Shown here one piece after another: positions 1-64,000 of a stretch of 64,000 nucleotides of DNA; position 1 is the first letter of the stretch; each line of letters begins with the position of its first letter. Source of the stretch: Euphorbia lathyris (lineage: Eukaryota; Streptophyta; Magnoliopsida; Malpighiales; Euphorbiaceae). The position numbers and the translations under genes were made by a program. The stretch lies in assembly GCF_963576675.1 (NCBI RefSeq), contig NC_088911.1, positions 131,009,929 to 131,073,928 on the forward strand, given 5' to 3'. The notes below the pieces were generated by a model. The model was not told the origin of the DNA. It did no database searches and saw only the letters and a list, made by a program, of their open reading frames with translations.

Positions 1-1066
1 TATTTAGACTTGAATTGTTCCTTTCCAATGTTTCTCTGATTAACTTGAATAAGATCGTCCATTTTGTTATTATCATCTCGAACATTTTCCTTAACGTTTT
101 GAAACTGTATCTCTAATGAGAGTTTATGGGGTAAATTACATACCTGATGTATAACTTTTATCTCATATTATATTTTGGTGTACAATTTTTATTCTTGCAC
201 ACAAAGCTATCACACTTTATGGGTGACCTCCCACTAAAGCGAACAGTTGGAAAAAATGACCGGTCAATTCTAGTTAACATGTCACATCACTAATTATTAG
301 AAACGAAACGCTGGAGTGAAGGATTCAATGACTGAAAATAAAACATCCTTCTTGGGTCCCTAGTTACACTCATAAAAAGCTTAATTAGCAACAATGTCTA
401 TAAGAAAATTGAAAATCAATACAAAGAGATTTTTTAAATTTTCTTTTTTATTGATTTTTTAGGGTAAACAATTTATAAGTCCCTATAGTTTTACATATTA
501 TACTAGTTAGTTCATGTGTTTTTTAAAATAATTATATAGTCCTAAGTTTTATTTCTACCAACACTTTAGTCCTTCTTTAGAGTCCATGGTCAAATTAAAC
601 TAAATAATGACATAACTACATTTTCTTATATTTTATAATGATAAAACATTTATTTTTTTTTCTATTTTCTATTTTTTTCCGCACGTAATTTCTCCAAATA
701 TATAGTATTTGATTTAATAAAAAAACAATTTATAGAAGTTTAATTTAGCGGTGTAAATTTTGTTTCATTAAAAAATGAATGAAAATACCTTAAAAATTAT
801 AAAATCAGGAGTAGAATTATATAAAATTATAATGTGAACTTTTTTTATCTTTAATGAACTTCATGGATAAAATAAAAGGAAATATAATTTTAAAATAATT
901 ATCAAGATTTTTAATAACATTCAATATTAGTTAAAGTTATTATATTAAATAATAAATAAAATGAGAATAAAAATTAAGAAAATAAATAAATTTTTTTATA
1001 TAGTAATATGTATAAAGAGTTTTTTTTTTGAAGAAATATGTATAAAGAGTTTTAAGACATTTTTTT
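1..1066. other. AT-rich intergenic sequence
   Basis: No convincing gene is seen. The stretch has long A/T runs and a short local duplication near 1000-1050, where 'atgtataaagagtttt' occurs twice about 30 bases apart. I see no exon-like segment with protein similarity that I recognise. Confidence 0.6.
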
Positions 1067-1579
1067 AGGCTTAATACATCATTTGTCCCCTGAACTTGTC
1101 CAAAAAACTTGATTGGCCCCCTGAATTTTTAAAGTGTTTCGATAGCCCCCTGAACTTGCATAAAATGTTCAGTTAGCCCCATGAACTTGTATAAAATGTA
1201 ATCAATTGATCACTCGGTCATAAAAAAGTAAGTTAAATGCAAAATATGTATTCCACGAAGACTTAAAAAAAGTAAAATGACCAAAATCGAAATATACGAT
1301 TCTAATATTAGAGAAGACAAGTTGTATAATTGAGCAAGCAATAACTTCCCTTTTAATCTATTTTTTAATTATGTAATAACATTTTAAGATGTGTGAAATA
1401 CATCTTCCGCATTTAACTTACTTTTTTTACGACCGAGTGACTAATTGATTACATTTTATGCAAGTTCAGGGGGCTAACCGAATATTTTATGCAAGTTCAG
1501 GGAGCTATCGGAATACTTTGAAAGTTTAGGGGCCAATCAAGTTTTTTAAACAAATTGAGAGGTCAAATGTATTAAGCTT
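1067..1579. mobile_element. Foldback MITE with long inverted arms
   Basis: The left arm starts AGGCTTAATACATCATTTG and carries repeated 'CCCCCTGAACTTG' segments. The right arm is its reverse complement with scattered differences and ends CAAATGTATTAAGCTT. The arms, of roughly 190 bases, flank an AT-rich centre. Both ends abut poly-T, so a target duplication cannot be called. There is no coding capacity, so this would be a non-autonomous element of undetermined superfamily. Confidence 0.8.
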
Positions 1580-2819
1580 TTTTTTTTTAACATAAAAGAG
1601 TTCACACTTCTCTTTATGTTACCTTAAATCTTTGATGGAGGATGAACAATTGAAATGTATTCCTTAGTAGATAATTAAGCACGTGCAGAAAAAATTGCAA
1701 TACATAGTGGTAAATTTTCAAAATGATCCCCATATCATTGTTTGATAATTACAACTTGAACCTTATATCCCAATTTAACTACATTTTTTGCCCAAATCCC
1801 AATTTAACTACATTTTTTGCCCAAGCCTGCCTCTAAGGGTTTGGGCTTAAACATTTATATTTAAAAATGATTCGGCCCAATCTCACGTGCTTAATCCCAC
1901 ATATATAAAATGAGTTGAATTTGAAATTTTATCTCATAACTTTTTTTATTATAAATATATATTGATCGGACAGGTTGGGTTGAAGTTAGCTTACAAATCA
2001 ATTTCCTTACCTTGGATTAGTCCAGCTGGAGCCCTATAAATATAACGTGGGCTAGGCTAGACGTAGACAAAATAATTTATTGTAAAATCAAATTAAGCCT
2101 GACTAGCGGTGAATATAGAATTGGTCCGTTGGGGAGTCAAATTTTTCACGTGCGTATATAAAAAAAAAAGTTACTAAATCAAACTCATTCATTTTTATTT
2201 TGCGTATATATACATGTTATTATTTTAGTGGTCCAGAACCAATTTTTACTTATCACTATAAAACTTCTCAAAATTAAGCTAGATTTGGACTACAAAAGTA
2301 AGATTTAGTCGTTTTGAACAAACTTTCTCCAAAAATTTGTGTACCCCTGTAAAATCAAGTTGGATTTTGTAATTAAATACAAACTCAATGAATTAACTAA
2401 CCACCCGAACCATAATTTGTTGGAAATAAAGGGGCCAAAACCATCTATAGTAAGGGTAGTTCCAATGGTCAGGGGTCGAAACCATCCATAATAAGAGTGG
2501 TTCCAGCACTCGTGGAAGACTAGGTCCCTCCAAGCCCCCGTCTTCACCCCTGATTATGGGTTTATTAATAAATGCATAATATACAATGACTCATTAGGTT
2601 TGCGATTTATGTTATTAATTTGAATTAATTATAATGTAATACTAACTGGATTATGAGTTTGTTTGGTTCAACTATTAGCCTTTTGCTATTACAATTAGCT
2701 GTAAACTATTGTTATTAGATGTTTGTTATTTGTTAATTAATTATTAGTGTTTTGTAAAATTGTGATTAATTGTTGACGTTAGTATGTAAAATGTCTAATA
2801 TGGTCATGTTTTAAATTAA
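1580..2819. other. AT-rich intergenic sequence
   Basis: No recognisable gene. It contains a 29-bp unit repeated twice in tandem (1767-1824) and a slightly more GC-rich patch around 2400-2550 with an 80-codon minus-strand ORF. I do not recognise the encoded sequence and do not call it a gene. Confidence 0.5.
1767..1824. repeat. 29-bp direct tandem repeat, two units
   Basis: The unit beginning ATCCCAATTTAACTACATT occurs twice back to back and is nearly identical, which suggests a recent replication-slippage duplication. Confidence 0.85.
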
Positions 2820-3194
2820 GGAAAAAGTACAAAAATAAACCTCGTGGTTTGAGTTATTTTCAAACATAAACTATATGGTTTACAAGTTGACAAAACAAAT
2901 ACCTTGAGATTGATTTCGTTAGCACAGACAGTCCAAGTTGACTAACAGTGTCAAAAGAAAAAAAAAAAGTCAAAATGGCAATCAAAGTCAAGGATAAAAG
3001 GGTATTTTTGTCCTTATATTTATTTTTTTATAATTTATTTTTTTTATTTCTTTTCCTACCCAATCACTATCTTGCATCCCATTTCTCTCTCTCCTTAAAT
3101 TCAGAGAACGAAAGTCATCAAGATGGTTTGAATTGTTCAATTTCAAGAGAAGAGGAGAAGCTCTTTTGCAAATATTGACCTCGCCGATCTAAAT

Positions 3195-3428
3195 TTGAAT
3201 GACAAAGGAAAAGGGTTTGATAGTTATGACACTGTTATTGTTAGCAAACTTGATCAATCTGACACTGTTCAAGAAGAGATAAATATTATTCAAGATCATA
3301 ACCATGGAAAGGACGATGCTTTTGACCTTTCTGTCACCACTCGTGTCTTTGACAATCTAGAAGACACCATGCCTGTTTGGAAGGTCCAAAGTTGTAAAAA
3401 ACGCTATGCGCTAGTCGGACGGATATGA
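3195..3428 (+). pseudogene. Small ORF, upstream copy, unknown function
   Basis: A 77-codon ORF opens MNDKGKGFDSYDT and contains LDQSDTVQEEINIIQDHNH and a terminal CKKRYALVGRI. The same reading frame is kept in the downstream copy at 4003-4245, with about ten substitutions and a three-residue insertion. The last residues run into the repeat arm 'cgctagtcgg', so the C-terminus is probably element sequence. I recognise no domain. It could be a captured host exon or a decayed element gene. Conservation of frame between copies is the only hint that it once coded. Confidence 0.35.
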
Positions 3429-4002
3429 CCATCGAGGATTAATCAGGGATTAGTCAGGGATAATCAGATTTGTATTTTTGTATTTTTATTTATTAATCAA
3501 CAAATTGTTATATAAATTCAATTAAAATATGTATTATACTATCTAAAAATAATAATATAAAAACACGTAAATTTATGATATATATCTTTAAAAATGTGTA
3601 AATATCAACATTTCAACAATAATATCACTGAAACAACTCAAAAGTGAATTGTAATTAAGCAAAAAATAAACTTACAATAAAAATGCTTTTGTCCCTTGCG
3701 TTTAGATGAAACCTAGACAATGTAGGCGGCGTCAAGGTGGAGCCCTCGCCTATATTTTTGTAGTCAAAGTGGCAGTCAAAGTCAAAGGACAAAAGGGTAT
3801 TTTTGTCATTATATTTATTTTTTTATAATTTATTTTTTATTTCTTTTCCTACCCAATCACTATCTTGCACCTCATTTCTCTCTCCTTAAATTCTCTTTCT
3901 CCTTAAATTCAGAGACCGAAAGTCATCAAGATGGTTTGAATTATTCTAACTTCAGGAGAATATGAGAAGCTCTTTACAAATGTTCACCTCACCGATCTAA
4001 AT

Positions 4003-4245
4003 TTGGATGACAAAGCAAAAGGGTTTGATAGTTATGACACCTTTATTGTTGGCAAACTTGATCAATCTGACACCGTTCAGGAAGGGATAAATATTATTCA
4101 AGATCATAACCATAAAAAGGACGATGCTTCTGACCTTTCTGTCACAACTCGTGTCTCTAATCAATGCAACAATCTGGAAGACAGCAAACATGTTTGGAAG
4201 GTCCAAGATTGTAAAAAACACCAGCCGCTAGTCGGACGGATATGA
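4003..4245 (+). pseudogene. Small ORF, downstream copy, unknown function
   Basis: An 80-codon ORF paralogous to 3195-3428. It opens MDDKAKGFDSYDT, keeps the acidic, Asp/His-rich middle (QDHNHKKDD) and adds three residues (NQC) before NNLEDS. The preceding sequence is also open (for example 'LFTNVHLTDLNL' just upstream), so the ATG may be internal to a longer former exon. No family is recognised. Confidence 0.35.
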
Positions 4246-4907
4246 CCGTCGAGGATTAATCAGGGATTAGTCAGGGATTAATCAGAGATTAGTCAGAGAT
4301 TAATCAAATTTGTATTTTTGTATTTTTTATTTGTTAATCAACAAATTGTTATATAAATTCAATTAAAATATATATTATACTATCTAAAAATAATAATATA
4401 AAATTTTTTAATATAAAAACACGTAAATTTATAACATGTATCTTTAAAAATGTGTAAAAATCAATATTTCAACAACAATATCACTGAAACAACTCAAAAG
4501 CGAATTGTAATTAAGCAAAAAAATAAACTTACAATAAAAAATGCTTTTGTTTATTGCGCTTAAGTGGCACCTAGACGGTGTAGGCAGCGTCGAGGTGGAG
4601 CCCATACGGCTAAAAATCGTCTAGAGACCAAAAAACGCCTAGATGGACTAATCGGAGAAAATCGAGATGAATTCTCGATTTTGAGCACCTAAGCGGTCTT
4701 GGTTTTGAACAGTGGAAATACCCTTTCTGAAGAAGAGTTTCGATGATTTTAGCCGCTTGAGTTCGCTTAGGCCGCCTCGACGCTGCCTAAGCGACAACGA
4801 ACAAAAGCATTTTTTTATTGTGAATTTATCTTTTCCCTTATTATAATTCACTTTTGAGTTGTTTCAATGATATAGTTGTTGAAATGTTAGTTTGCATATT
4901 TTTAAAC

Positions 4908-4912
4908 ACATG
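4908..4912. repeat. Target duplication ACATG, left
   Basis: ACATG immediately precedes the LTR start TGTCACATCC and is repeated at 7195-7199 right after the LTR end GGGGGTGACA. Confidence 0.85.
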
Positions 4913-6062
4913 TGTCACATCCGTGTCCCTAATTTTAGTTATTATACCCTAATATATGGTTATATTACATTTATTTATTGATTGGAGAGTTAATTGAGTA
5001 TTATGGATATAGTTTGGAGGTCAATTTCATGTTTTAAGTGTAAAACTAAAAGATTAGGGTAAGTTTTAAAAGAAGTTAAAGTTTAGAGAGACCAAAAGGG
5101 AGATTATCCCTTATTGGGAACACAAATCACACTTTCCTAACATATATTTCGGATATCCATGAAGAACAACAAAATAATCAAAATTCAAAACTTTCATTTC
5201 ATCTCCATTTTTCAATTGTTCTTCATTTAATCCAAATTATCAAGTTTTGATCATACTTTGATATCTAGAGATTGAACCGTCGGATCGAGCTGAATTTTTT
5301 ACAGTAGGTTCTAGACATCCTAATACACATTGTGCGCGGTGTGATTTTAATTTGGAGATTTCCATCATGGGGTTCGACCTAGGCAGATTATAGTGATGAA
5401 TTTGAGGTTTTAATGTGTTTTCTCCCCAATTATGGCTAAAGTAAGTAATTATCAACTACCTGTATGTATAACTCTATATTTTCCAGAAAATTGAATTTTT
5501 GTGGTGATTTTTGACATGCATTTGATTAATTGGAGTTTTTATGAATTAGTTTTTAACATGAGCTTAAAGTTAAATTCAAGTAATTATATATGTATTTGCA
5601 TGTCAATTTCAACCTATAATATATGTTTATGTATATATGATTTAAGTTTGGTTTTGATGAACTTAGTATATTTGATTAATATTTGTGTAAGATTTGATAT
5701 TTTGAAGAGTTGAATTTAAAGAAATGAAGTGTATTGAGAAACTTTATTGATAATTGATTTATGAATAAATGTATAAGTATATATCAAGTGATTTTCTATA
5801 AATTTACTTCTCAAAGTAAATTTTAATTTTAATTAAAGATTGTTAAAATAGTAGCTTTGATGAAATTACGGTTTATTGAAATAAAGTATATATATATATG
5901 ATGATTTTATGTCTTTAGTTTTAAGAAATTGAAGTTATTATTGATAAATATATTTTAAAATTATTTATTGGTGATTTTAGTTCAAAAATAAAGTATGATT
6001 TAATATTTTGGAAATTGATTGAGTAAAGATATTGAGAAAACTTTATGATGTTGATTTATGAG

Positions 6063-6063
<1 letters not shown>

Positions 6064-6100
<37 letters not shown>
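6064..6100. repeat. TA microsatellite
   Basis: An uninterrupted run of alternating T and A inside the solo LTR. Confidence 0.95.
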
Positions 6101-6103
<3 letters not shown>

Positions 6104-6334
6104 CGATTTTAAATTATATTATTAAATTATAATATTTTTAGTATCCATCAAGAGTAATCCGGATAGGTGGCTTTAATTAAAGTCCGTATTTAGTGAGAAA
6201 TACGACATGTGTACACAGTTGAAAGACCTATCGGGTATGGCAAAGAAGTGTTGAGTAAGACCATGCGGGATAGAAAAATTATGAGATATCTCGATTCTAT
6301 TATATTGTAGGGATTGATACATACGGGGATTATC

Positions 6335-6540
6335 TCTCGGATGGATACGGTTTGCGAAGTATTTATTGATATACGGTTGCGAAATATTTATTGATATACG
6401 ATTTGTGAAGTATTTATTGAGATACGATTTGTAATGAATTTATTGATATACAGTTTGGGAAGTGTTAATCGAGATACGATTTATGAAGTGTTTATTGAAA
6501 TACGGTTTATGAAGTATTTATTGATTTACAGTTGATTTGA
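6335..6540. repeat. About 31-bp degenerate tandem repeat in the LTR
   Basis: Around six to seven units contain 'gatatacgatttgtgaag' followed by 'tatttatt', with substitutions and small indels between units (for example ATACGGTTTGCGAAG, ATACGATTTGTGAAG, ATACAGTTTGGGAAG). This is internal to the LTR. Confidence 0.75.
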
Positions 6541-7199
6541 GTAAATGATTAATTGCAAACCTATTTATTTTGTATAGTTGAGATTTTAAATAAATAAATA
6601 TATGTAGCTATTTTAGACATGAGTTTTATATTAGGTGTTTTAATATAGTGATTTACGTTTTGACTATGTGTGGTATTTTGAGAAATGATAGAAAACTATG
6701 ATATTTTAAGGTGCATATTTGGTTAAAAGTACTATTTTGAATATTTTTATTATGGTTTAATCCATAAAGTCTTCATTTTTAAGAATATGAATTTTATATG
6801 ATGCATTTGAAAATTTAACTATATATATAGCTATTTTGAGTATAAGTATTTTATGCAGTTGATAATTGCTTATTGAGATTTTTGTCTCACCTTTTTAAAT
6901 GTTTTAATGTTTTTAGGTGAGAAAGTACAAGATAGAGAGAAGGTTACCGACCGATTAGGCGAGGATCGAAAGTTGTTGCTTATTGTTAGAAATGTAATAT
7001 GATGAAGTTGGTAAATATGTTGAGGTTTTAATGTAATAGGAATATGGATTTGTTTAGAATATACCTTTAAGATGAATACCTAGAAAAGTGATATTTATGA
7101 TATTTGGATATTTTGGAAACTTTTAGGTATTGATTGTGATCTTTCTATTTCACGCCCGATGCCGATTGAGGTCGTTTTTGGGTCGGGGGTGACAACATG

Positions 7200-8089
7200 T
7201 CTTACACATATATATGTTTTTCTATATTAAATAATGTTATATTATTTTTAGATAGTATAATACATATTTTAATTGGATTTATATAACAATTTATTGATTA
7301 ACAAATAAAAAAATACAAAAATACAAATCCGATTAATCTCCGACTAATCCTCGAAGGTCTTGTCCGCCTGCCTACCACTTAACGTTTTTATAATCTTGAA
7401 ACTAACTCACTAAACATATAGTTTAATTTGATATGAGAGAGATGAAAGGATTGAAATATAGATGCCAAAATATTTATTTTAAAAAATAAAAAATGAAAAT
7501 ATAAAATTATATTTTTGATATATATTTAAAATAATAATTTGGAAGTGTAAAAATAAATTTCAAGTATCAAAGTATAAACATAATAAAATTTTGGTAGCAA
7601 TAGTTACAAATAACCAATAAAAAGTGTACGAAACTATTTTAATTTATCGAAAAATTGTTTGCATGTCATGTCCAATATAATAGTTAAATAATTGTCAAAC
7701 TAATCCATTCATTTTTTTATTATCATACATGGGTAAAATTAATATCTTTCAAAAATATTAGAGTTAAATTTAAACAATTTGGTATAAGATCAAATCTGTA
7801 CTTCTTGGCCAATGATAAGGTTAAATTTGGTCATTAACCTTAATTTTGTAGTTTGATTATAATTTTAATTATATAGTGAGTCGAACCATTAGACTAATAT
7901 GTAAGCCTAATTAATTTTATGTATTTTCATTATAATTATAATTATAATTATATATGATTATGATAGAAATAAATTAAAACAATATTTTTAGGGATATTTA
8001 TATAAAAATTCATTTAAAAATATAATGTATAATTATATCACGTAATAATTTAATTACATAAAATTAAATAAATTATTATTTTTCATATA
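7200..8089. other. Element arm end, then AT-rich intergenic DNA
   Basis: 7200-7385 completes the inverted-arm element. From there to the LINE the sequence is very AT-rich, without recognisable genes. The last part (about 7980-8089) resembles the dispersed AT-rich foldback sequence found near 11.3-12.5 kb and 35.3-36.3 kb ('aaattaaataaattattat'). Confidence 0.55.
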
Positions 8090-11000
8090 TTTTTTTGATA
8101 GAAATTGGGACGAGACAGAACTTGGGCGGGGTGAGCACCCATGGCCCAAGAACTGGCAAACCCTCAATATATAAAAAAAGAAAAAAGTGAATGTTTGAAC
8201 AAGAGAAGAAGAAGGAGAACAAACAAAAGAAGGAGGAAGGAGAAAAGATAGGAAAAGTCAAGAAAAACGCAATTGTGAAATACTACAAATGTCATCATTG
8301 ATAAACCTGTGGCAAAAAGCAGGAGCTGAAGGCCACCAATTGATCACGGAGGAAGAGACTCCAAACTTTGCCAATGCATCAGCAACTCTATTTCCTTCCC
8401 TAAAGATGTGTGTAAAGATAATGTTCATTCTAGAGCAAATGCTGAGACAATGCAACCACTCCTGACGAATACTCCAAGGAACATCCATGGAACAGTGTCT
8501 AAGCAGATTAACTACGTACATTGAGTCTGATTCAACCCAAAGCTGATGCCAATTTTTCTCCCAAGCAAGTTCAATTGCGAAAATAGCGGCTCGCAATTCA
8601 GCCAAATAAGCAAAAGAAGGCGGGGTAAAAAAAGCAAAACAACCTTTGGAAAATCCTCGATGGTTGCGAAAAATGCCTCCCGCTCCAGCCTCGCCAGGAG
8701 TGCCAAAAGCAGAGCCGTCCACATTGACTTTAACCCAGCCCGGAGGAGGTTTAAGCCAATGGACCGGAATAATGTTGGGAGCAGGAGGTGGTCTAGGAGA
8801 AGCCAGAAGACGGGATAAGATAGCAGCATCTCTCTGGGAAGAGCAGAAACCTTTAGAAGAGGCCAAAGACTCTCGAATCATTCGAAAGAGGGTGAACTTC
8901 GAGTGCTGGATAAAAGGGGAAACTTCCTTAAAGATAGCTTTGTTCCTGCAATGCCAGATTAACCAGATGCAAGAGATAGCAGCAACACGCCAGATCAACG
9001 ACACTTGTGAGCCAAAAGGAATGCTACGAAGATTGCTGAAGAAGTGGATGAATTGGGAATGACGAGGCAAAGAGCATTCAAAATGAATCTCAAGAGCCCT
9101 CCAAAGAGAATATGCAAAAGAACAGCTAATGAATAAGTGGTTAATGGACTCAGCATCCTTACCACATAGAGCGCAATGAGAGACAATGAAGAATCCAAGA
9201 CGCTGCAGGAGGTCGTGAGTCTGAATCCGTCCATGCAAAACTCTCCAGAAAGTGAAGGAGCGAGAAGGGAGAGTGTGAGCATTCCAAACAAATTTATACC
9301 AGTCCACCGAGGAGGAACAAGGATTGAGAATCGAATAGTACTTTTTGGCAGTGAAGATACCTTTCGTAGAGGGCTGCCAAGCGCAGAAATCAATATCATC
9401 TCTACCCCTGTGAATAGATCGAATACTATTTTGAACAACCGAAGGTAGAGTACCTAAGTCAAGCCACTCCGAGTTTACCAAAAATTCATCAACCGAATTA
9501 TAGCGTGAACGCTTTTCCTGAAGATCGAGACCTAATCTGTCCGCCACCGATGGAATGATCCACCTATCAGTCCAAAAATTGAGCGTAGAAGACTGGCCAA
9601 TCCACCAAAAGGTCTGGTCCCAAATGGATGAATAAACAAATTTACAGGAAGACCAAATCGAGGAAAGAGCAATGGTAGCTTTAGGCAAACCAGAGACAGT
9701 CAGAAATCTAGCTTTCATCAGATTAATAGCTAGACTGTTGCCTTGAATTAATTCCCAACACATCTTACCCAGGAGAGCCTGGTTAAAAATCCTAAAGTCC
9801 TTAATGCCCAAACCTCCATCCTCCAAACTTTTGCAACAAGTTTGCCAGGAATCGTAATTAACTTCCTCTGGTCAATACAACCCGTCCAAAGAAAGTTTCT
9901 AACACTTCGATTGAGTTTATTCAACAATCCCACTGGCCACTTATAGATCAAGAATGAGTGCACCAGAGAACCAGTAATAGCAGACTTAATTAGAGTTAAA
10001 CGCCCAGCAAACGAAAGGGAGCTACCTTTCCACTTGCTAAATTGAGAAAGAAATTTGTCTGCAAGGCTGTTGAGATGACGAGCCCTTAGAGCTCCAATAA
10101 ATAGAGGGACTCCTAAGTAGCTGAAAAGGAGAGACTCGAAACGGATGCCCAAACAGTGAGCAAGCCGAACCCTCCTCGGAGGACTCACCTGAGAACCAAA
10201 AAAGACAGCAGATTTGTCCCAACTAACCTGCTGACCGGAGATTTGACCATAGAGCAGGAAGAAATCCTTGAGAGCATGCAAGTTGCTCAAAGAAGCCATT
10301 CCAAAGATGGGCATGTCATCAGCAAAAAGAAGATGAGAGGGAAAAGGATTTCCTCCAGAATAATACATAGGAGAATAACTACCCTCCCTCACCATTTTAG
10401 CAAGCCAACGAGAGAAAAAATCCTCAGCAATGTCAAACAGAAGAGGAGAGAGGGGGTCCCCTTGTCTAACCCCTCCAGAACAAGAAAAATAACCCTTTGG
10501 AGAACCATTAATCATCACAGAAATACGAGCAGATGCTAGAATGTTAAGGATCCAATCCCTGAAAGTGAGAGAAAAACCAAAGGAGTCCTGCACAGCCAAG
10601 AGGAAGTTCCAATCCAAAGTATCAAAAGCTTTATGAATATCAATTTTTAAGGCCATGTGACCACCAAAACATTTTCTGTCAAGCATATTAACTCCCCCAG
10701 AAGCTAAGGCAATGCATTGATGAATGCTTCTACCCTTAAGAAAACCATACTGGTTGGGAGAGACAATCTTTGCAGCAATAACTGCAAGGCGATCAACAAG
10801 AATTTTTGAGATGATTTTGAAACCAAAGTTACTCATCACAATTGGACGAAAATTCTCAATTCTGTCAGCTTCAGCAACTTTAGGAATTAGAGCCATAATG
10901 CTAGAGTTTAAACCAGACAGAATGCAACAATGATCAAAGAATGCTTGAACCATATTGCAAACATCCTTCCCTATAATATCCCAAAAGAAACGATAAAAAG

Positions 11001-11222
11001 TTCCCCCAAAAGCATCGGGACCAGAGGCACTGTCAGGATCCATGGAAAAGACTGTGGCTTTAATAGCTTCAAAGGAGGGTTTAGAAATTAATTCCTCATT
11101 TTCCAAAGAAGTTACTAAGTTGGGAATTACCTCATTAATTGGAGAAAGATCAACATGCTCTCTAGAACTACGAAAGAGATTAGAGAAATACTCAATTACA
11201 TGATCAGATAATCTAAAGGACT
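8090..11222 (-). mobile_element. LINE 1, L1-type non-LTR element, 5'-truncated
   Basis: On the minus strand the element reads reverse transcriptase, zf-RVT zinc finger, RNase H, then a short 3' UTR ending in an A-rich tail (minus-strand 'ctatcaaaaaaatatatg' at about 8090-8100). The 5' side stops abruptly near 11222 inside the coding frame, before any endonuclease or gag-like ORF, as expected for incomplete target-primed reverse transcription. No clear target duplication was found. Comparison with the related host repeat suggests insertion between '..tatatttt' (8090) and '..aaggactaagg' (about 11213). Confidence 0.85.
8258..11220 (-). pseudogene. LINE 1 ORF2: reverse transcriptase, zf-RVT, RNase H
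   Basis: The 5' part (11106-9748, frame open further up to about 11220 with SDHVIEYFSNLF) holds RT motifs: LIPKV, NFRPIVMSN, YGFLKGRSIHQ, ALKIDIHKAFDTLDW, GVRQGDPLSPLLF and the active site HLLFADDMPIFG, then SYLGVPLF. The 3' part (9826-8258) begins in LEDGGLGIKDFRIFNQALLG and contains the zf-RVT segment (WRVLHGRIQTHDLL, CALCGKDAESINHLFISC). It ends in RNase H with all four acidic positions visible (NVDGSAFG, YLAELRA, WVESDSMYVV, NRVADALAKF). The two parts lie in different frames; reading suggests a 1-base loss near 9848-9852. It acts in cis during target-primed reverse transcription when intact. This copy is 5'-truncated and frameshifted, hence inactive. Confidence 0.88.
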
Positions 11223-11463
11223 AAGGTTTATAAATTAGGAGTTTACGATTCATGAATTACGGTCTAAATTTCTTAAGCAGGATATAAAATTTACTTTATC
11301 TATGATAATATAAAAAATATTGATATATTTAAAATTAATTTTAATAGTATAATTTAGTTATAATTTTATAGTTAAATATAATTTTCATGTAAAAAAATCT
11401 ATTTGTTTATATTAAGTAAGCCATAAACTTGGACCTTGGTTTTTGGCTAAAAAATCACGACAA
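11223..11463. other. AT-rich host repeat, left tandem copy begins
   Basis: Sequence from about 11223 on ('ctaaggtttataaattagg', then 'aagtaagccataaacttgg') matches 35300-35520 at moderate identity. This is the left edge of the large duplicated segment. No gene is seen. Confidence 0.6.
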
Positions 11464-12077
11464 GGAAAATTACACAGAAATTCATATTTTAAAAACTATC
11501 TACAATTATATCAAGTCATTATTTTGGATTATATCAAACTAGTAAAATCAGTACTTTTAATATATTTTAAGGATTATAATTTATAAATTAGAAGTTTAGA
11601 ATATATTTTACAGAGTTTCTGATTTATGAGTTAGAGTCTAGAATTTTTTAATGATAGTGTAAAATCATAATATATAAAAAATTATGACATATTAAGAATT
11701 AAGTTTGGTGATATAACTTTGTTGTAATTTTGTACTTAATTATGATATTCATATATTTGACCCATAAATAAATAAAGGGTCAAATAAATACATGAATATC
11801 ATAAGTATAAAATTATAACAAAGTCATATCACCAAACTTAATTCTTAATATGTTATTATTCTCTATATATTATGATTTTATACTATAATTTAAAAATTCT
11901 AGACTCTAATTCATAAATCATAAACCCTGGAAAAAAAAGTTCTAAAGTTCTAAATCATAAATTCTAATCCTTAAAATATATTAAAAGTACAGATTTTACT
12001 AGTTTGACATAATCCAAAATTATGACTTGACATAGTTGTAAATAGTTTTTAAAAAATGAATTTCTGTGTAATTTTCC
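11464..12077. mobile_element. AT-rich palindromic foldback element, 614 bp
   Basis: The left arm starts GGAAAATTACACAGAAATTC and the right arm ends GAATTTCTGTGTAATTTTCC. The two arms of about 300 bases are imperfect reverse complements meeting at about 11770 ('tttgacccataaataaata' then 'aagggtcaaa'). The right-hand paralogous segment (about 35515-35540, 'aaaaaatcacgccaataaat') lacks it, so it inserted after the segment duplication. There is no coding capacity. Confidence 0.8.
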
Positions 12078-12620
12078 CATAAATAAAAGCCCTATATTTA
12101 GGAAATTTATATAAATCACTCTAATAATTATGATATGGGTCAAATATTCATATAAAAAACCCATATTATTTTTATGGGTCAAAGAATATCATAATTAATT
12201 ATAAAATTACAACTACGTCATGTCATCAAACTTAATTCTTAAGTCATTATTTTTTATATATTATGATTTTATATTATAATTTAAAAACTGTAGATTCAAA
12301 TTCATAAATCATAAACCTTAGGAAATATATTATAGACTTCTAATTTATAAGTTTTAATCTTTAAAATATTTTAAAATACTACTTTTACTAGTTTGATATA
12401 ATCCAAAATTATGACTTGACGTAGTTGTAAATAGTCTTTGAAAGATGAATTTCTATGTAATTTTCCCTATTTTTAATTCGAAAATTTAGATGGCTTAACC
12501 CATCACTGTTGGGCTTTTTCTGAGACATCAGTATAGGGCTTTAACAAAAAAAACCTAAATTTCTATGTAAATAATAGTAATTTGAATTATATCAATGTAA
12601 ATAAATTATTATTTTAATAT
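12078..12620. repeat. Host repeat with a third foldback arm
   Basis: 12165-12470 is another single arm in the orientation of the 11778-12077 arm ('gggtcaaagaatatcataat' to 'gtaattttccc'). The flanks ('cctatatttaggaaattta', 'gatggcttaacccatcactg') match 35545-35690, where this arm is absent. No gene is seen. Confidence 0.65.
12613..12620. repeat. Target duplication TTTAATAT, left
   Basis: TTTAATAT is present on both sides of the foldback element (12613-12620 and 14135-14142). It is present once at the paralogous empty site, 36102-36109. Confidence 0.75.
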
Positions 12621-12945
12621 AGGATTAATTATAAAAAACTACCCCGTGGTTTCGCCGATTTACGATGTGGTACCTGTGGTATTTTTTGTTGCAAACACCT
12701 CCCTGTGGTTGTCACCGTTAGCAAAATTAAGGCAAATGGATGGAAACTGTTAAATTGATGACGTGGCAGATGGGTAATTTGGGAAAAACGAATTTTATTT
12801 TATTTTTAATTATTTTTCTTTCTCCCCCTCTTCTCTCCATCTTCTTCTTCCATTGTTCTTCATCTTCTTCTTCTTCCTCCTCCTCCTCCTCCTCTCTTTT
12901 CTTCTTCCTCTTCCTCTCTTTTCTTCTTCTTCTTCCTACTCTATC

Positions 12946-13546
12946 TAGAGGTGGCAAAATGACACACGACCCGATTACACGACACGAACACGACACGAAT
13001 TTTTAGTGTTAGTGTTGAGCTTAATAGGTAATGTGTCATTTTTGGGTTGACACGAAACTGACACGCAAATTTTTTGGTTGGGTTAGTGTTGATATGTGAA
13101 CCCGAAAACGACACGAAATGACACGGATATTGAAAATTATTGTTATATTCTCTCGTATTTTTTATGTCACTTTATTAATAAAAATAATAAAATTATAATT
13201 AATAATTACAAATATTGATTTGAATTTCCTAAATTGTTATAAACACATTACATGACCCTCTAACATGATATTATCGAACTTTTCGATAATTAGTGTTAAT
13301 ATATTAATCTAAAAATGATATAAAATGTTTAAAAACAGTAACATATCTTCTTATATTTTTAAGAGTTATTATTAATATACATGCATAACAAAATTACATG
13401 TAACCCGAAAACACGACACGAAACCGACACTAACCCGAACAGATTAACACGACTTTGACACGAAAGTTTTTGGGTTGGGTTTGGGTTTACTCTTTTTGAC
13501 ACGAACCCGAAATGACACGACACGAACACGATAATTGCCAGGTCTA
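12946..13546. mobile_element. hAT-type MITE nested in the foldback
   Basis: The termini are TAGAGGTGGCAA at the left and the reverse complement of TAGACCTGGCAA at the right. They are flanked by perfect 8-bp duplications ACTCTATC (12938-12945 and 13547-13554), the target size of hAT elements. Subterminal regions at both ends are dense in ACACGACACGAA-type repeats in inverted orientation. The 601-bp interior has no ORF for a transposase, so it is non-autonomous. Confidence 0.9.
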
Positions 13547-13599
13547 ACTCTATCTCTTCTTCTTCCTTTTTTTTCTTTTTTCTTTTTCTATTTTTTTTT

Positions 13600-13840
13600 T
13601 AAATTCTAGAAATTTCCAGCCATCTGGAAAATTTCCAGAATTCTGGAAATTTTCCAGACATTAACGTCTGGAATTCCAGATGTTGAAGAACGTCTGGAAT
13701 TTCCAAACGCGATATCACGTCTGGAAATTCCAGACGTTCTTCAACGTCTGGAATTCCAGACGTTAATGTCCGATCACGTCTGGAAATTTCAGACGTTCTT
13801 CAATGTTTGGAATTTCCAAACGTTCATTGCGAATTTCAAA
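13600..13840. repeat. Array of palindromic GGAAATTTCC / CGTCTGGAATTCCAGACG units
   Basis: Several near-perfect palindromes follow one another; the one at 13743-13764 is a perfect 22-bp palindrome centred on GAATTC. Units alternate between TCTGGAAATTTCCAGA-like and CGTCTGGAATTCCAGACG-like forms, spaced by 'ttcttcaa' or 'ttaatg'. This is internal to the foldback element. Confidence 0.85.
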
Positions 13841-14142
13841 TTTTTTGTTTAAGAAGAAGAAGAAGAAGAAGAAGAAGAAATGAGGAGGAAGAACAACAAA
13901 CAATGGAAGAAATGAGGAGGAGAGAGAGAAGGAAGGAGGTCAACTAAAAAAGTAAAAAAAAACAAGTCAAATTTTTTTTTTCCCGAAAATGCCCATTTGA
14001 TTTAACATAATTTTTACTGTTGCCTTGATTTTGCTAACGGCGACAACCACAGGGAGGTGTTTGCAACAAAAAAATACCACAGGTACCACATCGCAAATCG
14101 GCGAAATCACAGGGTAGTTTTTTGTAATTAACCCTTTAATAT

Positions 14143-14598
14143 ATTTTAAGAACTGAAATTTATAAATTAGAAGTTTAACATGTATTTTTTAGAATTCAAA
14201 ATTTATGAATTAGGATTTAAAATTTATAAATTAGGATATAAAAATATATTTTTATTTATAATATATATAAAAAAGAGTGATATATTAAGAATTAAGTTTT
14301 TTAATATAATTTAATCATAATTTTTTATAATTAATTATGACTTTCATGTAAAAAACTCATCCTCATAAAAAGAAAGCTGGTTATTTGTATTACTTAAGCC
14401 ATAAATAAAGAGCATGAAACCAATATCTCTGTTTATGAGTTATGTAATAGGATGATTATTTAGCCATAGCCCAAGATCAGTGTTTATGGCTTATGTAATA
14501 CAAATATATTTTTTAATTTATTAGTATTATAATTATATATTGATTTATTTAAATTATAATTATATAATATATATAATTATAATCAAAATACATAAAAT
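14143..14598. other. AT-rich upstream repeat (left copy)
   Basis: Matches 36110-36568 closely, including 'ggttatttgtattacttaag' with the inverted 'tttatggcttatgtaatac' about 100 bases on (a small imperfect foldback at about 14380-14505). No gene is seen. Confidence 0.65.
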
Positions 14599-14614
14599 AA
14601 TTGGCTTGCATATT
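14599..14614. repeat. LINE 2 target duplication, left
   Basis: AATTGGCTTGCATATT matches AATTGGCTTACATATT at 15855-15870 with one mismatch. The paralogous empty site reads AATTGGCATACATATT at 36569-36584. Confidence 0.85.
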
Positions 14615-15854
14615 TTTTTTATCACTAAGGTAAAAAGCCTAAGAAAACAAAAGAAGGAAACTACAGACAGGTTAAGCGGCTGAGAGCCATTCCACTACGA
14701 TCTTCAAATAAGATGTTCTGAATGCCTGCAGGAGGCACATCACACTCGTGATGACCCAAAGAAAATGATCCTACAAATTCTATCATCCAGTCAGCAGTTC
14801 GATTGCCCTCCCGATATGCATGTCTAAATGAGATCTCCCAATCCCGAGATTGGAAGTCAAGACATTGGTTGATTAGCCAAGAGAAAGGGTGATGGAGCTC
14901 AACACCCTTCTCTAGACTATCAATCACCGATTTAGCGTCCATCTCAACTTTTAATTTCTTCACACCCCTGCTCCATGCCAGTCGTAAGCCAAAATATAAC
15001 CCCCACAGCTCAGCCATGAACACAATGCAAATACCAATATTAACCACATAACCTCCCTGCCATAACCCCCGATGGTCACGAAACAAACCTCCTGCTGCAG
15101 CGTATCCTGGATTTCCTTTGCACGAACCGTAAGTATTTAACTTCAGCCAGCCTTCTTCCGGCGGATCCCAGCTCACCCAAATTGTGGTGGGGATTCTGTC
15201 ATTGTTTTTATCCAAACTACAAAAAGCCACTCGACAGCCTACAACTTCATGAATCAGAAAGGCCCTACAATCCCTATTGGTTCGAGTTCCATTAAACACA
15301 TATTCATTTCTCTATTTCCAAATCCACCAAATTGAAATTGAAAAAGGCATACACCAATCCACTCCGCTCAGCTTATTGCGATTACTCAAATTAATTCGTA
15401 ACCAATTCTGCAGATTCATTGAATAAAATTCACCTTCAAGGCTTACCGGGATGAATTGGTCCCAAATTCTTTTCACCATAAGACATTCACGGAGGAGGTG
15501 AATTACGGTTTCCTCAGCCGGGCAAGACGGGAACATGCCGAATCCGATAAAAATCGGGCAGCTCTATTAACATTAGAGAGGATGCTCGACCGCGCAACAA
15601 GCCAGACAAAAATACGAATTTTTTCCTCCACCTCCAACTCCCAGATTAAACCCCATATGCTGTCATTTCCTGGTTCGGGACCAATAAATGCAGATCGAAA
15701 CCCCGAAGCCACCATATAACAGCCCGTACTCGACTCCCTCCAATACCATCTGTCATTTTTCTCCGAGTCTGGGAACACCAGGAAGGAAGCTAATCTGAAA
15801 AGAGCAGTAACAAGTAAAAAATGGGATAAACTCTCCCAGTGCCATCCACATGTG
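14615..15854 (-). mobile_element. LINE 2, 5'-truncated, 1240 bp
   Basis: On the minus strand it reads zf-RVT region, RNase H, 3' UTR and a short poly-A (T8 at 14613-14620 on the plus strand). It is bounded by 16-bp target duplications with one mismatch and is absent from the right-hand paralogous segment (36569-36584). This is a textbook truncated L1-type insertion that postdates the segment duplication. Confidence 0.92.
14661..15778 (-). pseudogene. LINE 2 ORF2 3' part: zf-RVT and RNase H remnant
   Basis: Three minus-strand pieces follow each other. 15778-15503 has WYWRESSTGCYMVASGFR and IRIFVWLVARSSIL. 15536-15312 has the zinc-finger part CPAEETVIHLLREC and ends FSISIWWIWK with a stop. 15299-14661 has the RNase H (WLKLNTYGSCKGNPG, VFMAELWGL, VEMDAKSVIDSL, YREGNRTADWM). 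There is a frameshift between the first two pieces and an in-frame stop between the last two. The first RNase H acidic residue, normally Asp in the NxDGS motif, is Tyr here, so the domain should be catalytically dead. It is more divergent from LINE 1 than a same-family copy would be. Confidence 0.85.
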
Positions 15855-16045
15855 AATTGGCTTACATATTAGCCTTGAATAACGATCTAACTGACTATAT
15901 AATTAAAATTATAATAAAACTGTATAAATTTAATTGGGCCTTAATATTATCCTCAAATAATGGTCTAACTCACTGAGTTTATGAGGAATTATATACATAG
16001 AAAATCTAAGAAACTATTTGGATCACTAAAAAGAATATAAATGAT

Positions 16046-16276
16046 ATGCGAAAATTATTGAATTTTCTTTCTTTCACTTTAATGATATATATATATATAT
16101 ATATATTTGTGTTTGTGTGTGTACAAGTTAAAAGGTCGATACCCAAACTTGTGCATGATTCTTCTGATGGAACGATTCAGTGGCTCAATTTCAGTGAAAT
16201 TTTTTTATTGATGAGATGTAAACAGATTCAACCTTTATCTTATTATTGTAAATATCACGACCATATATATAAATGA
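16046..16276 (+). pseudogene. Unknown ORF, left copy (paralogue at 36748)
   Basis: A 76-codon ORF with a hydrophobic N-terminus (a TA repeat encodes IYIYIYIF), then VQVKRSIPKLVHDSSDGT and CKQIQPLSYYCKYHDH, ending at a TGA where the right-hand copy continues for about 30 more codons. No family is recognised. The frame is shared between copies but this copy is shortened. Confidence 0.3.
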
Positions 16277-16719
16277 ATTGTCAAGGGTAGTCCTAAATGG
16301 TTTAGGAGAGCGATTCTCGTTGATTTTCATTCTCTATCTTGCTTTTTGGATCCTCATCCCACTTTATAAGAAAGTTCATAGGTAGAAAATCAAAGAATAA
16401 GTTGGATCTAATTCTACGAAATACAAAAATAAAAAGTGTGCTGATTTGTTATAAATCGGAATCCATGTTTTAGCTTAAATAATACAAATTTCTAAGTTGC
16501 AACGACATTTTATTTATTAATTTAATTTAATACAAAATTAAGATAAAATAACATGTGATATTAATTTTGTAATTTTATTGAAAAACAAATAAAAGGACTA
16601 AAATTAATGGTGGAGATGACAACAAGACCAAATTAAGAGAGTTTGAACTTGAGAAAATCCTAATCTCTCGGTGTCACGTCTCTCCTCAAAATTTATAATA
16701 TTTATATTTCAATAATATT

Positions 16720-17107
16720 TAGAGAAAAATACAAAAATAACCTTTTGATTTATTCGATTTGCAAAGACAACCCACATGGTTTAACATTTTACAAATAGAA
16801 GTTTGTGCCTTTTGCAGTTTATAAATTCCGTCATTCTTTTAGAAATTATTGTCGTGACTATTTACCCTAAAAGGGAGCGATTTTGAGCAATTAAAAAGAC
16901 CGATTTTGAAAATTATCTAAAATTCAAGGTCTAATTTTGCAAATTGACTAAATCACAAGTATTCTTTGGCGGAAAAATTGGCTCGCAGATCCTTTAACTA
17001 TAAAATTCACAAAATACAGACCCCCTACTTGTAAACTTTTAATCCACGAGGACTGTTTTTACAAATCAGCCAGACCACGAGTTTTATTTTTGTACTTTTT
17101 TTTACAA
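16720..17107. repeat. Foldback repeat, 'aaaatacaaaaataac' type, left copy
   Basis: The left end 'gagaaaaatacaaaaataac' and the right end 'gttttatttttgtactttt' are inverted; inside, 'cgatttgcaaagacaaccc' is mirrored by 'ggactgtttttacaaatc'. The copy in the right-hand segment is at about 37911-38325. Confidence 0.6.
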
Positions 17108-17363
17108 TCTTTGCTTTTGAAAAACTGTTATATATATATGGTTATAAGGTGCTTGTTTTTGCTTTTTCTTTTTTTTTTTTTTTTTTGGTATATATTGATA
17201 AAAAAACATTTAATTTGAAGCATAAATATCAATACAGTATGAGAAAAACATGCGTCAAATGAAATTAATTATTTGAAAATTTAATTAATCTAATTTTAGA
17301 GAATGCTATAGTGGTGTAAGGCGCGCATACAATCAAAATTAAATAACTTGTGTCCTTCAATAA

Positions 17364-17735
17364 AGACATAATATTCATTTGGCTCCTCAAACTAAAACTT
17401 CGGAATCAATTAGGACCGTAAATGATTAAAATCATCATCTCGTCCCTAAACTGAGCAAAACTCATCAGTTCAGTCCTCATCTGAATTAAAAGCATCAATT
17501 GGGTCATCATTGAAAATCATTCAGTTGAACAGTTTCAAACCCTTTTCCCCAAATCCATTTTGAGCCGATATAGAGATCATTACAGTCAATGTCAAATAGT
17601 CACAGTTTCTGATTTGATGATTGATGATTTTGGCTTAACTAAGTGACATAATTAATGATTTTGATAGTTTAAGATCTTAATTGACTTTAAATTTTTATTT
17701 TAGAGGTTCAAATGAGTATTATGCCTTTAATAAAA
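17364..17735. repeat. Foldback repeat, 'ggctcctcaaactaaaa' type, left copy
   Basis: 'catttggctcctcaaactaa' at the left is mirrored by 'tttattttagaggttcaaat' at the right, with 'ggaccgtaaatgattaaaat' and 'attttgatagtttaagatc' as inner arms. The second copy is at about 38535-38915 in the right-hand segment. Confidence 0.65.
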
Positions 17736-20700
17736 GACAAGTTTTATATTTATGTTTCATCAAAATAAAAATAATAATTTATATTTGTATATAACTAAGT
17801 GTAATTTTGTACTTTAATATGCAAAAACAAATAAAAGATTAAAGAGTTAATTAAGATAAATCTTGATGACCTTAAATTATATATGGACTAACTAATTGTT
17901 TTACCCTTTATTTACAATGCCTCAATTTAAATTATAAGTCTCCAAAATTGAAATCCCTAAAGCGTCAGTTTTTCTAATATCTCGTTGACTTCCTATTTTT
18001 CTCTCTTCTCTCTCTAAAGATTATTATTTACCATTAATAACATTTTCCTTATCAACCACTTTAAAACCCTTAATTTAATAAAATTTAGCCTTTCCATAAA
18101 AATGATAGAGTAATATATAAAAATTGACTCAAATATCATTTTTTACTGCAAAATTCATAAAGTAAAAATCTTTATTTGGAAGCTTTTAAACTCCAATGAT
18201 TGTTTTTATAAATCGGCCAAATTACAAGATTTATTTTTATACTTTTCTCATATAATCTTTGCTTTTGAAATAAAAATTATATATATATATAGCGTTAAAA
18301 AAGTTTATATTTATATAACTAAGGGTAGTTTTATACTTTCATATGTAAAAACAAATAAAAAGACTAAAAAGTTAAATAAGATAAAATTTGAAGATTTTAA
18401 AATATATATATGAACTTACTAGTAAAAAATATAGAAACTAAGCAATTGTTTTACCATTTTCTTTATGACCTGAAGTTGATTTGACTAGACTTTCCATTTT
18501 TTACCCTAAAATTACCTCCCCAAAATTAAAATCCCATTTGACTATCCCTTTTTTCTCTAAAGATTATAAATTGAATATACTAACATTCTCTTTTCCAAAA
18601 TTGAAATCTCATTGAGTTTCCATCTTTCTTCCAAAATTAACTCTTCAAAATTGAAATATTATTAACTTTCCATTTTCTCTATTCTCTCTCTTTATTCTTC
18701 CTCTAAAGATTATAACTTTCCACTTTTCTCCCCAAAATTAACTCTACAAAATTCAAATCTCATTAACTTTCCATTTTCTCCATTCTCTCTTCTCTCCCTA
18801 TTCTTTCTCTAAAGATTATAAATTGAAATCCCACTCTAAAAACCATACCTTGTTAACCACTCTAAACACCATACCTTATTCGTATTCTTCAGTTTTCAAT
18901 AGTTCTTTGAGATTACTAATGGAGAAACAAGTGATCTTTATCAGCTCCACTACTTCACTTCCATCCAAGGATGGTTATGGTAAGAACCATGGAAAAAAGT
19001 CTTAAAATATGATGCTTTCATGGAAATCCTTTTACATCTGATTTCGTATTGTACACTTCCATGAATTTTTTTTCTTTCTTTCTGATTTTCCTGTTCCATT
19101 TGCTTAATTGTCAACTGTTTGTAATGTTAAATTTTCATTCACTTTTTAAATTTTCCCAATTATTTGTTCTTTGAAACATTTATGTCTGTTTGTATGTTAG
19201 AATTGTATGACTTATTAGTTGTTCTTTGTCTTCCTTATATTGAAATGAAAAGGTGAGCACTCCAATGGCAAAAAAAGAAAGGAATGTAGCACTTCAACCT
19301 ACTCTTCTCCAATAAAGTTACAGAGAAAACGTAGAAGATATGTTCCTTCTCACATTCTCCAAGCAGTAGGGAGAAGACTTGAGTTTGGTGATGATGTTGA
19401 TTTGAAGGTTGATCCATCTAGAGTTTATGGATCATCACCTGATTTACCTATACTAATCTTTGATTCAGATATTGGGTTTGATAGTTTCAACCAATCAAGA
19501 TTTTATGGGACAACCACTGATGTACCTATGATAATCTTGGATTCTGATTCTGATTCTGATGCCAATGATGGATGGGAGGGGTACTTTAATCCTCATCAAC
19601 TTCCACAGATGCCTTTAACTGTAAGGATCAATTTTCTTCTTCAATTATTATGCTTGACTAAATTATTTTGTCTCTCTCATAAAATGACAAATTGGGGTTT
19701 TCTAAATCTGAAATTAAACTTGGAAAGAATAGTATATATGGTCTTTTGATTGGTGTGTTTTCATATTCAGGGGAGGGGTTGTGTGGAGGCCAGTGCATCA
19801 AAACAAGTAAAGGAAAGGACTGATATACCTATTATAATCCTGGACTCTGAAGATATTGATGCTAACACTGAATATCTGCATCAGAAAGATTCCTTGATTG
19901 AAACTGCTCAAGAAATTCTAGAGTTGGATCCTCCTCAGTTTAATAATGTAGATGGCATTGCAAATGCTGACAATGATATTGATACTGATGATGAGAGTGT
20001 CTGTCATGGGAAGTCAGATGATATGTCTGAGCTTTGGAACAAGATGACAGTTGCATTAGAGTGTTCCAAGGTATACCAATGGCTTATATTGCAACTTCAC
20101 TGTGAATTATGAAATTCCACTTGTTTGTTACTTTCTTCTTTTGTTGCCTTAGCTGTGTATTGCTTTTGCTAGGACTTTTCGGCTGCTGCGACTGGTGAAT
20201 GTGTGGAAGAACATGGAGATGAGTGTGATCATTCTCTTATCTTGAAGGATGATCTCGGCCATGTTTGTCGCATTTGTGGAGTTATTCAGAAAAGCATTGA
20301 TACCATAATTGAGTTTCCATCGCCTAAGGTACAAGAATTCTCTTACCAATTTTTGTTTCCAATAATTAATTCAAGGATGGAAAATACTATCAATTAAGAC
20401 ATTCTTCTATGAATTCTCTTTTAAATGATATCTTTTGAATAGTAATATAAATTGAAACAGTGTTGGTTACATTTTTTTCCACTAAATTTCCAGGGAAAAA
20501 GAAGTACTCGAACTTATGAGCCTAGAAGCACCAGTTACAGCCCGTGATTTAATGGTAGCAGAAATTTCTGCTCATCCAAGGCATAAAGGGCATATGAAAC
20601 TCCACCAAGTAGAAGGGATTCAATTTTCTTTGTATATTAGCCCATGCTCCTGGTTCGGGGAAGACATTCACAGTTTTCTAGCCTGGTATCCAGATGCCAG

Positions 20701-20805
20701 ACCATTGGTTGTTCTGCCTAAAGGGATCTTGGAAGAATGAGTTCCTGAAATGGCAGGTGGAGGAAATTCCTCTGCATGATTTTTACAGTTGGAAAGCGAA
20801 GAATC

Positions 20806-21075
20806 GGTAACTACTATGATAATCATTATGGTACAATGATAATCATGAGAAATGAGGAAACTGATGTACTTTGGCCTCTATGGATACTACTGGAGCGATT
20901 TGGGCAAAGCTACAGTTTACTAGATCTTGGTAACTACTATGATAATCATTATGGTACGATGACACCAAAAATAATTCTGAAATGGTCTTTTCTAGCAGGA
21001 GTGAAATTGCAGATGAATGTAAATATATACTATATGAAGGACATACTCCCATAAATGAGGAAACTGATGTACTTA
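20806..21075. repeat. Local duplications inside the pseudogene
   Basis: 'gtaactactatgataatcat' occurs at about 20808 and again at about 20934. 'aatgaggaaactgatgtact' occurs at about 20852 and again at about 21056. They are interleaved direct repeats that disrupt the region following the Walker A exon. Confidence 0.8.
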
Positions 21076-21356
21076 GTCCTCTATGGTCTTTTCTATGAGG
21101 TGGTCTCTAGGGAGATTGGTGAGCAAACAACAATTTATTACTTGGCATAGATATCTTCTCACTTGACAGTTTTGAACTATCTTGGTATGAGAATGATGTT
21201 GCAGCTTCCTTTGGTGAACCTCAGTTGCCTGCCATCTCTCTGATCTATCCAGTGATCCTACAAATTCTCACTTGTTCTCCATTGTTTGCACATCAATTTT
21301 GCAAAATTGGACTCATTCTTACTTGATTCACATCACCAGGGATGGTAAAAACCATG

Positions 21357-21560
21357 GTCCATTCAGGTTCTAGTGTTTTTGAAGATGAATGTGGTCTAAT
21401 TTTCTAAATCTACTGAAGCTTAGAGGTATAGACGTACCTGAGATGAAAAGCTCTTTAGAGAAATGGTTAGTGCAGCTTCATAAGTTCTTACCCCTTTGGG
21501 AGAAGATCCATTAAGGAAAGACCTTGTTGAAACTCCTACTCGGTGGTTCCTGATACATAA
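21357..21560 (+). pseudogene. GTP cyclohydrolase I fragment (second plant module)
   Basis: In plus-strand frames I read VHSGSSVFEDECGLIF, then NFLNLLKLRGIDVPEM, then FREMVSAAS-stop-VLTPLGEDPLRKDLVETPTRW. Plant GTP cyclohydrolase I has two modules. The start of the second one has this order, with a LLKxRGI segment followed by MVSAV..I..SLGEDPLRKEL..TP.RF. The pieces are in two frames with an in-frame stop, so it is dead. It sits between remnants of the DRD1-like gene, which points to insertion or capture of another host gene's exon. The call rests on remembered family motifs and not on an alignment. Confidence 0.68.
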
Positions 21561-22830
21561 GTATGCTTCTGCAACAAATTCCTTGAAACAGAAAGATGAA
21601 GTTCAGATGCTGAGGAAGTTGGATATGTTCAAGCCAACTTCATTTGGAACTTGTAGGTGTTTTGCCAGCCTCTATTTGCATTTATAGAGAAATGGAGTGC
21701 TCTTAAATGGCCTAAGAGCAACTTCGTGACCGCACCTGTCCGGTTTTGTGGAGAACTATATTTGTAATACTGACCACAGTGATAGCTATGGTTCTGGCCA
21801 TTGACAGTTTATTTCCTAATTGAGATGTACATTTCTCAGCAGAAAATTGGAAGGTGGACTACGCTTGTTCTTCAGATGAAGTTCAGATGCTGAGGATGTT
21901 GGATATGTTCAAGCGAACTCCATTTGAAAGTGCCATTTACATTCACCGTTTTCTCAAGTCTTTTTCACAGGTATTGTTGAAAACCAGCAGATATATTAAT
22001 TATTTCATAAAAACACTATATTTACTGACAAAAACGGCTTAATATAGACCTCGGACACCCTTATTTGTTGCTGATTTGGCATCAAAAATTTAAAAAAGAA
22101 AAGCATGTTATTACATGTCATGTCAAATTTGAATTTTGCCAAATTTAGCAAATAAGGATTTCCGAAATCCAAAATTGATAAGTTAGGTGTCTAATAGCTC
22201 CAAATGTAGAAGTTCATGTTGTATGTGATAGGTACAAGTAGCACAGTAGTTTAAGTGTGTAGTTATGTATTAAGCAGAACAAAAACTATTAAATGGATTA
22301 GGACTGCCTCAACATTCATTTTGCATTGAATGGTTGGGATATATAGAAGAAGACCTCTCAAGCTTGATCTTAAATTGACCTTAACTGCTAGTTTTCATTA
22401 TCCGAAATGATCTTAAATTTCTTTAAATTGTAGAAAATTTCCCAACTTATCCAATTACAAAAATCTTATATATGTCAACAGGTTCATGGTGGAAAGATAG
22501 ATGAAATGCTGAGGAAAGAGAGTGGTGTATGGAGCAGTTCAATGGTTCTTCAAAAGCTAGAGTGTTTTTTTGGATCAATCAAAGCATGTGGAGAACGTAT
22601 CTAGGTGCATCTTGGATTCTAATGTTGGTTGTTCATCTTAATCCGTTACAGAAGTCATGCAATCGGCCAAGCATTCCGGCCAGGGCAAAGGAAGAAGGTG
22701 TTTACTTACAGGTTGATTGCTGCTGATTCACCTTAACACGAAAGGTGGTACTTTCGAAAATTATTTTTTAGCCATTTATATCATACTGGAATATATATAT
22801 TAGATAACACGAAATTGACACCTCCACTTT

Positions 22831-23095
22831 CAGGTACACTTTATCAGAATCATGTAAAAGAAGTCTTTCATATCGCGAATCTGGTTCATCCTTAATTTCT
22901 GATGCTAATCACTTGGAAGATGATTGTTAACCGGATAATGAGCAGAGTAAAGATAGCAAGACATGTGATGAAAAATATGAAATCTACATGAGATGACAAG
23001 CGGAATCCTGCTACTAGATGAGATTTCACAGTTGTTCTGAATCTTTGTCCAAAACTTCAGATATGTTCAAGCCAACCTAAAGTCTTTTTCACAGG
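22831..23095 (+). pseudogene. DRD1-like fragment out of order (motif III region), copy 1
   Basis: After 'cactttcag' the sequence reads GTLYQNHVKEVFHIANLVHP, with a downstream DLHEMTSGIL-like stretch and 'gatttcacagttgttctg' (DFTVVLNL in one frame). In SNF2 proteins of the DRD1 type this lies upstream of the helicase C-terminal motifs, yet here it follows them (22505-22725). The same order occurs in copy 2 (32934-33502). Stops and frameshifts make it dead. Confidence 0.75.
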
Positions 23096-23109
23096 TATTG
23101 TTGAAAAAT

Positions 23110-23385
23110 GGAGAGGTATGCTACAAACCCTTTGGTTGAGAGTGAAGTGGTCGAGGATATGGTCTAGTTTGCGCTGTGCCCATACGGGAAAATGGGATGA
23201 AGCTGTCCTTACTGACTTGTTTAATGAGCGTGACTTCTCCCTGATTAGAGCTATTCCTCTACCCCACCAAAATGTTTGGAATTCGTGGTTCTAGGCCTTC
23301 GATAAGTCGGGTGAGTATAGCGTGAGAGTGGATACCAACAATGGAGGAATTTAATTACTCTAGTAGATGTTCCCCAAAATGCAAC
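23110..23385 (+). pseudogene. LINE remnant, left part (split by the copia element)
   Basis: It matches 33778-34062: 'gctacaaaccctttggttg' and CAHTGKWDEAVLTDLFNERD, followed by 'gagtatagcgtgagagtg'. This is the segment between RT and zf-RVT of a plant L1-type LINE (W..D...F......I..IPL, then G.Y.VKS.YR). It continues at 28120 after the copia insertion. Confidence 0.7.
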
Positions 23386-23390
23386 ATGGT
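23386..23390. repeat. Copia target duplication ATGGT, left
   Basis: ATGGT at 23386-23390 is repeated at 28115-28119. The uninterrupted paralogue at about 34060 reads GCAACATGGTGTTCC with one copy. Confidence 0.97.
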
Positions 23391-23726
23391 TGTTAATTTC
23401 AGAAGAGAACAAGTTGCAATTTCAGACACTCTGTTTTTGATAGTGATTACAGAGAACAAATAGATAGATAGATTATAGTGAAATAGATAAAACTCTCTCG
23501 TTCTAGAGAGGTACTTCATTTCTATTTATACTAAACTAAAATATCTTGTACAGTACATGACTTCTACAAACTTCTACTTTCTTGACTCTTCTACAAACTT
23601 CTAACAACTAACCATAATTAACTTTCAAAGAGTGAAATATCATAAACTAAAGTTTACAAACATTAAGAACAAAACATACATTTTAATTAAATACAAAAAT
23701 AGAACAAAGTTCTCAATTTTGTAACA
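23391..23726 (-). repeat. 3' LTR of the copia element
   Basis: 336 bp, identical by eye to 27779-28114. The pol reading frame crosses the polypurine tract and stops 14 bases inside this LTR. Confidence 0.95.
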
Positions 23727-26700
23727 CTCCTCCTTGAGAATTTTGTTCTAATACTCTAAGAAGACTTCTCAGCTTTTCAAACCTTCCTTTAGGGAGCCCC
23801 TTGGTCATGATGTCTGCTAGTTGTTCTTCAGATGAACAATGCAGCAAACTGATATCCTTATCAGCCTCTAACTGTCTCAAAACGTGATATTTGACCCGTA
23901 TATGTTTTGAATTCCTATGAAAAACGGGATTTTTAGCAAGGCATATAGCAGAGTTATTATCAACATATATAGTTGTAGCATTTATTGGAGTCATTCCCAA
24001 ATCCGTCAACAACTTTCTCAACCATACAGCATGGTTAGCAGCACCAGCAGCAGAGATATATTCGGCTTCGGCTGATGATTGTGCTACAACATCCTGTTTT
24101 TTGGAACACCAGAAAAACACACAATTCCCAAATGAAAAAACATAGCCTGATGTACTCTTGCAATCATCATCATTTCCAGCCCAATCACTGTCAGAAAATC
24201 CAATTAAATTTCCTGGCTTTCCTGCTTCAAACCATAATCCATAATTGATTGTTCCCTTCACATACCTCAAGATCCTTTTAGCATGAACAAGATGTATTTG
24301 ACCTGGATCATGCATAAATCTAGAGAGAAAACTTACAGGGAACATGATATCTGGCCTAGTGTGAGTGAGGAATAACAAACTTCCAATTAAGCTTCTATAG
24401 AGTGAAGGATCTGCCTTTTCCCCTTTATAGTCTTTTGAGAGTTTTTCATTACGCCCTATGGGAGTAGACATAGGTTTAGATTGATTCATTTTGAACTTCT
24501 TAAGTAATCCAGCTGCATATTTTTGTTGTGACATGAATGTTCCTTGAGAAGTTTGCTTTACCTCCATGCCCAGAAAATATCTCATTTCACCCAAATCTGA
24601 CATTTCGAATTGTGATTCCATCTCCTCCTTAAATTGCTTGACCAGATCTTCATCATTTCCTGTGACTAACAAGTCATCGACATAAAGAGAAACAATAACC
24701 ATCTTTCCATTTGTATCATGTTTCACATATAAAGTAGCTTCCGATTCACTTCTTTTGAAACCACATTGAATGAAGTGAGAATCTATCTTGCCATACCAAG
24801 CTCTAGGAGCTTGCTTTAAACCATAGAGAGCCTTATGTAACTTCAACACCACATTTTCATTGTTCTGTACCTCATATCCAGGAGGAATATCAACATAAAT
24901 CTCCTCCTCAAGCACTCCATTTAGGAAGGCTGATTTTACATCAAGATGGTACAATCTCCAATTGTGCTGAGCTGCCAAGGCAACCAAAAATCTGATTGTA
25001 TCTTGCCTTGCTACGGGTGAAAAAGTTTCTCCATAATCCACGCCGGCTTCCTGTGCATACCCTTTAACCACTAATCTTGCTTTCCTTTTATTCAAAGTTC
25101 CATCAGGATTTACTTTGACTTTATACACCCATTTGAGCCCAATAATCTTCTTATTAACTGGTCTCTTTACCAAACTCCAAGTTTGATTCTTTTCTATCAT
25201 TGACAACTCTTCGTGCATTGCTTGAATCCAATTTGGATCTTGAGCTGCTGTTTCATATGATGCCGGCTCTTCTATTACTGCATTACATTCTTCATATATA
25301 TCAGCTAAGCTCCTTGTCTTTGGATTCACAGGTTCATTATCATTTTCCCTTTCTAACGTAGCATTGTCTTTATAGGAGTCACCTTGCACCTGCAGCTTTT
25401 CTGAAGCTTGAGTTTGTAAATCAGTTTGCTTCTTAATTTCATTTGATTCCCAATCCCAATAGGCTTGCTCATCGACTGTAACATCCCTGCAGACCTCCAC
25501 CCTTTTCTTCTCGGGATCGAATATCCTGTATCCTTTTGAAAGTGATGCATAGCCTAAAAATATTCCAACTTTAGCTTTCACATCCAATTTGGTTCGTTTT
25601 ACTGCAGGAATGTGAAAATAGCAACAAGACCCAAAAATCTTCATGTGCTTCACGGATGGTTTGATGTTACTCCAAGCTTCAATAGGCGTCATTCCTGTAA
25701 CAGCAGCAGTTGGCAATCTATTAAGTATATAGACTGCAGTAAATGCCGCTTCTGCCCAGAACTGATTCGGCATCGATTTCCCAGCTAACATGCATCTTGT
25801 CATCTCCACCACGCTTCTATTCTTTCTCTCAGCTACTCCATTCTGTTCAGGGGAGTAAGCCACTGTCAATTGATGACAGATTCCTTCATTATCGCATAAA
25901 TCTCTGAACTCAATGGAGTTGTACTCCTTCCCGTTATCAGTCCTAAAATATTTAATCTTGCAACCACTTTGATTCTCCACAAGCTTCTTGAACTTCTTGA
26001 AGACATCAAAGACTTGAGATTTATTTCTAATGAAATAAATCCATGTCATTCTAGTAAAATCATCCACAAACAACACAAAATATCGATTCTTATTCAAAGA
26101 TTCCGTTTTCATAGGGCCACAAACATCACTATGCACAAGTTCCAACCTCTTTGTGGCTCTCCAAGTAGCCATTGAGGGGAAAGGTTGTCTATGCATTTTA
26201 CCAAATTGGCAAGTACCACATACATCAACAGACATGATGATTTCAGGAATAAATCTAACCAGCCCCTCCTTACTTAGTTTAACTAATGAATTGAAACTAC
26301 AATGGCCAAAACGATGGTGCCATAATACAGACTCATCATGACTGATTAAATTCAAATTTTCTTCAGCATAAGACATGTTTAAAGTAAAACATTTGTCTAC
26401 CATAGGCACTTTCACCAACAAAACATCTTTATCATCATATATGCAACACTGATTATTTTTAAAAATGAGAGAGTAACCATGTTGCAGCATTTGTGAGACG
26501 CTTAGTAAGTTATGATTAAGAGATGGCACAAACAAAACTTGATTTATAAATTTCGTACCTTGTTTTGTTTGCACTGCAATTACCCCTCTACCAGCTGATT
26601 CAACCAGTTGCCCATTTCCGAGTCTCACCTTGATCTTCACATCTTTGTTTAGCTTGTAGAAAGCAGCTTCCTCCTTGGCCATATGACTTGTACACCCACT

Positions 26701-26874
26701 GTCAATCAGCCAATATTGACTATCAAGTGGGCTGAATTTGTGAGAAGCAAGAAATAAACTCGCTTTTGGTTCGTCATCTTCATCGTCATCTTGAGTGGAG
26801 ACGTTTGCTAGCTGTGTCATTCTGCCTTGAGTTTGAGCCCTTTTTTGCCGGCAACTTTTTTCAATGTGACCCAT
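23713..26874 (-). CDS. Copia pol: protease, integrase, RT, RNase H
   Basis: About 1053 codons are open from MGHIEKSC, the end of the zinc knuckle, in the same frame as gag after one TGA. Protease has WLIDSGCTSHM. The GAG-pre-integrase region has LWHHRFGHCSFNSL. Integrase has HSDVCGPM, FVDDFTR, FRTDNGKEYNS and PEQNGVAERKNR, giving D,D,E with normal spacing. RT has WVYKVKVNPDG, KARLVVKGY, YHLDVKSAFLNG and the active site SLYVDDLLVTG. RNase H has GFSDSDWAGNDDDCKSTSG, SSAEAEYISAA, YVDNNSAICLAKNPVFHRN and EEQLADIMTK. No frameshift is seen. As the upstream gag has a stop, pol would need readthrough or would be untranslated in this copy. The usual plant copia product is a single Gag-Pol polyprotein. 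Confidence 0.93.
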   Translation of the reverse strand: MGHIEKSCRQKRAQTQGRMTQLANVSTQDDDEDDEPKASLFLASHKFSPLDSQYWLIDSGCTSHMAKEEAAFYKLNKDVKIKVRLGNGQLVESAGRGVIAVQTKQGTKFINQVLFVPSLNHNLLSVSQMLQHGYSLIFKNNQCCIYDDKDVLLVKVPMVDKCFTLNMSYAEENLNLISHDESVLWHHRFGHCSFNSLVKLSKEGLVRFIPEIIMSVDVCGTCQFGKMHRQPFPSMATWRATKRLELVHSDVCGPMKTESLNKNRYFVLFVDDFTRMTWIYFIRNKSQVFDVFKKFKKLVENQSGCKIKYFRTDNGKEYNSIEFRDLCDNEGICHQLTVAYSPEQNGVAERKNRSVVEMTRCMLAGKSMPNQFWAEAAFTAVYILNRLPTAAVTGMTPIEAWSNIKPSVKHMKIFGSCCYFHIPAVKRTKLDVKAKVGIFLGYASLSKGYRIFDPEKKRVEVCRDVTVDEQAYWDWESNEIKKQTDLQTQASEKLQVQGDSYKDNATLERENDNEPVNPKTRSLADIYEECNAVIEEPASYETAAQDPNWIQAMHEELSMIEKNQTWSLVKRPVNKKIIGLKWVYKVKVNPDGTLNKRKARLVVKGYAQEAGVDYGETFSPVARQDTIRFLVALAAQHNWRLYHLDVKSAFLNGVLEEEIYVDIPPGYEVQNNENVVLKLHKALYGLKQAPRAWYGKIDSHFIQCGFKRSESEATLYVKHDTNGKMVIVSLYVDDLLVTGNDEDLVKQFKEEMESQFEMSDLGEMRYFLGMEVKQTSQGTFMSQQKYAAGLLKKFKMNQSKPMSTPIGRNEKLSKDYKGEKADPSLYRSLIGSLLFLTHTRPDIMFPVSFLSRFMHDPGQIHLVHAKRILRYVKGTINYGLWFEAGKPGNLIGFSDSDWAGNDDDCKSTSGYVFSFGNCVFFWCSKKQDVVAQSSAEAEYISAAGAANHAVWLRKLLTDLGMTPINATTIYVDNNSAICLAKNPVFHRNSKHIRVKYHVLRQLEADKDISLLHCSSEEQLADIMTKGLPKGRFEKLRSLLRVLEQNSQGGVLQN
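23727..23735 (-). other. Polypurine tract
   Basis: The minus strand reads AAGGAGGAG directly before the 3' LTR start (TGTTACAAAA), the expected plus-strand primer. Confidence 0.85.
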
Positions 26875-26880
26875 CTTTTT

Positions 26881-27777
26881 TCAGAATCTACATTGAACAG
26901 GAGGTTTTCCTTTGAACCAACAATCCTCCTCCTTATGATTTGTTCTAGTGCAGTGTTTGCAAGGTGGGAAATTTCCTTTTCTACCTTGATCTTTTGATCC
27001 TTGTCCTCTCTTGCCCTTATCTGAACCTTCTCCTACAGATTTCTTCAATTCCCTTCTGAACTGTTTTCCTTTAGAGTTAGCTTGAAAAGCCCCCTCCATG
27101 TTGCCACCATCTCTGAGATTGATTCTCTCCTCAAAAGCTTGAAGCTTACTTATAATTTCAGTAATTGATAGAGATTTCACATCACAAAACTCTTCAATTG
27201 CTGAAATTTTCGATTCAAATTTTGATGGGAGGCTTACCATTAGCTTCTCCTTCACCCTTGAATCTGAAAACCCATTATCTAAGAGCTTGATTTTGTTCAC
27301 TAAATTCATCAACCTGGAAGAATATTCAGATATCAACTCATCTTCTCTCATGCTTAGTGAGTTGAATTCCCTTATAAGAGTGAATAAACGGACAGACTTA
27401 ACTCTATCATCTCCTTCATATTCTTCCCTCAACCTATCCCATGCTTGCTTTGGAGATTTTATATTCATTACCTTATTGAAGACCATATCTGAAAGAGCAG
27501 AGTGGATTGCAGTAAGAGCCTTGGGTTTTTTTTGCTTGAGCTCTTCATGTGCCTTAATCTGAGACAAGGTTGGATTCTGTTGAAGAGGTGGTGGATCCGT
27601 GTCTTCCCGTACCACATCCCATAAACCCAGAGATTCTAGGTATGCTTCCATTTTGAAAGCCCAGATGTGATAATTTTCTCCATTAAATTGAGGAACTGGT
27701 TGATTGTTGGATGCCATTTCCCCTTTGAGAAAAAAGATCCTTTGGCAGGTCCCTTGAGAAGAAGGCTCTGATACCAC
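26881..27777 (-). CDS. Copia gag, ended by TGA within the zinc knuckle
   Basis: 298 codons from MVSEPSSQG; the typical start is the internal MASNNQPVPQFNGENYHIW (27717), so the first 20 codons may be leader. The body contains the copia gag pattern (FNGENYHIWAFKMEAYL, LWDVV, AWDRLREEYEG, FNSLSMREDE). A basic Lys/Gly-rich tract precedes CKHCTRTNHKEEDCWFKG. The frame ends CRF-TGA-KKMGHIEKSC: the stop (26881-26883) sits where a zinc-binding Cys would be expected, and the frame continues into pol. Either a new nonsense mutation or a readthrough site is possible; loss of a conserved Cys favours mutation. Confidence 0.9.
   Translation of the reverse strand: MVSEPSSQGTCQRIFFLKGEMASNNQPVPQFNGENYHIWAFKMEAYLESLGLWDVVREDTDPPPLQQNPTLSQIKAHEELKQKKPKALTAIHSALSDMVFNKVMNIKSPKQAWDRLREEYEGDDRVKSVRLFTLIREFNSLSMREDELISEYSSRLMNLVNKIKLLDNGFSDSRVKEKLMVSLPSKFESKISAIEEFCDVKSLSITEIISKLQAFEERINLRDGGNMEGAFQANSKGKQFRRELKKSVGEGSDKGKRGQGSKDQGRKGNFPPCKHCTRTNHKEEDCWFKGKPPVQCRF
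27765..27776 (-). other. Primer binding site, initiator tRNA-Met type
   Basis: The minus strand reads TGGTATCAGAGC two bases after the 5' LTR end. This is complementary to the 3' end of plant initiator methionine tRNA, the common copia primer. Confidence 0.93.
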
Positions 27778-27778
27778 T

Positions 27779-28114
27779 TGTTAATTTCAGAAGAGAACAA
27801 GTTGCAATTTCAGACACTCTGTTTTTGATAGTGATTACAGAGAACAAATAGATAGATAGATTATAGTGAAATAGATAAAACTCTCTCGTTCTAGAGAGGT
27901 ACTTCATTTCTATTTATACTAAACTAAAATATCTTGTACAGTACATGACTTCTACAAACTTCTACTTTCTTGACTCTTCTACAAACTTCTAACAACTAAC
28001 CATAATTAACTTTCAAAGAGTGAAATATCATAAACTAAAGTTTACAAACATTAAGAACAAAACATACATTTTAATTAAATACAAAAATAGAACAAAGTTC
28101 TCAATTTTGTAACA
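27779..28114 (-). repeat. 5' LTR of the copia element
   Basis: 336 bp, identical by eye to the other LTR. It carries a TATA-like box and begins and ends with the short inverted repeat TGTTA/TAACA. Confidence 0.95.
27911..27918 (-). promoter_or_regulatory. Putative TATA box in the 5' LTR
   Basis: The minus strand reads TATAAATA within GTTTAGTATAAATAGAAATG. It is about 130 bases upstream of the PBS, a fitting place for the LTR promoter. Confidence 0.6.
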
Positions 28115-28119
28115 ATGGT

Positions 28120-29093
28120 GTTCCATTTGGAATCTCTCCATCCTTTCAAAAGTGCACAACATAGTGTGGCAGGCGTATGCTAACTGTCTGCCTACTCTTC
28201 AAGCTCTCCATCTTCGACATGTTCCTATTCGTCCGGTGTGTTCTTAGTGTAGAATGGTGGACGGGGATGCCTTACATGCTTCAGGAGGGTGCGGCAAAGC
28301 AAAGGAAGTGTGGAGCTTTGCTAAGGTAGGGGACATAAGTGTTACTGTTTCCTCAGTTCTGGGATTTTGATTTCCTAAACAAAAACTGTAAAATAAAGGA
28401 TGAGGCTATTGTACTGTGTTGGTCAATTTGGACTGACCTGAATAACTAGATGTGGAATAAAGCGCACACTTCGGCCACTATTCTCTTCAGCAATGCGACA
28501 ATGCTTCTATCTCGTTGGCAGCAGGCCCAACTACTCTATCGGACTTCTCAGCATTACTGCACCAGCTCCTCTTTCTCCTTGGTAGCCTCCGCCGAATGGT
28601 AAGCTCAAGATAAACTTTGATGTCGCCTTATTTGTTGATCGGTCTTTGGTGGGCTTCAACTTGCTTACTCTGGATGCCTCGAGCTCTTTTGTGGCTTGCT
28701 GTAATGGCCTTCTTGACTATACCCTGGATGCTCTACTTGACGAGTCTCTGTCTTGCAAAGAAGTATTAATTTGGAATAAAGATAACGGATGGACAGACGT
28801 ACTGATTGAGACTGATTACAGCTCTTTGTTGAGAGGCTGTCATATGCCTCCCTCAAGAATTCTACTTTGGGCTTTATTCTCAAAGATTTGCAATCTTTGT
28901 TGAAAGATTTAGTTCGTTGTAATATCAGTTTTAGTAAAAGGTCAGTGAACCATACTACGCATGTGTTAGCTCGAGCTATTGGTTATGTTTAATCATGGAA
29001 TTCGGTTTGATTTACCTCCTCCTTTTATGTGTAATGCTTTTGGGCGTTGCCTTATTATGGTATTATGGGAGATTTTATATTATACTATCATAG
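28120..29093 (+). pseudogene. LINE remnant, right part: zf-RVT and RNase H
   Basis: It continues 23110-23385 across the copia insertion. Pieces: FHLESLHPFKSAQ-like start, then HLRHVPIRPVCS and a Gly-rich GDALHAS region (zf-RVT). Then LKINFDVALFVDRSLVGFN, VLIETDYSSLLRG and SFSKRSVNHTTHVLARAIG (RNase H with its C-terminal N..AH.LAR). Many stops and frameshifts. A paralogue at 34063-34620 has lost the zf-RVT part. Confidence 0.7.
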
Positions 29094-29644
29094 TTTCAAG
29101 TGGCTCCGATAGTTATTGGAGGATTTGAAGATGAAACAAAGTGAAGCTACAACAATTTTCTATGATAACCAATCTGCAGTGGCAATTGCAAAAGATCCAG
29201 TTTTTCATGATATAACAAAGCACATAAAGATCAAATTTCACTTCGTGAAAGAAGCTGAGAGTGATGTGATAGTCTAATTGGTGCATTACAACTCAGAATT
29301 TCAGATTGCAGACATATTTACTAAAGCTTTGCCAACTGAGAGGTTTGAGTTCCTTAGGAAGAAGCTTGCAGTTTGCAGCCAAAGTGTCAAGGAGGAGTGT
29401 TAAGAGTTGACACTCTGACTGTGTTTAATAAGTTAAGTTGTTGTTTTTAATGTTTAGCATGTGACTTCTTGTCTTTATTGTTCTCATCTGATTTCTTATT
29501 TTAAGTAGTTAGTCAGTTTTATAGGGACCGTAGCTGTGACTTTTTTTGACATTTTTTTTTGTCTTTTTTAGTTATTGATGTGACAACAATCTTTTGTAAG
29601 CTTTATATATTTCTTATTCCTGGTAATGAATGTTAAGCTCTTCA
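29094..29644 (+). mobile_element. Copia 3' end: RNase H tail, PPT and 3' LTR
   Basis: 29110-29400 reads [39 protein letters not shown], a stop, then ADIFTKALPTERFEFLRKKL: the end of copia RNase H. A polypurine run ('caaggaggag') follows, then an LTR start TGTTAAGAGTTGACACTC at 29398. The LTR end is placed at 29644 only because it is a plausible ...CA; no second LTR is present to test it. It is a different family from the 23391-28114 element and is truncated at its 5' side, where the LINE remnant stops. Confidence 0.75.
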
Positions 29645-30326
29645 GTTTATAATGTAATTAGAAATAATAATTTTTTACATAAATTAAAATAAGCCATATG
29701 ATTTCAATAGGAATAGAATTCTTTCCAAACTTGAATTCTCTATGAATATTTATTCGGCAATCGTATGCCTTTAAATGGCGATTCAGAGCCATTCAAATTC
29801 ACTCTGAGATTCAGGATGACAAAAGTGGATTACATCCCGAGGGTATCATCTCTGATATACTGCCTCCAAAATTTGCACTGCGGTTCAACATAGCCAGCAA
29901 GACATGGGGCTCATACATATTTTGACACGTGTAATATGGACCCACATATATTATAAGAGGCCCACCATTTTAATTATTACGATGTGATCACAATACATGT
30001 GTCCAAATGTGAATTGATGGTCCTCCAAGTGACATAAAAACCCGACGTTTAATATAAGAACTCTCATTTAACATGAAGAACCATATGCTTCTAATAATTT
30101 ACCGTTCGCCACCGGTCCCACAAAACCAAACCTTCTATTTTTTTTTTTTAACTAACAAGATAAAATAAAAGCCCTTAGAAAGGAAGTTTCTAATCATGTT
30201 AGTGTAATTTAATCAAATTTAGAAGTTGACATTTTGGTTCTTCCATTCTTTCTTCTGTATTTCATTCTTTTTTTTTTAATTCCGGTCTGCTTCTTTCTCT
30301 TCTTGTGGAGCAAAACGGCACCGGAT
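29645..30326. other. Unassigned sequence upstream of a possible exon
   Basis: Less AT-biased than the surroundings, with 'ggacccacatatattataag' and 'aggcccaccattt' patches such as occur in plant promoters. No repeat partner is seen in the window. It could be the promoter region of the candidate exon at 30327, but no element can be assigned. Confidence 0.35.
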
Positions 30327-30428
30327 ATGGCAGCGGCTTCTCTCACTTCTTCATCTTTCCTTCAAATTCAACCTCTGACAAATCATCGCCAAAACCGCCG
30401 ACTATTCCATTTCAAACATAACGGTTAA
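30327..30428 (+). pseudogene. Candidate first exon with transit-peptide-like N-terminus
   Basis: The ATG opens MAAASLTSSSFLQIQPLTNH and is Ser/Thr-rich, lacks acidic residues and is followed by Arg, as in chloroplast transit peptides. The frame stops after 33 codons at 'ggttaa'; in another frame ISKITRNPLSLNSRAKLSS follows and suggests a decayed continuation up to a 'gcaggcag|gtactaag' donor-like site at about 30520. No downstream exons are recognised. A host gene fragment is likely; its identity is unknown. Confidence 0.35.
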
Positions 30429-30978
30429 ATTAGCAAAATCACAAGGAACCCGCTCTCTTTAAATTCAAGAGCAAAATTATCGAGTTGAGCAAGAACAAGT
30501 AGTTGCCCAAAAGCAGGCAGGTACTAAGTTCACCTCCATTTGGGTTACAATTACAAATATACTGTTTATTAATGGCGGAATTGAAAGATTTTCATCAAAG
30601 CAATCAAAGAAATTAACCAATATGAACAATGCACGTTTAAATTGGTATCGAACTTTGTGTTTCTATTAGCATAAACATAAGTTGTGGATTGGTGATCATG
30701 TCTATTTAGATATTCCCCGCTTTAATCAAAGTCTCATTTATTGGATTTCGTCGTCTACATTAATTAGAAATAGACTTACTAATATAACACATTTCGCTCT
30801 ATGTTTTCATACATTTTCACTCTATGTATTCATACAGTCCACCAACTTCTATCTATTTCATCCCGAACTAACAGATGTGAATTGTGTAAATTCGGCTTTG
30901 ATACCAATTGTAATAGTCTAACTCAATAGCTTGTTGATATTTCATTCCTACTCCAATCTTTGTTGATCCTTTCAGTAT

Positions 30979-31570
30979 TGTTGAGAAAATTAACTATTAA
31001 TTTAAAACAATTAAATAAAAGAAGGGAATTGTTGTGAAGTTCCAATTAATGAGGAACTATTTTTGTAATTTGTATTAATAAGGGATTGTTTATGTAATTT
31101 GTATTATAAGAAAAGAAAAAAAAAAAGTTGACCACCGAATTCGGTGGTCAAAGGAAGAAAATGAAGAATTAATTGTGCCGGCATTGCTGTCACAATTAAT
31201 TAAAAGAAAGCTCATCCTTGGCTATAAAAGCCAAGGATCCATTTAGTTTGTAGTGAGTGGAAAAAATAAAAAGAGAGATTGGAGAGTTGAGGAAGATGTA
31301 GTGAGAGGAGGTACAATTGTGCTTTGTGAGTTTTGAGAGTTTATTTTAGAGGGTAGTCTAATTATTTTAAAGAGAGATAAAAATAGTAAAGATAATTATT
31401 TTGGGCAGTTTTGGGAAACACCCGAGTGCTACTATTTTTGTTTTATCTCATTGTAACTCTAGAAAGTTTCTAGAGAACACCCTCTTGTAAACCTCATAAT
31501 TCAATAAAATTCTTATGTTTAAGATTTATCGCTTCCGCTAAATTGTCGCAACCTAGAAAAATTCCCAACA
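30979..31570 (+). mobile_element. Solo LTR, 592 bp
   Basis: It starts TGTTGAGAAAATTAAC and ends TTCCCAACA, giving a TGTTG...CAACA inverted terminus. The flanks AGTAT (30974-30978) and AGTAC (31571-31575) match at four of five bases and are the likely target duplication. Inside are a TATA box at 31223-31230 and an AATAAAATTCTTATG polyadenylation-like stretch near the end. No internal retroelement sequence is next to it. The copia superfamily is likely from its ends. Confidence 0.8.
31214..31238 (+). promoter_or_regulatory. TATA box in the loop of a perfect inverted repeat
   Basis: ATCCTTGGCT, a loop ATAAA, then AGCCAAGGAT: 10-bp perfect arms around the TATAAAAG box of the solo LTR. Confidence 0.7.
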
Positions 31571-31727
31571 AGTACCGGATCCTTTTGCTGACTAATTCTT
31601 GCTAATTTCTTTGCAATCTTGGAGTTTGTTTAGTTTTGTTTATATTATTTAATTTGTCTTACTTTCATCCAAAACAGTGCTTAATTTAATTACAACTCTT
31701 TTGATCTTTCATTGTTTTAGCTCAAGA

Positions 31728-32590
31728 AAATACAGGAGGATGTGAGTGGTTCATTTGTTGAGGAGAATGGATCACTTGGGATGGTTCTTCTTAGTTCACT
31801 AGTTGCTATTTGTGGATCCTTTCAATTTCAGGTTCATTTTGTAGGATGGGAACTATTAAGAAAGCAAAAGGGAGTACGGAGTCTGCTGCTATAGCCGGTA
31901 CAAAACAACATTTATGATCAAGCACTCGATTCAATCAAAGCTGAAGTTAGAGAGGAAGTTAAAGAAGAAATGGAAAAGAGCATGGGTGTTAAACTTGGAA
32001 TGTGGATGCAAAGGTTGAGGCTATCGAACCTAACATCTAGGATATGTTTGGTTCAACTGTTTGTGTTTGTGGTTTGATGTTACTGATAGGTAGTAGAATG
32101 TAGTTGTTTTTTCTAGTTAAAGCAGCTATTCTGAAATTTTATCAAACACTTTTTTTTTTATCTCCTTTTAGAATTAAAAGAAAAAAAATAGTTTCGAAAA
32201 ATGGAAACAAACGGGCACTTAATCTAAATGTGGAGGATTTGATTCTCTCTATACCACAGACCCTTGCTATTTGTGGATCCTTTCAATTTGGAATTTGTGT
32301 AAGTTGTTCATTCTCAATTTCAGGTTCATTTTATGACATACTCTTGCTGGTTTAAGTCATGTTTTTCCACAGGTGGGCTACTCAAGCTGCAATCATGGAA
32401 AGTCTTAATCTAACTACAGCTCAGGTTTCATCTCTTCTCTTCTTTTTCCAGCTGCAGGGTAAGTTTTCTTAAGTTGCAGATAGATTAATTTTCTGTTCGA
32501 ATCTCAGTACTCCATGTTCGGTTCTATACTAACAATTGGTGCAATGCTCGGTGTTATAACACTGACTATTTCGGTCGAAAAGGGGTAACT
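31728..32590 (+). pseudogene. ERD6-like sugar transporter remnant
   Basis: 31730-31835 reads QEDVSGSFVEENGSLGMVLL then SSLVAICGSFQF. 32265-32310 repeats LAICGSFQFGIC and ends at a donor-like gtaag. After an acceptor (ccacag, about 32372) come VGYS and, frameshifted, ATQAAIMESLNLTTAQ. After another intron come YSMFGSILTIGAMLGVIT (32508-32561) and degenerate VEKG. This is the N-terminus and first two membrane segments of ERD6-like monosaccharide transporters of the major facilitator superfamily (..CGSFEFG.CVGYSAPTQ..I, LNL..AQYSMFGSILTIGAM.GA). Nothing of the remaining ten membrane segments is seen. Frameshifts and an internal duplication show a dead fragment. Confidence 0.78.
32041..32215. mobile_element. 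Possible small MITE inside the transporter remnant
   Basis: Between the two copies of the CGSFQF exon lies a segment that begins 'atatgtttggttcaactg' and ends 'aaacaaacgggcac', the 'TTTGG...CAAAC' pattern of many plant MITEs. No target duplication was confirmed. Confidence 0.35.
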
Positions 32591-32789
32591 TCTGTTTCCA
32601 ATTCCAAGCCATAATTTTTACTAAACTCCATTTTGCTTCATATGATTCACTTAACAATATGAGTCTCAGTGATTGTTATTGATGTGTAGTTTAGTATTTA
32701 TACAGAATACAGTTCACTCTGTAGTCAACAACTGAACCTATATTTTAGGCTAGAAATCAGGAACAGAATGATACAGATAAATAACAAAT

Positions 32790-33600
32790 AAATACATAGT
32801 CTAATAATAACCTCTCAAGCTTGATCTTAAATTGACCTTAACTGCTAGTTTTCATTATCCAAAATGATCTTAAATTGCTTATTGTAGAAAATTTCCCAAC
32901 TTTTCCAATTACAAAAATCTTATATGTGTCAACAGGTTCATGGTGGAAAGATAGATGAAATGCTGAGGAAAGAGAGTGGTGTATGGAGCAGTTCAGTGGT
33001 TCTTCAAAAGCTAGAGTCTTTTTTGGATCAATCAAAGCATGTGGAGAATGTATCTAGGTGCATCTTGGATTCTAATGTTGGATGTTCATCATAATCCGTT
33101 ACAGAAGTCATGCAATCGACCGAGCATTCCGGCCAGGGCAAAAGAAGAAGGTGTTTACTTACAGATTGATTGCTGCTGATTCACCTCAGCAGGATTAGGA
33201 TAACACAAAATGTGGAACATATATATGAGATAACGAAATTGACACCTCTACTTTCAGGTACACTTTATCAGAATCATGTAAAAGAAGTCTTCCATATCGC
33301 GAATCTGGTTCATCCACAGTTTCTGAAGCTAATAACTTGGAAGATGATTGTTAACCGAATAATGAGCAGAGTAAAGATAACAAGATATGTGATGAAAAAT
33401 CTGAAATCTAGTTTGCACACTAAGAAAGATGAAGACTTGAAAAGAATGAAGGAAGTGATACAAGATCTACATGAGATGACAAGCGGAATCCTGCATTACT
33501 AGATGAGATTTCACAGTTGTTCTGAATCTTAGTCCAAAACTTCAGATATATTCAAGCCAACCTCAAGTCTTTTTCACAGGTATTGTTGAAAAATTTAGAT
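32790..33600 (+). pseudogene. DRD1-like 3' part, copy 2
   Basis: It matches 22352-23095. 32934-33183 reads [18 protein letters not shown] in one frame and, in others, SNF2 helicase C-terminal pieces: SHAIDRAFRPGQKKKVFTYR then LIAADSP (motif VI). 33257-33502 is open and reads GTLYQNHVKEVFHIANLVHP, TWKMIVNRIMSRVKIT, DLHEMTSGILHY, followed in another frame by DFTVVLNLS. This copy keeps a longer second part than copy 1. No 5' exons of this copy are found upstream; the ERD6-like remnant lies there instead. It is non-functional because the order is permuted and frames are broken. Confidence 0.78.
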
Positions 33601-33659
33601 ATTATTAATTAATTCATAAAAACACTATTGATTTTGTCGATTTTAGACCTCGGACATCC

Positions 33660-34620
33660 TTATGTGTTGCTGATTTGGCGAAGCATATTGGCTGCCCAGA
33701 GTTTTGGTGTCTATGGGTGCGCGTCGGGCCATCGGGAATGGTTTGAATACTCGGGTCTGGGGAGACCTGGGGCTTTCTGCTACAAACCCTTTGGTTGAGA
33801 GTGAAGTGGTCGAGCATATGGTTGATGTTAATGTAGCTAGTTTGCTCTGTGTCCATACGGGAAAATGGGATGAAGCTGTCCTCACTGACTTGTTTAATGA
33901 GCGTGACTGCTCCACGATTAGAGCTATTCTTCTGCCCCACCAAAATGTTTTGAATTCGTGGTTCTAGGCCATCGAGAAGTCGGGTGAGTATATCGTGAAG
34001 AGTGAATACCGACAATGGAGGAATTTAATTAATCTAGTAGACGCTCCCCAAAATGCAACATGGTGTTCCATTTGGAATCTCTCCATCCCTTCAAAAGTGC
34101 ACAACCTAGTGCGGCAGGCGTATGCTAACTGTCTGCCTACTCTTCGATGCTGCCTTATTTGCTTATCGGTCTTTGGTGGGCTTCGACTGGCTTACTTGGG
34201 ATGCCTCGAACTCTTTTATGGCCTGCTGTAATGGCCTTCTTGACTGTACCCTGATGCACTACTTGACGAGTCTCTATCTTGCAGAGAAGTATTAAGTTGG
34301 ATTAAAGATAACGGATGGACAGATGTTCTGATTAAGACCGATTCACAACTCCTTATACAGGGGCTATCCTGTTACTCCCTCAGCGATTCTACTTTTAATT
34401 TTCATCTCAATGATTGCAAATATTTGTTGAAAGAATTAGTTGGATGTAATATCAGTTTTAGTAAAAGGTCACAGAACCATACTAGACATATGTTAGCTCG
34501 AGCGATTGGTTCTATGTTTGATCATGGAGTTCCTTTTATGTGTAATGCTTTTAGGCGTTAACTTATTATTATGGTCTTATGGGAGATTTTATATTATACT
34601 ATAAGTGGGAACCATGCATG
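33660..34620 (+). pseudogene. LINE remnant, copy 2
   Basis: 33700-34231 reads RRAIGNGLNTRVWGDLG, TGKWDEAVLTDLFNERDCS, IRAILLPHQN, GEYIVKSEYRQWRN, then WNLSIPSKVHNLVRQAYANC: the region between RT and zf-RVT of a plant L1-type LINE. The zf-RVT finger has been deleted (34145 joins to what is 28620 in copy 1). RNase H pieces follow up to about 34520. It is the uninterrupted paralogue used to define the copia target site at about 34060. Confidence 0.72.
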
Positions 34621-36747
34621 GACAACTTTAAACTGTCTCAAATCGATAAAGAAATTTAAATCATAGCTCAGCGTTTGCTATAAATCTAAACAACGATTAA
34701 TGTTGTGGGAATCAGTTGTTTGTTCTTACTAATCAGATATCTAAAAACCACTTTGACATATTTAATTATGAGTGGAAAGAACGGAAAGAAAATATAAACA
34801 AGACCTTCTCAGTTTGCATGAAGCGTTATTTTTGTTGTGTGTGATTTATATTTTTATATAGTGCGTCATAGTTATATCCATATAATTTACTAGGATCACT
34901 ATTTTTGGTTTCATAAAAATTCCAGAAATTCAATATCACCATTTTGTTACAGATTGTTTTCTCTAAATCATTTCTAGCTGAGATGCTTCTCTTATACGTT
35001 ATTTATTTCAGAATTTGCATGTATGCATGTCTTTTACCAGATTTTTTGTTTTGTTGTTTTAAGGTATAACATTGGAAGCAAATGGGAGGAATTTCCACCA
35101 TTATGCTTCTTATATGTGTAAAGGAAAATTTTAAGATTGGAGTGATCATTTAAACTTATCACAAAAAATTAAGTTATAAACCTTAATATAATTGGGAGAG
35201 CATCCACTTAAAAGGTGACTGACGAGTCTCGAACCGAAAAATAAGATAAAGTATGAAAAAAATATTAATATAATGATTTTTCAGAAAAAAAAATAGCAAT
35301 AAGAGCACACAATATCGCTGTAAAAACACTGTACGCCATTCTAATTTTTTTTTAAGTAGGGTATATAATTTACTTTAATTACGATATATAGAAAATAGTG
35401 ATATATTTAAAATTAATTTTGATAGTATAATTTAATTGTAATTTTATTTAATGTAAAAAACATCTATTTGTTTATATTAGGTAAGCCGTAAACTTGGACT
35501 TTGTTTTTTTGGCTAAAAAATCACGCCAATAAATAAATAAAAGCCTATATTTAGGAAATTTACATAAATCATACCAATAATTATGATATTTATGTAAAAG
35601 GCCTATATTATTTTTAATTCGAAAAATTAGATGGCTTAGCCCATCACTGTTGGGCTTTTTCTGAGACATCACTATTGGGCTTTATACATATTGAAAATTG
35701 GGTTAAATACATGAATATCATAATTAAGTACAATATTACAACTAAGTCATATCATAAAACTTAATTCTTAATATATCATTATTCTTTATATATTATGATT
35801 TTACACTGTTATTTAAAAATTCTAGACTCCAATTTATAAATCATAAACCTTAGCAGATATATTCTAAACTTTTAATTTATAAATTTTAATCCTTAAACTT
35901 TATTAAAAATACTGATTTTACTAGTTTGACATAATAATTTTATAACTTGATATATTTGTAAATAGTTTTTAAAAGATGAATTTCTGTGTAATTTTCCCTT
36001 AAAAATTTAGAGAAAATTACATAGAAATTTAGTTTTAAAAAATTATTTATAATTATATGAAATAGTAATTTGAACTATATCAAATTAAATAAATTATTAT
36101 TTTAATATATTTTAAGAAATGAGATTTATAAATTACGAGTCTAAGATATATTTTTTAGGATTCAAAATTTATGAATTAGGATTTAAAATTTATAAGTTAG
36201 AATATAAAAACATATTTTATTTGTAATATATAAAAAATAGTGATATATTGAGAATTAAGTTTTGTAATATCATTTGATTAAAAAAAAAGTTTTGTAATAT
36301 CATTTAATATTTCATGTAAAAAACTCGTCCTCGTAAAAAAAAGAAGCTGGTTATTTGTATTACTTAAGCCATAAATAAAGAGCATGAAACCAATGTCTAT
36401 ATGTTTATGTGTTACGTAAGATGATTATTTAGCCATAAACCAAGATCAATGTTTATAGCTTATATAATACAAATATATTTTTTAATTTATTTATATAATA
36501 ATTATATATTAATTTATTTAAATTATAATCATATAATATATATAATTATAATCAAAATACATGAAAATAATTGGCATACATATTGGCCTTCAATAACGAT
36601 CCAACTCACTATATAATTAAAATTATAATAAAATTGTATAAATTTATTTGGGTTTAATATTATCCTCAAATAATGGTCTCATTCACTAAATTTACGAGGA
36701 ATTATATATATATATAGGAAATCTAAGAAATTAATTGGATAACTAAA
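34621..36747. repeat. Unique stretch, then upstream segment, right copy
   Basis: 34621-35300 shows no gene and no partner in the window. From about 35300 the sequence follows 11223-15990 in order, but without the foldbacks at 11464 and 12621 and without LINE 2. It therefore displays empty sites at about 35525, 36102-36109 and 36569-36584. Foldback arms of the AT-rich family are present at 35690-36000 and 36006-36310. Confidence 0.65.
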
Positions 36748-37062
36748 ATGAATATAAATGATATGCGAAAATTATTGAATTTTCTTTCTTTTATTTTAAT
36801 GATATATATATTTGTATTTGTGTGTGTACAAGTTAAAAGGTCGATACCTAAACTTGTGCATGATTCTTCTAATGGAACGATCCCGTGGCTCAATTTAAGT
36901 GGAGATTTCTTATTCATCGGATGTAAACAGATTCAACCTTTGTCTTATTATTGTAAATATCGCGACCATATATGTAAAATAATTGTCAAGGGTAGTCCCA
37001 AATGGTTTAGAAGAGCGATTCTCGTTGATTTTTCATTCTCTGTCTTGCTTTTTGGATCCTAG
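36748..37062 (+). CDS. Unknown 104-codon ORF (right copy)
   Basis: It opens MNINDMRKLLNFLSFILMIY, with one hydrophobic segment that could be a membrane anchor or signal. Then VQVKRSIPKLVHDSSNGT, FLFIGCKQIQPLSYYCKY, IIVKGSPKWFRRAILVDF. The left paralogue (16046-16276) shares most of it but stops earlier. No family is recognised. It may be a fossil exon inside a repeat and not a gene; no introns, promoter or partner can be pointed to. Confidence 0.3.
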   Translation: MNINDMRKLLNFLSFILMIYIFVFVCVQVKRSIPKLVHDSSNGTIPWLNLSGDFLFIGCKQIQPLSYYCKYRDHICKIIVKGSPKWFRRAILVDFSFSVLLFGS

Positions 37063-37466
37063 TCCGAGTTTATAAGAAATTTTATAGGTAGAAAATCAAA
37101 GAATAAGTTGGATCTAATTCTACGAAATACAAAAAAAAAAAAAAGTGCTTATTTGTTATAAATCGGAATCCATGTTTTAGCTTAAATAATACAAATTTCT
37201 AAGTTGCAACGACATTTTATTTATTAATTTAATTTAATAAATAGCTGCAACGATATTTATATATTCATTTATCAATTAATATAATTCAGATTAGGTAATT
37301 AACATATATGAATATTTTTTATAAAAAAAATTAAGATAAAATAACATGTGATATTAATTTTGTATTTTTGTATGCAAAAACAAATAAAAGAACTAAAATT
37401 AATGGTGGAGATGACAACATGACCAAATTAAGAGAGTTTGAATTTGAGAAAATCCTAATCTTTACC

Positions 37467-37866
37467 GGGCGTTTGGTATTCTACTGGGATAGGGATAAGG
37501 ATAAAAGTTGGGATAGCGATATGGATAAATGGTTGGGATAGGAATAAAAATATGATATTGGAGAATTATTATTCAATGTTTGGTATGTGGGATAGTGATA
37601 GGGATAAAATAATACATTTTACTATTTTAACCTTATTTATACTACATAACATTAAATTGAGGGATAAGATGGACTTTTCCATCCTATTAAAATCGCAGGA
37701 ACTTATCCCACCTCCTTATACCACCCCCTCTTGGGTATAGGATTTGAGGGATAAGAGGTTTATCCATCGTCTGTCTCACTCTTCTATTTCCCAAACAAAC
37801 ACGAGATAACTTATCTCGTATTTTTTATCCCTATCCCACCTCCTAAATCTCTTCAAACAAACACCC
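37467..37866. mobile_element. 400-bp MITE absent from the left paralogue
   Basis: The left end GGGCGTTTGGTATTCTAC and the right end CAAACAAACACCC are inverted; inside, 'gggatagggataa' is mirrored by 'ttatccctatccca'. The left-hand copy runs straight through (about 16668-16690), so this is an insertion into the right copy. The GGGCGTTTGG-type ends resemble Tourist-like or hAT-like MITEs; a target duplication was not clear. Confidence 0.75.
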
Positions 37867-37910
37867 ACGTCTGTGATCAAAATTTATAATATTTATATTT
37901 CAATAATATT

Positions 37911-38325
37911 TAGAGAAAAATACAAAAATAACCTTGTGGTTTATTCGATTTGTAAAGACAATCGACATGGTTTAAAAGTTTACAAATAGAAGTTTGTGAT
38001 TGTTTAAAAAAAATAGAAGTTTGTGACTTTTGCAGTTTATAAACTCCGTTATTTCTTTAAAATTTGTTGTCGTGACTATTTATCTTAAAAGGGAGCGATT
38101 TTGAGCAATTAAAAAGACCGACTTTGAAAATTATCTAAAATTCAAGGTCTAACTTTACAAATTTACTAAATCACAAATATTGTTTGGTCGAAAAATTGAC
38201 TCGCAGATCCTTTAACTGTAAAATTCACAAAGTACAGATCTCTGGTTGTAAATTTTTAAACCACGAGGACTGTCTTTGCAAATCGGCCAGATCACAAAGT
38301 TTATTTTTGTACTTTCTAACCATCT
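37911..38325. repeat. Foldback repeat, 'aaaatacaaaaataac' type, right copy
   Basis: Paralogue of 16720-17107, with the same inverted ends and interior and small indels. Confidence 0.6.
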
Positions 38326-38534
38326 TTGTTTTTGAAAAAAAACAAGTTATATATATATATATATATATATATAGGTCAAAAAAACATTTATTTTGAAGTA
38401 TAAATATCAATATGAGAAAAATGTGCGTAAAATGAAATTAATTATTTGAAAATTTAATTAATCTAATTCTAGAGTGTTACAGTGGTGTAGGTGAGCATAC
38501 CATTAAAATTAAATAACTTGTCTCCTTTAATAAA

Positions 38535-38915
38535 GACATAATCTTTATTTGACTCCTCAAACTAAAATTTCAGAGTAAATTAGGACCGTAAATTACTAAA
38601 ATCATCATCTAGTCCCTAAACTAAGAAAAACTCATCAGTTCAGTCCTCATCCGAAGTAAAAAGCATCAAGTCATCATTGAAAATCATTCAGTTGAACAGT
38701 TTTAAACCCTCTTCCTCAAATTCATTTTAAGCCAATATAGAGATTATTACAGTCAATGTCAAATAGTCACAGTTTCTGATTTTATGATAGGATGAAGATT
38801 CAATTGATGATTTTGGCTTAACTACGTGACGTAATTAATGATTTTGATAGTTTAAGGTCCTAATTGACTTTAAATTTTTATTTTAGAGGTTCAAATGAGT
38901 ATTATGCCTTCAATA
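38535..38915. repeat. Foldback repeat, 'gactcctcaaactaaaa' type, right copy
   Basis: Paralogue of 17364-17735. Confidence 0.6.
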
Positions 38916-39080
38916 AAAGACAAATTTTATATTTATGTTTCATCAAAAAATAATAATTTATATTTATATAACTAAGAGTAATTTTGTACTTTCATGTGCA
39001 AAAACAAATAAAGGATTAAAGAGTTAATCAAGATAAACCTTGAGGACCTTAAAATATATATGGATTAACTAGTATAATAG

Positions 39081-39084
<4 letters not shown>

Positions 39085-39125
<41 letters not shown>
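39085..39125. repeat. TA microsatellite
   Basis: Alternating A and T run just upstream of the Mutator-like pair. Confidence 0.9.
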
Positions 39126-39127
<2 letters not shown>

Positions 39128-39223
39128 GTAAAAAAAATATATGAGAAAAATGTATGCCAAATATTACGTGGTGTAAGGTGAACATACAATTAAAATTAAA
39201 TAACTTGTGTCCTTCAATAAATG

Positions 39224-39226
<3 letters not shown>

Positions 39227-39293
<67 letters not shown>
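39227..39293. repeat. TA microsatellite, left target flank of MULE A
   Basis: About 67 bases of alternating A and T end directly at the element terminus GGGGAGGGATCAAGTGAG. Confidence 0.95.
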
Positions 39294-39296
<3 letters not shown>

Positions 39297-39370
39297 GAGG
39301 GATCAAGTGAGAACCCTCCCTTAGGTGAGGAGACTTTCATAGGTGAGAACCAATTAAAACTATGCCGTTT
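39294..39370 (+). repeat. MULE A left terminal region (transposase end)
   Basis: It has GTGAGAAC at two positions (39308 and 39342 regions), separated by 'cttaggtgaggagactttc'. The outermost sequence matches the outer end of B in inverted orientation (GGGGAGGAATCAAGTGAGAA). Confidence 0.85.
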
Positions 39371-39469
39371 TGGTCATTCTACAAAACACCTGCTATTCCA
39401 ATCAACAAATCGCGCAAATCACTCACAGTAAAATCACGATAAAAAAACGCTCAAATCCCTCACATCTTC

Positions 39470-39590
39470 TCCATCATCGTTCTTCATCATCGTTCTTCAT
39501 CAGCGATCTTCATCATCGTTCTTCATCAGCGATCTCCATCATCGTTCTCCATCATCGTTCTCCATCATCGTCAATTAGATCGACCTCCTT
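39470..39590 (+). repeat. 15-bp 'CATCATCGTTCTTCA' minisatellite
   Basis: Seven to eight units alternating CATCATCGTTCTTCA / TCAGCGATCTTCA forms lie in the 5' leader of the transposase gene. Element B has a different short array at the equivalent place (59570-59615). Confidence 0.8.
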
Positions 39591-39812
39591 CCTCATCGTT
39601 CCGTCATTAAACACTCCAAAAATAATCTGAAATCGCAAATCAGATTAAGAAAAAACGATCTACAATCAAAGAAATAACATCAATCAGGTAATTTTATCTC
39701 CAACAACTAGAAATGAATATTAAATTGTGTTCTGTTTTTTATGTTTATAATTATTCAGAAATTGCTTAAATCTCAAACAGATTGGAAATCATTCAGATTC
39801 TATTCCGAAACA

Positions 39813-42800
39813 ATGGAATTGCATGAAATAATAGACAATGATCTACAGGAGAATGATGATAACCATGAAATTTCCCTGTCCTCAACTATTGAAAGAGGTA
39901 CATGTGTTCTTCATAATTTCTCTGTTCTTCATAATCTAAAAAATCTTGTTCTAAATAATTGTTCATGTGTTCTATAGATAATAGTACATATTATTCGTTT
40001 TTTTATTTATAATTAGTTGTAAAAATTGTTGAAAAAATAAAATTGAGTATATTGAAATATAGAGTTCACTACGTTCTTCAAACTGTACCTCATGTTCTAA
40101 ACAATTGTTCATATGTGCTATATATTATCACATATGTTCCAAAATTGCACTTAAATGCAGTGTCAAATGAAGAGCAGCCAAATGATTCTTCCACTACAAT
40201 TATATCCTACACTCCACAAGTAGAAATTGTGCTGACTTCTGGAGGAACAAAAGAATGGAAGCCATGTTGCTCTCCGGAAAAAATACCTATTGTAGGAACA
40301 AAATTTTATACTATTGATGAGGGTATTGAATTTTACAAAGCATATGCCACTGAAGCAGGATTTAATATTAGAAAATCTAAAGTTAAAGAAAGAAAGAACA
40401 CAAATGTTGTGATTTTTCAATACTGTTTGTGCAATAAAGCAGGCCATAAGCAGAAAAAAATGTTGAAGATACTGAAGGACAAAAACCGAGAAGAAGATTA
40501 ATCACACGTGTTGGATGCGAAGCACAAATTGTTTTAAAGTACTGCAATGATAGAAAATATATTGTCTATCGTTTAAAAGAGGAACATACACATCCACTTT
40601 ACAGTCCACGATGTATGAAATTTCAAAAACAGGGAAGAAAACTGACAATACTACACAAAAAGTTGATTGTTGATAATTCTAAGGTGAGTCATATTCTAAA
40701 TTTACTTTCCTAACAACATCTACAATGTTTTCAAATTGTATTTACTTTCTTTATAAAATCTGTTCATGTGTTTTGTGTAGATGAATGTCGGACCCGTAAG
40801 AACATACAGACAAATAAAAGAAAAAGTTGGATCATACAACAATGTAGGAGCATTTAAGTAGGATTTCAAAAACTTCCACAGAGATTTAAAGGCTTACATT
40901 TATGAGTCAGATGCCCAAATGTTTATTGACATTTTCAGCAAGAAAAAACTTCTATAGTCTGCTTTTTTTTCAACTTTGATATGGATGAAGACGATCATCT
41001 CTGCAGAGCTTTATGGGCAGACCCCATTTGTAGAAAGAATTATGCTCTATTTGGTGATATGGTATCTTTTGACACAACATACCAAACAAACAGGTATTAT
41101 ATTACATGTACCAATTTCTTATTGCAAAGTTCTAAATATTTATTGGCATGTTCTAATATCTTATTGGCATGTTCTAAAATCTTATTCTTATATTCTTAAA
41201 AAAAATTCTTATTTACAAATATTTGTATATTATTTCCACAGATATAATAACATGATCTTTGGCCCCTTTACTAGAGTAGACCACCACAAAAAATGTGTTA
41301 CGTTCGCTGTTTGTTTCATTGCTAAAGAAGATATTGCATCATTTGAGTGGGTTTTCAAAACGTTTCTTAACGCAATAGGAAGCAATGAACCTACATGCTT
41401 AATAACAGATCAAGATCCAGCAATGAAGATTGCAATAAATTTTTTTTTCCAAAAAACAGAACATAGATTCTGCATGTGGCACATTATGAAAAAGATGAAT
41501 GATAAATCAGGTAAGTCTTCTAAAGCTTTGTTTACAATTAAAATTTTTACTGCTTGATTGTTCTACTATATGTTTTGATCAGGTATTAAATTGTATTTTC
41601 CAATATATTATTGGCATGTTAAAAATATTTGTATATTATGAAGATACTTACTGGTTTTTTTAATAGGTCGTGCAATTATGCAAGAAACCAATTTCTTAAA
41701 AAGGATTCAACTAATTGTCTGGAGTGTTGAGATTGAACTTGAAGAATTTGATGAAAAATGGAAAGCAGTCATTTCAGAGTTTAATTTGGAAAAACATGAA
41801 TGGCTATGTCAAATATTTGAAATCAGAAAAATATGGATTCCAGCGTACTTCAGGGACTTATTCCTAGGAGGAATTATGAGAACTACATCAAGGTTAGAGA
41901 GTGAGAACAACTTTTTCACTGCTTTTACAAATTCTCATTTAAGTCTTGTAGAATTTTATTTGAGATTTGATAGTGCAATGGATGCACAAAGGCATAACCA
42001 AGCTCACAATGACAATGATGCCAAACATAAAAGACCTGTATGCAAAACACCAATGAGTATTGAAACACATGGAGCTGATGTTTATACAACTACTGTCTTT
42101 TATGAGTTTCAGGAAGAGGTTTATAATGGTTCTTTCTTTTGTGGAATAGACAGATTCTATAAACAACCTCCTTTCGAAATTTACACTATCAAAGAGCAAA
42201 GGACATCAAAAAACTTTCAGGTTATGTACAACAGCATTGAAGACGAAACAAAATGTTCATGCAAAAAGTTTGAAAGACAAGGCTTACCATGTAGACACAT
42301 GGTGTGGGTTTGGAAGGCAAAAATGCTTGAATCAATTCCTAACAGGTATGTGCTTAACAGATGGACTACATTAGCAACAAGTCAAAAAAACATCAATCTG
42401 CACGGAAATCTTATGGAAGAATGTGCTGCTACAATTGAGAAGAAAACATTGCTGAATCAACTATGGTCAGAGATTAATGTTTGTGTCTATTTAGCTCAAG
42501 GTAATGAGGAAAATATAAAGGATCTTGTGAAGAAATTTCAAGGAATCAGAATGGATTTAGAAGCTAACATCACTCAAAAAGACACTGAGAAAAACAGAAC
42601 TCTTACAAAAAATCAAGACATTGAAATGTTGATTGGAACTAGTGTACCAACTGAAATTAATGTCAAAGCACAAAAAATATCAAAGAACAAAGGTACAAGT
42701 GTACATATTCCAAAAGGAAACAGTGATAAAAGATTGAAGAGTGAAAGAGAGAAAGTTGTTGAGGAAAACCAGAAAAAAAGAGGTTATGTAGAGTCTGTAA

Positions 42801-42835
42801 ACAGCTTGCTAACCATGATAACAGAAACTGTCTAG
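39813..42835 (+). pseudogene. MULE A transposase, FAR1/FHY3-type
   Basis: Exons by GT-AG borders and comparison with B: 39813-39897, 40161-40682, 40781-41093, 41242-41510, 41667-42835. Domains in order: FAR1 DNA-binding zinc region (GIEFYKAYATEAGFNIRKS, FQYCLCNKAGHK, then EEHTHPL with the H-x-H); MULE transposase domain (VSFDTTYQTN first Asp, GPFTRVDHHKKCVTFAVCF, LITDQDPAMK second Asp, RFCMWHIMKK, TTSRLESENNFF probable Glu); SWIM zinc finger (CSCKKFERQGLPCRHM). The C-terminal part is Lys/Glu-rich and may be coiled. When intact it would bind the element ends and cut and rejoin DNA in the nucleus. Lesions: 1-base loss at about 40459, TAG at 40859-40861 and 40955-40957. The 3' exon (385 codons) is open. 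Confidence 0.87.
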
Positions 42836-43655
42836 AAAAAGAGAACTAATCTCTTATATTATTTAGAACATATGATATATTTTTTAGAACATATAATACA
42901 TGTTTTAGAACAACAATTTAATCTTTCCAATATACAATTTATTGTCACAGAATTATTTTTTTTCTATGTAAGAAGCTGAAAATTTGTTATATTTATTTCT
43001 CTAAATTTTGTTATTTTTTATTCCTCTATCTTTTTACCCGTATTTCATTCAATGACATAATTATCATATTTCAAAGTATTATAAGTATAATAATTATTTC
43101 ATGTTCCTCTATCTTTTTATCTATATTCCATCCAATTTATGACGTGTGCCATAATTATCATATTTTAAGTATTATAAATATGATCATTATGACATGTATC
43201 ATAAATCTTGATGACAAAATGAATCTAACATGTTTATAGTGGATATAAACATGTATAGCAGTAAAATTTAACTTCAAGCTTCTCATGCTATTCTGATGAA
43301 TTTCCATATGATTACACATTTTGTTAAACAAGCCTCTAAGCTGCACACCTTTCCACTCTAAACAAATATATCCAATCTACACTTCATTGCTATTATCAAA
43401 ATCGTGTATGTTCCAAAAAATATGTTTTATGTTCCAAATAATATGTCTTATGTTCTAACATATATAACATGTTAAAAAATAAAACACAAACTTTGCCAAC
43501 AGAAACTTCTACAATATATTTTACAAAAATTATAATAACTACCCCATATATATTACAAATTATAACTAACTGAACTAATAATACTTGTACAAAAAATATT
43601 CTAAAATTCTAAAATACAATGCTAGAAATATTTACCGCAATTACATAATATAAAA
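42836..43655. other. Spacer between convergent genes of MULE A
   Basis: AT-rich, with repeated 'TTTTAGAACATATGATA'-like motifs (42860-42915) and 'atgttctaaaa'/'atgttccaaa' motifs (43405-43470). A 'gacgtgtgccataattatca' / 'gacatgtatcataaatc' duplication lies at 43140-43210. No gene is seen. Confidence 0.6.
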
Positions 43656-46600
43656 TTATTTTATTTGTTCATTCTTCCATTTTAACGCATTCTCATTAAC
43701 AGCAGCAACTTCTTTGTTTCCAGAATCTGACAAAATCCTCCAACAGTACTCAACTCTAAAATTCTTCAACTGATCAACCTACAATATTACAAAATCAATA
43801 TTACTAACATTCTCAAAATAATAACATCAGCCTATCATAAAAAAGATTTAAAAAAAACTCACAATGTTATCTCCAACTCCAATATCCCATTTATTAACAT
43901 CTTGTCCAAAATATAATTGCATATGCTTCATAAGGAAAACACCACACTCATCATTGTTGGTTGTGTCTTTCCACTTCAACTTCAAATGTCTTGCACTATA
44001 AGCACTGATATCATTCAAACACTCAGGGTTTTCTCTTTTAATATAAAGTGAATATGCTTTCACCTGGAAAACATAAAACAACATCTTATCAATATTAAAA
44101 CATATCATCAACTATTCAGAATATACAGTTAGTTTTTGCGAACATGGCAATAAATATATAGAACACAATTACAAAACTAAAAAACAGTTGAGTAATATTA
44201 CCAAAGCCTTTGCAAAACCCTTATATTTACTAGAAGGTTGTACACCTTTCTCAAGAGCCTTGTTATCAATAACGTCTATCTTTCCAGTAAAATGGTTGAT
44301 AACAAAAAGATAGAAATGTGCAGCATAAACAACCGGAAAGAACACCTAAAAAGATAAACCATTAGCAATCATAATAATTTCAAAAAAAATTACAGTAAAA
44401 CACAATTTACTTTTAATATAATTACCAAGTGATAACTCTGTAAACTATCTACTTTAGCCTTACGAAGTTCATAACTAATCCTCTCAAAAAAAGCATTGTG
44501 TCTTTCGCTGTACTTAGTAGTTCCAGGAACTCCATTATCAGTACATAGTAACGCCTATACAAAAATACAACATTCATATTAATATAATCCAATTTCTTTT
44601 TAACAAAAAAAAAATAAATATCAAAAAGTAAAAACACATACAAATGGTACAGTAGAGAAGAAGAATCTATGCATAGTAGTTTGACCCCTGCTCTTCCTTT
44701 CACAATTCAATATTCAAGACCACGCATCAACAATATTACAAACCAAATGATTCTTTCCTGACAAGGTCATAATCTCCTCTCTATTGATTGTGGACAAACA
44801 ATCACTATACAACAACTCACTTCAAAAAAAGCAAACAGAATAAAATAAAAACAATAAGTATATCTTAAAGAAAATTCAAATTAACACAAACAACATTCAA
44901 TTAAGATCTTACTATGGGTCTTTTTTACTTTCAGATTCAACTCACTTCAGTCATTCATGTATCTTTTTTACTTTCAGCTTTGTTCTCATTAACAACTTCT
45001 TCTTTCCCTCCTTCACTTTGAGTAACTGGATCTTCATTGCCTCGAGTATATTTACTCCACAAACTCTTGATCACATTACCCATCTCAACGCTTGTACCAT
45101 CTTCACCAAAAACAACATTAGCTTCTCTCAACATACAGTACATTTCATTAACTTTAGAACCCAGTTCTTTAGCTAATGATTGGAACTTAGTAAGAAATTC
45201 CTGCATATATAAATCCATAATAAAAAACAGGGCAAGTTATAAATAATAGTAAGCATGTTCTAAAATTTAATAAGCATATTCTAAAATTTAATAAGAATGT
45301 TCTAAAATTTAAAAACAAAGGGAAAGCTGTAATAACGTACAAAAATTTCTGCTGGTCCACTAGAAGAAGCTTCTCCACATTCCTTCCTATTGCCTCCTTC
45401 AGCATCTTGATTATCTTCATTCCTATTCGCTGCTTCTCTTTGCAAATTTCCTTCATCTCCATCCATACTTTCTCTTACCAAATTTTCTCCTACCAATATT
45501 CTCTTTAACACAATCCCACTTCCAAATCCCCTCAACTTCTCCAATACCATCCTCTTTTGAATTCGTTCTTTATTCCAAACAGATATCAATGGATAATCTC
45601 TTGGATTAACAACATTAGCTCGTTGAAGCCTATCAAAATAACTTATCTAGAAAAAAATAACAAAAATGAACAAGTTATACACAAATTAAAAAATAAACAA
45701 CCAACAAATATTGTCAAACACATAATCAAAAAAAGAAAATTATACTTACCAACAAGAAAGGAAGGGGGCTTGTGAAAAAAGTAGGACTCCTCTTCCAATC
45801 ACTGACAGAATCTAACAAATGCTTATATGCAAAAGAACACCAGTCCAGATTTGCAATCTCATTAACATTCCGACAACTATAAAGAAATTTATAGTTCATA
45901 GTCTGGTTCTTGGTTGAACGAATACAACAATTCACCGCACAGAATACGAAATGCAACAAAAACTCATCACACAATGGTTTCGTCTTCAGATCATTCAACA
46001 TAGCAATCACAGTACTATTAATTGGACTTCCACTCTCAAGTCCAAAATAAGACCTCCATTGAGCAAAAAAATCTGAACAATCATCTTCCCCAACATCTTG
46101 TGGCTCCTCAATCTCTACACCTCCACAAGGCAAGCCATAAACAGCTTGAAAATCTTCCTTAACAAACTTCAACTCTTCACTATTGTCCAGCATAAGGCTA
46201 CACCTATCTACATTAAAACTATTGACAAGCCTTTCACAAAAAGAAGCATTATGAACATCTAAACTTAGATCCAAAAAACCACCAAATCCAATCCGTTTAA
46301 TTGCATCCTTATGAGTCTCCGGAATATCATTAAGAATACCCATAAACTGTTTAGGAAGTATTCTTTGACCAAGAGCAGTCTTATTCCTTTTAGAAATATT
46401 TTCATCATCACCTACACTAACAACCTTCTTCCGTTTCTTTAAAAACCTAGAAGCAACAGATAGGTTTCTTGCAAACTTAACTTTCTTTACCTTCTTAGCA
46501 TCAACATCTTCCTTTAAAGCATCAACAGAAGGTTCAGAAACTTGAGAAGAATCAAAACCTTTGCTAGATAGACTCCTTGTTTGCCGCCTAAACGTACATT

Positions 46601-46946
46601 TGCTAGATTGACTACTTGTTTCCTGCTTCAACGCACCTTTAATAGATTGACTCCTTGTTTGCCGTCTCAACAAATTATTAGACGGAACGACATAACTAGA
46701 GAGCAAATCATTGTCAGCAGGAATGGTTGACATTGAAGGTCTTTTAGAAATGGAAGGTCTTTTAGAAGTCCTCTTAAATCTTCTAGATGTCTGTCTTTTT
46801 GCACTTATAGCTTCAACAGGAACAACACTCTTACCTTTTTTCTTATCTTTCATATCTTCATCAGAACAATATTCTTCAATAATTTCATTCAGCAAATTCT
46901 TATCAATCACATTACTTGGAAAAATCTCTTCTCCATTGCCGCCCAT
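43656..46946 (-). pseudogene. MULE A Ulp1-like gene, internally deleted
   Basis: Exon 1 (46946-45750, 399 codons) opens MGGNGEEIFPSNVIDKNLLN, is rich in Arg/Ser repeats (RRQTRSQSIKG, FRRQTRSLSSKG) and has a conserved second half (FMGILNDIPETHKDAIKRIG, PLCDEFLLHFVFCAVNCC). Exon 2 is 45659-45345; exon 3 about 45203-44930. The frame then meets 'aaagtaaaaaaga' and jumps to sequence that in B lies 2.1 kb further on (53411), so the exons carrying the GHW...LDP...Q...C protease domain are missing. The last exons remain: VFFPVVYAAHFYLFVINHF, KIDVIDN, TTNNDECGVFLMKHM (a second C48-like domain) and KWKNEQIK at the end. It probably makes no active protease. Confidence 0.8.
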
Positions 46947-48100
46947 TTTCTACAAAAAAAACAGAACATATACTAAACATTTTAGAACAAACAAATGAAA
47001 ATATAGAACAAATATAGAACAAAACATAAAACAAATGCAATAACTCATCAACAAAACGTAAACTAATGTAACAAAGCAATAACTCATAAACAGAACATAT
47101 GTTCAATATTTTAGAACAAAAACCATACAAAATAATACTGCAACAAACTTTGAAAGTTCAAACAAGCAAAACCCCCAAACAAACCAATATCTCATTAACA
47201 GAACAATTGTTCAAAATTTTAGAACAAACACATGCAAATATAGAACAAACATAGAACAAAAATAAAATCATTTTGAAACTCACTAAATTTCAAAATCAAA
47301 CCACAACAAACTTACAGATTTCAAACAAATGAAAAACCTACAAATCAAAAAGCAACAAAAATAAGGTATCAAAACTTAAAAATAGAGAACAAACATAAAA
47401 CAAAACAATATACCATTAACAGAACATACGTTCATAATTTTAGAACAACAAACACAAAATATAAAACAATAATAAAACAATATAAAAACATTCTCAAACT
47501 GAATACATTTGAATACAAAAAACATAGAAAAACATACAGAAACTTCTTCATAAAGTTCAAACAAACAAAACCCTAGAAAATAAAAAAAACTACAGAAAAT
47601 CGCTATCAAAATCAACGAAGAACATAAAACAACAAAATAAACCAAGAACATAAAGCAACAAACCTCGTTCAGACGAACAAATTCACGGAAAAAAACGAAA
47701 AAGCGAAAAAATGCAAACAAAAAAAATAAAAAAACTATAGAAAATCGCTCTCAAAATCAACGAAGAACATAAAACAACAAAATAAACGAAGAACATAAAG
47801 CAACAAACCTCGTCCAGATGAACAAATTCACGGAAAAAAATGAAAAAGCGAAAAAATACAAACAAAAACAATGAACAGAAAAAACGAAGAAGATAAGCAA
47901 TTAACCAAAGTTCAGAGGAACAAATACACGGTATAATTGATGAAATACAGAAACCAAATCTTCTATCAAAACCAAAGTTGATCGACTGTAGAAATGAGAG
48001 AAGATAGAAATGACGAAGGAGTCGAGGAAGAAGTCGAGGAACGAAGAGACACAGCTTTTCAACTTCAAAGAGACGCGCCACATCCAACCTAAAACTCACC
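46947..48100 (-). other. MULE A protease gene leader with motif arrays
   Basis: AT-rich 5' region upstream of the minus-strand gene. 'catatgttcaatattttaga' and 'attaacagaacaattgttca' forms recur at intervals of 100-250 bases. The block 47560-47700 is repeated at 47700-47840 ('aatcgctatcaaaatcaacg', 'aagaacataaagcaacaaac'), a tandem duplication of about 160 bases. ORFs here are artefacts of composition. Confidence 0.6.
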
Positions 48101-48109
48101 GTTTTTGCT

Positions 48110-48201
48110 AAAATTAATACCCCAAAACGACGTAGTTTTAGGTGGTTCTCACCTAAGGAAGTGCCCTCAACTAAGAAAGGGTTCTCACAAGAGCCATCTC
48201 C
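48110..48201 (-). repeat. MULE A right terminal region (protease end)
   Basis: The reverse complement begins GGAGATGGCTCTTGTGAGAA and contains GTGAGAAC again in 'taggtgagaaccacc', followed by 'aaactacgtcgttttggggt'. It mirrors the left end of B. Confidence 0.88.
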
Positions 48202-48215
48202 TATATATATATATA
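48202..48215. repeat. 14-bp TA repeat at the junction of A and B
   Basis: Seven TA units separate the two elements; the sequence CTCC-(TA)7-GGAG is the centre of the large inverted arrangement. Confidence 0.95.
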
Positions 48216-48300
48216 GGAGAGGGCTCTTGTGAGAACCCTTTCCTAGGTGAGAACTCACCTTAGGTGAGAACCACCCAAAACTACGTAGTTTTAGGGGTAT
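48216..48300 (+). repeat. MULE B left terminal region (protease end)
   Basis: It has GTGAGAAC, then AGGTGAGAACTCACC, then TTAGGTGAGAACCACC: three GTGAGAAC units spaced by about 17-20 bases, followed by 'aaactacgtagttttagggg'. Confidence 0.88.
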
Positions 48301-49371
48301 TTCATTAACCAAAACGTTGTGTTTTGGTAATAAGTTGCGCGCGTTTCTGAAGTTGAAGAGTTCAGTCGCTTCGTTCCTCGACTTTGTTCCTCGTCTTCTT
48401 GCTCATTTCTATCTTCTGTCATTTTTCTTCTAATCTAGCGTCGATCAACTTTGGTTTTGATAGAAGATTTGCGCTCTGTATTTCATCGATTCTACCGTGT
48501 ATTTGTTCCTCTTAACTCTGGTTAGTTGCTTATCTTTTTCGTTTTTTCTGTTCATTGTTTTTGTTTGCATTTTTTCGTTTTTTGGTTTTTTTCTGTGAAT
48601 TTGTTCGTCTGAACGAGGTTTGTTGCTTTATGTGTTTCGTTTATTTTGTTGTTTTATATTCTTTGTTGATTTTGAGTTCGATTTTCTATAGTTTTTTGAT
48701 TTTCTAGGTTTTCGTTTGTTTGATCTTTATAAAGAAGTTTTTGTATGTTTTTCTTTGATTTTTGTATTCAAATGTATTGAGTTTGAGAATGTTTTTATGT
48801 TGTTCTGTTATTGTTTTATATTTTGTATTTGTTGTTCTAAAATTATGAACGTATGTTCTGTTAATGAGATATTGTTTTGTTTTATGTTTGTTCTCTATTT
48901 TTACTTTTTGAGACCTAATTTTTGTAGCTTTTTGTTTTGTTGGTTTTTCATTTGTTTTGTAGCTTTTTGTTTTGTAGGTTTTTCAAAATGATTTTATTTT
49001 TGTTCTATATTTGCATGTGTTTTGTTCTAAAATATTGAATAATTGTTCTGTTAATGAGATATTGGTTTGTTTGGTGTTTTCGCTTGTTTGAACTTTCAAA
49101 GTTTGTTGCGGTATGATTTTGTATGTTTTTTGTATTCAAATGTAGTTAGTTTTAGAACGTTTTTGAGTTTGTTCTATTTTTGTTTTATGTTTTTGCATTT
49201 TTTGTTCTAAAATATTGATCATATGTTCTGTTGTTGAGTTATTGCTTTGTTAAATTACTTTATGTTTGGTTGATGAGTTATTCCATTTGTTTTATGTTTC
49301 GTTGTATATTTGTTTTATATTTGCATTTGTTTGTTCTAAAATATTGAGTATATGTTCTGTTTTTTTAGAAA
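48301..49371 (+). other. MULE B protease gene leader
   Basis: Counterpart of 46947-48100. It is T-rich with recurrent 'TTTGTTCTAAAATATTGA' followed by 'TGTTCTGTTAATGAGATATT'. No coding function is assigned; the open frames mirror T-rich composition. Confidence 0.6.
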
Positions 49372-52300
49372 ATGGGCGGCAATGGAGAAGAGATTTTTCC
49401 AAGTAATGTGGTTGATCAGAATTTGCTGGATGATATTATGGAAGAATATGGTTCTGATGAAGATAAGAAAAATAAGAAGAAAGGTGAAACTGTTGTTCCT
49501 GTTGAAGATAGAACTGTAAAAACACATACATCTAGAAGATTTAAGAGGACTTCTAAAAGACCTTCAATTTCTAAAAGACCTTCAATGCCAGCCATTCCTG
49601 CTGACAATGATTTGCTCTCTAGTTATGTCGTTCCGTCTAATAGTTTGTTGAGGCGGCAAACCAGGAGTCAATCTATCAAAGGTGAGTTGATTCGGCAAAC
49701 TAGTAGTCAATCTAGCAAAGGTACATTTAGGCGGCAAACAAGGAATCTATCTAGTAAAGGTTTTGATTCTTCTCAAGTTTCTGAAGCTTCGGTTGATGCT
49801 TTAAAGGAAGATGTTGATGCTTTAAAGGAAGATGTTGATGCTAAGAATGTAAAGAAAGTGAAGTTTGCAAGAAACTTGTCTGTTGCTTCTAGTTTTTTAA
49901 AGAAGAGGAAGAAGGTTGTTAGTGTAGGTGATGATGAAAATATTTATAAACGGAATAAGGTTGCTCTTGGTCAAAGAATACCTTCGAAACAGTTTATGGG
50001 TATTCTTCATGATATTCCGGAGACTCATAAGGATGCAATTAAGCGGATTGGATTTGGTGGTTTTTTGCATCTAAGTTTAGATGTTCATAATGCTACTTTT
50101 TGTGAAAAACTTGTGAATAGTTTTAATGTTGATAGGTGTAGCCTTATGCTGGATAATAGTGAAGAATTGAAGTTTGTTAATGATGATTTTAAGGCAGTTT
50201 ATGGCTTGCCTTGTGGAGGTGTAGAGATTGAGGAGCCACAAGATGTTGGGGAAGATGAGTCTTCAGATTTTTTTGCTCAATGGAGGTCATATTTTGGACT
50301 TGAGATTGGAAGTCCAATTAATAGTACTGTGATTGCTAAGCTGAATGATCTGAAGACGAAACCATTGTGTGATGAGTTTTTGTTGCATTTTGTATTCTGT
50401 GCTGTGAATTGTTGTATTCGTTCTACCAAGAACCAGGCTATGAACTATAAGTTTCTTTATAGTTGTAGGAATGTTAAGGAAATTGCAAATCTGGATTGGT
50501 GTTCTTTTGCATATAAGCATTTGTTGGATTCTGTCAGTGAATGGAAAAGGAGTCCTACTTTTTTTACAGGTCCCCTTCCTTTCTTGTTGGTAAGTGTAAT
50601 TTTCTTTTTTTGATTATTTGTTTTATAATATTTGTTTGTTGTTTATTTTTTAATTTGTGTATAACTTGTTTTTGTTATTTTTTGTAGATAAGTTATTTTG
50701 ATAGGCTTCAACGAGCTAATGTTGTTAATCTAAGAGATTTTCCACTGATATCTGTTTGGAATAAAGAACGAATACAAAAGAGGATGACTTTGGAAAAGAT
50801 GAGGGGATTTGGAAGTGGGATTGTGTTAGATAGAATAGTGGTGAGAGAAAATTTGGTAAGAGAAAGTATGGATATGGATGAAGGAAATGTGCCAAGAGAA
50901 GATAATCAAGATGCTGAAGGAGCCAATAGGAAGGAATGTGGAGAAGCTTCTTCGAGTGGACCTGCTCAAATTTTTGTACGTTATTACTTCTTTATCTTTG
51001 TTTTTAAATTTTAGAACATGCTTATTAGATTTTAGAACATGCTTAATATTATTTATAACATGCCCTGTTTTTTATTATGGATTTGTATATGCAGGAATTT
51101 CTTGCTAATGTTGTTTTTGGTGAAGATGGTACAAGTGTTGAGATGTCTAATCTGATCAACAGCTTGTGGAGTAAATATACTCGAGGCAATGAAGATCCGG
51201 TTAGTCAAAGTGAAGGAGGGAAAGAAGAAGTAGTTAATGAGAACAAAGCGGAAAGTAAAAAAGATTCAGGAATGACTGGAGATGTTGATTGTGATTTGTC
51301 TAGTCAAGATAGTCATCCTTATTTTAATTCTGAATTTTTTGATGAGATAGATAGGTTGGTTGAAAGAATTAAAAGAGAGAAGAAAGATCAGAGAGAGAGA
51401 GAGAGTAAAACTCCAATGAAGAAATCTGAAGAAAAATATTCTTGTCCGAATTTTAATTTGTTGAGTCAAGAGTTGCATGATTTTGTTGGAACTGAAGGTG
51501 GATCTACACAAGCAAAAATTTTGTTGAGAAATCGGATGGTGCATATATGAAGAATAATTCTGATCCTGAAGTAATGTATGTGAAAATAATTATTTTATAT
51601 TTTGTTTATGTTTTTTAATGTTTGTTATATTTTAGAACATATGCTTTATTGTTTAGAACATATGCTTTATTGTTCAGAACATACATTTTATGCTTCTGAT
51701 TATGTTATTCCTATTTGATTTTTTAAGTTTGTTTGTTTTGTCAACAGGTTTGTTGTTGATGATGAAGTTGATAACATGGTGATAGAAGATGCGGTGGATG
51801 TAGATTTGCAAGCTTTGCCTAGAAATATTCCAGATAAGTTACAGATATTGTGCAAATGGGCAAATGTGGAGTTGGTGAAAGGGAATTTTGTTAGCTATGT
51901 TGTTGGTGAAGAGTTGTTTGGACATTCTACTAAAACATTATTGTTGAGGCAGGATATATATTCTATGGTTCATATGGAAGAGATAACTTGCAACGTTATA
52001 ATTTTCTACATGAGGTATTTTGTTTTTGAAATGTTATAGTTTTATTTATATTAGTTGTAGTTGATTCTTACTATGTTCTTTTTTGTTTTTATGTAGCTAC
52101 TTGTTTAATTTGTTGAAGAAAAGAGGAATGGAGAAATTGTTTTATTTTGTTGATCCTCATTACACTTATTCCATTGGAAGTTCTAAAACAGTAAGCCAGC
52201 GCTCATATGAGTTGATGAATCAATTGAAGATGTCCATGATGGATAAGTCTATCTTTTTGTGTCCATATAATACAGGGTATGATTGTTTTAGTTATTTTAT

Positions 52301-54598
52301 TTAATATTTTTTAAGTAATTTTCTTTATTTTGAAATAATAATAGTATTATTTTCAGTGGACACTGGACGTTGTCAATTATCGATTTGAAGAAATTTAGAG
52401 CTTATTGGTTGGATCCGTTGAGAAGACGTTTGCCAAAGGGAGATGTATGGATTGATGTTGTGAATGAGTATGTTTTTTTGTTTGTATTTTGTTTTATAGT
52501 TTATTTGATATATAACTATGTTTGAAGATTAAGATGATGTACCTGATTTTAATGATTTTTATTTTAACAGGGCTCTTCAATTATACTCTGAGAATGATGA
52601 AGTTAAAGTCAAATGGACTGCACTTTTGGTAATTCTTAACTTGTATATTTGTTTTGTACATGTGTGAAATTTTTTAGAACGTAAAGGTTAGGTTGATGTA
52701 CATTATTTTAATGTTGTGCTTGTTGTGTTGTACGGTGTGCCAGAGCAAAAAGATCACAAAACATGTGGTTTTTTTTTGTAATGCGGTTCATGAGAGATAT
52801 TGTGATGGACAAGGATTTGAAGTTTGCTGAAAAGGTATAGTGCATTTATAATAAAGGTTTTGTTGTATTATTTTGAAATTATAGTTTGTTTTATGGTTTT
52901 AATTTTTTTTTTATTTTATAGTGGAAAAGTAGGTGTGGTATGAAATATAGTCAATTTGATTTGGATGAAGTTCGGGAAGAGTTTGTTGAAGAAGTGTTGA
53001 GAGTAGGAGTTAATGGGCTTGATGAATGTTTTGCTGATGTTGTTTCTGATAGTAATGCAATGTAAGTGATATTTAAGAATTTTTCTAATTTAGATCATGT
53101 GTATATGTGTTTGGAACATATGATTTATATTTTAGAACATGAGAATAGAATTTAAGAGTATGTGGTTTCTGTTTTTGAACCTGGATAATTTTGTCCCCTT
53201 TTGTTATTTTCTTTCTGTTGTTAATAGGAGAGTACGCAAAGATGTAGTTGAGGAAGTGCAAGAAGTTGGTGTTGGAAATCGTTCAAAAAGGATTTCAAAG
53301 TTGCCTGGATATTTACAGTCTCCATTTTTGCTTGAGTCTGAGCGTTTACTAAAGAATATGCTTAGTTCGCGGAGAATGTTGGTTGAATATGCTTTTTGTA
53401 ATGAAGACCCACAGTAAGATCTTAATTGAATGTTGTTTGTGTTAATTTGAATTTTCTTTAAGATATACTGATTGTTTTTATTTTATTCTGTTTGTTTTTT
53501 TGAAGTGAGTTGTTGTATAGTGATTGTTTGTCCACAATCAATAGAGAGGAGATTATGAGCTTGTCAGAAAGCAATCATTTGGTTAGTAATGTGGTTGATG
53601 CGTGGTCTCGAATATTGAATTCTAAAGAGAAGAGCAAGGGTTCAACTTCTGTGCATAGATTCTTCTTCTCTACTCTACCATTTGTATGTGTTTTTACATT
53701 TTGATATTTTTTTTTGTTAAAAAGAAATTGGATTATATTAATATGAATGTTGTATTTTTGTATAGGTGATACTGTGTACTGATAAGGGAGTTCCTGGAAG
53801 TATTAAGTACAGCGACAGACACAATGCTTTTTTTGACAGAATTAGTTATGAACTTTGTGTTTTACTTTAATTATTGTTTGTAATTATTATGATTGCTAAT
53901 GGTTTATTTTTATAGGTGTTCTTTCCGGTTGTTTATGCTGCACATTTCTATCTTTTCGTTATCAACCATTTTATTGGAAAGATAGACGTTATTGATAACA
54001 AGGCTCTTGATAAAGGTGTAAAAGTTCATAGTAAATATAAGGGTTTTGCAAAGGCTTTGGTAATATTACTCAACTGTTTTTTAGTTTTGTTATTGTGTTC
54101 TATATATTTACTGTCACGTTCAGAAAATCTAAGTGTATGTTCTGAATAGTTGATGATATGTTTTAATATTGATAAGTTGTTGTTCTATGTTTTTCAGGTG
54201 AAAGCATATTATTTTTATATTAAAAGAGAAAGCCCTAATTGCTTGAATGATATCAATGCTTATGCTTCAAGACGTTTGAAGTGGAAAGACTCAACCAACA
54301 ATGATGATTGTGGTGTTTTCCTTTTGAAACATATGGAATCCTATTTTGGACAAGATGAGGCTGGATGGGATATTGGAGTTCGAAAGAACAATGTGAGTTT
54401 TTTTTAAAATCTTTTTTATTATAGGCTGTTGTTATTATTTTGATAATGTTAGTAATAATGAATGGGATATTGTAGGTTGATCAGTTGAAGAATTTTAGAA
54501 TTGAGTACTGTTGGAAGATTCTGTCAAATTCTGGAAACAAAGAAGTTGTTGGTGTAAATGAGAAGACATTAAAATGGAAGAATGAACAATTAAAATAA
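49372..54598 (+). pseudogene. MULE B Ulp1-like gene with two C48-like domains
   Basis: About 15 exons. Exon 1 (49372-50589) opens MGGNGEEIFPSNVVDQNLLD and has three RRQTRSxSxKG-like repeats and a duplicated VDALKEDVDALKEDVDAK. Exons 2-5 hold EFLANVVFGEDGTSVEM, LQALPRNIPDKLQILCKWAN and YLFNLLKKRGMEKLFYFVDP. The first protease domain (52180-52840) has FLCPYNTG, GHWTLSIIDLKKFRAYWLDP (His, Asp) and QKDHKTCGFF (Gln and Cys six apart). Directly after it a run of nine T shifts the frame before VMRFMRDIVMD. A second domain (53917-54390) has VFFPVVYAAHFYLFVINHF, KIDVIDN and STNNDDCGVFLLKHM, where Ser replaces the usual Gln. The exon ending at about 53850 is cut by a deletion relative to A. C48 proteases cut SUMO or similar modifiers; the target here is unknown. 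As read it is probably inactive. Confidence 0.78.
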
Positions 54599-54850
54599 TT
54601 GTATATTCTGTAATTGATGTAATTATATATGTTAGAACGTAAGACATATTATTTTGGAACATGAAACATATTTTTTAGAACATACACGATTTTGATATCA
54701 GTAATGAAGTGTTTGAAACACATATTTTGAATTAGATTGGATGAAATAGTGGTTTCTTTTTCTGGATGTCATATCTCAGTGTTGAGAAGGAAGGATATAA
54801 TGAGAACCAAATGACATCAGTATGTTCAGCTTCTTACATAGAAAAAAATT
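54599..54850. other. Spacer of MULE B, left of the insertion
   Basis: It has 'tatgttagaacgtaagacat', 'tttagaacatacacgatttt' and a 'ttcagcttcttacatagaaa' motif that occurs again at 56127-56147. No gene. Confidence 0.6.
54843..54850. repeat. Target duplication AAAAAATT, left
   Basis: AAAAAATT at 54843-54850 is repeated at 56041-56048, flanking the foldback element. It is low complexity, so weak alone. Confidence 0.6.
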
Positions 54851-56040
54851 AGGGTAAATTCCAAAAAAAAACCCTGTGGTTTCACCGATTTCCAAATAAA
54901 CCCCTGTGGTTTGTTTTTACCAAAAAAAAGGAGCGTGGTTTACGCCGTTACCCGAAAAACGGAAAATGGGTTAACACCGTTAAAAAGCTGACGTGGCACA
55001 TGGGTAAAATTGGAAAAATGATTTTTTTTTTTTTTTTATCTTTTATTTATTTTTCTCTCCTCCTTCTTCTTCCTTCTTCTTCTTCTTCTTTCCTTCTTCC
55101 TCCTCCTTCTTTTTTTTTCTTCTATTTTTTTTTAAAAATTTCCGATACCCCTGGAAATTTCCGAAATCTGGAAATTTCCAGATTTCTTCGAAAATTCCTA
55201 TCTCCCGCCGACAACCACTCCGGCCACTTAATTTCATCATTTTCGTCCATCTCCTCTTTCAATTTCCTAATCCCCATCGTCTTCGCCATTTTCATCTTCT
55301 CCATCGCAATATCGGTTCAAACTCCAAGTCATCAAGTCGTTAAATCTTTTCACGCTTGGGATAAAGGCGAACACCAAGTTGAGGACCTGCTAGAACCAAG
55401 CACAACCGGGAATTCTACTTACAGCAGTAAGAAAACGATACCCAAACCTTCTCTTTAACCCATTAGAACGAGCTTATAACAGTAAGATAGTACTCGTTAG
55501 GCTCAGGTAAACTTCTGTTTTTTCGTGAACCAACGAGTTCAGTCGTCTTGCGTCACGAGGCACATAGCTGGGCGGAAGCTCAAACCAAACAACGACATGG
55601 GATGATTTCCCAAGCTATTGGTGCGGAGTTCCATCTCTCTTTGCCTGAAGCTCTCTTACTTGCTCTCTTCCTTGATAGTTTGGACCAAATCTGGAACAGA
55701 AGCTGGAATTGACCAATGGCACTAATCTGGGAATTTTCGATTAAAAAAAAGAAGAAAAAGAGGAAGGAGAAGAGAGAGAGGAAGAAGAAGGAGAGAAGAA
55801 GAAGAAGAAGAAGGAAGGAAGAAGAAAGAATGAAGAAGAAGGAAAGAAAAAAAGAGAAAATTAAAAAAAATTAAAAAAATTCGGAATTTCCAAATTTACC
55901 CCTCATTTTTAACATTGTTAACCCATTTTCCGTTTTTCGGGTAACGGCGTAAACCACGCTCCTTTTTTTTGGTAAAAACAAACCACATGGGTTTATTTGG
56001 AAATCGGTGAAACCACACGGTTTTTTTTTAGAATTTACCC
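54851..56040. mobile_element. Foldback element in MULE B, possible captured DNA
   Basis: The left terminus AGGGTAAATTCCAAAAAAAA followed by CCCTGTGGTTTCACCGATTT is mirrored at the right ('aaatcggtgaaaccacacgg', ending 'gaatttaccc'). The arms also share 'cgtggtttacgccgttaccc'. It has the same plan as 12621-14134: CCTGTGGTTT ends, a pyrimidine arm (55025-55130), a purine arm (55740-55870) and GGAAATTTCCAG palindromes. The centre (about 55195-55735) is GC-richer and not repetitive, so may be captured host sequence. Confidence 0.82.
55195..55735 (+). other. GC-richer interior of the foldback, possibly captured
   Basis: In one plus frame it reads SSFNFLIPIVFAIFIFSIAI (a hydrophobic segment), SVQTPSHQVVKSFHAWDKGE and HQVEDLLEPSTTGNSTYSSK, ending at 55458. 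That would suit a signal-anchor N-terminus and a following soluble stretch. The rest ('acgaggcacatagctgggcg' and onwards) shows no long frame. No family is recognised. It has no partner elsewhere in the window. Confidence 0.35.
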
Positions 56041-56189
56041 AAAAAATTATTGTATGTTCTAAAAAAAACATGTTATATCCACTTTGTCATCAAAATAGTG
56101 AACCATATAAGAAAATATTTATGTTTCAGCTTCTTACATAGAAAAAAAATTATTGTATGTTCTAAAACAAGTATCATACGTTCTAAACC

Positions 56190-59100
56190 TTATATCATAT
56201 GTTCTAAACAATATATGAGATCAGTTGTTCTCTTTTTCTGGACAGTTTCTGCTATCATGGTTAGCAAGCTGTTTACAGACTCTGCATAACCTCTTTTTTT
56301 CTGGTTTTCCTCAACAGCTTTCTCTCTTTCACCCTTCAATCTTTTATCACTATTTCCTTTTGGAATATGTACACCTGTACCTTTGTTCTTTGATATTTTT
56401 AGTGTTTTGACATTAATTTCAGTTGGTACACTAGTTCCAATCAATATTTCAATGTCTTGATTTTTTGAAAGAGTTCTGTTTTTCTCAGTGTCTTTTTGAG
56501 TGATTTTAGCTTCTAAATCCATTTTGATTCCTTGAAACTTCTTCACAAGATCCTTTATATTTTCCTCACTACCTTGAGCTAAGTAGACACAAACATTAAT
56601 CTTTGACCATAGTTGATTCAGCAATGTTTTCTTATCAATTGTAGCAGGACATTCTTCCATAAGATTTCCTTGCAGATTTATTTTTTTTGACTTGTTGCTA
56701 ATGTAGTCCATCTGTTAAGCACATACCTGTTAGGAATTGATTCAAGCATTTTTGCCTTCCAAACCCACACCATGTGTCTGCATGGTAAGCCCTGTCTCTC
56801 AAACTTCTTGCACGAACATTTTGTTTCGTCTTCAATGGTGCTGTACATAACCTAAAAGTTTTTTGATGTCCTTTGCTCTTTGATAGTGTAAATTTCGAAA
56901 GGAGGTTGTTTATAGAATCCGTCTATTCCACAAAAAAAGAACCATTATAAAGCTCTTCCTGAAACTCATAAAAGACAGTGGTTGTATAAACATCAGCTCC
57001 ATGTGTTTCAATACCCATTGGTGTTTTACATACAGGTCTTTTATGTTTGGCATCATTGTCATTGTGAGCTTGGTTATGCCTTTGTGCATCCATTGCACTG
57101 TCAAATCTCAAATAAAATTCTACAAGACTTAGATGAGAATTTGTAAAAGCAGTGAAAAAGTTGTTCTCACTCTCTGACCTTGATGTAGTTCTCATAATTC
57201 CTCCTAGGAATAAGTCCCTGAAATACGCTGGAATCCACATTTTTCTGATGTCAAATATTTGACATAGCCATTCATGTTTCTCCAAATTAAACTCTGAAAT
57301 GACAGCTTTCCATTTTTCATCAAATTCTGCAGGTTCAATCTCAACACTCCAAACAATTGGTTGAATCCTTTTTAAGAAATTGGTTTCTTGCATAATTGCA
57401 CGACCTATTAAAAAAAGGAGTTAGTATCTTGATAATATACAAATATTTTGAACATGCCAATAATATATTGGAACATATAATGTAATACCTGATCAAAACA
57501 TATAGTAGAACAGTCAAGCAGTAAAAAATTTAATTGTAAACAAAGTTTTAGACGGCTAACCTAATTTATCATTCATCTTTTTCATAATGTGCCACATGCA
57601 GAATCTATGTTCTGTTTTTTGGAAAACATTTTTTATTGCAATCTTCATTGCTGGGTCTTGATCTGTTATTAAGCACGTAGGTTCATTGCTTCCCATTGCG
57701 TTAAGAAACGTTTTGAAAACACACTCAAATGATGCAATATCTTCTTTAGCAATGAAACAAGCAGCGAACGTAACACATTTTTTGTGGTGGTCTACTCCAG
57801 TAAAGGGGCCAAAGATCATGTTATATCTGTGAAAATAATATACAATAATTTGTAAATAAGAAAACTTATTAAGAATATAAGAATAAGATTTTAGAACATG
57901 CCAATAAGATATTGAAATTCATTAATAAATATTTAGAACATTGCAATAAGAAATGGGTACATATAATATAATACCTGTTTGTTTGGTATGTTGTGTCAAA
58001 AGATACCATATCACCAAATAGAGCATAATTCTTTCTACAAATTGGGTCTGCCCATAAAGCTCTACAGAGATGATCGTCTTCATCCATATCAAAGTCGAAA
58101 AAGAATGCAGACCATAGAAGTTTTTTCTTGTTGAAAATGTCAATAAACATTTGGTCATCTGACTCATAAATGTAAGCCTTTAAATCTCTGTGGAAGTTTT
58201 TGAAATCCTGCTTAGATGCACCTACATTGTTGTATCCTCCAACATTTTCTTTTATTTGTCTGTATGTTCTTACGGGTCCAACATTCATCTACAGAAAACA
58301 CATTAAGAGATTTTATAAGGAAAGTAAATACAATTTGAAAAATTGTAGATGTTATGTTCTATGTTTCACTGTGAACTGTTAGAAATGTATAAGTAAAGAT
58401 GTTTGTAAACATTTTAAATTTAGAATATGACTCACCTTAGAATTATCAACAATCATCTTCTTGTGTAGTATCGTCAGATTTCTTCCCTGTTTTTTAAATT
58501 TCATACAGCGTGGACTGTAAAGTGGGTGTGTATGTTCCTCTTTTAAACGAAAGACAATATATTTTCCATCATTGCAGTACTTTAAAACAATTTGTGCTTG
58601 AAATCCAACACGTGTGATTAATCTTCTTCTTGGTGTTTGTCCTTTAGTATCTTCAACAATTTTTTTCTGCTTATGGCCTGCTTTATTGCACAAACAGTAT
58701 TGAAAAATCACAACATTTGAGTTTTTTCTTTTTTTAACTGTAGATTTTCTAATATTAAATCCTGCTTCAGTGCATATGCTTTGTAAAATTCAATACCCTC
58801 ATCAATAGTATTAAATTTTGTTCCTACAGTAGGTATTTTTTCTGGAGAGCAACATGGCTTCCATTCTTTTGTTCCTTTAGGAGTCAGCCCAAATTCTACT
58901 TGTTGAGTGTAGGATATAATTGCAGTAGAAGAATCATTAGGCTGCTCTTCATTTGACACTGCATTTAAGTGGAATTTTTGAACATATGTGATAATATATA
59001 GAACATATGAACAAATGTTTAGAACATTAGGTACAGTTTGAAGAATGTATTGAACTATATATTTCAATATACTCAATTTTATTTTTTCAACAATTTTTGG

Positions 59101-59296
59101 AACTAATTATAAATAAGAAACGAATAATATGTACTATTATCTATAGAACACATGAACAATTATTTAGAACTAGCTTTTTTAGATTATGAAGAACGTTAAT
59201 TGCGAATGTACCTCTTTCAATAGTTGAAGACAGAGAAATTTCATGGTGATCAACATTCTCCTGTAGATCATTGTCTATTATTTCATGCAATTCCAT
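56190..59296 (-). pseudogene. MULE B transposase, FAR1/FHY3-type
   Basis: Mirror copy of the gene in A. It starts METLHEI-like at 59296 (MELHEIIDNDLQENVDHHE) and has FAR1, MULE and SWIM domains in order. Exon 3 (58288-57970) is intact here: MNVGPVRTYRQIKENVGGYN, KQDFKNFHRDLKAYIYES, LLWSAFFFDFDMDEDDH, VSFDTTYQTNR. Exon 4 has LITDQDPAMK and RFCMWHIMKK; exon 5 has TTSRSESENNFF. Lesions: 1-base loss at about 58765 within the FAR1 region; 1-base loss near 56930 (after YNGSFF); TAG at about 56855 before the SWIM finger; frameshift at about 56690. The final stop used in A is a sense codon here, so the frame runs to 56190. None of these lesions is shared with A. Confidence 0.87.
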
Positions 59297-59569
59297 TGTT
59301 TCGAAATAGAATCTGAATGATTTCCAATTTGTTTCAGATTTAAGCAATTTCTGAATAATTATAAACATAAAAAACAGAACACAAATTAATATTCATTTAT
59401 AGTTGTTGGATATTACATTACCTGATTGATGCTATTGAGATCAATTGTTTTGAATCTTTTTCTTTGACTGTAGATCGTCTTCTTATTCCTCGATTTTGTT
59501 AATCTGATTTGCGATTTCCACTGATATCTGTATTTTTGAATGATAGAGCCATGAGGAAGGAGGTTGATC

Positions 59570-59615
59570 TAATTAAGGAAGGAGGTTGATCTAATTAAGG
59601 AAGGAGGAACGATGA
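59570..59615. repeat. 20-bp tandem repeat in the transposase leader of B
   Basis: 'aaggaaggaggttgatctaa' followed by 'tt' occurs twice, plus a partial third unit. Confidence 0.85.
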
Positions 59616-59754
59616 TGAGGAAGATCTGAGGTTGAATGATAGAAGAATGATGAAGATCGAAGTGAGGGAGGATTTCAACGATCGTTGATCGTGATTTTGC
59701 AAGAGTGAATGACGTGATTTTGTAATTGGAGTAGCTGGTGGTTTTTTAATGTAT

Positions 59755-59845
59755 AAAACTACGTAGTTTTGGGTGGTTCTCACCTAAGGTGAGTTCTCAC
59801 CTAAGGTGAGTTCTCACCTAGGGGAGGGTTCTCACTTGATTCCTC

Positions 59846-59848
<3 letters not shown>
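59755..59848 (-). repeat. MULE B right terminal region (transposase end)
   Basis: The reverse complement begins GGGGAGGAATCAAGTGAGAA, then CCCTCCCCTAGGTGAGAAC, then two units of TCACCTTAGGTGAGAACT, then CCACCCAAAACTACGTAG. The near-palindrome TCACCTTAGGTGA is repeated. Confidence 0.9.
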
Positions 59849-59881
<33 letters not shown>

Positions 59882-60483
59882 CATTAAAAAAGTTTGTATT
59901 TATATAACCAATGGTGAAAATATACCAAGTAATGGTACATTGTCAAAAACAAGGTAACCATAGAAGACACCTTAGTTTTATACTTTAATATGGAAAAACA
60001 AATAAATGACTAAAGAATTAATTAACTTTATATTTACCATTTTCTTTACAACGCTTCAATTTGAATTCACTCTATCTTAAAGTATATGTGAGTTGATTTG
60101 GCTCGTACTTTCCATTTTTCTCCCTAAAATTACTCCCCCAAATTGAAATCTCATTGATTATTCCTTTTTCTCTCCTCTCTCTCTAAACATTCTTCTTTCC
60201 AAAATTGAAATCTCATTGAGTGTCCATTTTTTTTCCAAAATTAACTCCTCAAAATTGAAATACCATTAACTTTCCATTTTCTCTTGTCTTTCTCTATTCT
60301 TCCTCTAAAGATTATAAATTGAAATCACATTGACTTTCCACTTTTCTCCCTAAAATTAATTCCCCAACATTGAAATCTCACTTTCCATATTTCTCTATTC
60401 CCTAGATTATAAATTAAAATCTCACTCTAAACACCATACCTTCTTCCTATTCTTCATTCTTCAACGGTCCTAGAAGATTACTA
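59849..60483 (+). repeat. TA repeat and upstream region of copy 3
   Basis: 59849-59880 is a TA microsatellite, the right target flank of B. From 59881 ('gcattaaaaaagtttgtatt') the sequence resumes the match to 18290-18918, with pyrimidine-rich 'ttccattttctc' and 'aaattgaaatctcatt' repeats before the ATG. About 70 bases at 59910-59980 ('ggtgaaaatataccaagtaa') are an extra segment absent from the left copy. Confidence 0.7.
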
Positions 60484-61508
60484 ATGGAGAAACAAGTGAT
60501 CTTTATCAGCTCTGCTACTTCACTTCCACCCAAGGATAGTTATGGTAAGAACCATGAAAAAAAGTCTTAAAATATGATACTTTCATTGAAATCCTTTTAC
60601 ATCTGATTTCCTATTGTAGACTTCCATGGATTTTTTCCCAATTATTTGTTCTTTAAAACATTTATGTTCTTGTGTTCATATTTCTGTTTGTATGTTAGAA
60701 TTATATGACTTATTAGCTGTTCTTTGTCTTCCTTATATTGAAATTAAAAAGGCGAGCACTCTAATGGCAAAAAAAAGAAAGGAATGTAGCACTTCAACCT
60801 ACTCTTCTCCAATAAAGTTACAGAGAAAACGTAGAAGATATGTTCCTTCTCACATTCTCCAAGCAGTAGGGAGAAGACTTGAGTTTGGTGATGATGTCAA
60901 TTTGAAGGATGATCCATCTAGAGTTTATAGATCATCACCTGATTTACCTATACTAATCCTTGATTCAGATACTGGGTTTGATAGTTTCAACCAATCAAGA
61001 TTTTATGGGACAACCACTGACATACCTATGATAATCTTGGATTCTGATTCTGATTCTGATGCCAATGATGGATGGGAGGGGTACTTTAATCCTCATCAAC
61101 TTCCACAGACGCCTTTAACTGTAAGGATCAATTTTCTTCTTCAATTAGTATGCTTGGCTAAATTATTTCTGTCTCGATCATAAAATGACAAATTGGGCCT
61201 TTTCTAAATCTGAAATTAAACTTGGAAGAATAGTATATATAATCTTTTGATTGGTGTGTTTTCATATTCAGGGAAGGGGTTGTGTGGAGGCCAGTGCATC
61301 AAAACAAGTAAAGGAAAGAACTGATATACCTATTATAATCCTGGATTCTGAAGATATTGATGCTAACACTGAATATCAGCATCAAAAAGATTCCTTGATT
61401 GAAACTGCTCAAGAAATTGATACTGATGATGAGAGTGTCAGTCATGGGCAGTTAGATGATATGTCTGAGCTTTGGAATGAGATGACAGTTGGATTAGAGT
61501 GTTCCAAG
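60484..61508 (+). pseudogene. DRD1/CHR35-like 5' exons, copy 3, truncated
   Basis: Exon 1 60484-60544 (MEKQVIFISSATSLP), exon 2 60752-61120, exon 3 61272-61508. Compared with copy 1, exon 2 has eight A instead of seven after 'aatggc', shifting the frame from exon 1; an internal ATG (60763) reopens the original frame (MAKKRKECSTSTYSSP). Exon 3 lacks 63 bases (21 codons) in frame. The three hydrophobic-acidic motifs (PILILDSD, PMIILDSDSDSD, PIIILDSED) are kept, two with small changes. Similarity to copy 1 ends at about 61520, in the intron after exon 3, and an LTR-like sequence starts at 61541. The Cys-rich and ATPase exons are absent from the window. Confidence 0.8.
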
Positions 61509-61980
61509 GTATACCAATGGCCTCTTTGCCTCCAAAATGACCGTTGTAGACACCGGGGTCGGAGGACCGATGAAGAAAAATTATAAAAAGGAATCCAAAT
61601 CAGTCGATTAAAATAAATGATGAGTCAATAAAAATAATAAATATAAAAAAAACGTTGTTCAAAGGAACCGTGGAGACCGGTTTGATCGAATTCGGAAATC
61701 GAATCGAGATGACGGGCGAATCGGTTCCAAGAATGAAATCTTAAATCGTCTCGCCGAGTTCAGGGTGTTTCATTATTAATGAAATCTCGGATCGATAGGG
61801 GTTTTGGTTGTAGAATTTGAACAATAAAAAAATAGTTTTGTAAAAAGATCGATTTTATAAAAGCTAATTTTATAAAATCGGTTTTGACAAAAATCCTTTT
61901 TTTGATTTCGGTTAATTTTAGGTAGATTTTATTTGTTTAAATATTTTTTACTTTTATTTTTTTTATTACAAATATAAACT

Positions 61981-62229
61981 CGGCCCCGTCGGGGGCCGCT
62001 ATTTTCGTCACGGGCCGTTGGACGGCCCGTGACGGGGTTGGGCCGCCCAAGCCCAACCCAGTTGCACTTGGCTTTGGCCAAGTGCTTTAATTTGTTTTTA
62101 AAGAAAATAAAAAATAAATAAAATAACAAATAATAATAATAATGATGATTAATGATGAAAAGGAAATTGCTATGTAATTTCCTAAGCTAATTTAGCTTGT
62201 CTTTGGCTCCAAGTTGGCTTGGAGCCAAA
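61981..62229. repeat. Cluster of perfect hairpins upstream of the TATA box
   Basis: CGGCCCC-loop-GGGGCCG (61981-61998). CGTCACGGGCCGT-tgg-ACGGCCCGTGACG (62006-62034). GCACTTGGC-tttg-GCCAAGTGC (62064-62085). TTTGGCTCCAAG-ttgg-CTTGGAGCCAAA (62202-62229). All arms are perfect. Confidence 0.9.
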
Positions 62230-62258
62230 AATAAATTAAGCTTAGGGCTCCATTTGCC

Positions 62259-62266
62259 TATAAATA
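62259..62266 (+). promoter_or_regulatory. TATA box of the LTR-like sequence
   Basis: TATAAATA within GCCTATAAATAGGATGG; it lies 30 bases downstream of the last hairpin. Transcription would start near 62290. Confidence 0.6.
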
Positions 62267-63416
62267 GGATGGAGTCCAAAGCATTAAGGAGGAGAAAAAA
62301 ACCCGGACCCCTGGAAAAATTCCCCGAGACCCGAACAAAGCAAAAACACAAAAAATCCGACTCAAAACACTATCAATCGACTTGATTTGACATTCCTATT
62401 ACCGATTGAGAGGTAATAATCCGAGGAACTAGACCCGTTTATTTATTCATCTCTTTTTGTTGTTTAGATCTATTTATTTATTTGTTTTTGCACTTTTATT
62501 GTTTAGATTTGTTGAATTAATTTCATGTTTTCATTAAATAAATCTTTGGTTTTGATTTGAAACGGAAAACCTCGTTTTAAGTCCCAATACGAACCGTGAC
62601 CCGATTTAAGGGTAGTTCGGGACTAAAACGTTGTAGATCTAAAATTTAAAAATGTTTTTTATTAACGTTTTGAAATAAAACATCGTTTTGGGATGCTCCG
62701 TTATAGACTATGACCCGATTTGGGTAGTTCGGTGGCCAAAATGATAGATTAGATCAGATCTAAAGCTTTTTAATAAATCTGGAAAATATAGGAGCTGTTT
62801 CTGTAATTCTTCCGTTTCTGTCGGTAAAGGCAGTTTAGTGACGGAATTTCCGTCGGTAAAGCTGCTGGAACTTTAAAAAACCCCTTTTTCAACATTTTTC
62901 TCATCTTTTTTGACATTTATTCTTGTATATGTATATGTATAATTATGCAATATGTTTTTTAAAATTATTTTTGAGGTATATAACTAATAATTACTTATTA
63001 TGTATTTATTTATTTTGTACATTTGGGTATCTTTTTCATTAATTTGATTTTGCAAAACTATATGTATATATTTTCTTTTAACTCATTTAAACTATATTGG
63101 GTATTATTTTAGTGGGTTATTTACTTGAGCATTTTGGGGTAATTAATTAGTAGACGTTTTGGGGATAATTAGATGTTATTTTGATGTTTAATGTATATTT
63201 GGGGAGGGTTATTTTCTATATATTTATTATAATAGTTATTTTGGGATATAAGGTTTATTTTTTTATTCTTAATGAACTTTGTTCATTGCTTTACATGTTT
63301 TTAATTAGGATAAAAGTGTATTATACTTAGTATTTTTCATTATCATTATTATACATATATTTAGTATCTTTTACTTTTTTTTAATCTATAGATATATCCT
63401 TATTTTTAGATAAAAA

Positions 63417-63449
<33 letters not shown>

Positions 63450-63460
63450 ATTCACTTCAC
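63417..63460. repeat. TA/TATG microsatellite
   Basis: A run of 'atatatatatatatatat' followed by 'gtatatatgtatat' in the 3' part of the LTR-like sequence. Confidence 0.85.
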
Positions 63461-63699
63461 TTTTTGACCTTTATATGTATATATTTCAAATTTGTTTTAT
63501 TTGGTGAATTTTGGGGATTTAAATGGTTCATTCTTGTAAATATATTCAAGTAAAGGTTAATTGAGTGAAAAGGGGAAAATAAAAGACAAAAAGAGATTTC
63601 AAGTTGTTTGTCTAAATTAAAAGTTTTTCTAGATATTCCTAAAGTGTAAATAACTTTTTTTGTCATTTTTAAACCGTTTCCAAAACATCACGTGTTGAA

Positions 63700-63960
63700 A
63701 CCTTAATCCGTTCCAACGACGGATTAAGCGAACATTGTAAATTGTTTCGTTGTAAATAATGAAGTTTTGAATTGCTTTCCTAACTAAATGGTTTTGTACA
63801 AAATAAATTGACTTGTATGCTTAATCACGTTTTTAGACTAAAACTGTTTGCTCAACGTTTTCAAATGCTCAAGTTGTTCCAACGACGATTCGAGTAATCA
63901 TCATTAACAGGGCTTTGAAACGTACCTAAATCGTTCCAACGGCGATTAAGGTACGAACCA
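63700..63960. repeat. Dispersed 'CGTTCCAACGRCGATTAAG' motif, three copies
   Basis: Forms at about 63708 (ccgttccaacgacggattaa), 63875 (ttgttccaacgacgattcg) and 63932 (tcgttccaacggcgattaag) suggest a degenerate internal repeat of 60-170 bases spacing. Confidence 0.7.
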
Positions 63961-64000
63961 TGTAAATAAACTCGTTTTTGGGAGTGAGATTAGCATAGAT

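What the first reader, a model, noticed from the sequence alone, without database searches (positions are those of the whole stretch)
39294..59848. Two Ulp1-carrying Mutator-like elements arranged head to head
Elements A and B have mirrored gene order and meet at CTCC-(TA)7-GGAG. Their protease-side ends face each other and their transposase-side ends face out, so the 20.5-kb block is a giant imperfect inverted repeat with arms of 9-11 kb. The outer ends are also an inverted pair (GGGGAGGRATCAAGTGAGAA). The block could therefore move or be recognised as one composite unit, and long double-stranded RNA from it could feed silencing.
Basis: partly seen in the sequence, partly recalled or inferred. 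Interest (0 to 1): 0.75.

Follow-up and report, generated by a model that had tools for sequence, protein, structure and literature searches.

The report
Paired plant transposons with anti-silencing gene
Two related plant jumping genes sit back to back, probably because both landed in the same TA repeat, and each carries a gene resembling a known factor that lets such elements escape the plant's silencing, together with a matching set of evenly spaced DNA tags.

Summary
The head-to-head pair is real: element A 39294-48201 and element B 48216-59848, inverted, joined by (TA)7. The arms are 92.9% identical over 6961 well-aligned columns. It is most likely not a composite unit but two members of one FAR1/Jittery-type Mutator-like family that inserted separately into one TA microsatellite. 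All four ends abut TA tracts, the A/B divergence shows purifying selection (Ka/Ks 0.43), there is no sign of gene conversion, and both TA targeting and microsatellite-linked arrays are published. Both transposase genes look broken, and A has lost part of its protease gene.

The parts
39227..39293 (.). Left flanking TA tract, 67 bp
39294..48201 (+). Element A (8908 bp); strand given is that of its transposase
39807..42859 (+). Element A transposase gene (FAR1-MULE-SWIM type), several exons; two in-frame stops in 40781-40969 and a frame change near 40970
   Evidence: tblastn with P0013; Pfam MULE and SWIM; stops
43659..46943 (-). Element A VANC-like gene: DUF1985-like exon 45747-46943, C48 domain 2 at about 43851-44345; the part with C48 domain 1 is deleted
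40092..40143 (-). Motif array, 2 copies 42 bp apart, element A
41127..41178 (-). Motif array, 3 copies at 21 bp, in a transposase intron of A
42862..42913 (+). Motif array, 3 copies at 21 bp, downstream of the transposase of A
43408..43459 (-). Motif array, 3 copies at 21 bp, between the two genes of A
45255..45306 (-). Motif array, 3 copies at 21 bp, in a VANC-like intron of A
48202..48215 (.). Junction (TA)7 between the two right ends
   Evidence: DNA hairpin
48216..59848 (-). Element B (11633 bp); strand given is that of its transposase
49375..54595 (+). Element B VANC-like gene: DUF1985-like exon 49375-50592, C48 domain 1 at about 52334-52837, C48 domain 2 at about 53916-54404
   Evidence: fold match to VANC21
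51010..51061 (+). Motif array, 3 copies at 21 bp, VANC-like intron of B (counterpart of 45255 in A)
51631..51682 (+). Motif array, 3 copies at 21 bp, VANC-like intron of B; in the part that A has lost
53089..53140 (+). Motif array, 3 copies at 21 bp, VANC-like intron of B; in the part that A has lost
54653..54683 (+). Motif array, 2 copies at 21 bp, between the genes of B
54852..56040 (.). Nested element in B: 138-nt terminal inverted repeats, 9-bp target duplication (read by eye)
56157..56208 (-). Motif array, 3 copies at 21 bp, downstream of the transposase of B
56211..59302 (-). Element B transposase gene; frame changes relative to A near 56936 and 56702
   Evidence: FAR1 domain in 58379-58786
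57890..57941 (+). Motif array, 2 copies 42 bp apart, transposase intron of B
58976..59027 (+). Motif array, 3 copies at 21 bp, upstream part of the transposase gene of B
59849..59880 (.). Right flanking TA tract, (TA)16

Best explanation
A and B are two members of one family of FAR1/Jittery-type Mutator-like elements in a plant, probably a Euphorbia. They inserted one after the other into the same TA microsatellite; the opposite orientation is a matter of chance. Each element carries two convergent genes. One encodes a FAR1-MULE-SWIM transposase. The other encodes a VANC-like protein: a DUF1985-like domain followed by two C48/Ulp1-like domains in B, of which A has lost the first. I infer that this protein binds the element-specific, 21-bp-phased TTTAGAACAT arrays in introns and between genes and removes silencing marks from its own family, as VANC proteins do for Arabidopsis VANDAL elements. 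Shown here: the pair, its flanks, the domains, the fold match, the motif enrichment and the phasing. Inferred: the order of insertion, binding of this motif by this protein, and anti-silencing activity.
Confidence: 0.72

Rival explanations
1. The 21-bp arrays are transposase-binding sites or plain tandem repeats with no link to the VANC-like protein.
For: Tandem Repeats Finder reports many of them as 21-bp repeats, so local duplication made at least part of them. There are no binding data, and one of 299 letter-shuffled words reaches 40 copies in these A+T-rich elements.
Against: A different word, GTGAGAAC, clusters at the termini (11 of 13 copies within about 75 bp of an element end), where a transposase would be expected to bind. 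The 21-bp phase recurs at 7 distinct sites by my matching of the 12 arrays, and the spacer is much less conserved than the word. The gene has a VANC-like fold.
Confidence: 0.2
2. The block is one composite element bounded by two left ends that moves or is recognised as a unit.
For: The outer ends are an inverted pair.
Against: Each element has its own two ends and its own TA flanks; both transposases look broken; nothing else in the window carries these ends.
Confidence: 0.04
3. B arose from A, or the reverse, by a local inverted duplication, with later divergence in place.
For: Same family, adjacent, inverted.
Against: Purifying selection during the divergence (Ka/Ks 0.43), a third copy elsewhere as close to B as A is, complete ends and a TA tract at each end of both elements, no conversion tracts.
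Confidence: 0.07
4. The junction is an assembly artefact that joins two separate loci.
For: A quasi-palindrome beside TA repeats is hard to assemble.
Against: The arms are clearly different sequences (7% divergence), so this is not a collapsed or mirrored contig end; the junction is a clean TA tract of the kind this family targets.
Confidence: 0.05
5. Whatever its origin, the inverted pair now works as a Mu killer-like source of hairpin RNA that silences the family.
For: Precedent in maize (PMC3440606); long inverted arms.
Against: The protease-side genes are divergent from the junction, so read-through over 10 kb or more is needed; 7% divergence between the arms. No RNA data.
Confidence: 0.12

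Closest known systems
VANC proteins of Arabidopsis VANDAL elements (VANC21, VANC6; called KIU when Ulp1 is present)
   Same: Element-encoded second gene with a DUF1985-like domain of VANC21-like fold, a Ulp1-type domain as in KIU, and an element-specific short word arrayed in one orientation in introns and other noncoding DNA.
   Different: The transposase is FAR1-type and the ends are inverted repeats, whereas VANDALs are described as non-TIR MULEs with degenerated terminal repeats; the word is TTTAGAACAT, not YAGTATTAY; B has two C48 domains; activity is untested.
Jittery-like MULEs with ULP genes (melon, grapevine)
   Same: FAR1/Jittery-type transposase plus a ULP-like gene downstream.
   Different: The passages read for grapevine do not mention motif arrays or anti-silencing; the melon paper was not seen.
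MuTAnT / AutoMuTAnT (Medicago) and SaTar elements (guayule, rice)
   Same: MULEs in (TA)n microsatellites, AutoMuTAnT with a Jittery-like transposase; SaTar arrays linked by microsatellites without nesting.
   Different: MuTAnT and SaTar elements are mostly short and non-autonomous; here two elements of 9-12 kb with two genes each are linked.
Mu killer (maize)
   Same: Inverted Mutator sequences with same-side ends outward.
   Different: Mu killer is a partial inverted duplication of one element; here two diverged, near-complete elements meet, with no RNA evidence.

Membership tests
FAR1/Jittery-type Mutator-like element | Transposase with FAR1, MULE and SWIM domains | tested here: met
   MULE 68.1 and SWIM 30 bits in A, FAR1 53.5 bits in B, all above cut-off. 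That Jittery's transposase has FAR1, MULE and SWIM domains: passage in PMC9569675.
FAR1/Jittery-type Mutator-like element | Terminal inverted repeats | tested here: met
   Both ends of each element share GTGAGAACC-type repeats in inverted orientation, though left and right ends differ in the first 15 bases.
FAR1/Jittery-type Mutator-like element | 9-11 bp target duplication | tested here: inconclusive
   All ends lie in TA tracts, so a duplication cannot be told from the repeat.
TA-microsatellite-targeting MULE | Insertion inside (TA)n | tested here: met
   Four of four ends abut TA tracts of 67, 14 and 32 bp. Only two copies could be examined.
TA-microsatellite-targeting MULE | Empty (TA)n site in a relative | not testable with these tools
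   No plant genome could be searched.
VANC / KIU anti-silencing protein | DUF1985 domain of VANC fold | tested here: met
VANC / KIU anti-silencing protein | Ulp1 (C48) domain, for the KIU type | tested here: met
   Two C48 matches in B, 20.6 and 20.7 bits against a cut-off of 20.7, on typed joined pieces. By eye, domain 1 lacks an in-frame catalytic cysteine and domain 2 keeps His, Asp and Cys.
VANC / KIU anti-silencing protein | Dense, element-specific short motif in noncoding parts of the same element | tested here: met
   52 copies in A+B and 10 in the other 43.4 kb; 2 of 52 in exons of the approximate map; 1 of 52 with homology-supported exons only. Tested in one window.
VANC / KIU anti-silencing protein | Binding of the motif and loss of DNA methylation | not testable with these tools
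   Needs binding and methylation data.
VANDAL (non-TIR MULE) | Degenerate terminal repeats | tested here: not met
   Clear terminal inverted repeats here; so this is not filed as a VANDAL. VANDALs as non-TIR.
Mu killer-like silencer | Fold-back transcript and small RNAs | not testable with these tools
   No RNA data.

The most novel reading that the evidence does not exclude
A FAR1/Jittery-type MULE lineage outside the VANDALs runs its own VANC-type anti-silencing system: a DUF1985-C48-C48 protein reads TTTAGAACAT sites set exactly two helical turns (21 bp) apart in the element's introns, so that neighbouring protein molecules lie on one face of the DNA. Where two such elements sit head to head, the divergent VANC-like genes and the paired arrays may form a self-protecting island that offsets the inverted repeat's tendency to be silenced.
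Probability: 0.5. Interest if true: 0.68.

Novelty: new variant of a known kind. Interest (0 to 1): 0.52.

Why it matters
Many plant transposons carry a Ulp1-like gene whose role is unknown. Here the gene has a VANC-like fold and the DNA shows a matching, phased motif array, so the anti-silencing idea can be tested outside Arabidopsis and outside VANDALs with one binding assay. It also suggests a way to find such systems from sequence alone: a DUF1985-like gene plus an element-specific word repeated every 21 bp in introns. The pair itself is a clear example, with large elements, of how TA-targeting elements stack into inverted repeats.

Tried and rejected
Host-genome search for other copies: four requests not answered. 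Homologues of the C-terminal part of the VANC-like protein: none at E 0.001 among the 7992 candidates scored, so no second protein with two C48 domains was found. PDB by sequence: nothing relevant for the DUF1985-like part; for C48 domain 2 only a weak match to sentrin-specific protease 7 (E 0.05). NCBIfam: no hit for the two window proteins given, one sub-threshold IS256 hit for P0013. Extra conservation of motif sites between A and B: not significant. Gene conversion between the arms: no sign. Local duplication: judged unlikely. A scan for two motifs 21 bp apart gave 26 stretches in bacterial and archaeal genomes and 1 viral contig; not followed up, taken as irrelevant to a plant element. 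The first Ka/Ks run had two segments in a wrong frame; one search replaces it. Counts that go against uniform constraint: C48 domain 2, Ka/Ks 1.17 over 167 codons; transposase C-terminus, 1 synonymous against 10 replacement changes over 94 codons. The exon map is approximate (drawn by me). Sasaki et al. 2022 (PMC9016345) is not held; what I say of it is recall or comes from review passages. Literature searches list only part of their hits (for example 10 of 176, 15 of 155), so absence from print is not established.
Full report
WHAT IS THERE. The window holds two related elements in mirror order: A 39294-48201 and B 48216-59848, with (TA)7 between them. The outer flanks are a 67-bp TA tract on the left and (TA)16 on the right. 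Inverted arms run through the block (25 longest of 160 pairs listed). Identity is 88.4% over all 8488 aligned columns, and 92.9% over 6961 columns without the ends and one unalignable spacer. The outer-end word occurs nowhere else in the window at up to 3 mismatches.

DIFFERENCES BETWEEN THE ARMS. A lacks a 1860-bp stretch of the protease-side gene that B has, with a further 240-bp gap beside it. B carries a nested 1.2-kb element at 54852-56040 with 138-nt terminal repeats and a 9-bp target duplication that I read by eye. In A the transposase has two in-frame stops within 40781-40969. In B its reading frame changes relative to A near 56936 and 56702. I infer that neither copy moves by itself. 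The two inner ends are right ends and the two outer ends left ends. The 281 bases around the junction fold as one DNA strand with z -16.7, so a cruciform is conceivable.

GENES. The transposase has FAR1 (53.5 bits, B), MULE (68.1 bits, A) and SWIM (30 bits, A) domains. Its best database relative is a Euphorbia lathyris protein annotated FAR1-RELATED SEQUENCE 5-like (P0013). Over 505 residues P0013 is 93.9% identical to B and 90.1% to A, while A and B are 92.7% identical. That the host is a Euphorbia is inference. The second gene runs towards the transposase. Its first exon of about 400 codons has 12 homologues at E 0.001, the named ones from Bienertia, Chenopodium and Euphorbia. A weak DUF1985 match (20.8 bits, cut-off 35.1) is followed in B by two C48 matches at the cut-off (20.6 and 20.7 bits against 20.7). 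By eye, C48 domain 1 of B lacks an in-frame catalytic cysteine, and domain 2 keeps His, Asp and Cys in both elements.

HOW THE PAIR AROSE. All four ends sit on TA tracts. Medicago MuTAnT elements, whose autonomous member is Jittery-like, insert in (TA)n (PMC4486113, parts 1 and 2 of 4 read). Guayule and rice SaTar MULEs build uninterrupted arrays linked by microsatellites (PMC5907723, outline, passages and one section). Divergence between A and B shows Ks 0.125, Ka 0.053, ratio 0.43 over 1192 codons, Fisher p 1e-8; by piece the ratio is 0.31 in the DUF1985-like exon, 0.32 in the main transposase part, 1.17 in C48 domain 2, and 10 replacement against 1 synonymous change in the transposase C-terminus. 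Most divergence therefore built up while the lineages were still selected, not as two dead neighbours. The longest identical run is 100 bp, as chance gives (p 0.26), so there is no sign of recent conversion. Two separate insertions explain this best; order and dates are unknown.

THE MOTIF. The five 8-mers most enriched in the elements belong to one word. TTTAGAACAT with up to one mismatch occurs 21 times in A, 31 in B and 10 in the other 43.4 kb; dinucleotide shuffles of A and B give means of 2.6 and 2.8, maxima 7 and 8, in 100 shuffles each. Of 299 letter-shuffled words the mean count in the elements is 3.9 and the largest 40. Two of 52 copies fall in exons of my approximate map, which covers 53% of the elements (p 2e-14); with homology-supported exons only it is 1 of 52 (p 4e-6). 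Same-strand neighbours within 100 bp: 19 of 21 at exactly 21 bp, the other 2 at 42 bp. Random placement gives 0.1 on average and at most 2 in 2000 trials. The core AGAAC occurs in 23 pairs at 21 bp and 10 at 42 bp, against a mean of 0.85 at other distances; the 23 pairs at 21 bp found in the window all lie in the elements. There are 12 arrays, 5 in A and 7 in B, which I match by position to 7 distinct sites. Those I looked at (in both elements, the transposase intron and a VANC-like intron; in B, two more VANC-like introns) lie between plausible GT and AG ends. The spacer varies while the word is kept, but motif sites are not significantly better conserved between A and B than other noncoding DNA. 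The ends carry a different repeated word, GTGAGAAC (11 of 13 copies within about 75 bp of an end), the more likely transposase site.

COMPARISON. VANC21 binds YAGTATTAY motifs arrayed in one orientation in introns, intergenic and terminal noncoding DNA of VANDAL21, and such targets evolve by tandem repetition (PMC5735166, passages). VANC proteins remove methylation and mobilise their elements (PMC10398659, passages). A 2026 review says that Ulp1-carrying VANC genes (KIU) act on motifs of their own group and that the role of Ulp1 is unknown (PMC13317346, passages). I recall from Sasaki et al. 2022, which is not held, that motif sequence, density and helical periodicity set VANC specificity; if so, a strict 21-bp phase is what one would predict. 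The gene and motif here fit that model, but the transposase is FAR1-type and the ends are inverted repeats, so I do not file it as a VANDAL. ULP genes in Jittery-like MULEs are reported for melon and grapevine (PMC2528002, passages and one section). In the rows listed by searches I saw no paper that links such elements to VANC-type motifs; lists were capped and subscription papers are mostly not held.

SILENCING IDEA. Maize Mu killer, with an inverted partial duplication of mudrA, shows that inverted Mutator sequences can silence a family (PMC3440606, abstract and passages). Here the VANC-like genes read outward from the junction, so a hairpin needs read-through. This stays open.

VERDICT. The pair is real and explained by known behaviour. 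The added value is the prediction of a VANC-type anti-silencing module with phased target arrays in a FAR1-type MULE.

Noticed in passing
window 54852-56040: Nested 1.2-kb element inside B with 138-nt terminal repeats (GGGTAAATTCC...) and 9-bp target duplication, enclosing about 0.9 kb of other sequence; may be a gene-carrying MULE.
   Followed up: partly
window 43851-44345 and 53916-54404: C48 domain 2 shows no constraint between A and B (Ka/Ks 1.17) while the DUF1985-like exon of the same gene does (0.31).
   Followed up: partly
window 47577-47872: A 145-bp tandem duplication (94% alike) upstream of the VANC-like gene of A; not reported on the matching side of B.
   Followed up: no
window 39463-39571: 13-bp tandem repeat (CATCGTTCTCCAT, 8.5 copies) near the left end of A; not reported at the matching end of B.
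   Followed up: no
window 8258-11220 and 23713-27780: Long reading frames that look, by eye, like a LINE reverse transcriptase and a Copia-type polyprotein; no domain search was run.
   Followed up: no
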